Source of the DNA: Oscillospiraceae bacterium
Lineage (GTDB): Bacteria > Bacillota > Clostridia > Oscillospirales > Ruminococcaceae
Length of the DNA stretch: 34,596 nucleotides
Reading direction: 5' to 3'
NCBI GenBank assembly: GCA_017555565.1
Contig: JAFZGF010000061.1
Coordinates: forward strand, 78,431-113,026
Below, piece by piece: positions 1-34,596 of this stretch (positions are counted from its first letter, which is position 1; each line of letters opens with the position of its first letter). Both the position numbers and the translations under genes were made by a program. Under the pieces are notes generated by a model. That model searched no databases. It was not told where the DNA came from and worked only from the letters and a program-made list of their open reading frames with translations.

Positions 1-107
1 AGGGATTTCACAACATTTATCCATGAATTTTTAAAAAGGTTAAGAAATTGGAAATTAAATTTAAAAATCACAAAAATTATTAAAAATACGCTAAAAACAG
101 GCAAAAT

Positions 108-715
108 GTGAAATTTCTGCAAAAAAGGGCTGTTTTGTTAACATTTTGGCTTTTCCCGCTGTCTACATGTGAGGGGGTAAATTTTTTGAAGGTAAAAATC
201 GAGTCCATCATAGCGTGTAAGAAGACTGGTAAGAGAAAATTTTACATAATTCATAAACGCAGAAATCGTAGTTTTGTGATTTGAGCAAAGTTTTCAACCA
301 AGAGCCTGTCTAAAGTTGAAAATATTATCAATTGTGAAATTTTTGCGGAAAAAGCTGTATTTTTTAACATTTTGGCAATTCTCGCCCTCTACATATGGAG
401 GGGTAAATTTTTAGGCAAAGTGAACAGCTGGAAATGGTCGGTTTTATATAAAAGTGAGAACTTTCAATTTCTTTACCAATTTTGGCCTCTGCCAAAATCT
501 ATATATTGAAGGGCATTGAAAATTTAGACCATTGTGAAATGTATGTGATATTTTGGCTGAAATTTTAACACTTGCTATTTTTCTGACCTCTAATTTATGA
601 AGCCGAATATACCAAAAAACAGCCAGTTTGAGAAACTTTGGTGAAAGTTTTGAAAAAGTGTTTACAAAAGGGCCTGTTTTTTAGGCTTCACTTGAGGGGC
701 AAAATTTTTACCTTC
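108..715. repeat. Degenerate tandem repeat array in gene-free DNA
   Basis: Four related blocks begin near 108, 334, 534 and 657. The best preserved two (108-190 and 334-412) share the order GTGAAATTT-TGC, an AAAA-G-GCTGT stretch, TTAACATTTTGGC, then CTCTACAT-TG-GGGG and TAAATTTTT. The third and fourth are more decayed, and a partial copy of the middle section lies near 474-525. Unit spacing is about 226, 200 and 123 bp. The DNA is very AT-rich. I see no credible gene in bases 1-1000: the only long open frame (638-988) crosses repeats and palindromes and lacks a convincing ribosome site. The array lies just left of a decayed mobile element, so it may be element-derived, but its origin is unknown. 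Confidence 0.55.
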
Positions 716-846
716 ACAAAACAATTGAATAGCGTCCTGAATGATATGATACTGTGCATTGCGGCATGGGCAGCGGAAGCTGTGCGAACAATACGTCGGG
801 CAAGGTGCTGCCGGGCAGGAACTTTTCAGGGTAAGAACGCAAAAAG

Positions 847-954
847 TGTGCCAAAATCAGCTTGTTTTGGCACAAAAAGATGGTTGAAAGGTAAGCTGGC
901 GCCAAAAACATATGTTTTTGGCACACTGTCAATTCTGCAAATCGAAAATTTGCA
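847..954. repeat. Cluster of three palindromes
   Basis: Three hairpin-forming sequences lie within 110 bp. The first has a 10-bp stem, TGTGCCAAAA at 847-856 and its complement at 865-874. The second is a perfect 22-bp palindrome at 901-922 centred on CATATG and again built on GCCAAAAA/TTTTTGGC. The third has a 7-bp stem, TGCAAAT at 936-942 and its complement at 948-954. The first two share the GCCAAAA motif. No T-tract follows either of them, so they are not typical terminators. They could be protein binding sites or the end of a mobile element. Confidence 0.5.
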
Positions 955-1010
955 CCTTCGCAAAATAATTCTGTTTTCGATATATTAAAAGCAAAGAAAG
1001 GATGATGAAA

Positions 1011-1091
1011 ATGAAACTGCTTAAGAAAATAGGATTTTTGATGTTGATATCCTGGTACATAGGGAAATATTACAGTGGAGGTATATTATGA
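1011..1091 (+). CDS. Small membrane-like peptide coupled to tnpV
   Basis: A 26-residue ORF begins MKLLKKIGFLML and continues through a short hydrophobic stretch with tryptophan and tyrosine. An AGGA ribosome site at 999-1002 sits about 8 nt before the ATG at 1011; in-frame ATGs at 1002 and 1005 are too close to it. The TGA stop at 1089-1091 overlaps the ATG of the next gene at 1088 in an ATGA arrangement, the usual sign of translational coupling. Two lysine-rich residues followed by hydrophobic ones suggest a membrane-associated peptide. I do not recognise a family. It could be a leader that only serves to control tnpV translation, or the trimmed end of an older gene. Confidence 0.4.
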   Translation: MKLLKKIGFLMLISWYIGKYYSGGIL

Positions 1092-1432
1092 AACTTGAAT
1101 ACAGAAAATGTAGCGATTATCTGATACCGAATTTTGAACTGCCACCAAAACCTGCTATCGGTAAATATGGAAAAATGAGACACAGCTATTTGCGAAAGCA
1201 CAAGGAGCCATTGTTTACCGCTTTGATGCTGCAGGACAAACTGAACAGCCATCTTGAAGAAATTGATAAGTCAGCACAGGAAATGTATGACTGTTTGATT
1301 AACAAGCTGAAAGAACAGTATGGTATAACCGAGAAACTGAAAGCAGAAAACCAGCTGGTATGGGTTCATATGATGAACGAAATACATCAGATAGCTGAAG
1401 ATATTGTACTTACCGAATTGATTTACATCTGA
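1088..1432 (+). CDS. TnpV-like transposon-encoded protein
   Basis: This 114-residue protein resembles the TnpV family found on Tn4451-like and other mobilizable elements of Clostridia. Recognisable landmarks are DYLIPNFELPP (residues 10-20), GKYGKMRHSYLRKHK (25-39), an acidic helix around LNSHLEEIDKSA (52-63), then LIYI at the end. It is small, soluble and predicted mostly helical. The function of TnpV is not established. A GGAGG ribosome site at 1077-1081 precedes the ATG, which overlaps the stop of the small upstream ORF. A terminator follows at once. The gene looks intact although the rest of the element is broken. Confidence 0.7.
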   Translation: MKLEYRKCSDYLIPNFELPPKPAIGKYGKMRHSYLRKHKEPLFTALMLQDKLNSHLEEIDKSAQEMYDCLINKLKEQYGITEKLKAENQLVWVHMMNEIHQIAEDIVLTELIYI

Positions 1433-1446
1433 AGAAAAGATTACAG

Positions 1447-1472
1447 GCACCTCTTTGAGGTGCTTTTTCTTT
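1447..1472 (+). terminator. Intrinsic terminator after tnpV
   Basis: A 7-bp stem (GCACCTC at 1447-1453 with its complement at 1457-1463, three-base loop) is followed by a T-rich tract. Confidence 0.7.
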
Positions 1473-1496
1473 TACCCGAAATAAGAATATGACATT

Positions 1497-1545
1497 GCTG
1501 TGGCAAGCAACGAATTGTGTCCCCAATTCAGCTTGTCAGGGCACC
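1497..1545. other. Candidate origin of transfer (oriT)
   Basis: An inverted repeat (GAATTG at 1512-1517 and CAATTC at 1524-1529, six-base spacer TGTCCC) lies directly upstream of the mobC-like gene and the relaxase start. oriT regions of mobilizable elements usually sit in this place and often show a short AATTG/CAATT inverted repeat next to the nick site. This call rests on position and symmetry only. Confidence 0.3.
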
Positions 1546-1569
1546 TGAAACCGTATGAAAGGAGAAAAT

Positions 1570-1890
1570 ATGGAAAGAAAACACGAAATAAAAATCCGAC
1601 TGTCCAAGGAAGAACTGGACAGTCTCAACCTGAAGGTTGCAAAAACCAATTTATCACGAGAGGAGTTTTGCCGACTGTGCTTTAAGGAAGTTGCAATCAA
1701 GGCAAAACCCAGCGATGACACCCACCGACTGATTTATGAAATAAGGAAAATCGGTGGCAATATCAATGCCCTTGTAGTAAGGGCACACATTTATAAATCT
1801 GTTGATACTGATGCTATGCGATATGAACTTTACAACCTGCATAATCTGGAAAAGCAGGTGGCAAAGCATTACTCCAACAAAAAGGGTTAG
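1570..1890 (+). CDS. MobC-like relaxosome accessory protein
   Basis: A 106-residue basic protein that fits the plasmid mobilization MobC family. These proteins bind oriT and help the relaxase to open the strands. An N-terminal ribbon-helix-helix-like stretch (EIKIRLSKEELDSL, about residues 6-19) is followed by helices and the family landmark IGGNINALV (about 59-67). The start at 1570 is chosen because AAAGGAG at 1558-1564 lies 5 nt before it; an upstream ATG at 1555 sits before this ribosome site. Four bases after its stop the remnant of a relaxase begins, the usual mobC-relaxase order. Without a relaxase in cis it could only act in trans. Confidence 0.65.
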   Translation: MERKHEIKIRLSKEELDSLNLKVAKTNLSREEFCRLCFKEVAIKAKPSDDTHRLIYEIRKIGGNINALVVRAHIYKSVDTDAMRYELYNLHNLEKQVAKHYSNKKG

Positions 1891-1893
1891 TCT

Positions 1894-1950
1894 ATGGCTG
1901 TAACATCAATATGGCCAATCAAAGGCCGAGTGGATTTTTCAAAGCGATAA
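1894..1950 (+). pseudogene. Relaxase, 5-prime fragment only
   Basis: The ATG at 1894 opens MAVTSIWPIKGRVD, which matches the N-terminus typical of relaxases of mobilizable elements in Clostridia (MAVT.IWPIKG.V). The similarity ends after about 14 residues and the frame stops at 1948-1950. The sequence beyond 1934 reads instead as a tyrosine integrase in another frame, so the gene was cut by a deletion. None of the catalytic part (tyrosine and histidine triad) remains. Confidence 0.7.
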
Positions 1951-2230
1951 TGAAAACTATGATTATCGCTTAAGTTATAATTCAGCAAACAATAAACTTC
2001 GTAAATTATGTACAAGAATGGATTCTGTAAACAAGAGTCCTCATAAATTGAGAAAAACTTGCCTGTCTGCATTGTTGGATAGCCCTGATATAAACAACAG
2101 AACTGTGTAGCGTTTTGCAGGTCATAGTGATATCACAACAACACTCAGATACTACGACTTCGACAGAAGTTCAAAAGAAGAACAGGCCAGAGCAATCAAC
2201 GAAGCTCTGGCACTGAAATATGAAGAATAA
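1937..2230 (+). pseudogene. Tyrosine integrase, C-terminal fragment
   Basis: Read in the frame ending at the TAA of 2228-2230, this stretch encodes the last part of a phage/ICE-type tyrosine recombinase catalytic domain. Visible are the HKLRKT box (H-x-L-R arginine), RFAGHSDITTTLRYYDF with the conserved histidine and the nucleophile tyrosine, and a charged tail. An in-frame TAG at 2108-2110 stands where related integrases have CAG (Gln) before RFAGH, a single-base nonsense change. The N-terminal DNA-binding domains and first catalytic arginine are absent. The fragment is fused to the relaxase start near 1934-1940. No start codon with a ribosome site serves it. Confidence 0.8.
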
Positions 2231-2240
2231 CCATAACAAT

Positions 2241-2277
2241 AAGAAAACCTCTACCTTTTTATGATAGAGGTTTTCTT
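2241..2277. terminator. Bidirectional terminator
   Basis: A 13-bp perfect stem (AAGAAAACCTCTA at 2241-2253 with its complement at 2265-2277) separates the integrase remnant from the convergent DUF1294 gene; A- and T-rich flanks serve both strands. Confidence 0.75.
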
Positions 2278-2282
2278 ATTAT

Positions 2283-2873
2283 TTATTTCCAAGCAGCATT
2301 CATTATGTAAAACAATAAAACAGTTTGCATTAAAATAATCAATGGAATGCCAACTGTGAAATAATCTACTCGAGTTTTATGTCTCAACACATACATTGCT
2401 GCTAATGCCCCAAAAGAGCCTCCGGCAAATGCCAATCCCAGTAGTGTAATTACACGTATTCGAGAGCGCCTTTCAATTGCGGCAATTTTATCTACAGCAA
2501 AAGCCGCAAATGTAACAAAATTAATTATTACCAAATATACTATAAGTAATTTATGTCTTGAGAAGAAATCCCAAAAAGCAAATGTCAAATCAGTGGCTAT
2601 ATATCCTTTTATAATAAGCAATAGAATAAATTGTATGATAAACACGCAGACAACAAAGACTCTGGACATCATATATTCTTTTGAAGGTTTTCTATCAATT
2701 AGAATGATTGCCAGTAAAATTCCTGCCGAACCACCAATGATAGATACTATTGTAAGTATATTATCAACTTGCTTATCTGCAGTGTATGTATAAAGTAAAG
2801 TGTTTATTACAAACAAAACAAAACCTATTATGTTTATAGCAATCAAATAATAGTCAAAGTAGTTTAAAATCAT
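2283..2873 (-). CDS. Tandem DUF1294 membrane protein
   Basis: A 196-residue integral membrane protein. The C-terminal half (about 110-182) is a clear DUF1294 domain: NFVTFAAFAVDKIAA, then GLAFAGGSFGALAAMY, then RHKTR and GIPLI. The N-terminal half (about 10-80) repeats the same plan in decayed form: INIIGFVLFVINTL, then SIIGGSAGILLAI with RKPSKEY in place of RHKTR. The usual DUF1294 protein is about 90 residues, so this looks like an internal duplication. The function of DUF1294 is unknown. A GGAGA ribosome site lies upstream of the ATG at 2873. It probably shares the promoter of the 66-aa gene 36 bp upstream. Confidence 0.75.
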   Translation of the reverse strand: MILNYFDYYLIAINIIGFVLFVINTLLYTYTADKQVDNILTIVSIIGGSAGILLAIILIDRKPSKEYMMSRVFVVCVFIIQFILLLIIKGYIATDLTFAFWDFFSRHKLLIVYLVIINFVTFAAFAVDKIAAIERRSRIRVITLLGLAFAGGSFGALAAMYVLRHKTRVDYFTVGIPLIILMQTVLLFYIMNAAWK

Positions 2874-2909
2874 AATATATCTCCATAGAATAATTATCGA
2901 ACATATTTA

Positions 2910-3110
2910 TTAATCAAACTCAACAACTATATAGGCACATATATCACCGGTATAATAGCTACTATAATCATTTTCATTTTTTCCGCCAGCATAACCAAAC
3001 GCAACGATAGGCTCGCCTATTGTATGAATTTGTTTCACTCTGCCACCTTTTTCAAGCCGTGCATTTACTTTTTCTAAATCACCATTTACAACCCAAAATA
3101 TTTTTTCCAT
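2910..3110 (-). CDS. 66-aa protein of unknown function
   Basis: A small protein (MEKIFWVVNGDLEKVN...) with an AAAGGAG ribosome site about 8 nt before its start at 3110 and a consensus-like promoter upstream. It ends in AYIVVEFD and looks like a compact alpha/beta fold: two beta stretches (IFWVV, CAYIVVEF), one helix rich in Lys and Glu, and a glycine-rich loop (GYAGGKNEND). Similar short proteins are, as I recall, often annotated as hypothetical in Clostridia. I assign no function. It lies first in an apparent two-gene unit with the DUF1294 gene. Confidence 0.65.
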   Translation of the reverse strand: MEKIFWVVNGDLEKVNARLEKGGRVKQIHTIGEPIVAFGYAGGKNENDYSSYYTGDICAYIVVEFD

Positions 3111-3137
3111 AAAGACACTCCTTTAGCATATATTAAT

Positions 3138-3166
3138 ATTATAACATTTAAGAGCCTGTATTACAA
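3138..3166 (-). promoter_or_regulatory. Sigma-A-type promoter for the 66-aa and DUF1294 genes
   Basis: On the minus strand TTGTAA (3166-3161) and TATAAT (3143-3138) are separated by 17 bp. A TG pair with one spacer base precedes the -10 box. The promoter lies 28 bp upstream of the start at 3110. Confidence 0.65.
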
Positions 3167-3181
3167 ATAAGAACAAAAAAA

Positions 3182-3207
3182 GCCTCTGTTCATTTAAGAA
3201 CAGGGGC
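3182..3207 (-). terminator. Intrinsic terminator of module A
   Basis: A 10-bp stem (3182-3191 with 3198-3207, one G-T pair, six-base loop) is followed on the minus strand by seven T. AT-rich DNA on the other side could also serve the plus strand, but no plus-strand gene precedes it. Confidence 0.7.
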
Positions 3208-3333
3208 ATATTTTTATTTTATCTGTGGGAGGGAATTTCACCCTCTACCGATAGGCGCAAGCCACACCTATATGTAATTGTGCCGATAATGTCGAATAAT
3301 TAAATTGAAAAGAGTATATAAAAACCGTACCAA
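3182..3333 (-). repeat. Structured module, copy A (foldable block plus terminator)
   Basis: On the minus strand the module begins with TTGGTACG (3333-3326). About 60 bp later comes a conserved block (about 3276-3225) that includes GGGTGAAATTCCCT, and then an intrinsic terminator (stem 3207-3198/3191-3182, T-tract to 3174). A second copy lies at 6294-6456. The 15 bases at 3230-3244 are identical to 6351-6365. The block can fold as two hairpins, GGC-TTGC-GCC and GAGGG-TGAAATT-CCCTC, inside an outer stem GTG(T)GG/CCCAC. Copy B keeps this fold with different paired bases. It may be a small RNA gene, or the end of an island inserted by recombination. Confidence 0.5.
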
Positions 3334-3387
3334 ACGCGCCGAACTAATATAGGGGGTGGGACTCTGTTTTTATTTTAAATGTTTTTG

Positions 3388-3396
3388 TGGTATAAT
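3388..3396 (+). promoter_or_regulatory. Extended -10 promoter of the two-gene island
   Basis: TGGTATAAT is a perfect -10 hexamer (3391-3396) with an extended TG motif, 28 bp before the start codon at 3425. The -35 region is poor, as extended -10 promoters allow. Confidence 0.6.
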
Positions 3397-3424
3397 ATAT
3401 TTAAGAAATTTGGAAGGTGAATAT

Positions 3425-4942
3425 ATGTCTGAAGAAAAAAGCACAGCAAGGTTGATCGAAGAAATGGAATTATCAGTTCGTGCATACAATTGTTTGAAGC
3501 GAGCTGGAGTGCAAACAGTGGAGGATTTATTTTCCTTATTGGATAAAGGGCTATCCGAAATATCTAAATCTGTACGAAATCTCGGAAGGATGTCTTTAGA
3601 AGAAATTCTAATAAAAGCTAATGGACTCGGATATAACTCAGCACAATTTATTAAACGAGAAATAAAAGCTCAAGGGCTTACAGAATATTATACCTTGTCA
3701 AGTGAAGAATTATTTAAACGACTTATTGAAAGAAGAAATTTACCTTCTTTCGATAAAGAAAAGTCCCACGTAGGAAACTTCCTTTCTGACATAGAGAATT
3801 TGCCCCAGCCTCTTTTGCGCTTTCTGAATAAAGATGGAATCTTTACTATGGAAGAGTTGTTGGAAAGATATAAATCTTTGACAGATATACCAAAACAAAG
3901 ACGGCTTCGACGAGAGTTATTAATCTTTTTAGATAAAGAAGGAATTCGCTTCCCAGAATGCACAAAAGAAGAATATCCGGATATAAATGTTTTTATCTCA
4001 AAAGAACGTGCTAAATCTTTTCATATAGGAAATTTAGAATCTGAAGAGACAGATGATGAATTATCTGAAGCTATAGATATTCTTTTACAGAATGATTATA
4101 AATATGTCGCAAGTATCTTTGCTTTGTCAGTAGAAGATATGAAAAAAATGCTCTCTACACGACAAATTGTTAAGTTATTCATGGCGCTGGATAATAATGG
4201 CTTTGCGGTATATTCCTATCCATTCATTAGCCTTAGTGAATACATAAAGTGTGAAATCGTGCTCCCAGTAGAAGAATTTATTAGCTCAAAGGTTACATGT
4301 AGCAATTTGATAAAAAGACATTTGCCTAATGTCAATATGCTGATGAAACACACTCGCTCAGAGCTAATAAAACACAAAATTGTAGGAGAAATGGCTCTTA
4401 ACGGTATAATAGAAGACTTAAAGCAATTTAATTTATACCTAAAAGATGATGTCTACTATGAATGTTCAAGATGTAAGGTCGAATACTTAACAGAAAAAAA
4501 CACAAATATTGTTCACCATTGTGATTTATGTAAAGATAAAATAAAGAGAATAAAGAAAATAAAAGATTTTTCAATTGATATATCTGGTCCGGATTATGGT
4601 AGCTATACTGATGGAACAAAAGGGTTTACTTTATTTGCAACAATAAAAAATAATACAAATCAGCTTGAAGAAATAACCCTTCAGGAGTTTCTTGTGTTTC
4701 ACAAGAGAAGGCAATGGGCAGCACGAATGTATTTAAATGGATACAAATTTGAAAAAGGCTATATTATGCCACAATCTTCTCTTACTGTTGCAAAAATATG
4801 GTCTGGATACGAATGGATTCTTGAAAAATTAGTCGATGGTGATTACATAAGCATTTATTTAAGAACCAAAGAATACTCTTGTTCTTACAGATTTGTAATG
4901 AGAGATTCTAAATTTGTAATCGATGACTATTTCAAACACTAA
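3425..4942 (+). CDS. Protein with RNA polymerase alpha-CTD-like domain, HhH segments and zinc knuckle
   Basis: A 505-residue protein of unknown function. Residues 12-70 closely resemble the C-terminal domain of the RNA polymerase alpha subunit: LSVRAYNCLKRAG, then RNLGRMSLEE. Positions matching E. coli R265, N268, C269, G296 and S299, which contact UP-element DNA, are kept (R19, N22, C23, G54, S57), but the K298 position is M56. Weaker helix-hairpin-helix-like segments follow at about 127-176, 213-262 and 290-336. C347/C350 and C366/C369 form a zinc knuckle, and the tail (about 381-505) looks beta-rich. I chose the ATG at 3425 because GGAAGGTG lies just before it; an in-frame ATG at 3356 overlaps the promoter. 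The DNA is much more AT-rich than the chromosomal genes, which suggests transfer. It probably forms an operon with the next gene. Confidence 0.75.
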   Translation: MSEEKSTARLIEEMELSVRAYNCLKRAGVQTVEDLFSLLDKGLSEISKSVRNLGRMSLEEILIKANGLGYNSAQFIKREIKAQGLTEYYTLSSEELFKRLIERRNLPSFDKEKSHVGNFLSDIENLPQPLLRFLNKDGIFTMEELLERYKSLTDIPKQRRLRRELLIFLDKEGIRFPECTKEEYPDINVFISKERAKSFHIGNLESEETDDELSEAIDILLQNDYKYVASIFALSVEDMKKMLSTRQIVKLFMALDNNGFAVYSYPFISLSEYIKCEIVLPVEEFISSKVTCSNLIKRHLPNVNMLMKHTRSELIKHKIVGEMALNGIIEDLKQFNLYLKDDVYYECSRCKVEYLTEKNTNIVHHCDLCKDKIKRIKKIKDFSIDISGPDYGSYTDGTKGFTLFATIKNNTNQLEEITLQEFLVFHKRRQWAARMYLNGYKFEKGYIMPQSSLTVAKIWSGYEWILEKLVDGDYISIYLRTKEYSCSYRFVMRDSKFVIDDYFKH

Positions 4943-4975
4943 ATACATCACAAATAAATAAGTGAGCTATACGAT

Positions 4976-5026
4976 ATGGAACCGACATCTAACTTCACCA
5001 TTACAGATATGATTTTATTGGAGTAA
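4976..5026 (+). CDS. Possible 16-aa leader peptide
   Basis: In the 86-bp gap between the two island genes a 16-codon frame (MEPTSNFTITDMILLE) ends two bases before the ATG of the downstream gene, and its last codons contain that gene's GGAG ribosome site. The spacing would suit translational coupling. Its own ribosome site is weak (AGTGAG), so this may be chance. Confidence 0.2.
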   Translation: MEPTSNFTITDMILLE

Positions 5027-5028
5027 TT

Positions 5029-6210
5029 ATGGATAATAACGAATTAAAGATTGAATTTAATGATGAAGTTTTTCGCAACGTTTATGAAGAGTGCCTTAAT
5101 GCAAGAATGACTGGCTGGACATTAAATTTATCAGCATTCACAGATTCGCTACTTAAGGCTATCGAATCTATGGCTGATGATAATTTGACAAAAAATGAAT
5201 TAATCGAGTTGGATTCCGAGCGTCCAAAAGAATTATCAAAAGAAGAAAAAATAATTTCAGCTACAAAGAAAGCACATGATTTATCACTGTATCATTCCCG
5301 AAAGTGTTATATTAGAGATAAATACATCTATGGCCTACATAGTTTTTCTTATGAAGAATTCCTTTATTACATTTTCTGGCGAACAAAACTTAGAGAGAAT
5401 AAAATAATCGATACTCCTAATTCTTTTCTTGCAATGTTTCTTGTTGAAATAGTAAACTTTATCGAATATGATAACTATAAAGACTGTTTGGATAAGTTAC
5501 TTTTTCTAAAACATTATTTTAGTAGTGATGGACATAAACTAAGCATGATAAATACTGCGATAGAAGAGTTTATACTTTTGTATGGTTCAGCGAATGATTA
5601 CTCCAACAATTGTAACGCTAGTAAATTTGATTATATTTTTGAAGCAGATGAGATAATCAGTCGAACTCATTCGGACACATATAATTTTATATTTCAACAC
5701 ACTTCCGGCTCATTTAAGCAATTGTCGTTTTATAAAAAGTATAAAAATTGTATTGGTGATGATTTTGGTTCATTCTTTTATAATATTGTCGACTATTTTA
5801 ATAGCTGGGGCATAGACATTTTAAAACTATGGTTTGGGCAAAAAACACTTGAATGCCCTATTGATTTTTCGTATATAAAATACAAGTTTCAAGAAAAAAT
5901 AAAAGAAAAAAATATAATTTATCGTGACAATATAATATATTCAGTTTCTAGATTGTCACAAAATCATATATCACTAAATGCGCAGGATGAAGATTTAAAA
6001 AGTGGTCAATGTGTTTTTTTTAGAGGTTATTTAATGCGATATCCTTTAAGATTGTATGAAAATATAAAAAGGAAAGAGCTCGGTCTTAGGGAGATAAACG
6101 CCGAAAGTGCACTAGATGATATTGCATATATGTCAGAGAAGTCACATATATTAACACAAATACTTAGCATTTATCTATCAGATGATTTTCAAAAAAATTT
6201 TGTTAAGTAA
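5029..6210 (+). CDS. TerB_N-like protein, second gene of the island
   Basis: A 393-residue soluble protein with no signal peptide or membrane segment. Residues about 88-186 resemble the TerB_N domain: YYIFWRTKLRENK (113-125; the family has YFYWR..R.G), then SFLAMFLVEIVNFIEYD (132-148; the family has SYLfLYiYELIN) and a helix ending FILLYG. TerB_N proteins are linked to tellurite-type stress and phage-defence gene neighbourhoods. The rest is helical, rich in Phe, Tyr and Lys, and not recognised. GGAG sits 6 nt before the ATG. The gene follows the alpha-CTD-like gene after 86 bp on the same strand with no terminator between, so both are probably one transcript. The TerB_N match is by eye and moderate. 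Confidence 0.6.
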   Translation: MDNNELKIEFNDEVFRNVYEECLNARMTGWTLNLSAFTDSLLKAIESMADDNLTKNELIELDSERPKELSKEEKIISATKKAHDLSLYHSRKCYIRDKYIYGLHSFSYEEFLYYIFWRTKLRENKIIDTPNSFLAMFLVEIVNFIEYDNYKDCLDKLLFLKHYFSSDGHKLSMINTAIEEFILLYGSANDYSNNCNASKFDYIFEADEIISRTHSDTYNFIFQHTSGSFKQLSFYKKYKNCIGDDFGSFFYNIVDYFNSWGIDILKLWFGQKTLECPIDFSYIKYKFQEKIKEKNIIYRDNIIYSVSRLSQNHISLNAQDEDLKSGQCVFFRGYLMRYPLRLYENIKRKELGLREINAESALDDIAYMSEKSHILTQILSIYLSDDFQKNFVK

Positions 6211-6293
6211 GAAGCAACTAATTAAAATTATCTGTCAGTTACAAAATTTAATTTTGTTAAAATACTATAGTACAAGAAATATTTTAGCATAAA

Positions 6294-6329
6294 ATCAAAG
6301 CCCTTGTCGATTACGACAAGGGCTTTGAT
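6294..6329. terminator. Strong bidirectional hairpin terminator
   Basis: A perfect 16-bp stem (6294-6309 with 6314-6329) and four-base loop. It ends the plus-strand island transcript and any minus-strand transcript of module B. Confidence 0.75.
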
Positions 6330-6456
6330 GTTTATAAAATGTGGGAGGGGAGGGAATTTCACCCTATGCTGATAGCCACGAGCCGCTCCCATGTATATAA
6401 AAGTCTTATTTCACGCTCAAAATTACACTTTTACACATTCGTACCAATCGTACCAA
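6294..6456 (-). repeat. Structured module, copy B, next to tRNA-Leu
   Basis: This is the second copy of the module at 3182-3333, in the same orientation. On the minus strand it starts with two TTGGTACG-like units (6456-6449 and 6447-6440). After about 60 bp comes a block (about 6393-6340) containing GGGTGAAATTCCCT, then a 16-bp terminator stem. Its outer stem is GGGAG/CTCCC, where copy A has GTG(T)GG/CCCAC, so the pairing is kept although the bases differ. It lies between the end of the island and tRNA-Leu(CAG), a common integration target. Confidence 0.5.
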
Positions 6457-6470
6457 CGTAAAAAAAGAAA

Positions 6471-6492
6471 AAAGCCCGAAAAATCGGGCTTT
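6471..6492 (-). terminator. Terminator of tRNA-Leu
   Basis: A 9-bp stem (AAAGCCCGA at 6471-6479 with its complement at 6484-6492), followed on the minus strand by a T-rich tract, directly downstream of the tRNA. Confidence 0.8.
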
Positions 6493-6495
6493 TCC

Positions 6496-6582
6496 TGGTG
6501 CGGATGAAGGGACTTGAACCCACACAGTATTGCTACCACTAGAACCTGAATCTAGCGCGTCTGCCTATTCCGCCACATCCGC
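6496..6582 (-). tRNA. tRNA-Leu (anticodon CAG)
   Basis: An 87-nt tRNA on the minus strand. The acceptor stem GCGGATG/CATCCGC closes the molecule, and the 3-prime ACCA is encoded (6499-6496). The anticodon stem CTAGA/TCTAG encloses the loop TTCAGGT, giving anticodon CAG, which reads CUG leucine codons. CUG is heavily used in the chromosomal genes of this window. The long variable arm is typical of class II leucine tRNAs, and GGTTCAAGTCC marks the T arm. It has its own strong promoter and terminator. The 3-prime side faces the accessory island. Confidence 0.95.
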
Positions 6583-6606
6583 ATATGTAATTTTTAATGC
6601 TTGATT

Positions 6607-6635
6607 AGTATACAACATAAAATCGGATATGTCAA
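6607..6635 (-). promoter_or_regulatory. Consensus promoter of tRNA-Leu
   Basis: On the minus strand TTGACA (6635-6630), a 17-bp spacer and TATACT (6612-6607) lie 24 bp upstream of the mature tRNA end. This is nearly a perfect sigma-A promoter. Confidence 0.85.
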
Positions 6636-6663
6636 TAGTTTTTTGAAAAAATTTTTTAAAAAA

Positions 6664-7485
6664 TTAAAATTCTTTAAAATACTCTTTTATGGCGGCATAA
6701 TACAGCTGTGCTGCCTGGTTGCAGCCGTCATCCGTAGCCCACCTTTCTACATCGGAATAGTTTGTTATAAAACACTGCTCCACCAGCACCCGGGGGCAGT
6801 TTGTTTTTTCAAGGATTCCGAAACTTTTCCGGCTGCGCACTTGGGAATCAGAGCTGTCCACGATTTTTTTGTCGTTGCCGTAGTAATAGGCGTACTTAAT
6901 CCCGGTTTTTTGTTCGTCGCCACGGATATGATGACCGGCGGCAGACATCTGGGCTACGATTAACTGTGCAAATCTGTAGGAATCCTGATGATATGTACGC
7001 CCAGGTGGTTGGGCAAAGCATTCGAACCCTTTTGATGATTTATGGGAATCACTGTTGGCGTGTATTGAAATCAGCAGGCTGGCACCTGCATTGTTGGCTA
7101 CAGTGGCTCGCTGTGCGCTTTCGGGGTCAGAATCTGTGCGGGTCATAACCGGAATAAAATCCGGGTCATCTTCCAACAATTCGTAGAGACGAGCGGCTGT
7201 TTTGTCTATTACTTCAAATTCTTTGACTATTGCAAGGGCACCTGTATCTGTGCCGCCATGGCCTGGGTCTATGGCGACGACATATGGGGGTGAGCTTGCA
7301 GCGGCAGGCAATAAAGAAGGCGATACCTGGCACAGTCCTATTCCGTAGGTGCCCTCATAAATGCCAAGATTGCATTTGCCCAACGAATAGCACAGCAGAA
7401 ATGACACAGAAGACAAAAACACAATATATGAAATATTTTTGAGCAAGAAATTTACTTTCCGCGGAATCGAAATCAGTATTTTCAT
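6664..7485 (-). CDS. N-acetylmuramoyl-L-alanine amidase (Amidase_3), possibly CwlD-like
   Basis: A 273-residue zinc amidase that cleaves the bond between N-acetylmuramic acid and the stem peptide. A membrane anchor or signal segment spans about residues 13-35. The Amidase_3 domain (about 68-270) shows DPGHGG with zinc ligand H76, E89, SIHANS with H142, and VEQCF with the catalytic glutamate E236. Its ATG at 7485 shares one base with the TAA of the pdaA-like gene, so the two are translationally coupled. In Bacillus, CwlD amidase and PdaA together make the muramic delta-lactam of the spore cortex, so this gene may be the CwlD counterpart. A start at 7548 inside pdaA is possible but less likely. 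Confidence 0.8.
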   Translation of the reverse strand: MKILISIPRKVNFLLKNISYIVFLSSVSFLLCYSLGKCNLGIYEGTYGIGLCQVSPSLLPAAASSPPYVVAIDPGHGGTDTGALAIVKEFEVIDKTAARLYELLEDDPDFIPVMTRTDSDPESAQRATVANNAGASLLISIHANSDSHKSSKGFECFAQPPGRTYHQDSYRFAQLIVAQMSAAGHHIRGDEQKTGIKYAYYYGNDKKIVDSSDSQVRSRKSFGILEKTNCPRVLVEQCFITNYSDVERWATDDGCNQAAQLYYAAIKEYFKEF

Positions 7486-8291
7486 TATTGGTTTACCTTT
7501 GTGGCAAGGTCGCTGATTTTGCCGAAAGAATAACCTGCCTGTTCCCATCTGGTCAGCTGCCGGTCAAGAATTTCCCGGTTGGTTTTCGAGGTGGAGTGCA
7601 ATAAGAATATTGCTCCGCCAAAAGTTCTGTCGGCTATTTTTTCAAAGGCATAGCTGTGGCTGGGTTGGTCGTCGTTATTCCAGTCCACATAAGCAGAAGA
7701 CCACAGCACAGTAGTATAGCCCTGCTGTTGTGCCCACTTGAGATTTTCTTCGGTGAATTTACCTTCTGGAGGTCGGTAGAACTTTGGCATTTCCTGGCCG
7801 GTCACATCTTTGAATGCAGTAGCGGTTTTGTCCAGCTGATTTTTGAAATCATCATAATTTTTCTGTGTCATATCAGGGTGGTTGTAACTGTGATTTCCCA
7901 CAATATGTCCTTCAGCCACCATACGCTTTACAAGCTCTGGGTTGTTTTCAATATATGGCCCCACAAGGAAGAATGCAGCTGGGGCGTTGTGTTTTTTCAG
8001 CGCATCAAGTATAGGGGCGGTGTAGCCGTTTTCATATCCGGCGTCAAAGGTGATATATATTGTTTTTTTGCTGGTATCACCGTGGAAATAGGCATTGTAA
8101 GGGTTTAAAACTTCATCTGAAAGATTAGGTATGGGAATTTCGTTTTTCTTTTCAAAATGCAGGCCCCAGGAATAACTCTGAACTGCCTGTACCTTGGGCT
8201 GCAGAGCGAAGGCCACAAGTGAAACAGCCATAAGCACAGTCAGAGTAACAGCCGCAATTATAATATGTTTTTTCCTTATATATATAAACAT
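7485..8291 (-). CDS. pdaA: PdaA-like polysaccharide deacetylase (delta-lactam forming)
   Basis: A 268-residue NodB-family deacetylase with an N-terminal membrane anchor (about 9-30). Motifs in order are TFDAGYENG (81-89, with the catalytic Asp and a metal Asp region), GNHSYNH (132-138, metal histidines), RPPEG (173-177), LWSSAYVDW (196-204) and LLHS (230-233). TFDAGYENG and the AYVDW motif mark the PdaA branch. PdaA de-N-acetylates muramic acid and closes the delta-lactam ring in spore cortex peptidoglycan, which germination lytic enzymes recognise. An AGGGGG ribosome site precedes the start at 8291. The amidase gene overlaps its stop by one base. Confidence 0.88.
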   Translation of the reverse strand: MFIYIRKKHIIIAAVTLTVLMAVSLVAFALQPKVQAVQSYSWGLHFEKKNEIPIPNLSDEVLNPYNAYFHGDTSKKTIYITFDAGYENGYTAPILDALKKHNAPAAFFLVGPYIENNPELVKRMVAEGHIVGNHSYNHPDMTQKNYDDFKNQLDKTATAFKDVTGQEMPKFYRPPEGKFTEENLKWAQQQGYTTVLWSSAYVDWNNDDQPSHSYAFEKIADRTFGGAIFLLHSTSKTNREILDRQLTRWEQAGYSFGKISDLATKVNQ

Positions 8292-8348
8292 ACTGATCCC
8301 CCTTTTGTATAAGATATGTCTTTAATTATGAAAAAATGCAATTTTCTA

Positions 8349-8378
8349 TTGAATAGTAAAATATAAAAATAGTATAAT
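8349..8378 (+). promoter_or_regulatory. Promoter of the D,D-carboxypeptidase gene
   Basis: TTGAAT (8349-8354), an 18-bp spacer and TATAAT (8373-8378), 33 bp before the start codon at 8412. Confidence 0.6.
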
Positions 8379-8411
8379 TAAATTTACGATGAATTTGATT
8401 AGGAAGATAAT

Positions 8412-9686
8412 ATGAAGAGAATTTTTTCACTGGCACTGTGTTGCCTGTTAATATATATGAATATTATGCCGGTCTATGCTGCGCCGAAAGCTTGGAATGG
8501 TACCCTTACCAGCGAGACAGCAGTGGTTATTGACGGTAAAAGCGGGCAGATAATCTACGAAAAAGGTGCTCATACAAAAATGTACCCTGCAAGCACCACA
8601 AAGATTCTGACAGGATTGCTGGCTGTTGAGCTGGGGGATATGCGGGACAATGTAACTTACAGCCACGAAGCTGTATGGGGTATTGAAAGAGGTTCCAGCC
8701 ACGCCTCCATTTCAGAGGGAGAGGTGCTCAGCCTTGAACAGTCCATGTTCGCCATGGCTATTGAAAGTGCCAACGATGCCGCCGCAGGTATCGGCGAATA
8801 TCTGGAAGCCAAATCCGGCAAATCTCTGTCAACCCTTATGAATGAAAGGGCAAAAGAAGCCGGTGCGCTCAACTCCAACTTTGTGAACCCTCACGGCCTG
8901 CCTGACAACAATCACTACACAACCGCCTATGACCTGGCTATGATTGCAAAGGAATGTATCAAGCACGAAAAATTCCGCGAAATTTTTACAGCCAAGACAT
9001 ACACAATTCCACCTACAAATAAACAGGGCCAGACAAGAATATTCAATAATGCCAACTGGTTTACAAACGGCGTGTTTATTTATGACGGAAATTTCAGCGC
9101 AGAAGGTTTTCTGATGAGTAAAACGGGCTATACAGACGAAGCCCGCCACACTCTTGTAACAGCATTTGAACAGGACGGCAAAACACTTATATGTGTTGTT
9201 ATGAAAAGTGGGAAAGAAAGTATTTATTACGATACAGAAAATCTGCTGAACTGGACATTTGAAAACTATAAAAACATAGATGTACCGGGTGAATACATCG
9301 CCCTGTGTGCTGACGAAGAAATCTATTGCGATGACAGAGGCAGACTGTTTATTCAGAAAGAAGATATTACAGCTCCAAATGCCAGCGTAATGGTAAAAAA
9401 TGGCACAGATGCAAACAGTATCAAAGCAGAATTTTCAGCACCGGTACTGACGGGTGATATGACAACTGCCGAAATGACCGCCACACTCTATGTGGGCCAA
9501 GGCGGTGACAGAAAAGTGCTTGCCGAAGTGCCGGTAACTGCACTTGTTTCAGAACGCACAATAGTTTCTGTACTTCCGCAGGTGGAAACCAGCCTGCTGG
9601 GGGATCTGACAATGGCATTGCTGTTTGGCCTGCTGACATTTATTGCAGTTATGATATGTGATATCCTTATAGGCAAGAGAATTTAA
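8412..9686 (+). CDS. D-alanyl-D-alanine carboxypeptidase (PBP5/DacF family)
   Basis: A 424-residue low-molecular-weight penicillin-binding protein. It removes the terminal D-Ala from peptidoglycan pentapeptides outside the membrane and so limits cross-linking. Residues 1-24 form a signal peptide ending VYAAP. The three active-site motifs are S61-T-T-K64, S119-A-N121 and K237-T-G239. The domain from about 300 to 385 is the beta-rich stalk of the PBP5 family, and a membrane anchor (about 395-418) lies at the C-terminus. An AGGA ribosome site precedes the ATG. It has its own promoter and terminator. Divergent orientation to the pdaA pair and shared peptidoglycan role hint at a sporulation link, which is not shown by the sequence. 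Confidence 0.88.
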   Translation: MKRIFSLALCCLLIYMNIMPVYAAPKAWNGTLTSETAVVIDGKSGQIIYEKGAHTKMYPASTTKILTGLLAVELGDMRDNVTYSHEAVWGIERGSSHASISEGEVLSLEQSMFAMAIESANDAAAGIGEYLEAKSGKSLSTLMNERAKEAGALNSNFVNPHGLPDNNHYTTAYDLAMIAKECIKHEKFREIFTAKTYTIPPTNKQGQTRIFNNANWFTNGVFIYDGNFSAEGFLMSKTGYTDEARHTLVTAFEQDGKTLICVVMKSGKESIYYDTENLLNWTFENYKNIDVPGEYIALCADEEIYCDDRGRLFIQKEDITAPNASVMVKNGTDANSIKAEFSAPVLTGDMTTAEMTATLYVGQGGDRKVLAEVPVTALVSERTIVSVLPQVETSLLGDLTMALLFGLLTFIAVMICDILIGKRI

Positions 9687-9697
9687 ATAAAAGATTT

Positions 9698-9726
9698 AAA
9701 GCCATCGGAAAACCGATGGCTTTTTT
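9698..9726 (+). terminator. Terminator of the carboxypeptidase gene
   Basis: An 11-bp stem (9698-9708 with 9713-9723), AAAA loop and T-tract. Confidence 0.85.
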
Positions 9727-9727
9727 G

Positions 9728-9757
9728 TTGCAAATTTCAACTATATAAAGGTATAAT
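9728..9757 (+). promoter_or_regulatory. Promoter of the nitroreductase gene
   Basis: TTGCAA (9728-9733), an 18-bp spacer and TATAAT (9752-9757), 33 bp before the ATG at 9791. Confidence 0.55.
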
Positions 9758-9790
9758 AATAAAAGAGACATCTTTATGGAGGTAATGAAT

Positions 9791-10321
9791 ATGAAAAAAG
9801 AAGCAATGGAAGTTTTGCTCAACCGCCGCGCTATCAGAAAATTCAAAAATGATCCTATCCCTGCAGAAATTCTGAATGCAGTGCTGGAAGCAGGCACTTT
9901 TGCACCTACCGGCAGTGGCAAACAGTCACCGGTAATTCTTGTTCTTCAGGACGAAGAAAAGGTGAACAAGGCCAAAGCCCTCAATGCAAAGGTTATGGGC
10001 ACAGACCGCGACCCATATTATGGTGCACCTGTAATTCTTCTTGTGCTGGCAACAGAAAGAGCGGTTAACGAAGAAATCGCTATTCTTGACGCTGCCGCAG
10101 TTACAACAAACCTGCTGAATGCTGCATATGCCGCAGGTCTTGGCAGCTGCTGGATTCACCGCTGTAAAGAAATGTTTGCAATGGAAGAAGGCAAGGCCCT
10201 GCTGAAAGAATGGGGCATAGAGGAAAATCTGCGTGGTGTATGTTCCATCGCCCTGGGCTATGCTGACTGTGAACATCCTGTGCCAATTCCAAGAAAAGAA
10301 AATTACATTATCAAACTGTAA
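9791..10321 (+). CDS. Nitroreductase-family FMN oxidoreductase
   Basis: A 176-residue cytoplasmic protein of the nitroreductase fold, which binds FMN and uses NAD(P)H to reduce nitro compounds, quinones or unknown natural substrates. The N-terminal NRRAIRKFKNDPIP carries the FMN phosphate-binding R-x-x-R-x-F/Y pattern. APTGSGKQSP fits the family APS..N.QP segment. AGLGSCWI and the terminal P..RK box (IPRKENYIIKL) are also typical. The ATG at 9791 is chosen because GGAGG at 9778-9782 lies 8 nt before it; ATGs at 9776 and 9785 are too close. It is a single-gene unit with its own promoter and terminator. The substrate cannot be told. Confidence 0.85.
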   Translation: MKKEAMEVLLNRRAIRKFKNDPIPAEILNAVLEAGTFAPTGSGKQSPVILVLQDEEKVNKAKALNAKVMGTDRDPYYGAPVILLVLATERAVNEEIAILDAAAVTTNLLNAAYAAGLGSCWIHRCKEMFAMEEGKALLKEWGIEENLRGVCSIALGYADCEHPVPIPRKENYIIKL

Positions 10322-10329
10322 GAATACGT

Positions 10330-10353
10330 AAAGCCGGGAAATCCCGGCTTTTT
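10330..10353 (+). terminator. Terminator of the nitroreductase gene
   Basis: A 9-bp stem (10330-10338 with 10343-10351), four-base loop and following T-rich tract. Confidence 0.85.
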
Positions 10354-10465
10354 CTTTATATAAGTACAAAATTATCTTTTTATTTGGCAAATACCCTTTT
10401 ACTTATCGGCAAAATGTGATAAAATACAATTAATTATGTAAATCAAACTAATAAGGAGAAATTCT

Positions 10466-11461
10466 ATGTCAGTTTTAATTATAGCAGAAGCAGGCGTTAA
10501 CCATAACGGTTCCTTTGAACTGGCCAAAAAAATGGCCGATGTTGCAAAAGCAGCAGGTGCAGATATCGTAAAATATCAGACAGCTGTGCCAGAACTGGTT
10601 ATCAGCCGCTTTGCACCAAAAGCAGAATATCAGAAAGATACTACAGGCGAAGCAGAAAGCCAGCTGGAAATGGTTCGCAAGCTCCATTTCGGTTTTGAAG
10701 AACACCGTCAGCTGAAAGAATACTGCGACTCCATCGGTATTATGTATCTGTCTACACCATTCGATATGGACTCTATCGATTTTCTTGCAGAACTGGATAT
10801 GCCAGTATGGAAAATCCCATCAGGCGAAGTTACAAACCTGCCTTACCTTGAAAAAGTGGCACGCCTTGGCAAACCTGTAATTATGTCCACAGGTATGTGC
10901 GAAATTTCCGAAATCAAGGATGCTCTTGAAATTCTGGAAAAGAATGGCGCTGGCGAAATCACAATTCTCCACTGCAATACAGAATACCCAACACCACTGA
11001 AAGACGCAAATGTTAAAGCTATGCTGGATATCAAAGCAAACTTTGGCACAGCTGTTGGCTTCTCTGACCACACTCTCGGCCTGGAAGCACCTCTGGCTGC
11101 TGTTTCCCTTGGCGCAACAGTTATCGAAAAACACTTCACTCTGGACAAAACAATGGAAGGCCCAGACCATCAGGCATCCATGGCACCGGAAGAACTGTTT
11201 GCCCTGGTTGAATCCATCCGCAAAACAGAAGTTGCCCTTGGCGACGGCGTGAAAAAAGTTACAGAATCCGAAGCTAAAAACAAAGACATTGCAAGAAAAT
11301 CCATCGTTGCAAAAGTTCCTGTAAAAGCAGGCGAAGTTTTCACAGAAGAAAACATCACAGTTAAACGCCCAGGCAACGGCATCAGCCCAATGCGCTGGTA
11401 CGAAGTTCTTGGCCAGGTTGCAAAACGCGACTTCTCCCTGGACGAACTTATTGAACTGTAA
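10466..11461 (+). CDS. neuB: NeuB-type nonulosonic acid synthase
   Basis: A 331-residue enzyme that condenses a hexosamine derivative (ManNAc or a 2,4-diacetamido sugar) with phosphoenolpyruvate to form a nine-carbon nonulosonic acid. The N-terminal TIM barrel has EAGVNHNG (8-15), KYQT, STPFD, KIPSGE, STGM and HCNTEYPTP. The last 55-60 residues form the SAF/antifreeze-like domain (KSIVAKVPVKAGEVFTEENI). All family hallmarks are present and the length is normal. AAGGAG precedes the ATG. It opens the CMP-nonulosonate cluster but is separated from neuC by 320 bp of palindromic DNA. Substrate choice (sialic, legionaminic or related acid) cannot be read by eye. Confidence 0.9.
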   Translation: MSVLIIAEAGVNHNGSFELAKKMADVAKAAGADIVKYQTAVPELVISRFAPKAEYQKDTTGEAESQLEMVRKLHFGFEEHRQLKEYCDSIGIMYLSTPFDMDSIDFLAELDMPVWKIPSGEVTNLPYLEKVARLGKPVIMSTGMCEISEIKDALEILEKNGAGEITILHCNTEYPTPLKDANVKAMLDIKANFGTAVGFSDHTLGLEAPLAAVSLGATVIEKHFTLDKTMEGPDHQASMAPEELFALVESIRKTEVALGDGVKKVTESEAKNKDIARKSIVAKVPVKAGEVFTEENITVKRPGNGISPMRWYEVLGQVAKRDFSLDELIEL

Positions 11462-11754
11462 TACAACAAATACAAACTGGGCGGTGTAATGGAGGGGCGT
11501 AGCGCCCTCCTGATAACCAATATGTATTTGCCGGCATACGAATAAAATCCGTGCGCGTTGCGTGCGGATTGCACGCAGTAGCGCTGCTGTATGTAAGGCA
11601 ATATGGTACATATTCCGCGTTTAGGGGTGCGGGGGAATCGCAACCCCCGCGTTCTTTGGTACTTTCTTTAAAGAAAGTACGATAAAACGTCCTTGATGTT
11701 TTATTTACAACAAAGCTCATACGCTTCGCCCGGAATGACAAAGTAATAATATAT
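11462..11754. repeat. Palindrome-rich intergenic segment inside the nonulosonate cluster
   Basis: No gene is seen in these ~290 bases. They hold a hairpin around 11491-11510 (GGAGGG/CCCTCC), a wobble-paired stem at 11547-11569, a GC-rich stem GCGGGGG at 11629-11635 with its complement at 11644-11650, and a perfect 22-bp palindrome at 11659-11680 (AAAGTAC-type arms). The text CGCTTCGCCCGGAATGACA near 11722-11740 and the hairpin style recall dispersed intergenic repeats of Clostridia. The window end (34471-34565) has a similar build. The open frames here on the minus strand are shadows of the palindromes. Confidence 0.55.
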
Positions 11755-11760
11755 TATAAT
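11755..11760 (+). promoter_or_regulatory. Likely -10 box for neuC
   Basis: A perfect TATAAT 21 bp before the neuC start; the -35 region is weak (TGACAA at 11736-11741 is too close). It suggests that neuC onward can be transcribed apart from neuB. Confidence 0.4.
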
Positions 11761-11781
11761 CCCACAAAAGGATTTAACCCT

Positions 11782-12942
11782 ATGAAAAAAATTATGGTTG
11801 TCACCTCCACACGCGCTGACTACGGTCTGCTGCGCCCGGTGATAAAAAGAATCCACGACAGCGACAGACTGGAGCTGTGCCTTGTTGCCACAGGTACACA
11901 TCTGATGGAAAAATACGGCAACACCGTGGAAGAAATCGAAAAAGACGGTTTCCCTATAGCCCATCGAATTGATATTATGAAATTCGGCAGCGGCGAATAC
12001 GAAACCGCACAGACAATTGCATACACTGTGCAGGTTTTCAGCGACCTGCTGGTTAAAGACCGCCCGGATATGATGGTGGTGCTGGGGGACAGATACGAAA
12101 TGTTTGCCGTCTGCACTGCTGCATCCACACTGTCAGTTCCGCTGGCACATATCAGCGGCGGGGATGTTACAGTTGGAGCAAAGGATGATTTCTACCGCCA
12201 CTGTATGACAAAAATGGCAAATCTCCATTTCCCGTCCTGCCCTGACAGCACAAAACGTGTTATCCAGCTGGGTGAGAACCCTGCCACAGTTCACAATGTG
12301 GGTGGCCTGGGTAATGAAAATATCCACAATGTTCCGCTTATGACATTGGAAGAGCTGGAAGAAAGCCTTGGCTTTGAAAATCTTCTGCCTTTTGCGCTGA
12401 TTACCTATCATCCGGAAACACAGAAAGACACAAAACCAACTGACGAAATGGCAAAACTGCTGTCTGCCCTTGATAAAGTGGAAAATCTGAATCTGATTTT
12501 CACCAAATCAAATGCTGATGCAGGCGGGGCAGAAATCAACGAAATGGTAGATAAATACTGTGAACAAAACAGCCACAGGGCAAAGGCATTTTTCTCCCTT
12601 GGTCTGAAACGCTATCTGTCAGCTATGAAATACACCTCTCTTGTGCTGGGCAACTCATCATCCGGCGTGGTTGAAACCCCTGCCTTCGGCACACCTACAG
12701 TAAATATCGGAGACAGACAGAAAGGCCGCTTTATTGCAGAAAATGTAATTCAGACAACTGGGGAAACGGATTCTATCCTTGCGGGAATTATCCGTGGCTT
12801 GTCAGATGAACACAGAGAAATCTGCAAAAATGTGACAAACCCATATTATGCAGGCTGTATCGCCAGCGAAGAAATAGTAAAAACCGTAACAGAATATGTT
12901 TACGCTGAAAACAATACAATAAAAACTTTTTATGACTTATAA
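11782..12942 (+). CDS. neuC: NeuC-type UDP-sugar 2-epimerase (hydrolysing)
   Basis: A 386-residue GT-B-fold enzyme that hydrolyses and epimerises a UDP- (or GDP-) activated N-acetylhexosamine to give ManNAc or a 2,4-diacetamido analogue, the substrate of NeuB. Family marks are TSTRADYGLL (8-17), VVLGDRYEM (99-107), LAHISGGDVT (121-130) and the nucleotide-binding GNSSSGVVE (290-298). TRADYG and HISGGDVT separate the hydrolysing NeuC/LegG group from non-hydrolysing WecB epimerases. An AAAGGA site precedes the ATG. It is followed 12 bp later by the first oxidoreductase gene, so neuC and the next three genes form a tight operon. Confidence 0.88.
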   Translation: MKKIMVVTSTRADYGLLRPVIKRIHDSDRLELCLVATGTHLMEKYGNTVEEIEKDGFPIAHRIDIMKFGSGEYETAQTIAYTVQVFSDLLVKDRPDMMVVLGDRYEMFAVCTAASTLSVPLAHISGGDVTVGAKDDFYRHCMTKMANLHFPSCPDSTKRVIQLGENPATVHNVGGLGNENIHNVPLMTLEELEESLGFENLLPFALITYHPETQKDTKPTDEMAKLLSALDKVENLNLIFTKSNADAGGAEINEMVDKYCEQNSHRAKAFFSLGLKRYLSAMKYTSLVLGNSSSGVVETPAFGTPTVNIGDRQKGRFIAENVIQTTGETDSILAGIIRGLSDEHREICKNVTNPYYAGCIASEEIVKTVTEYVYAENNTIKTFYDL

Positions 12943-12954
12943 GGAGAATACATT

Positions 12955-13932
12955 ATGAAAGCACTTATCGTAGGTCTTGGCTCAATGGGCAAAAGACGTA
13001 TCCGCCTGCTGAAAGGCATCGACCCTACAGTAGAAATCATCGGCGTTGATATGACAGAAGAACGCCGCAACCAGGTGGAAGAAATGGGCCACAAAACATA
13101 TACAAGCATCTCTGAAGCTGCAAAAGAAAACCCAGATGTTGCATTTGTATGTACAGCCCCTGTTGCTCATTATGTAATCATCAAAGAACTGCTGGAAAAC
13201 AAAATCAACACATTCACAGAACTCAACCTTGTTAAAGACGGTTATGAAGAACTGATGAATCTGGCAAAAGAAAATGACACAGTTCTGTTCCTCTCCAGCA
13301 CAATGCTGTACCGCGGCGAACTGACATTTATCGACAACGAAGTAAAAGCATTTGACAAACCAGTTACATACATCTACCACGTTGGTCAGTACCTGCCAGA
13401 CTGGCACCCATGGGAAAGCTACAAAAACTTCTTTGTAAGCAACAAACGCACAAACGGCTGCCGCGAACTGTTTGGCATTGAACTGCCTTGGATTCTGCGC
13501 ACATTCGGCCCAGTAAAAGACCTGTATTCTGTATCTGACAGAATGACTGGCCTGGAAATCGACTTTGACGACAGATACTTTGTAACACTCACACACGAAA
13601 ACGGCACACGCGGTGTTATTATGGTGGACATCGTTGCGCCAAAAGCTGTTCGTAACCTTGAAGTTATGGGCGAAGGCCTGCACCTGTTCTGGGAAGGCAA
13701 TCCAAAAGCTCTGTACAAATTCAACACAGAAACAAAAGAAAAAGACTTTATCAACACATACGAAACATTCGAACACGACAGCCGCTATTCCGACAACATT
13801 GTTGAAAATGCTTATGTTGACGAAATGCAGAACTTCCTGAATGTAGTTGCAGGCAAAGAAGAACCAAAATATTCTTACGAAAAAGACCTGTACACAATCA
13901 GCATTATGGACAGAATCGAGGGTATTGAATAA
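12955..13932 (+). CDS. Gfo/Idh/MocA-family protein lacking the EKP lysine
   Basis: A 325-residue protein with an N-terminal Rossmann domain (GLGSMGKRR, residues 7-15) and a C-terminal Gfo/Idh/MocA-type domain. The family motif E-K-P, whose lysine takes part in nicotinamide binding and catalysis, reads E89-L-N here (TELNLVK). The usual G-G-G...D...H box is also absent; RTNGCRELFGIELPW stands there. It may therefore catalyse a different reaction or act as a partner of its neighbour. It ends where the second oxidoreductase starts (one shared base). Membership in the nonulosonate operon suggests a step on the sugar, for example oxidation or reduction at C-4, C-6 or C-7 of an intermediate, but this is inference. 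Confidence 0.75.
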   Translation: MKALIVGLGSMGKRRIRLLKGIDPTVEIIGVDMTEERRNQVEEMGHKTYTSISEAAKENPDVAFVCTAPVAHYVIIKELLENKINTFTELNLVKDGYEELMNLAKENDTVLFLSSTMLYRGELTFIDNEVKAFDKPVTYIYHVGQYLPDWHPWESYKNFFVSNKRTNGCRELFGIELPWILRTFGPVKDLYSVSDRMTGLEIDFDDRYFVTLTHENGTRGVIMVDIVAPKAVRNLEVMGEGLHLFWEGNPKALYKFNTETKEKDFINTYETFEHDSRYSDNIVENAYVDEMQNFLNVVAGKEEPKYSYEKDLYTISIMDRIEGIE

Positions 13933-14855
13933 TGAAAGTTTTATTTGTAGGCATCGGCTCCATCGGCACACGACACCTGCGCAACCTGCACACAGTTGCA
14001 GCTGAAAGAGGTATCCAGCTGGATGTTACAGCCCTGCGCTCATCACCACGCCCACTGCCAGAAGATGTAGCCGCACTTATCAATAATCAGATTATGGCTC
14101 TGGACGACACAGTTTATGACCTGGCCTTTATCACAAACCCTACAACACTGCACTACAATGCGCTGAAAGACCTGAAAGGCAAATCAAAATTCTTCTTTAT
14201 CGAAAAACCAATCTTTGAAGATTCTATCTACGATATTGATGAACTGGGCCTTACAGATGAAAACGCATATGTTGCCTGCCCAATGCGCTACTGTGGCGCT
14301 TATATGAAGTTGAAAGAAATTCTCAAAGATGAAAAACCATTCTCTGTAAGAATTATCTGCTCCAGCTATCTGCCAGGCTGGCGTCCAACACAGGACTACC
14401 GCAAAAACTACTCTGCTATCAAAGCTCTGGGTGGTGGTGTTACTATCGACCTTATCCACGAACTGGACTATATGACAGACCTGTTCGGCTTCCCTGCAGA
14501 AAGCTACAACTTCAAAGGCACATACTCCAACCTGGAAATCGACTCTGATGACCTGTCTGTCTACATTGCACGCTACCAGGACAAACTGTGCGAAGTGCAT
14601 CTGGACTATTTCGGCCGTGAATACCGCCGCACCTGCGAAGTTTTCGTTGCTGACGGTACTATTGAAGCAGAATTCGGCCAGGGCAGCGTAAAACTTGCTG
14701 ACGGTACAGTTATCAACTGCAACGAAGAAGCAAATATGCGTTTCGTTCGTGAAATGAGAAACGTGCTGGATATTATGGCTGGCAAAGCTGAAAACATCAA
14801 CACACCAACAAAAGCCAACAAAGTGCTGGCTCTGACACTTGGCAAGGAGGCATAA
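13932..14855 (+). CDS. Gfo/Idh/MocA-family oxidoreductase, classical type
   Basis: A 307-residue NAD(P)-dependent oxidoreductase. The Rossmann motif GIGSIGTRH lies at 7-15, EKP at 91-93, and GGGVTIDLIHELDY (168-180) supplies the conserved D173 and H176. It therefore keeps all catalytic residues, unlike the gene before it. The ATG at 13932 shares one base with the preceding TAA, so translation of the pair is coupled, which hints at a heteromeric or sequential pair. The likely substrate is an intermediate or product of the nonulosonate route. A GAGG ribosome site lies within the previous gene. Confidence 0.82.
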   Translation: MKVLFVGIGSIGTRHLRNLHTVAAERGIQLDVTALRSSPRPLPEDVAALINNQIMALDDTVYDLAFITNPTTLHYNALKDLKGKSKFFFIEKPIFEDSIYDIDELGLTDENAYVACPMRYCGAYMKLKEILKDEKPFSVRIICSSYLPGWRPTQDYRKNYSAIKALGGGVTIDLIHELDYMTDLFGFPAESYNFKGTYSNLEIDSDDLSVYIARYQDKLCEVHLDYFGREYRRTCEVFVADGTIEAEFGQGSVKLADGTVINCNEEANMRFVREMRNVLDIMAGKAENINTPTKANKVLALTLGKEA

Positions 14856-14856
14856 T

Positions 14857-15618
14857 ATGAAAAGAGTTCTTATTACCATCTGTGGCCGTGCAGGCAGCAA
14901 AGGCTTTAAAAACAAAAATCTGAAAACTTTCCTGGACAAACCGCTGGTTTACTACACACTGGCATCATCCTTCAACTTTAAAGAAAAGGTGGAAGACGCA
15001 CAGGTTGATGTATGTCTGAACACAGACAGCCAGGACCTGGCTGACCTTGTTCTTGCCAAATATCCGGAAGTTCACTTTATCCGCCGTCCTGAAGAACTGG
15101 GTGGCGACACAGTGCCAAAGATGGCTGTTTTCCAGCAGTCCCTGGCATATATGGAAGAAAAGACAGGCGAAAAATACGACTATCTTATCGACCTTGACAT
15201 CACAAGCCCACTGAGACAGATTCACGACGTTCTGGGCGCTTATGAACTGAAAATTGCGCATCCGGAAAGACAGCTGTCTATCTCTGGCTGCCCATCCCGC
15301 CGCAGCCCATATTTCAATATGGTTAAAGAAGAAGACGGCAAAATCAAAAAAGCCATCGACAGCGTATGGTATACAGCACGCCAGCAGGCACCTGCAGTTT
15401 ACGACCTTAACGCTTCCATCTATGTATTTGATGCTGATTTCCTGAAAAACAACACAACAGGCAACATCTGGGAAGCAGACTGGGTACTTTATCAGATGAA
15501 AGATACAGCTGTGCTGGATATCGACAGCGAAGAAGACTTTGAAATGATGCAGCTTATCGGCGGCTATCTTTTCGAAAAAGTGGACGGCTTCAAAGCAGTT
15601 AAAGATTTAATCAGATAA
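14857..15618 (+). CDS. neuA: NeuA-type CMP-nonulosonic acid cytidylyltransferase
   Basis: A 253-residue nucleotidyltransferase that activates a nonulosonic acid with CTP to the CMP-sugar used by glycosyltransferases. The N-terminal CGRAGSKGFKNKN (9-21) is the CTP-binding P-loop-like motif of the family. LDITSPLR and the SGCPSRRSPYFNM segment are further landmarks. The start at 14857 is chosen because AAGGAGG (14844-14850) precedes it, and its first codons follow the second oxidoreductase stop by one base. It is the last gene of the operon and is followed by a strong terminator. No glycosyltransferase or polysaccharide polymerase lies nearby, so the acceptor is unknown. Confidence 0.87.
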   Translation: MKRVLITICGRAGSKGFKNKNLKTFLDKPLVYYTLASSFNFKEKVEDAQVDVCLNTDSQDLADLVLAKYPEVHFIRRPEELGGDTVPKMAVFQQSLAYMEEKTGEKYDYLIDLDITSPLRQIHDVLGAYELKIAHPERQLSISGCPSRRSPYFNMVKEEDGKIKKAIDSVWYTARQQAPAVYDLNASIYVFDADFLKNNTTGNIWEADWVLYQMKDTAVLDIDSEEDFEMMQLIGGYLFEKVDGFKAVKDLIR

Positions 15619-15630
15619 TTTTGCATAATA

Positions 15631-15658
15631 AAAAGACGGTCAGACGACCGTCTTTTTT
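15631..15658. terminator. Bidirectional terminator between neuA and rsmA
   Basis: An 11-bp perfect stem (15631-15641 with 15646-15656), four-base loop, T-tract on the plus strand and A-tract giving T on the minus strand. Confidence 0.88.
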
Positions 15659-15663
15659 GTTTG

Positions 15664-16978
<1,315 letters not shown>

Positions 16979-16982
16979 TTAT

Positions 16983-17011
16983 ATCATACCAAATGTATGG
17001 CGGATTTTCAA
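16983..17011 (-). promoter_or_regulatory. Promoter of the cdd-rsmA operon
   Basis: On the minus strand TTGAAA (17011-17006), a 17-bp spacer and TATGAT (16988-16983), with a TGG just before the -10 box. Confidence 0.75.
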
Positions 17012-17018
17012 TTTTTTA

Positions 17019-17047
17019 TTGATTATTTAAAGGCTTTATTTTAAAAT
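17019..17047 (+). promoter_or_regulatory. Promoter of the dCMP deaminase-like gene
   Basis: TTGATT (17019-17024), a 17-bp spacer and TAAAAT (17042-17047), 30 bp before the ATG at 17078; divergent from the cdd promoter. Confidence 0.5.
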
Positions 17048-17077
17048 AAGATTAATGATTTACAGGAGATTACACTT

Positions 17078-17566
17078 ATGAGAAGAAATAAAACCAATTA
17101 TTATCTTGATATTGCTGAAACAGTTTCTGCACGCGGTACCTGCCTGCGCAGAAATTACGGTGCAATTATCGTAAAAAATGACGAAATCATCTCCACTGGC
17201 TATGTAGGTGCACCACGTGGACGCGCTAACTGCTGTGACATCGGCAGATGTATCCGCCAGGAACTGAACATTCCACGCGGCGAAAGATACGAAGTGTGCC
17301 GCTCTGTTCACGCTGAAGCAAACGCTATCATCTCCGCACCACGCCACGAAATGATTGGCGCCACAATGTATCTCTGTGGCAAGGAAGTGTCCGATGGTTC
17401 CTATATCAAAAACTCCAACAGCTGTTCAATGTGCAAGCGTATGATTATCAACGCAGGCATCAAAACAGTGGTTATCCGCGACTCAAAGGAAGAATTCCGC
17501 ACCATCGACGTGGAAAAGGAATGGATTGAAAACGACGAAAGCCTGGACGGCATTTTTACATACTGA
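17078..17566 (+). CDS. dCMP deaminase-like zinc protein (ComEB family)
   Basis: A 162-residue cytidine/deoxycytidylate deaminase-fold protein. H78-A-E80 in SVHAEANAII gives the zinc ligand and catalytic glutamate, and C116-S-M-C119 the other two ligands. The family has P-C-x-x-C; here the first residue is serine (NSNSCSMC), which should still permit zinc binding. An extra cysteine cluster (NCCDIGRCIR, 51-60) resembles the second zinc site of dCMP deaminases. The expected role is dCMP to dUMP for dTTP supply. A CAGGAGA site precedes the ATG. It lies divergent to cdd, another pyrimidine deaminase. Confidence 0.82.
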   Translation: MRRNKTNYYLDIAETVSARGTCLRRNYGAIIVKNDEIISTGYVGAPRGRANCCDIGRCIRQELNIPRGERYEVCRSVHAEANAIISAPRHEMIGATMYLCGKEVSDGSYIKNSNSCSMCKRMIINAGIKTVVIRDSKEEFRTIDVEKEWIENDESLDGIFTY

Positions 17567-17580
17567 TTAATCCAAATAAA

Positions 17581-17607
17581 AAATCCCTGCTTTTGCAGGG
17601 ATTTTGT
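17581..17607. terminator. Bidirectional terminator
   Basis: A 10-bp perfect stem (17581-17590 with 17595-17604), TTTT loop, between convergent genes. Confidence 0.85.
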
Positions 17608-17611
17608 TTTG

Positions 17612-18574
17612 TCAGCTTACCTGACATACAAATAAATATCTGTATGTTTCAGGCCAGTCTGCACCACTGTTTATAACTTTCACATCATTGTCTCTGTCTG
17701 CCTGGGTGTATTCAAAGGTTTTTTCAGCTATAAGCTGTTGAATATCACCGCTGTTTATTTCTTCTGCAGTAAGCTTTACTGCCAGATACAGAGTATCAGA
17801 TGTTTTATTTGGCGCAAGACATATAACGGCATTGTTGTACACAGAGTCTGAATTTTTCAGATGCTGGGCACAGAGACTGGCATATCTGCCAAAAGCATCT
17901 TCAGAGCTATCGTCTGCTTTGAGTGTTATAAAAATTTCGCCATAATCTTTTGCCAGCCGGTCAAGACTGTGTTCTTTTTGTGGGTCAAGCTGCGGTTCTA
18001 TAAGAACAGAGCCAAATCCGCCTTCTGCCGTGCCGGTTTTGTAACGCAGGCTTGGACTTACACTCAGCTGGTCTGCCGATGCGCAGATGTTTTCGGCCAT
18101 AGCTTTATTGGCCAATGGCTTTTGAATAGCATATCCGGTGTCAGCATATACGGAATTATTGTGCTGTAAAACAGTGCCGCCCAGCAGATACCAGTTTTTG
18201 TATCCGTCGTAAACTATATTGTTGTCAAGGTCTGCCTTGATTTCAAAACTGCCGTACCAAAGTTCCTGCTGGTGGAAAGACAGGTAGTAATCTGTGGTCT
18301 TTGAAGATATGCCAAAAATTGAAGCAGTATCGCCCACATGGATTGAAACGGTGTCGCCGATAACATACTCAAACTTGTCCAGATCATCACCATAAGTTTC
18401 TTCCACATATGCGAGAATAGCTTTTTCGGCTTTCTTCTCCTGCAGAAATCCTTTTCCATAACGGAATGCCACCACAGCAACAATCAATACAGGGACAGCC
18501 AGATATAACCAGGCGAATTTCTTTTTATCTTTCGGTGGGGCTGTATCCGGGATGTTTTGCATTTTTTCACTCAT
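17612..18574 (-). CDS. Membrane-anchored protein of unknown function
   Basis: A 320-residue protein with a short charged, proline-containing cytoplasmic N-terminus, one membrane segment (about 20-40, FAWLYLAVPVLIVAVVAF) and a long extracytoplasmic part. That part begins with a charged helix (EKKAEKAILAYVEETYG), a common feature of Firmicute proteins that carry small PepSY- or DUF3139-like folds, followed by mixed alpha/beta sequence. I see no catalytic motif. An AAAGGAG site precedes the start at 18574. The DUF308 gene ends 53 bp upstream on the same strand, so they may share a transcript. Confidence 0.65.
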   Translation of the reverse strand: MSEKMQNIPDTAPPKDKKKFAWLYLAVPVLIVAVVAFRYGKGFLQEKKAEKAILAYVEETYGDDLDKFEYVIGDTVSIHVGDTASIFGISSKTTDYYLSFHQQELWYGSFEIKADLDNNIVYDGYKNWYLLGGTVLQHNNSVYADTGYAIQKPLANKAMAENICASADQLSVSPSLRYKTGTAEGGFGSVLIEPQLDPQKEHSLDRLAKDYGEIFITLKADDSSEDAFGRYASLCAQHLKNSDSVYNNAVICLAPNKTSDTLYLAVKLTAEEINSGDIQQLIAEKTFEYTQADRDNDVKVINSGADWPETYRYLFVCQVS

Positions 18575-18627
18575 AGTCCTACACTCCTTTGCGGTAAAAA
18601 ATCTTATCTGGAAAACTGCAGATGCAA

Positions 18628-19293
18628 TTATTCTCTTTCTTCAGTAACCTGCTGTACCACATCAACAAATTCTGCTTCCACCACCGGGATAGAGTAATCT
18701 GCCGGTTCGTCTTTTGTCAGGTTCATATTGCGCAGGTTTTCCTGGGCTTTTTCATAGTCTGTTTTTGCTTTTACGCTTTCAAACACTGTCACCAGGCCGG
18801 TTGCGCCGTCATACACAAGGCAGGCACCGATAAATCTTGTCAGTGTCATTGCTGTACCAAATGGGTTCATCACTATCACAAGGGCGAGGCCCACTTTGAT
18901 AAGGGTGAAAATCAGCCCGTGGTTCCATTTTGTATAGTTCATTCTTTTCATTTCAAATGCTTTCTGCAGGCTTGTCACACCGCTGATAAGCAGGAAAAGA
19001 CCAACAACGAATGGAATTATGGAAATCAGCATTTCGCTGCGCAGGGCAACAAACAGCCCCATAAATATTGTGGAAATACCGCCCATCAGTTCAAACACTA
19101 CCGGCTGTGGCAGGCTTTTGTTGCGGTATCTTGACAGTATGCTGCCGGCACCTTTTGTTATAAGGCTGGCGGCTATCAGCCAGCATATGGCTTTGCCTGT
19201 AAAATCCGGGTAAATCACCAGCAACAGACCTATTGCCAATGTTGCCACACTGGACAGTGAAAATCTTTCTTTCAGTATTTTAATGTATTCCAT
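18628..19293 (-). CDS. HdeD/DUF308-type membrane protein
   Basis: A 221-residue protein with about six hydrophobic segments in the first 155 residues (for example LATLAIGLLLVIYP, ICWLIAASLITKG, FELMGGISTIFMGLFV, IIPFVVGLFLLISG and LIKVGLALVIVMNP). Short glycine-rich turns and repeats of the G...P / I.G pattern fit the DUF308/HdeD family. A soluble acidic tail follows, with FESVKAKTDYEKA and many Glu. HdeD of enterics is linked to acid stress, but the role in Firmicutes is unknown. AAAGG lies 8 nt before the ATG at 19293; a GTG at 19302 sits on the ribosome site itself. Confidence 0.75.
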   Translation of the reverse strand: MEYIKILKERFSLSSVATLAIGLLLVIYPDFTGKAICWLIAASLITKGAGSILSRYRNKSLPQPVVFELMGGISTIFMGLFVALRSEMLISIIPFVVGLFLLISGVTSLQKAFEMKRMNYTKWNHGLIFTLIKVGLALVIVMNPFGTAMTLTRFIGACLVYDGATGLVTVFESVKAKTDYEKAQENLRNMNLTKDEPADYSIPVVEAEFVDVVQQVTEERE

Positions 19294-19333
19294 ATACCTC
19301 ACCTTTCATTATGCAAGTGAACAGTTCTCTTTT

Positions 19334-19362
19334 ATTATAATTTATCACACAATTTTTATGAA
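19334..19362 (-). promoter_or_regulatory. Possible promoter of the DUF308 gene
   Basis: On the minus strand a perfect TATAAT (19339-19334) lies 17 bp from TTCATA (19362-19357). The -35 match is weak. Confidence 0.4.
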
Positions 19363-19372
19363 ATTGTGAAAA

Positions 19373-19945
19373 TTACCTGTAATTCTGCTTTGCACTTATT
19401 TCTTCGTTCAGCAGGGCAAAGCGGTAGTGGTCTTCCCACTTTTCGTTTATTTCAAAGCACTTTTTGGACAGACCCTCATTTTCAAAGCCGAATTTTCTCA
19501 TAACTGCCAGGCTTTTTTCATTTCTTGGCATAACCTGGGCTTCGATTCTGTGCAGACGCAGGGTGTTGAAGGCAAAATCGATAATTTCTGCCACAGCTTC
19601 ACTGCAGTAGCCTTTGCCACGGTAATCTTTGTCTATCTTGTATGACAGCACGCAGCTTTTTACGCTGCCGAACATCACCTGGCCGATACATACTGTGCCT
19701 ATTATCTCGTCACTGCCTTTCAGCGTCAGATAATAGCGGAAGTCACTGCCGCGCATAGCGTCTTTATAATCGGCGCGCAGATACATTTTTATGCCTTTTT
19801 TCTCATAGTATGCGCTGGGGCGGCGTGGTTCCACATCCATCATATCCTGCTTGTTGCGCAGGTTGAAATCAGCCACACGGGCCGCAAGTCTGGGGTGTGC
19901 CAGGTGCATATACATTCTTTCGGTTACCAGGGCGTATCGTGCCAT
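19373..19945 (-). CDS. GNAT-family N-acetyltransferase (RimJ-like)
   Basis: A 190-residue acetyl-CoA-dependent acyltransferase. The core has YYLTLKGSDEIIGTVCI (beta strands), then YKIDKDYRGKGYCSEAV, where RGKGYC is the acetyl-CoA pyrophosphate-binding R-G-x-G-x motif, then LHRIEAQVMPRNEKSLAVMRKFGF, which is typical of the RimJ/RimL group that acetylates protein N-termini or small molecules. GGAGG lies 6 nt before the ATG at 19945; a TTG at 19966 is unlikely. The substrate is unknown. Confidence 0.83.
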   Translation of the reverse strand: MARYALVTERMYMHLAHPRLAARVADFNLRNKQDMMDVEPRRPSAYYEKKGIKMYLRADYKDAMRGSDFRYYLTLKGSDEIIGTVCIGQVMFGSVKSCVLSYKIDKDYRGKGYCSEAVAEIIDFAFNTLRLHRIEAQVMPRNEKSLAVMRKFGFENEGLSKKCFEINEKWEDHYRFALLNEEISAKQNYR

Positions 19946-19974
19946 TTTACCTCCGTAATACTGCAAAAATAGTA

Positions 19975-20003
19975 TTGTGCAATTTAAAAAAGTATTATAT
20001 AAT
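19975..20003 (+). promoter_or_regulatory. Promoter of the M24 peptidase-DASS unit
   Basis: TTGTGC (19975-19980), a 17-bp spacer and TATAAT (19998-20003). It predicts a leader of about 110 nt before the gene at 20121; no known riboswitch was recognised in it. Confidence 0.45.
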
Positions 20004-20120
20004 AATTAGTTGTGAATAAAAGTTTATAGTCCGCTTTCAGCTGTTTTGTTAAGATTATTATACAGTTGTTCAGCGTGGCTATCAAGTTAAAATACAAAAT
20101 TTCGGAAAGAGGTTTATTCA

Positions 20121-21209
20121 ATGTTTTCACTTAAAACAAGGGCAGACAGACTGCGCAAGGTGCTGGAGCTTATCAGAGCCGACGCCTGCATTGTAAAAAG
20201 CGAGGACAGCCGCCGCTATCTCACCGGTGTATCCACCAGCGAAGGTATGGTGGTAATCACAAGAAGTGGCAACAGATATTTTCTGGTTGACCAGCGCTAT
20301 GAAGAATTTGCCACAAGACAGCTGGTTCCGCAGGGTTTTACTGTGCGCACAGTTGGTCAGCGCAGTGAATATGCAATGTTTATCAATGAAATTATCCAGG
20401 CAGACAAAATCAAGGTGGCATTGCTGGAAAGCAACGCTGTAAATCACGAAGAATATCTTGAAATGGAAAATGCCCTTTATGCCAAAGTTATGCCGCTGAA
20501 AACCCAGCTGGACAAACTGCGTATGGTAAAAGACCTGGAAGAAGTGGAAAATATCAAGACTGCCCAGCGCATCAACGAAAAAAGCTTTGAAGAACTGCTG
20601 GCATATATAAAACCGGGTATGAGTGAAAAACAGGTTCAGGCAAAATTGGTTCAGCTTCTGCTGGAAAATGGTTCTGACCTGGAAAAATTCCACATCTGCT
20701 GTGTTTCCGGCGTTAACTCCAGTCTGGTACACGGCCGTGCCACAGACAAGAAAATCGAAAAAGGCGAAAATATTATGCTGGAGTTTGGTGCTGTGTACAA
20801 CGGCTACCGCTCAGATATGGCCAGAACAGTTGTTCTGGGCAAAGCCAGTGACGATTTCAGAAAAGCCTACCGCGTGGTGCAGGACGCTTGCGTAATCGGC
20901 CAGCTGTATATCCGCAAAGGTGTTTCCGGCCGCGATGCAGACACAGAAATCCGCCATTTCATCGAAGAAAACGGCTACAGAAACTATTTCCGTCATTCAC
21001 TTGGTCACGGTATCGGCATCAGCCTTTTTGAAGGTCCATATCTTTCCCAGGATTCAAAGGATATTCTCGCACCGGGCCACGTGGTTACTATGGAGCCTGG
21101 TATCTATATCCCAGGTAAATTCGGTATCAGAATTGAAGACCTGCTGTACATTTCTGACAAAGGTACAGAAAATCTGACAAGAACAACAAGAGAGCTTATG
21201 GAGCTTTGA
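20121..21209 (+). CDS. M24-family Xaa-Pro peptidase with an altered metal ligand
   Basis: A 362-residue pita-bread-fold protein close to Xaa-Pro aminopeptidase/dipeptidase. An N-terminal creatinase-like domain (1-130) precedes the M24 domain. The five expected metal ligands are D-D-H-E-E. Here D232 (SDMART), H296 (LGHGIG), E325 (TMEPGIYI) and E339 (GIRIEDL) are present, but the first aspartate of the DFG motif is glutamate, E221 in LEFGAVYNGY. The S-x-P-H-G segment is SLVHG. The protein may still bind metal or have changed activity. It lies 63 bp upstream of a permease gene, with a stem-loop in between. Confidence 0.82.
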   Translation: MFSLKTRADRLRKVLELIRADACIVKSEDSRRYLTGVSTSEGMVVITRSGNRYFLVDQRYEEFATRQLVPQGFTVRTVGQRSEYAMFINEIIQADKIKVALLESNAVNHEEYLEMENALYAKVMPLKTQLDKLRMVKDLEEVENIKTAQRINEKSFEELLAYIKPGMSEKQVQAKLVQLLLENGSDLEKFHICCVSGVNSSLVHGRATDKKIEKGENIMLEFGAVYNGYRSDMARTVVLGKASDDFRKAYRVVQDACVIGQLYIRKGVSGRDADTEIRHFIEENGYRNYFRHSLGHGIGISLFEGPYLSQDSKDILAPGHVVTMEPGIYIPGKFGIRIEDLLYISDKGTENLTRTTRELMEL

Positions 21210-21216
21210 TTTTAAA

Positions 21217-21247
21217 ATGTCATTTCCGTGTTCTGCGGAAATGACAT
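21217..21247 (+). promoter_or_regulatory. Intercistronic 12-bp stem-loop
   Basis: A perfect 12-bp stem (21217-21228 with 21236-21247) and a seven-base loop. No T-tract follows, so it is more likely an mRNA-stabilising or processing hairpin, or a partial attenuator, than a full terminator. Confidence 0.5.
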
Positions 21248-21272
21248 ATGAATTTACAAGAAGGAGAAAAAT

Positions 21273-22718
21273 ATGAAAGTGACAGCAAAAAACAGAGCAT
21301 GGATTATAGCTGTATCAATGCTGTTTATTTTGTTTTTTAAATATCTGCCTGCCCCTGCAGGCCTTTCAGTGGCCGCTATGCAGGTTGTGGGTATTTTTAT
21401 TGGTGTGCTGATTATGTGGATGACCATTTCCATCGACTGGCCAAGTATGCTGTGTCTTGCCGCCCTGGCTTTTGTGCCTGGCATTTCTATGAACAGCATT
21501 CTGTCATCTGGTATGGGCAATGCCACTTTTGCATTCCTTATGTTCACATTTATGTGCACACACACCCTTAACCAGACACCGTTTATCCGCCGCTGTGCAA
21601 TTGCGTTCCTTACAACAAAATCCGCACAGAAAAGCCCTTGGTCCTTTATCACCCTTTACTTTGCCTGTGCACTTTTCCTTGGCACATTTATGTCACCTAC
21701 AGTTCTGGTGGTTATCCTTATTGCTATCACAGAAGAAATCTTTACAGTGCTTGGTTTTGAAAAAGGGGACAAGGCCGCTGATATGATGATGATGGGTATG
21801 GTGTTCTGTTCCTCCATCGGCGCAGGCATGACACCTATTGCCCACGTTTTCCCTCTGATGGCTATGGGTTACTACACAACAGCTACCGGCAACACTATTT
21901 CATATGCACAGTATATGGCTATGGGTGTGCCAGCAGGTATTCTTGCTACTGTTGTTATGATGGCTATCTTCCGTTTTGTAATCAGACCTGACCTTTCCGG
22001 TATCAAATCCCTGGATATTTCCCATCTCAAATCAGAACTTCCTGCAATGGGCAAAAAAGAAAAATATGCCCTGGCTATCTTCTTCACAGTTATTGCTCTG
22101 TGGGTTGTGCCAGGTGTTGTAAGACCTTGGCTGCCTGCAGTTTACAACTATATCAACGGTTTCGGCACAGCAATGCCTCCGCTGCTGGGTGCAGTTGCAA
22201 TGGCTATCGTAACTGTTGACGGCAAACCACTGCTGGACTTCAAAGAAGCTACCGGCAAGGGTATCCCTTGGGCAAGCCTTATTATGGTTTCTGCCACATT
22301 GGCCCTTGGCAGTGTTATGACAAATGCTGACATCGGTCTCACAGCCTGGATCGGCGAAAAAATCACACCTGTTACAGCAGGTATGGGCGTAATGGCACTG
22401 GTATTCCTTTTTGCAGTGTGGGCCGCCGTGCAGACAAACCTTTCTTCCAATATGGTAACAGTTACTGTGGTTTGCGCCATCGCACTGCCAGTATGTATGG
22501 CTGTGCCTGGTGTAAACGTGGCTGCAGTTGCTTCCATCATCGGTATGATGGCTTCTTACGCATTTGCCACACCACCTGCAATGGCCACAATTGTTTTTGC
22601 AATCGGCTCCGGCTGGACAACCACTTCGCAGATGGCAAAATATGGCTTTATTATGATGATGGTGGGCGTACTGCTGGCCTGCGGTATCGCATATCCTATC
22701 GGATGTCTTGTAATGTAA
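21273..22718 (+). CDS. DASS/SLC13-family anion permease
   Basis: A 481-residue membrane protein with about twelve hydrophobic segments. It fits the divalent anion:sodium symporter (DASS/SLC13) superfamily, which carries dicarboxylates, tricarboxylates or related anions. Two inverted halves each contain a substrate-loop motif; the second has AVQTNLSSNMVTVTVVCAIALP, close to the family S-N-T motif region, and the first has GTFMSPTVLVVILIAITEE. An AAGGAGA site precedes the ATG. It follows the peptidase on the same strand and ends in a strong terminator. The substrate is unknown; the neighbouring guanine deaminase has its own promoter. Confidence 0.8.
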   Translation: MKVTAKNRAWIIAVSMLFILFFKYLPAPAGLSVAAMQVVGIFIGVLIMWMTISIDWPSMLCLAALAFVPGISMNSILSSGMGNATFAFLMFTFMCTHTLNQTPFIRRCAIAFLTTKSAQKSPWSFITLYFACALFLGTFMSPTVLVVILIAITEEIFTVLGFEKGDKAADMMMMGMVFCSSIGAGMTPIAHVFPLMAMGYYTTATGNTISYAQYMAMGVPAGILATVVMMAIFRFVIRPDLSGIKSLDISHLKSELPAMGKKEKYALAIFFTVIALWVVPGVVRPWLPAVYNYINGFGTAMPPLLGAVAMAIVTVDGKPLLDFKEATGKGIPWASLIMVSATLALGSVMTNADIGLTAWIGEKITPVTAGMGVMALVFLFAVWAAVQTNLSSNMVTVTVVCAIALPVCMAVPGVNVAAVASIIGMMASYAFATPPAMATIVFAIGSGWTTTSQMAKYGFIMMMVGVLLACGIAYPIGCLVM

Positions 22719-22730
22719 TACAAAACAATG

Positions 22731-22760
22731 AAATCACCTGGTTCTTCCAGGTGATTTTTG
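22731..22760 (+). terminator. Terminator of the permease gene
   Basis: An 11-bp perfect stem (22731-22741 with 22747-22757), five-base loop and T-tract. Confidence 0.88.
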
Positions 22761-22801
22761 TTTTATAAAAACATATTTTTCTGTTGTATATTGAAAAAGT
22801 A

Positions 22802-22810
22802 TGTTATAAT
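22802..22810 (+). promoter_or_regulatory. Extended -10 promoter of the guanine deaminase gene
   Basis: TGTTATAAT has a perfect -10 box at 22805-22810 and an extended TG. It lies 33 bp before the ATG at 22844; the short leader leaves no room for a purine riboswitch. Confidence 0.5.
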
Positions 22811-22843
22811 CAGTTTGTTAAGAATAATTTTATGGAGGACAAA

Positions 22844-24100
22844 ATGGCAGTTCAGATTCATTATGGCGATATCCTTTATTCCGAAGACAGAAACAGTCTC
22901 AAAACTTTTGAAAAAAGCTATATAGTAGTAAAAGGCGGTATGGTGGAAGGCATTTATGACAGCATTCCACAGCAGTATGCTGATGCGCCTGTTACAGATC
23001 ACGGCCGAGGTGTTATCATCCCTGCATTCTCCGACCTGCATGTACACGCTTCACAGTACACAGAACGCGGTCTGGGTATGGACTGCCTGCTGTACGACTG
23101 GCTCAACGACTACACATTCCCACAGGAAGCAAAATTTGCTGACCTTGACTATGCAAAGGATGCATACGATGCCTTTGTGGACGAACTTATTGCCAACGGT
23201 ACATTCCACGCTGCAATTTTCGCCACAATCCATCGCCCAGCCACAAACTATCTGTTCAAGATAATGGAAGAAAAAGGTCTTTACGGCTATGTTGGCAAGG
23301 TAAATATGGATATGGGTGCACCTGATTTTCTGTGTGAAACCACAGAAGAATCCCTGGCAGAAACAGAAAAATATCTGGCAGAACATACAGAATGCACCAC
23401 AGTAAAACCAATTATCACTCCTCGTTTTGCACCAACCTGCTCCCAGGAACTTATCACAGGTCTGGGCAGACTGGCACAGAAATACAAAAGGGGTCTTCAC
23501 ACACATATTGTTGAATCAAAATGGGAAGCAGCCGAAGCTCTGAAACTGTTCCCAGACCACGGCTCTGATGCTGAAATTTACGAACGCGCAGGCCTTATGG
23601 ACAACGGTCCGGTTGTGCTGGCCCACGTTATCTTCCCAACAGAAGAAGATATCCGTATTATGAAAAAACACAATGCAGTTGCAGTTCACTGCCCAGACGC
23701 TACTACAAACGTTATCGCAGGCATTATGCCTCTGGCAACACTCCAGGACAAAGGTGTGGATGTTTGTGTAGGTTCAGACGTTGGCGGCGGCCATCACCTG
23801 GCAGTTTACAAACAGGTGGCAAGAGCTGTTCAGTTGTCCAAAATCAAGGAATTCTACGAACCACAGGAAAGCAGAACAATCAACTTTGCAAATGCTTTTT
23901 ACTGTGCTACAAAAGTGGGCGGCTCTGCCTTTGGCAAAATGGGCAGTCTTGAACCCGGCTACCACTTCAACGCCATCGTAGTTGACAATGTGGAAGACAA
24001 AGGCATTCTTCTTACACCTGCTGAAAGAGTGGAACGTTTCTGCTACATCGGTGACGACAGAAACATCGTGGCAAGATATATTAACGGCAAAGCATTATAA
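22844..24100 (+). CDS. guaD: Guanine deaminase (amidohydrolase family)
   Basis: A 418-residue metal-dependent amidohydrolase that fits guanine deaminase, which converts guanine to xanthine and ammonia. Motifs are H66-V-H68 (HVHASQY, where guanine deaminases have H-x-H-x-x-Q-Y), PRFAPTCS (193-200), H219-T-H221 with IVES and E224, H261 (VVLAHVIF), HCPDATTNV (282-290) and the metal aspartate D312 in GSDVGGG. The ATG at 22844 follows TGGAGGAC; an in-frame ATG at 22784 overlaps the promoter. It is a single-gene unit with a terminator at each side. A related purine or triazine hydrolase cannot be excluded. Confidence 0.85.
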   Translation: MAVQIHYGDILYSEDRNSLKTFEKSYIVVKGGMVEGIYDSIPQQYADAPVTDHGRGVIIPAFSDLHVHASQYTERGLGMDCLLYDWLNDYTFPQEAKFADLDYAKDAYDAFVDELIANGTFHAAIFATIHRPATNYLFKIMEEKGLYGYVGKVNMDMGAPDFLCETTEESLAETEKYLAEHTECTTVKPIITPRFAPTCSQELITGLGRLAQKYKRGLHTHIVESKWEAAEALKLFPDHGSDAEIYERAGLMDNGPVVLAHVIFPTEEDIRIMKKHNAVAVHCPDATTNVIAGIMPLATLQDKGVDVCVGSDVGGGHHLAVYKQVARAVQLSKIKEFYEPQESRTINFANAFYCATKVGGSAFGKMGSLEPGYHFNAIVVDNVEDKGILLTPAERVERFCYIGDDRNIVARYINGKAL

Positions 24101-24107
24101 TAACTAC

Positions 24108-24138
24108 AAAAACCTGCAGATTTCTGCAGGTTTTTACT
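24108..24138 (+). terminator. Terminator of the guanine deaminase gene
   Basis: A 12-bp perfect stem (24108-24119 with 24124-24135), ATTT loop and T-rich tract. Confidence 0.88.
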
Positions 24139-24156
24139 TTTATATTTTGTTTTTTA

Positions 24157-24186
24157 TTGTCAAGGTTGTTATGATAGTGTTATAAT
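24157..24186 (+). promoter_or_regulatory. Promoter of the extracellular protein-MscS operon
   Basis: TTGTCA (24157-24162), an 18-bp spacer and TATAAT (24181-24186) with an extended TG. It lies 41 bp before the start at 24228. Confidence 0.65.
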
Positions 24187-24227
24187 ATATTAAATATAGA
24201 GATAAATAGAGGAAAGGATGTGAATAA

Positions 24228-26831
24228 ATGTCTGATTTCTATTCAGGAGAAGCTCATCAGAATGTAAGCGAGTTTTTTCCACGGAAAGCCAGAACAGGCA
24301 AAAGAAGCATCAAAATACCTGCAGCCAAAATATTGGCGGCAATCGCAGGGGCGGCAGTAACGGCAACGCTGCTTTTCTCGGCCTTTGTTGACTGTTTCGC
24401 CAGCGAAATCCTGCCAGACAAAGCAACCCTCAATGTAAGCGTAATGAATCTTGAGCGGGAGCGGGAGGTAGAATGGCTGTTGTATGAAGAAGGGTCTGAC
24501 ACACCTGTACAACAGGGTGATATGGACAGCCAAAGGGAAACTATCCCGATTGATAACCTTGCCCCTGATACAAAGTACAGAATAGTTTTTATAACTCATA
24601 CAGAAGATGGAGAAAAGCAACTGGGCGAGTATGAATTCACCACACCGGGCCAGAAAGCACCTGCTGTGTCACCGTTGCCAAGTGCGGTACCACCGCCACC
24701 GGCACAACCGACACCACCGGCTGTAATACCATCACCGGAACCAAGCCCAAGCATCAGTCCAAGCCCATCGCCAAGACCAAGCTTGAGCCCATCTCCGACA
24801 CCAACACCTACACCTGTGCCGGAACCAACACCTCCGCCTATTCCAGCACCGATTATGGGAACACCATATCTGGACAACATCGCCCAGGGTGCAGACAGTG
24901 ACCCATTCAGCAGGCTGAACTTCCCGTATGATCTTAACAGCAGCGATACCTACATCAACGAAATGGTAAGCTTGCTGGTAACATACACAATTGAAGAAGA
25001 GGACAATGAATACACAGACAGCTACGAAATAACACCGGAAAACACAACAGCACCGGATGTGGAACTGTTCTATCGCGGCAGCCTTACATCATCGGCTGTG
25101 CTGACATATAACAGAACAGAATACGATGAAGACGGTAACGTAGTAGGCGTTGAAGAAAATCTGACAGTTACAAGTGACCAACTGAATATTCAGTCACTGT
25201 TTATCAATTCTGTTTCTGATATGAACTATGGTTATAATGGCGGTGTTACACTGACAGATATTGCGGTTGACGATGAAAACGTGCTGGCTGGTAAAATGGT
25301 AATTGATGTAGGCAGCGGCAAATATGCAGCGAAAAATACAACAAGCCTGCTGACAATACCTTATTCTGACCCAGACAGCGGTTACGAAGGCAGTATCAGA
25401 TACGAAATCACAGGCTCTGATATCAGAACTATTGAAGGTGAACTTGACTTCACCCCAGTTACTTCCACCGGCTCTGATGTAACCACAGACTTCCAGATCG
25501 ACCTGCGGCCATTTGGTCTTACACGGGGCCAGACATACACAATAACTGTATGGGCAGATGCGGCGTGGTCACTGGACGGCACTCTTTTGGGCAGTTCATC
25601 AGGTGATGGCGACGCAACATTTACCGCCAAGGCTACACCACCAAAAATCACAAATGTAGCTCTTTATGATTATATTACACCTACATACCCTCCAAGTGCT
25701 GAAAATGGCAATACAATAGATGTGCTGTATGAAATGACTTCCGGAGATGGTGGTGCTATTACAGGTCTGAATATAACAGATACAATCACTTGGCTTGATC
25801 CACTGACTGAACAGCAGATCGGCAGCACAACCAATCAGTATGCTTATGGTGCAGATGATCTCCCGCTGGAAGATCCATCCTATGTGCCATTCAATCACCA
25901 AGGCTCAACAGTCAACGAAAATGATCTGAGTGAAGATACATTTGAAACAAGCAACAGTTACTTCAGATACACATCCAAAGCTGAAATGAGTTACACTCTT
26001 GGCGACCAAAGCGGTACATCAACCAGCAGCGAATTTGTACTGGAACCTGCATTCTATATTGACAGTCCGTCAGGAAACAGCATTACTGTAGACAAAGACA
26101 GCATTGTACTTACAGATAATGGTATCGAGATGAATGTAAGTGCATATCTGGGCAACATTCACCAGGGCGAAAACACCACACTTTCACCATATGATGTTAT
26201 TATCGGTACAAGTGGCTCAGATGGTGAGTGGATAGACCTTGAGTCAGACCTTGTAGAAATAGGCAGTGATGGTTCTGTTACAATTACAGACTACCCAATT
26301 TTTGTACCATATATCGCAACCAATGGCGATGGCACAGTTACAATCAGAGCACAGGTTTATGGTGAAACCTTCGCACAAGATTCAGATGGGTATGACAGAT
26401 ATATCTTGGGTTCACAGACATATGTAGAGGAAAAAATTGAAATTCCTGGTGGCTATACACTGCGCCTTGCAAAAGCTGAAATAGGTGATGAGGCACATCT
26501 GGCAGGTTATCTGGACCTGTTCGAAGCAAGTATGTCAAATTATAGTGCATATCGTATGACTGAAATGACAGTTTACGGCGGCGAAACAATCTCGATTGAT
26601 TTTGTTTTCACAGGCGATGTTGAAGTAAGCAGTCTGGCAGCATTTATACAGTATACAGATCCGGATGGAAACATCGTATCTGATCAGGTGCCATTTGAGC
26701 CAGGACACTACTATTTCACATCTGAAGAAGATTGCAATATAGTATATGGTTACCTTGAATACTATGTACCAATGGATATTTCGTCAGACATAGAATTGCA
26801 ACCTGCATGGTATGTGTTTGAACAACACTAA
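24228..26831 (+). CDS. Large membrane-anchored extracellular protein with proline-rich stalk
   Basis: An 867-residue protein of unknown function. A cytoplasmic N-terminus of about 30 residues is followed by one membrane segment (about 32-58), so the rest faces outward. Residues 63-140 look like a fibronectin-III-type beta domain (NLAPDTKYRIVF...YEFTTPG). A proline/serine/threonine stalk (about 144-209) with S-P and T-P repeats follows. The remainder is acidic, Thr/Ser/Gly-rich and beta-rich, with several Ig- or Fn3-like segments (for example LTRGQTYTITVWADAAW near 430). There is no LPxTG or other C-terminal anchor. It may be a surface adhesin or sensor. An MscS channel gene begins 34 bp downstream with no terminator between. 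Codon use resembles the chromosomal genes. Confidence 0.75.
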   Translation: MSDFYSGEAHQNVSEFFPRKARTGKRSIKIPAAKILAAIAGAAVTATLLFSAFVDCFASEILPDKATLNVSVMNLEREREVEWLLYEEGSDTPVQQGDMDSQRETIPIDNLAPDTKYRIVFITHTEDGEKQLGEYEFTTPGQKAPAVSPLPSAVPPPPAQPTPPAVIPSPEPSPSISPSPSPRPSLSPSPTPTPTPVPEPTPPPIPAPIMGTPYLDNIAQGADSDPFSRLNFPYDLNSSDTYINEMVSLLVTYTIEEEDNEYTDSYEITPENTTAPDVELFYRGSLTSSAVLTYNRTEYDEDGNVVGVEENLTVTSDQLNIQSLFINSVSDMNYGYNGGVTLTDIAVDDENVLAGKMVIDVGSGKYAAKNTTSLLTIPYSDPDSGYEGSIRYEITGSDIRTIEGELDFTPVTSTGSDVTTDFQIDLRPFGLTRGQTYTITVWADAAWSLDGTLLGSSSGDGDATFTAKATPPKITNVALYDYITPTYPPSAENGNTIDVLYEMTSGDGGAITGLNITDTITWLDPLTEQQIGSTTNQYAYGADDLPLEDPSYVPFNHQGSTVNENDLSEDTFETSNSYFRYTSKAEMSYTLGDQSGTSTSSEFVLEPAFYIDSPSGNSITVDKDSIVLTDNGIEMNVSAYLGNIHQGENTTLSPYDVIIGTSGSDGEWIDLESDLVEIGSDGSVTITDYPIFVPYIATNGDGTVTIRAQVYGETFAQDSDGYDRYILGSQTYVEEKIEIPGGYTLRLAKAEIGDEAHLAGYLDLFEASMSNYSAYRMTEMTVYGGETISIDFVFTGDVEVSSLAAFIQYTDPDGNIVSDQVPFEPGHYYFTSEEDCNIVYGYLEYYVPMDISSDIELQPAWYVFEQH

Positions 26832-26865
26832 TAGAAATAATTAAATCTCAATGAGGTATATAAAT

Positions 26866-27798
26866 ATGAAAAAATCAAACAGTTTAGTTAAAACAGTTGT
26901 TCTTGCAGTGCTGCTGATAGTACTGCTGAACCCTGGTATGAACCCGCTCCTTGGCGAAGGTGTTAAAAATGCTGCTGTAGCAGAAATCCAGAAAACATTC
27001 GGTGTTCTGGCTGGCGGTACAACAGGTGTTTTCTCACCTGCAAGACTTATGACAGTGCTGGCTGTAATTATCTTTATGTGGCTGCTTACAACAGTTTCCT
27101 GCGCAGTTATTGCAAAAATTTCCAAAGGCAAACGCCGTAGCGAAACAGTTGCCAGTCTGACAATCAGCGTTATCAAAGTTGTGGGCGCCATCGCTACAAT
27201 CGTATGGGTTCTGTCAGTTCTTGGTGTTGACATCGGCACTATCTTTGCTTCCCTCGGCATTATGTCACTGATCATAGGCTTTGGTGTTCAGTCACTTATC
27301 GAAGACTGTGTAACAGGTCTGTTTATCATCTTTGAAGGCATCTACAACATCGGCGACATTATCGTGCTGGATACATTCCGCGGCACAGTTGAAAAAATCA
27401 CTCTGCGTACAACTACACTTAAAGATACAGGCGGCAATCTGCAGGTTATCAACAACTCAGATATCCGCAATATCCAGAACCGTTCTGCTGTTGAATCCCT
27501 GGCTATCTGCGACATCGGCATCACATACGAAGCTGATATCCGTGAAGTTGAAAAACTTGTTCTTCCAGAACTGCCAAGAATCTATGAAGAAAACAAAGAC
27601 GTATTCCTTGGCGTTCCAAAATACTCCGGCGTACAGTCTCTGGATGCTTCCAGCGTAACACTCAGATTCAACGTAGCTACAAAAGAAGAAAACTTCTTCC
27701 CAGCTACAAGACGTCTCAACAGAGAAATGAAATGTCTTTTTGACGACAAAGGTATCGAAATTCCATTCAACCAGCTGGTTATCCATCAGGCAAAATAA
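26866..27798 (+). CDS. MscS-family mechanosensitive channel
   Basis: A 310-residue membrane protein. Three or four N-terminal membrane segments precede the MscS core: GTIFASLGIMSLIIGFGVQ is the pore-lining helix with its glycine/alanine packing pattern, followed by SLIEDCVTGLFIIFE and the beta domain (GDIIVLDTFRGTVEKITLRTTTL), then an alpha/beta C-terminal domain ending in IPFNQLVIH. MscS channels release solutes at hypo-osmotic shock. The ATG at 26866 is preceded by GAGG at 26853-26856; the in-frame ATG at 26851 overlaps that site. It follows the large extracellular protein and likely shares its promoter. Confidence 0.9.
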   Translation: MKKSNSLVKTVVLAVLLIVLLNPGMNPLLGEGVKNAAVAEIQKTFGVLAGGTTGVFSPARLMTVLAVIIFMWLLTTVSCAVIAKISKGKRRSETVASLTISVIKVVGAIATIVWVLSVLGVDIGTIFASLGIMSLIIGFGVQSLIEDCVTGLFIIFEGIYNIGDIIVLDTFRGTVEKITLRTTTLKDTGGNLQVINNSDIRNIQNRSAVESLAICDIGITYEADIREVEKLVLPELPRIYEENKDVFLGVPKYSGVQSLDASSVTLRFNVATKEENFFPATRRLNREMKCLFDDKGIEIPFNQLVIHQAK

Positions 27799-27815
27799 TA
27801 ATTACACAACAAAAA

Positions 27816-27848
27816 CCCCCGTAAGATTTAATCTTACGGGGGCTATTA
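27816..27848. terminator. Bidirectional terminator
   Basis: A 12-bp perfect stem (27816-27827 with 27831-27842), three-base loop, between the convergent mscS and asparaginase genes; A-tract on one side and T/A-rich DNA on the other. Confidence 0.88.
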
Positions 27849-27862
27849 TTTTTATTATATTA

Positions 27863-28726
27863 TCAGATTACACCGAACATAATTGCGTACATTGCCCAGT
27901 CGATAGATGTATCAACTACAGGAATAAATTTGTTTACGCCGGAATGTGCTTCATAGATGGCTTCCACTTTGCCATAGATACACTGGCTCTTGATGTAAAC
28001 TTTTACACCCTTTTCTTTCAGCGCGTCAAATGCGGCTTCCTGGTGTTTTGGCATACCGCCTGCACCCAGCACCAGCACCAGCACAGCGTCGCAGTCTGCA
28101 TAGTGGCCGATTGTTTCTGCGTCAAGGTTAGGTGTGATGTAGATAAGGCCCACTTTTCTAACTGGTTTTTCTATCAGCTTTTCTTCGCCCTGAGGTATTT
28201 CTCTCTGACCGTCAATATAGTCTTTAACCACACTTTCAAAAGCTGTAAAGCCTTCTGTTTCCATTTTTGTTGCAGATTTTGCAGGGATAAGACGATGGAA
28301 AATCGCCAGGCAAGTGCCCACATAACCTTCCATAGCGGCTTTTACAGCCAGGTTCAGATTGTCGATGGCGTCTGTGCCTTCCTGTGGCAGTGGCAGCTGT
28401 GCACCGGTGATAATGATGGATTTTTTAAAGCCAGGCAGAGCACAGTCAAGATATGCGGCTGTGTATGCCATACTGTCTGTGCCGTGTGTAATGATAAATG
28501 CATCGTAGTCGTCTTTATTGCCCCAGATGATTTCAGCCAGCTCGGCTCTGTCATCATCTGTCATAATTGAAGAGTCTATCAGTTTGAAATCGCAGATGTC
28601 GATATCTGCATCCTGATATGCACAGTATTCCATAATGTCTACACCTTTCAGTGTAGGCATCAGTCCGTTTTCAGTTGGTGTGCAGGCCAAGGTACCGCCA
28701 GTGGTAATCATCAGTATTCTGTTCAT
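27863..28726 (-). CDS. Type I L-asparaginase
   Basis: A 287-residue cytoplasmic enzyme that hydrolyses L-asparagine to aspartate and ammonia. The two catalytic threonine motifs are TTGGT (8-12) and HGTDS (81-85). GAQLPLPQEGTDAIDNL and a C-terminal domain with VLVLGAGGMP are typical. The protein is shorter than the usual ~330 residues. There is no signal peptide. A GGAGG site lies 7 nt before the ATG at 28726; an earlier ATG at 28738 overlaps that site. The thioredoxin-like gene ends 30 bp upstream on the same strand, so both are probably one transcript. Confidence 0.85.
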   Translation of the reverse strand: MNRILMITTGGTLACTPTENGLMPTLKGVDIMEYCAYQDADIDICDFKLIDSSIMTDDDRAELAEIIWGNKDDYDAFIITHGTDSMAYTAAYLDCALPGFKKSIIITGAQLPLPQEGTDAIDNLNLAVKAAMEGYVGTCLAIFHRLIPAKSATKMETEGFTAFESVVKDYIDGQREIPQGEEKLIEKPVRKVGLIYITPNLDAETIGHYADCDAVLVLVLGAGGMPKHQEAAFDALKEKGVKVYIKSQCIYGKVEAIYEAHSGVNKFIPVVDTSIDWAMYAIMFGVI

Positions 28727-28756
28727 ATTATCCTCCATTTATATGTCTGTAATTTA

Positions 28757-29020
28757 TTATCCGTTCATTGCTTCATCCAGAATTTTCAGCAGGGCTTCTT
28801 TTGTCACTTTGCCCTCGTGTCTGTTTATGCCGTCAACAAAAAAGCAAGGCACATAGAAATAGTCCATCATACTGCAATATTCCATATTGGTGCTTTCTTC
28901 TATGGGATATATATCCAGCTTTTTGTACTGTGGGTTTTCCTCCATCAACTGCTCCAGCATCTCATCAGCTTTTTTGCAGTATGGACAGCCTTTCAGATAA
29001 AAATAATCGATTTTCTTCAT
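28757..29020 (-). CDS. Glutaredoxin/thioredoxin-like protein (CPYC)
   Basis: An 87-residue redox protein with C12-P-Y-C15 near the N-terminus (LKGCPYCKKADEML) and a cis-proline segment VPCFFVDG (57-64). CPYC is the classical glutaredoxin active site. A further cysteine sits beside the cis-proline (YVPCF). A GGAG site precedes the start at 29020. It is the first gene of a probable unit with asparaginase. The electron donor is unknown. Confidence 0.82.
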   Translation of the reverse strand: MKKIDYFYLKGCPYCKKADEMLEQLMEENPQYKKLDIYPIEESTNMEYCSMMDYFYVPCFFVDGINRHEGKVTKEALLKILDEAMNG

Positions 29021-29048
29021 AAATTCTCCGTTTAACTGTTATAGAATC

Positions 29049-29057
29049 AGTATATCA
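29049..29057 (-). promoter_or_regulatory. Extended -10 promoter of the thioredoxin-asparaginase unit
   Basis: On the minus strand TGATATACT (29057-29049) is an extended -10 element 28 bp upstream of the start at 29020; the -35 is weak (TTTAAA). Confidence 0.4.
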
Positions 29058-29118
29058 CACTATACAGTAAATTTAAAAGTATGATTTTATATATAGTATA
29101 TATTTCTTTGCCTTTTTG

Positions 29119-29127
29119 TGCTAAAAT
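29119..29127 (+). promoter_or_regulatory. Possible promoter of recG
   Basis: TGCTAAAAT: an extended -10-like element, 29 bp before the recG ATG; no clear -35. Confidence 0.35.
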
Positions 29128-29156
29128 AAGTTAAAACAAACTTAAAGGTAACTATT

Positions 29157-31184
29157 ATGAGCGACATTTTACAGCAGGATATCAGATATTTAAAGGGTGT
29201 CGGTGAAAAACGAGCTGTTCAGCTGAACAGACTGGGGGTTTTCACCGTCAGTGACCTGCTGTATCTGTTGCCCCGAAGATATATAGATTATTCACAGCCT
29301 TATCAGCTGGCCTATGCCCCTTTTGACGAAGCCTGTGCAGTAAAAGCAACTGTACTGCAGTCAAAGGGCGGGGTACGTATCAAAGGTGGCCGCACTATGT
29401 TCAAAGTGCTGTGTGCTGACGAAACTGCCCGCCTGGAACTGACATTTTTCAACAGCGAATACACAGTTAAACAGCTGGAAATAGGAGAAGAATATATTTT
29501 TTACGGCAAAATCGGCGGCAGTATGGTAAATCGTCAAATGGTAAGTCCGATTTTTATACCGGCTTCATCACCGCTGACACGCCGGGCAGTTTATCCGCTG
29601 ACAGCAGGTCTGTCCGCAAAGATGATTTCCAATATGATGGCATCGGCTTTCAATGCCGTGCAGGAAATCCCTGATTTTATGCCACGGGGAATCCTTTCTG
29701 CCAATAATCTGCCGGATTTGTATACCGCTCTCAAAAACATACATTTCCCAAAAAACAATTCGGATTTACAGACGGCCACAAACCGCCTGGCTTTTGATGA
29801 GCTTTTCAGTCTCCAGCTGGGGCTGAATCTGTTGAACGGGCGGCAGCGCAGAAAAACCAATGTTAAGGTAAAATCAGTTAATATAGACGATTTTCTCCAC
29901 AGCCTGCCATACACACCTACAAATGCCCAGATGAGAGCTATAAGGGATATTCTTTTGGATTTCAAAGGGGAAAAATGTGCCAACCGCCTTGTCCAGGGGG
30001 ACGTAGGCAGCGGCAAAACCCTGGTGGCTATCAGCGCAATGTACTGTATGCATAAAAACGGCTATCAGTCCTGTATGATGGCACCTACCGAAATTCTGGC
30101 AAATCAGCATTACAACAATGTGAAAAAAATGCTGGAACCTTTCGGCGTAAAAGTAGGTCTGCTGACAGCAGGTCTGAAAGCAAAAGAACGCAGAGAGGTG
30201 CTGTCACAGCTGGAAAGCGGCGAAATCTCGGTGCTGATAGGTACACATTCTGTTTTGAGTGATAAGGTGCAGTTTAAAAATATGGCGCTGTTTATCACTG
30301 ACGAACAGCACCGCTTTGGTGTAAACCAGCGCAATATCGCCAACGAAAAAGGGGAAAACCCACACATTTTGGTAATGAGCGCCACACCAATCCCAAGAAC
30401 ATTGGCTATGATTATCTATGCAGGTATGCAGATAAGCGTAATTGACGAAATGCCAAAGGGCCGCAAGCCGGTGCAGACTCTGTTTGTGGGCACAGACAAA
30501 AGGCGGAGAATGTTCGGATTTATAGATAAGCACATAAAAGACGGTTATCAGTGCTATATTGTACTGCCAGCCATTGAAGAAAATGAAACAATGACCGACC
30601 TGCAGAGTGTGGAAAAGTACTGCAACGAAGTGGTGCGCCCTCTGTTGCCTCACGCAAGGGTAGGAATGCTCCACGGCAAGATGAAAAACCGGGAAAAAGA
30701 CCGGGTGATGACAGCTTTTTCCAATGGCGAAATCGACATCCTCTGTTCTACAACAGTTGTGGAAGTTGGGGTGGACGTGCCAAATGCCGCCCTTATGATA
30801 ATAGAAAACGCAGAAAGATATGGTCTGTCTGCATTGCATCAGCTTCGTGGCCGAGTAGGCCGCGGCACTGTGCAAAGCTGGTGCATTCTGGTCAGCGACA
30901 AGAAAACACCACAGGTGCAGGAACGCCTGCAGTTTATGGTGGCGAACCCCAGCGGATTTGCTGTCAGCCAGTATGACCTGGAACACCGTGGCCCAGGGGA
31001 TTTCTTCGGCAGCCGACAGCATGGCTTGCCGCTGATGAAAACTGCAAATCTGTGCAGTGACCTGTCTCTCACCAATGCGGCAAGAGATGCGGCCATAGCA
31101 GTTCTGTCTGACAGCCCGGATCTGAAAAAATACCCTATGATAAGACAGAGAACAGAAAAAATGTTCGAAAGTCTTACACTGTAA
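29157..31184 (+). CDS. recG: ATP-dependent DNA helicase RecG
   Basis: A 675-residue superfamily 2 translocase that reverses stalled forks and remodels branched DNA in recombination and repair. An N-terminal wedge/OB domain (about 1-145) begins with an HhH-like YLKGVGEKRAVQLNRLGVFTV. The helicase core has Walker A GDVGSGKT (281-288), TEILANQH, DEQH (382-385, the DExH box), SATPIPRT (408-415) and the C-terminal QLRGRVGRG motif VI. The length is normal for the family. An AAAGGT site precedes the ATG. Confidence 0.95.
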   Translation: MSDILQQDIRYLKGVGEKRAVQLNRLGVFTVSDLLYLLPRRYIDYSQPYQLAYAPFDEACAVKATVLQSKGGVRIKGGRTMFKVLCADETARLELTFFNSEYTVKQLEIGEEYIFYGKIGGSMVNRQMVSPIFIPASSPLTRRAVYPLTAGLSAKMISNMMASAFNAVQEIPDFMPRGILSANNLPDLYTALKNIHFPKNNSDLQTATNRLAFDELFSLQLGLNLLNGRQRRKTNVKVKSVNIDDFLHSLPYTPTNAQMRAIRDILLDFKGEKCANRLVQGDVGSGKTLVAISAMYCMHKNGYQSCMMAPTEILANQHYNNVKKMLEPFGVKVGLLTAGLKAKERREVLSQLESGEISVLIGTHSVLSDKVQFKNMALFITDEQHRFGVNQRNIANEKGENPHILVMSATPIPRTLAMIIYAGMQISVIDEMPKGRKPVQTLFVGTDKRRRMFGFIDKHIKDGYQCYIVLPAIEENETMTDLQSVEKYCNEVVRPLLPHARVGMLHGKMKNREKDRVMTAFSNGEIDILCSTTVVEVGVDVPNAALMIIENAERYGLSALHQLRGRVGRGTVQSWCILVSDKKTPQVQERLQFMVANPSGFAVSQYDLEHRGPGDFFGSRQHGLPLMKTANLCSDLSLTNAARDAAIAVLSDSPDLKKYPMIRQRTEKMFESLTL

Positions 31185-31189
31185 AATGT

Positions 31190-31220
31190 CACAGAGAAAA
31201 CAACTTTTGTTTTCTCTGTG
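31190..31220 (+). terminator. Hairpin after recG
   Basis: A 12-bp perfect stem (31190-31201 with 31209-31220) and seven-base loop directly after the recG stop. The T-tract is weak. Confidence 0.6.
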
Positions 31221-31362
31221 TATTTATATGTACTGTTTTTGATATATGTGTATATTTAATAAAAACAAATTGTATCTCTGAAAAACACATCTTAACTTTG
31301 TTTTATAAATTGTTTAATAAAATAATTCACAATTAGTTAACAAACTTTGCACAAATTAGGTT

Positions 31363-31454
31363 TATACTGTAATCAAGAAACAAAGATTTTTTCTCTCCTC
31401 TTAATAAAATATACTTCCCCTTGGTAAAAAGGTCCCGGCGCGGGACCTTTTTAC
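31363..31454 (+). ncRNA. Candidate C-rich small RNA
   Basis: The 320-bp gap between recG and spoVAC has no gene. It does contain a -10-like TATACT (31363-31368), then about 55 bp with two C-rich, purine-free runs (TCTCTCCTC near 31392 and CTTCCCCTT near 31414), then a perfect intrinsic terminator (31424-31454). A transcript of about 80 nt would expose CUCCU and CCCC, complementary to Shine-Dalgarno sites, as in the C-rich sRNAs of Firmicutes. The -35 is poor (AACAAA-like) and no ORF fits. Confidence 0.3.
31424..31454 (+). terminator. Perfect intrinsic terminator upstream of spoVAC
   Basis: A GC-rich stem GGTCCCG (31431-31437) with its complement (31441-31447), extended by A5/T5 and GTA/TAC pairs to about 15 bp, with a GCG loop. 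It insulates the spoVA operon from upstream transcription. Confidence 0.85.
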
Positions 31455-31458
31455 TTTT

Positions 31459-31488
31459 GTATAAAAACGGTTTTTATAACCCATAATT
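31459..31488 (+). promoter_or_regulatory. Forespore (sigma-G/F-type) promoter of the spoVA operon
   Basis: GTATA (31459-31463), an 18-bp spacer and CATAATT (31482-31488) match the sigma-G plan G-x-A-T-R and CAT-x-x-T-A except for the last base. No sigma-A pair is seen. spoVA operons are transcribed by sigma-G in the forespore, which supports the call. The implied leader is only about 12 nt, which is short. Confidence 0.45.
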
Positions 31489-31507
31489 TAAAAAACGAGG
31501 TGAGAAT

Positions 31508-31957
31508 ATGAAAATAACCAGAAATGAATACAGCGATATGGTGAAAAAGGCCAGCCCCAATTCACCGCTGGCCATAAACTGTCTGTGGGCTTTTGTTGTA
31601 GGGGGCGGCATCTGTGTATTGGGTGAACTGCTGTACGGCTTTTACAGAAATATGAACTTTATCAACAGCGATGCCAGACTGATGTCTTCAATTACCCTTG
31701 TGGGATTGTCTGCTTTTTTTACAGGTCTGGGGTGGTATGGCCGCCTTGCAAAAAAAGCCGGTGCTGGCACTCTGGTGCCTATAACGGGCTTTGCCAATGC
31801 GGTGGTCAGCCCTGCTATGGAGTTTCGCAGTGAAGGGCTTATTACCGGCGTAGGGGCAAAAATGTTTATTATCGCAGGCCCGGTTATAGTGTACGGCGTG
31901 CTGGCCAGCGTGGTTTATGGGGTTGTTCTTTATTTTATACTCCCTAATATGAGGTGA
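31508..31957 (+). CDS. spoVAC: Stage V sporulation protein AC
   Basis: A 149-residue membrane protein of the SpoVA channel that imports dipicolinic acid into the forespore and releases it at germination. About four hydrophobic segments are seen (AINCLWAFVVGGGICVLGELLYG near the start, ITLVGLSAFFTGLGWY, then LVPITGFANAVVSPAMEF, a family hallmark, and IIAGPVIVYGVLASVVYGVVLY). SpoVAC itself has been described as the mechanosensitive part of the channel. A GAGGTGA site precedes the ATG. spoVAD begins 4 bases after its stop. Only AC, AD and AE are present, the minimal set of many Clostridia. Confidence 0.92.
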   Translation: MKITRNEYSDMVKKASPNSPLAINCLWAFVVGGGICVLGELLYGFYRNMNFINSDARLMSSITLVGLSAFFTGLGWYGRLAKKAGAGTLVPITGFANAVVSPAMEFRSEGLITGVGAKMFIIAGPVIVYGVLASVVYGVVLYFILPNMR

Positions 31958-31960
31958 CAG

Positions 31961-32962
31961 ATGAGAGTTATTGATTTGAAAAAGCCTGTGGCAATCACCG
32001 CCTGGAGCTGTGTGGGTGGCAAAAAAGAAAAGGAAGGGCCTCTGGCTGCAGGTTTTGATATGCTCAGCAGTGATGACTATTTCGGCCAGCAATCCTGGGA
32101 AAAGGCCGAAACAGCTATGCAGAAGTACTCCCTGCGCAGTCTTATAGAAAAGCGTAAGCTCAATGCCAGGGATATTGATATAGCGTTGGGTGGGGACCTG
32201 TGCAACCAGATTACTTCCACAGGGTTTGCCTACAGAGATTATATGATACCTTTCGGGGGAATGTACGGCGCTTGCAGTACAATGTCACTTACAATGGCTA
32301 CAGCGGCCTGTCTTGTCAGCGGTGGTGTGGTAAACAACGCTGTGGTGGGGGCCAGCAGTCATTTCTGTACGGCTGAAAGGCAGTTCCGCACACCACTTGA
32401 CTACGGAGGTAAACGCACACCCACAGCACAGTGGACTGTTACCGGTGCGGCAAATGTGTTTCTTGAAAGAGAGGGCAAAGGTCCTTTTATAACAAAAGTC
32501 TGCTTTGGCAGAATAGTTGACCTTGGTATCACAGATGCCAACAATATGGGGGCGGCTATGGCCCCTGCGGCAGTTGCAACGCTGACAGAATATTTTATAC
32601 ACAGCGGCAAAAGACCACGGGAGTACGACGCTGTATATACCGGTGACCTGGGCCTTGTAGGCAGCCGTCTGTTGAAGCAGATGATGGAAAAAGAGGGCTT
32701 CCCGCTGGAAAACCACATCGACTGTGGAATGGTAATTTTTGACAACGAAAAACAAAACGTACCAGCCGGGGCATCTGGCTGTGGTTGCAGTGGATGTGTG
32801 CTGGCGGCAGATATTCTGCCCCGTATGGCGGCGGGTCATCTGAAAAAGATACTGTTTATGGCTACGGGTGCATTGTTGTCCACCACAACCACAATGCAGA
32901 AAGAAAGTATACCGTCTGTGGCCCATCTTGTTGAAATAGTGGCAGACAAGGAGGATTTATAA
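31961..32962 (+). CDS. spoVAD: Stage V sporulation protein AD
   Basis: A 333-residue thiolase-fold protein that binds dipicolinic acid on the outer side of the inner forespore membrane. The N-terminal GxxS/T-type start (KKPVAITAWSCVGGKKEKEGPLAAGFD) and the FGGMYGACSTM segment, where thiolases carry the active-site cysteine, are family marks, as is GASGCGCSGCVLAADILPRM near the end. The GAGGTGA ribosome site overlaps the end of spoVAC. Its stop shares a base with the spoVAE start, so the three genes are coupled. Confidence 0.92.
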   Translation: MRVIDLKKPVAITAWSCVGGKKEKEGPLAAGFDMLSSDDYFGQQSWEKAETAMQKYSLRSLIEKRKLNARDIDIALGGDLCNQITSTGFAYRDYMIPFGGMYGACSTMSLTMATAACLVSGGVVNNAVVGASSHFCTAERQFRTPLDYGGKRTPTAQWTVTGAANVFLEREGKGPFITKVCFGRIVDLGITDANNMGAAMAPAAVATLTEYFIHSGKRPREYDAVYTGDLGLVGSRLLKQMMEKEGFPLENHIDCGMVIFDNEKQNVPAGASGCGCSGCVLAADILPRMAAGHLKKILFMATGALLSTTTTMQKESIPSVAHLVEIVADKEDL

Positions 32963-33315
32963 TGCTTATCAAAGCTTTTGTTGTAGGTGGTCTTATATGT
33001 GTGGCAGGTCAGTTGCTGATAGACCTGACAAAGCTGACCCCTGCCAGAATACTTGTTACCTTTGTGGTCAGCGGAGTGGTGCTGTCCGCATTGGGGCTGT
33101 GGCAGCCGGTAGTGGATTTTGCAGGGGCAGGGGCCCTTGTGCCAATTGTTGGCTTTGGTCACACCCTTGCCCAGGGTATGGAACGGGCCATAGCAAAAGA
33201 AGGGCTGACAGGCATTTTTTCGGGCGGATTTACAGCTTGCGCCGGGGGTGTAGGCGCCAGCCTTATTTTCGGATTTATAACATCTCTTCTGGCCAGACCA
33301 AACAGCCAGAGCTGA
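32962..33315 (+). CDS. spoVAE: Stage V sporulation protein AE
   Basis: A 117-residue membrane protein (SpoVAEb type), the third part of the dipicolinate channel. Four hydrophobic segments are visible: AFVVGGLICVAGQLLIDL, ILVTFVVSGVVLSALGLW, GALVPIVGFGHTLAQGM (hallmark) and FTACAGGVGASLIFGFITSLL. AAGGAGG lies 9 bp before the ATG, which overlaps the spoVAD stop by one base. Confidence 0.92.
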   Translation: MLIKAFVVGGLICVAGQLLIDLTKLTPARILVTFVVSGVVLSALGLWQPVVDFAGAGALVPIVGFGHTLAQGMERAIAKEGLTGIFSGGFTACAGGVGASLIFGFITSLLARPNSQS

Positions 33316-33323
33316 TACAAAAA

Positions 33324-33355
33324 GCAGAGGGACAGCTCCCCAGCTGTCCCTCTGC
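33324..33355 (+). terminator. Hairpin after spoVAE
   Basis: A 14-bp perfect stem (33324-33337 with 33342-33355) and CCCC loop. Only a short T-tract follows (CCCCTTTG), so termination may be partial. Confidence 0.6.
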
Positions 33356-33384
33356 CCCTTTGAGAAAAAAATTATAGTGCGGTT

Positions 33385-33464
33385 TTAATCTGTCTTTGAT
33401 TAATTAAAAAGGCTATTGACCTTTTTGCACTTTTAATATAACATTAACTTACAGATTAATCAAA
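33385..33464. promoter_or_regulatory. Promoter region with inverted repeat before the LysR gene
   Basis: TTTGATTAAT (33385-33394) recurs inverted as ATTAATCAAA (33455-33464). Between them lie TTGACC (33416-33421) and TATAAC (33437-33442), a sigma-A-like pair with a rather short 15-bp spacer. LysR proteins often regulate their own gene through such sites. Confidence 0.35.
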
Positions 33465-33512
33465 TTAATGAATTTTATATATTACTTAAAAGTAATTTAT
33501 AAGGAGAATGTT

Positions 33513-34397
33513 ATGGAATCCAGACAGCTGTGGACATTTATCAACGCCGCCAAGACTGGCAGTTTTTCAAAAGCCGCAGAAAACCTGGGCTATACCCAGG
33601 CCGCAGTTACTATACAGATCAAAAATCTGGAAGAGGAGCTGGGGGTAAAACTGTTTGACCGCATCGGCAAGCGCGTTACGCTGACAGTCCGGGGTGAAAG
33701 ACTGTTGAAGCATGCTCATAATATATTCAACGAAGTTAATATTGTGAAAAATGAACTGCGTCCAAAAGGTGAGTTGGATGGCCGCCTGGTAATCGGCACA
33801 AACGAATCGCTGTGCTTTTCCAAACTGCCGCCACTGCTTACATATTTCCGGCAGCATCATCCTAAAATAAATATCAGCATAGTGTTCGAATCCCCGGAAC
33901 CCCTTATGGAAATGATGAACCGCAATGAAGTGGATCTGATTTATTTACTGGGAGACCCGCGGTACAACAACAGCTGGAACAAAGAGATGGAAGAAAAAGA
34001 ACCTATTGTGTTTGTATGTGCCAGCCGTTGCCGATTTGCCGGGCAGAAAGATCTGAAAGTTGAAGATTTTCTTGACCAGCCATTTTTCCTTACAGAGAAA
34101 AACGCCAACTACCGCCGCGCCCTTGACACATATCTTGCGTCCAAAAACATTGAGCTTGTGCCGTTTGTAGAAATCAGCGATACTGAATTTATACTGAAAA
34201 TGGTGGAACAGAACAACGGTATGTCTTTCCTGCCACGTTTTGCGGTAGAAAAAAGTGTGGCCGAAGGCAAGCTTGCTATCCTTGATGTAAAAGAACCGGA
34301 AATTTATATGTACCGCCAGATTTTCTACCACAAGGACAAATGGAAAACCCGCGAAATGGAAGAATTTATCCGTGTGGCCAAAATGGACCTGAAATAA
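33513..34397 (+). CDS. LysR-family transcriptional regulator
   Basis: A 294-residue regulator. The N-terminal winged helix-turn-helix (about 1-60) has LWTFINAAKTGSFSKAAENLGYTQAAVTIQIKNLEEELGVKLFDR, typical of LysR. The rest is a substrate-binding domain with two periplasmic-binding-like lobes (LVIGTNESLCFSKLPPLL; FVEISDTEFILKMVEQNNGMSFLP) that sense a small co-inducer. The start at 33513 follows AAGGAG (33501-33506); an in-frame ATG at 33468 lacks such a site. No neighbouring target gene is seen downstream in the window. It may repress itself through the inverted repeat upstream. Confidence 0.88.
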   Translation: MESRQLWTFINAAKTGSFSKAAENLGYTQAAVTIQIKNLEEELGVKLFDRIGKRVTLTVRGERLLKHAHNIFNEVNIVKNELRPKGELDGRLVIGTNESLCFSKLPPLLTYFRQHHPKINISIVFESPEPLMEMMNRNEVDLIYLLGDPRYNNSWNKEMEEKEPIVFVCASRCRFAGQKDLKVEDFLDQPFFLTEKNANYRRALDTYLASKNIELVPFVEISDTEFILKMVEQNNGMSFLPRFAVEKSVAEGKLAILDVKEPEIYMYRQIFYHKDKWKTREMEEFIRVAKMDLK

Positions 34398-34402
34398 AGT
34401 AT

Positions 34403-34430
34403 AAAAGCACAGCTTATGCTGTGCTTTTGG
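34403..34430 (+). terminator. Terminator of the LysR gene
   Basis: An 11-bp perfect stem (34403-34413 with 34418-34428), TTAT loop and T-rich downstream DNA. Confidence 0.85.
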
Positions 34431-34470
34431 TTTTATAAGTTGGGATTTATCGAATAGATAAATATACCTT

Positions 34471-34565
34471 GCGGCTGAAAGCCGCCCAGCGCACAGCGCC
34501 CCAATTTCGCAATGATGGCGAAGCCGCCTTTGCGAAATTGCAGGGGTTCGGGGCTTTGCCCCGAA
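34471..34565. repeat. Hairpin-rich intergenic element at the window end
   Basis: Three stems lie in a row: GCGGCT/AGCCGC (34471-34485), an 11-bp stem CAATTTCGCAA with its complement (34502-34512 and 34530-34540), and TTCGGGGC/GCCCCGAA (34547-34565). The build and the GGCGAAG words resemble the insert between neuB and neuC. It may be a dispersed repeat cut by the window edge. No gene is visible. Confidence 0.45.
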
Positions 34566-34596
34566 TATAAATGGCGAAGTCTGCGGAGAGTAAAAA

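Follow-up and report, generated by a model that had tools for sequence, protein, structure and literature searches.

Shango, one of the described systems closest to the locus studied here, comprises SngA, with a TerB_N-like core, the SngB ATPase and the SngC helicase, and PMC10250203 places it likewise in a defence hot spot. Domains of the TerB family are also found in Ter-domain stress systems, and TerB is mentioned as a possible signal sensor in PMC7824862. Additionally, cis-mobilizable elements (CIMEs), as defined in PMC5704250, keep attL and attR but have lost their integration and transfer genes, and they are excised and transferred in cis with a related element; tandem accretion of elements is likewise known from tRNA genes. 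Here, we describe two neighbouring genes, A and B, which combine a copy of the C-terminal domain of the RNA polymerase alpha subunit (alpha-CTD) with a TerB_N-like core; no description of such a pair was found in the open-licence papers searched.

The window, which is the whole stretch analyzed, comprises 34,596 nt of contig C41, and its position 6495 corresponds to the right junction of an island at C41:84925. The following features were identified (window positions; strand where assigned):

1-6495: right-hand part, within the window, of a composite AT-rich island (C41:45142 or ~50279 to 84925)
3182-3207: hairpin terminator of the left module, from the hairpin scan
3227-3276: conserved core of the left module (GGGAGGGAATTTCACCCT-N5-GATAG...), 78% identical to 6348-6397 over 50 nt
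3326-3331 (CGTACC) and 3335-3340 (CGCGCC), plus strand: presumably decayed arm pair, with the 9-bp spacing of the intact pair
3388-3396, plus strand: putative extended -10 promoter element TGGTATAAT (TG-G-TATAAT) upstream of gene A, read in the sequence as a consensus match only
3425-4942, plus strand: gene A, 505 aa, with alpha-CTD (residues 3-62/72), uncharacterised middle, zinc-ribbon-type motif (residues 347-369) and uncharacterised C-terminal part
5029-6210, plus strand: gene B, 393 aa, with a TerB_N-like core (about residues 81-220) and without TerB_C
6294-6329: 16-pair hairpin terminator at the start of the right module, from the hairpin scan
6348-6397: conserved core of the right module, from alignment, found also in G012, L109 and G010
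6440-6445 and 6449-6454, plus strand: paired CGTACC repeats, probable integrase arm sites of the island right end
6468-6495, minus strand: terminator hairpin separating module and tRNA, from the hairpin scan
6496-6518, plus strand: att core formed by the tRNA-Leu 3' end, with further copies at C41:45142 and 37348
6496-6582, minus strand: tRNA-Leu(CAG), the integration target (Rfam tRNA match 6499-6582)

Both open reading frames of the original prediction were verified, and they share a strand with a spacing of 86 nt. The strong terminator expected downstream of gene B was recovered as the 16-pair hairpin, and the only terminator-like match between the promoter element and gene B, of 7 pairs, lies within gene A. 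The idea of a single promoter was not borne out by a scan of positions 3100-6600 on both strands, which gave 26 promoter-like sites against a shuffle mean of 17.3. Within the collections and sensitivities tried, no second genome with the pair was found, and the operon link of A and B lacks comparative support because the pair is known from one genome only. The original prediction had counted such an absence elsewhere against a two-gene system; it holds literally in the collections tried, and we read it as rarity, not as proof against A and B being a system.

The alpha-CTD of gene A was identified by PF03118 (1.4e-17) and by alpha-CTD structures in the PDB (E 5e-15), and residues 3-72 align with RpoA CTDs at an identity of 53-58% in the best 29 RpoA loci. 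In contrast to the alpha subunit, gene A has no alpha N-terminal domain, the CTD part alone matching, and its domain differs from RpoA CTDs by four additional internal residues and by fusion to a zinc-ribbon-type motif and uncharacterised parts. According to the alignment, the copy retains most of the residues that we take to contact DNA and activators, and K298 (E. coli numbering), presumably a DNA-contacting residue, is Met in gene A. A separate RpoA-type frame of 316 residues is present in the same genome (at C56). The zinc-ribbon-type motif has the form CX2C-X15-CX2C, with weak Pfam zinc-finger matches, and profile searches recognised no nuclease or enzyme domain in gene A.

With the whole of gene A as query, 165 of 198 genomes were matched, and the matches listed were confined to the N-terminal alpha-CTD end. 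Residues 76-505 had no relative in 390 other genomes of the class, barring one match on RpoA itself, in 397 other genomes of the phylum, in IMG/VR, or in plasmids or phages (tblastn), the IMG/VR scan and tblastn finding close relatives only. The RpoA match from the class-wide search touches residues 277-347. Further alpha-CTD-like repeats in the tail are not established by the sequence scores, the best domain score against the alpha-CTD model being 2.9 bits (equalled by 4 of 500 shuffles) and the whole-sequence score 6.4 (equalled by 1 of 500).

Gene B matched SngA in PADLOC (7.3e-5), and an hhalign alignment with SngA covered residues 104-222, a partial domain, at a probability of 91% (E 1e-6). 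The similarity is remote, spanning about 80-120 of the 393 residues with an overall identity of 17-18%, and gene B had no Pfam (TerB_N included), NCBIfam or PHROG match. The profile searches suggested for both proteins in the original prediction yielded an alpha-CTD in A and a TerB_N-like core in B. Relatives of gene B were found in 5 of 197 other genomes and in 10 of 393 others of the order, those five included; PADLOC, run on 3 + 4 of the ten with L013, L014 and L223 left out, called SngA in 7 of 7. None was found in IMG/VR or the contig-level genome scan, nor in plasmids or phages by tblastn (close relatives only in each).

Gene B probably shares its TerB_N-like core with SngA, but TerB_C, present in three of three SngA homologues scanned, is missing from it by Pfam and alignment. 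SngB follows SngA in all five loci tested, whereas gene B is preceded by gene A and followed by a module and the tRNA, so the pair has neither the SngB ATPase nor the SngC helicase, and the partner carries an alpha-CTD instead. The TerB-family-related domain also recalls Ter-domain stress systems, but TerC, TerD and TelA were not recognised beside the pair in the part of the neighbours that was scanned.

Up to position 6495, the window lies within a composite AT-rich island of 34.6-39.8 kb at the 3' end of tRNA-Leu(CAG), the tRNA itself being where the original prediction had placed it. Copies of the tRNA 3'-end 23-mer were found at C41:45142 (22/23) and 37348 (21/23), the maximum in 60 shuffles being 18. 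Paired CGTACC repeats occur in the 113 kb only at 45224, 50349 and 84870, each an island end (none in 60 shuffles), and 8 of the 11 single CGTACC sites on that strand are at ends or modules. The left ends have 161 bp in common at 87%, and a third copy shares 95 bp at 78%; at C41:50273 decay of the tRNA-end part has gone too far for the 23-mer test to be passed, and at C41:37348 the CGTACC pair is not intact. Composition was compared along the contig: gene A (G+C 32.2%, GC3 26.1%) and gene B (28.9% and 23.6%) are poorer in G+C than nine chromosomal genes measured (43.7-47.4%), as predicted, but G+C is similarly low (28-36%) in 2-kb bins over C41 46-84 kb, most of window 1-6495 included, and rises to 43-44% in the two bins to the right of the tRNA. 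Since high AT content is thus not peculiar to A and B, composition does not set them apart as a separate island; they are the final, tRNA-proximal cargo of a much larger one. The DNA left of 37 kb is AT-rich too (34-38%).

In the island, we found defence-type genes for two methyltransferases, a DdmD-like helicase, and Upx-like and PDC-S01-like proteins, as well as TnpV- and NikA/MbpA-like genes in its window part (island ORFs scanned in part). No integrase on C41 was matched with a profile and single queries from ten integrase ORFs of the genus, and all eight matches of the integron-integrase model in the genome are on other contigs. With its att repeats retained, no integrase detected and its units arrayed in tandem beside the tRNA 3' end, the island is reminiscent of CIMEs and of accretion in tandem at tRNA genes; in contrast to CIMEs, no partner element with a matching integrase was found here, and any excision or mobilisation in cis would be putative.

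Two modules of about 150 bp in the same orientation had been predicted to bound the pair. They do point the same way, but are only partly alike, sharing the 50-nt core (3227-3276 vs 6348-6397; E 1e-4 by BLAST in this genome), which a hairpin precedes and CGTACC-type repeats follow. Nor do they seem to bound a two-gene unit that is mobile by itself, as the repeats of the tRNA 3' end and the paired CGTACC repeats locate the junctions tens of kb further left. The module beside the tRNA is the right end of the island, and the left module (3182-3340), in which no recognisable att core beside gene A and no intact arm pair was seen, is probably a decayed older right end. Minus-strand folding of both copies, terminator hairpins included, beat shuffles (z -3.7 and -5.8), which would suit a structured small RNA, but covariation amounted to a double compensatory change in 1 of 15 pairs among five copies, and no Rfam family matched at gathering score. 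An exact 18-mer of the module occurs in 17 IMG/VR stretches, followed by a GGGAGGG...CCCTCCC hairpin in 16 (by eye) and by CCCTCCA in one, the remainder of the module being missing from these; a gapped module pattern with 20 fixed bases had 0 matches in viruses.

The tRNA-Leu site proved variable among relatives, as the original prediction had it. No module was present in the 1.5 kb examined in G005 or in the 168 bp obtainable in G001. In L109, the same tRNA is accompanied by a module whose cargo comprises HD and CAAX-protease-like genes; in G012 a module lies beside other cargo, the contig starting inside an HD gene of the L109 kind, and in G010 a CAT-family gene is enclosed by two modules at a place that is not beside a tRNA-Leu. 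Modules accompany different cargo within the genus.

This variety of cargo before the modules, in the window, G012/L109 and G010, is what would be expected if the pair and the right module were a small cassette moving between modules, by recombination of module copies or an unidentified recombinase, as originally proposed. The lone CAT-family gene of G010 is flanked by 300-bp repeats that are 96% identical, over 200 bp the window's right module and that of G010 agree at 93%, and there is no intact left end beside gene A or beside the CAT gene, all of which suits such a cassette. We nevertheless consider it unlikely, given that the two window modules agree at 78% over 50 nt only and that gene A has no intact adjacent site, the better-defined ends being 34-40 kb off. 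The cassette-type repeat of the genus scored 24/38 at the window ends, equalled by 10 of 300 shuffles, and a second consensus 20/32, with a shuffle mean of 19.1 and a maximum of 23. An integron cassette array was set aside because no convincing sites were found in the window and IntI is lacking (none of 16 genomes tested from the genus exceeded the TIGR02249 cut-off).

It is also conceivable, if doubtful, that gene A serves the mobile element itself as a transcription regulator or anti-activator and that gene B encodes a stress protein unrelated to it, with no defence system involved. The retained contact residues of the alpha-CTD copy and the lack of a recognised enzyme or nuclease domain agree with a regulator; against it, the only detectable relatives of gene B are SngA-type Shango proteins (all seven of the ten matches tested), and defence-type genes are plentiful in the surrounding island. 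That the pair is a decayed, functionless remnant, as its single genome and the decayed adjoining module might suggest, is very improbable in view of the frames open over 505 and 393 codons, the promoter-like element and the well-conserved alpha-CTD.

We favour, with about even confidence, the reading of A and B as tRNA-proximal cargo of the composite island, most likely forming one defence or stress unit; the defence flavour foreseen originally stands on the SngA-like core of B and the defence-type genes of the island, whereas the mobile two-gene unit finds no support. In this gut bacterium of Oscillospiraceae type, the island would have accreted through repeated site-specific integration at the tRNA-Leu(CAG) 3' end. 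The modules would be right ends of one element family, each with a terminator hairpin, a 50-nt core and paired CGTACC that may serve as integrase arm sites, and mobilisation might depend on an integrase supplied in trans. Gene A may use its alpha-CTD copy and zinc ribbon to dock onto AT-rich promoter-like DNA or onto factors normally binding the polymerase alpha-CTD. Gene B, as a TerB_N protein comparable to SngA, the first Shango subunit, would serve as a sensor or scaffold turning this docking into an inhibitory response against an invader. We infer the joint action, trigger and output of the pair, while its domains are evident from sequence, that of gene B through remote similarity. Counted against this reading were that the defence neighbours amount to guilt by association, that the module in G010 shows it can lie elsewhere than at a tRNA, that no integrase was found on C41, and that an att core is not clear in the left module.

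A more specific version, decidedly unlikely in our view, has the pair as a two-gene immune system of a kind not yet described: the alpha-CTD copy carried by a mobile protein, its face for DNA and activators largely kept, would act as a bait or docking domain that senses attack on, or take-over of, host transcription and signals the TerB_N protein to stop growth or block the invader.

The island illustrates how, in uncultured gut bacteria, a single tRNA gene can gather defence-type cargo with no recognisable integrase in the island itself. If the pair defends, the TerB_N core of Shango would here be separated from its ATPase and helicase and joined to a polymerase-derived docking domain, and the role of TerB-family domains in defence could be tested in a smaller system.

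The two open reading frames, their coordinates, the position of the tRNA gene, and the low G+C content of the pair were confirmed on the sequence as originally predicted. The window spans 78431-113026 of contig C41 (genome G000), and the features concerned are listed below (window positions).

3182-3340, left module
3425-4942, + strand, gene A (505 aa)
5029-6210, + strand, gene B (393 aa)
6294-6495, right module
6496-6582, - strand, tRNA-Leu(CAG)

The two copies of the module, expected to be about 150 bp each, are more alike than chance would give (E 1e-4, BLAST within the genome) but do not form a clean 150-bp repeat. Both copies have in common a 50-nt core at 78%, a hairpin before the core, and CGTACC-type repeats after it. 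On its right, the island ends with the right module. The left module has kept the core and one CGTACC, the second repeat reading CGCGCC at the same 9-bp spacing, and we read it as a putative decayed older right end. Since neither an att core nor a left end could be recognised next to gene A, the proposal that the pair forms a mobile unit of its own could not be upheld.

The 23-base 3' end of tRNA-Leu (window 6496-6518) was repeated on the same strand of the 113-kb contig C41 at 45142 (22/23) and 37348 (21/23), where the next-best sites had 16 matching bases and the left 84.9 kb, Markov-shuffled 60 times, gave a maximum of 18. Both copies are followed by a common left-end stretch (87% over 161 bp), partly repeated at 50273 (78% over 95 bp) and at 50211; the copy at 50273 has a decayed tRNA-end part, which fails the 23-mer test. 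The interval 50211-50402 comprises two tandem left-end copies, partly decayed, one with an intact CGTACC pair. Paired CGTACC occurred three times in the contig (45224, 50349, and 84870), each time at an end, against no occurrence in 60 shuffles; 8 of the 11 single CGTACC on that strand lay at ends or modules and three elsewhere. A looser pair, searched in 0.9 Mb of fetched DNA whose loci overlap and are centred on such sites, matched the ends and modules and otherwise only a CGTACT form at two overlapping loci. Elsewhere in the genus, four further tRNA 3'-end cores with no tRNA after them were inspected.

Table. CGTACC repeats on C41 and tRNA 3'-end cores in other genomes (G) and contigs (C) of the genus
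C41, one strand: 37440, 45224, 45235, 50349, 50360, 81756, 84870, 84879; single CGTACC at ends or modules
G012:C38: tRNA 3'-end core, intact CGTACC pair
G014:C12 and G007:C55: tRNA 3'-end cores, CGTACG/CGTACT variants
G012:C47: tRNA 3'-end core, no pair in the stretch shown

We take the tRNA 3'-end copies, common left ends, and CGTACC pairs to be traces left by units that inserted at the 3' end of the tRNA gene, and we infer that the CGTACC repeats likely serve as integrase arm sites. The island measures 39.8 kb (45142-84925), or 34.6 kb counted from about 50279. The G+C content per 2 kb was 28-36% from 46 to 84 kb, whereas the two bins to the right of the tRNA had 43-44%; the left limit is not set by composition alone, because 28-38 kb also showed 34-38% and 38-44 kb about 42%. 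The genome is a single draft of 2.08 Mb in 85 contigs, in which a join error is possible, but the ordered repeats on one strand speak against it. Taken together, the locus is very probably a genomic island at tRNA-Leu.

Among nine island proteins scanned with PADLOC, matches were to DNA methyltransferases (two), PDC-S36, DdmD (E 4e-32), Upx, PDC-S01, and, weakly, Aga, with two proteins matchless; Pfam additionally identified a WYL regulator and DUF3800. One block (C41:68102-75138; 6103-13136 of locus L067), adjoined by the WYL regulator, comprises the DdmD-like helicase, the DUF3800 protein, and a 678-aa protein without a match, and is perhaps a separate defence system. TnpV-like and NikA/MbpA-like genes at window 1088-1890 (Pfam, NCBIfam) may be what is left of a mobilisable element within the island. 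On C41, no integrase was found with a profile from 10 integrase ORFs of the genus or with these ORFs as single queries; the set includes some genes twice. An integron-integrase model gave eight matches in the genome, none on C41, as well as sub-cut-off matches in all 14 control genomes, and no match over the cut-off in the 16 genomes of the genus.

A separate dispersed repeat (...TTTGGTATAATACTGTTAGAAAAATTTGAATTTGTAGGTG), about 60-110 bp long, partly palindromic and resembling a recombination site, was noticed at many loci of the genus (L113, L114, L115, L116, L123, L132, L136, and others), several at contig ends. The genes after it vary (GNAT-, methyltransferase-, and kinase-like by eye), and 9 of 20 scripted loci had a frame of at least 60 codons starting within the searched distance.

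The suggested comparison of the tRNA-Leu locus in relatives revealed both module-free and module-bearing sites. In G005, the 14 kb left of the tRNA had neither DNA similarity to C41 nor the module, which was also absent from the 168 bp available beside the tRNA in G001; the contigs of G007 and G013 start no more than 35 bases from the tRNA and are uninformative. The module adjoined the same tRNA-Leu in G012:C1 and JAFSDI010000012 (L109), the latter with HD-domain and CAAX-protease-like genes as neighbours. L109 (JAFSDI010000012.1, 5.4 kb), filed under an Alphaproteobacteria MAG, carries the tRNA-Leu locus of the genus with amidase-type genes and is probably misbinned. In G010:C2 (L102:8385-9688), a CAT-family gene lies between two 300-bp, 96% identical module-bearing repeats in a cassette-like arrangement, and the 20 kb fetched contained no tRNA-Leu.

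When 20 fixed bases from module copies were searched as a gapped pattern, genome contigs gave three loci, all assigned to this genus, and viral contigs none. Among 148 genomes sampled from the family, only that of the window had the exact module 18-mer; the sample included just one further genome of this genus. Allowing up to two mismatches, a core 17-mer matched in 5 of the 16 genomes of the genus; by eye, the matches in G001 and G004 are chance ones inside coding DNA. In viral stretches with the exact 18-mer (L076-L092), 16 of 17 showed a GGGAGGGAATTTCACCCTCCC-type hairpin, probably a common terminator.

Residues 3-62 of gene A matched PF03118 (1.4e-17) and PDB alpha-CTDs (5e-15), and the alignment retained the segments LSVR-Y-NCLKRAG and VRNLGR-SLEE. 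In the alignment computed here, the residues that contact DNA in E. coli alpha (R265, N268, C269, N294, G296, S299, and E302) are presumably retained, with K298 replaced by Met. A zinc-ribbon-type motif (CSRC-X15-CDLC, residues 347-369) drew weak zinc-finger-like or TFE-like matches in Pfam/NCBIfam. No family matched the remaining parts, further alpha-CTD-like repeats are hinted at, not established, and residues 76-505 found no relatives but one RpoA match among 390 and 397 other genomes.

Gene B matched no family in Pfam, NCBIfam, or PHROG, and had no match at E 0.001 in any of 15 same-genus relatives (completeness 76-100%). Residues 81-167 matched the PADLOC model of SngA (7.3e-5), a protein of the anti-phage system Shango. 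Five order-level matches aligned at 17-18% identity and by profile comparison with 91% probability (E 1e-6, residues 104-222); all three scanned carried TerB_N and TerB_C and were full SngA matches. Widening the search to 393 other genomes of the order brought matches in 10 (open frames of 547-683 residues); PADLOC assigned all seven tested to SngA, and SngB followed SngA in five of five loci tested. Therefore, by these comparisons, gene B appears to be a remote, shorter relative of the SngA N-terminal part. Shango combines an ATPase and a helicase with a TerB-like protein and protects against several phages (PMC10250203); TerB is listed for Bunzi too (PMC10952713). Gene B lacks TerB_C and has neither SngB nor SngC at its locus; the pair is not Shango, because the partner of gene B is of a different kind.

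No second copy of the pair was found in the genomes searched, and it is known from one draft genome. That gene A and gene B act together is somewhat favoured, a defence role is tentative at slightly under even chances, and the whole reading of island, joint action, and defence is evenly balanced. The pair, the tRNA-proximal cargo of the island, would most likely be defence or stress cargo, in which gene A may dock via its alpha-CTD on AT-rich DNA or polymerase-binding factors and gene B may sense or relay.
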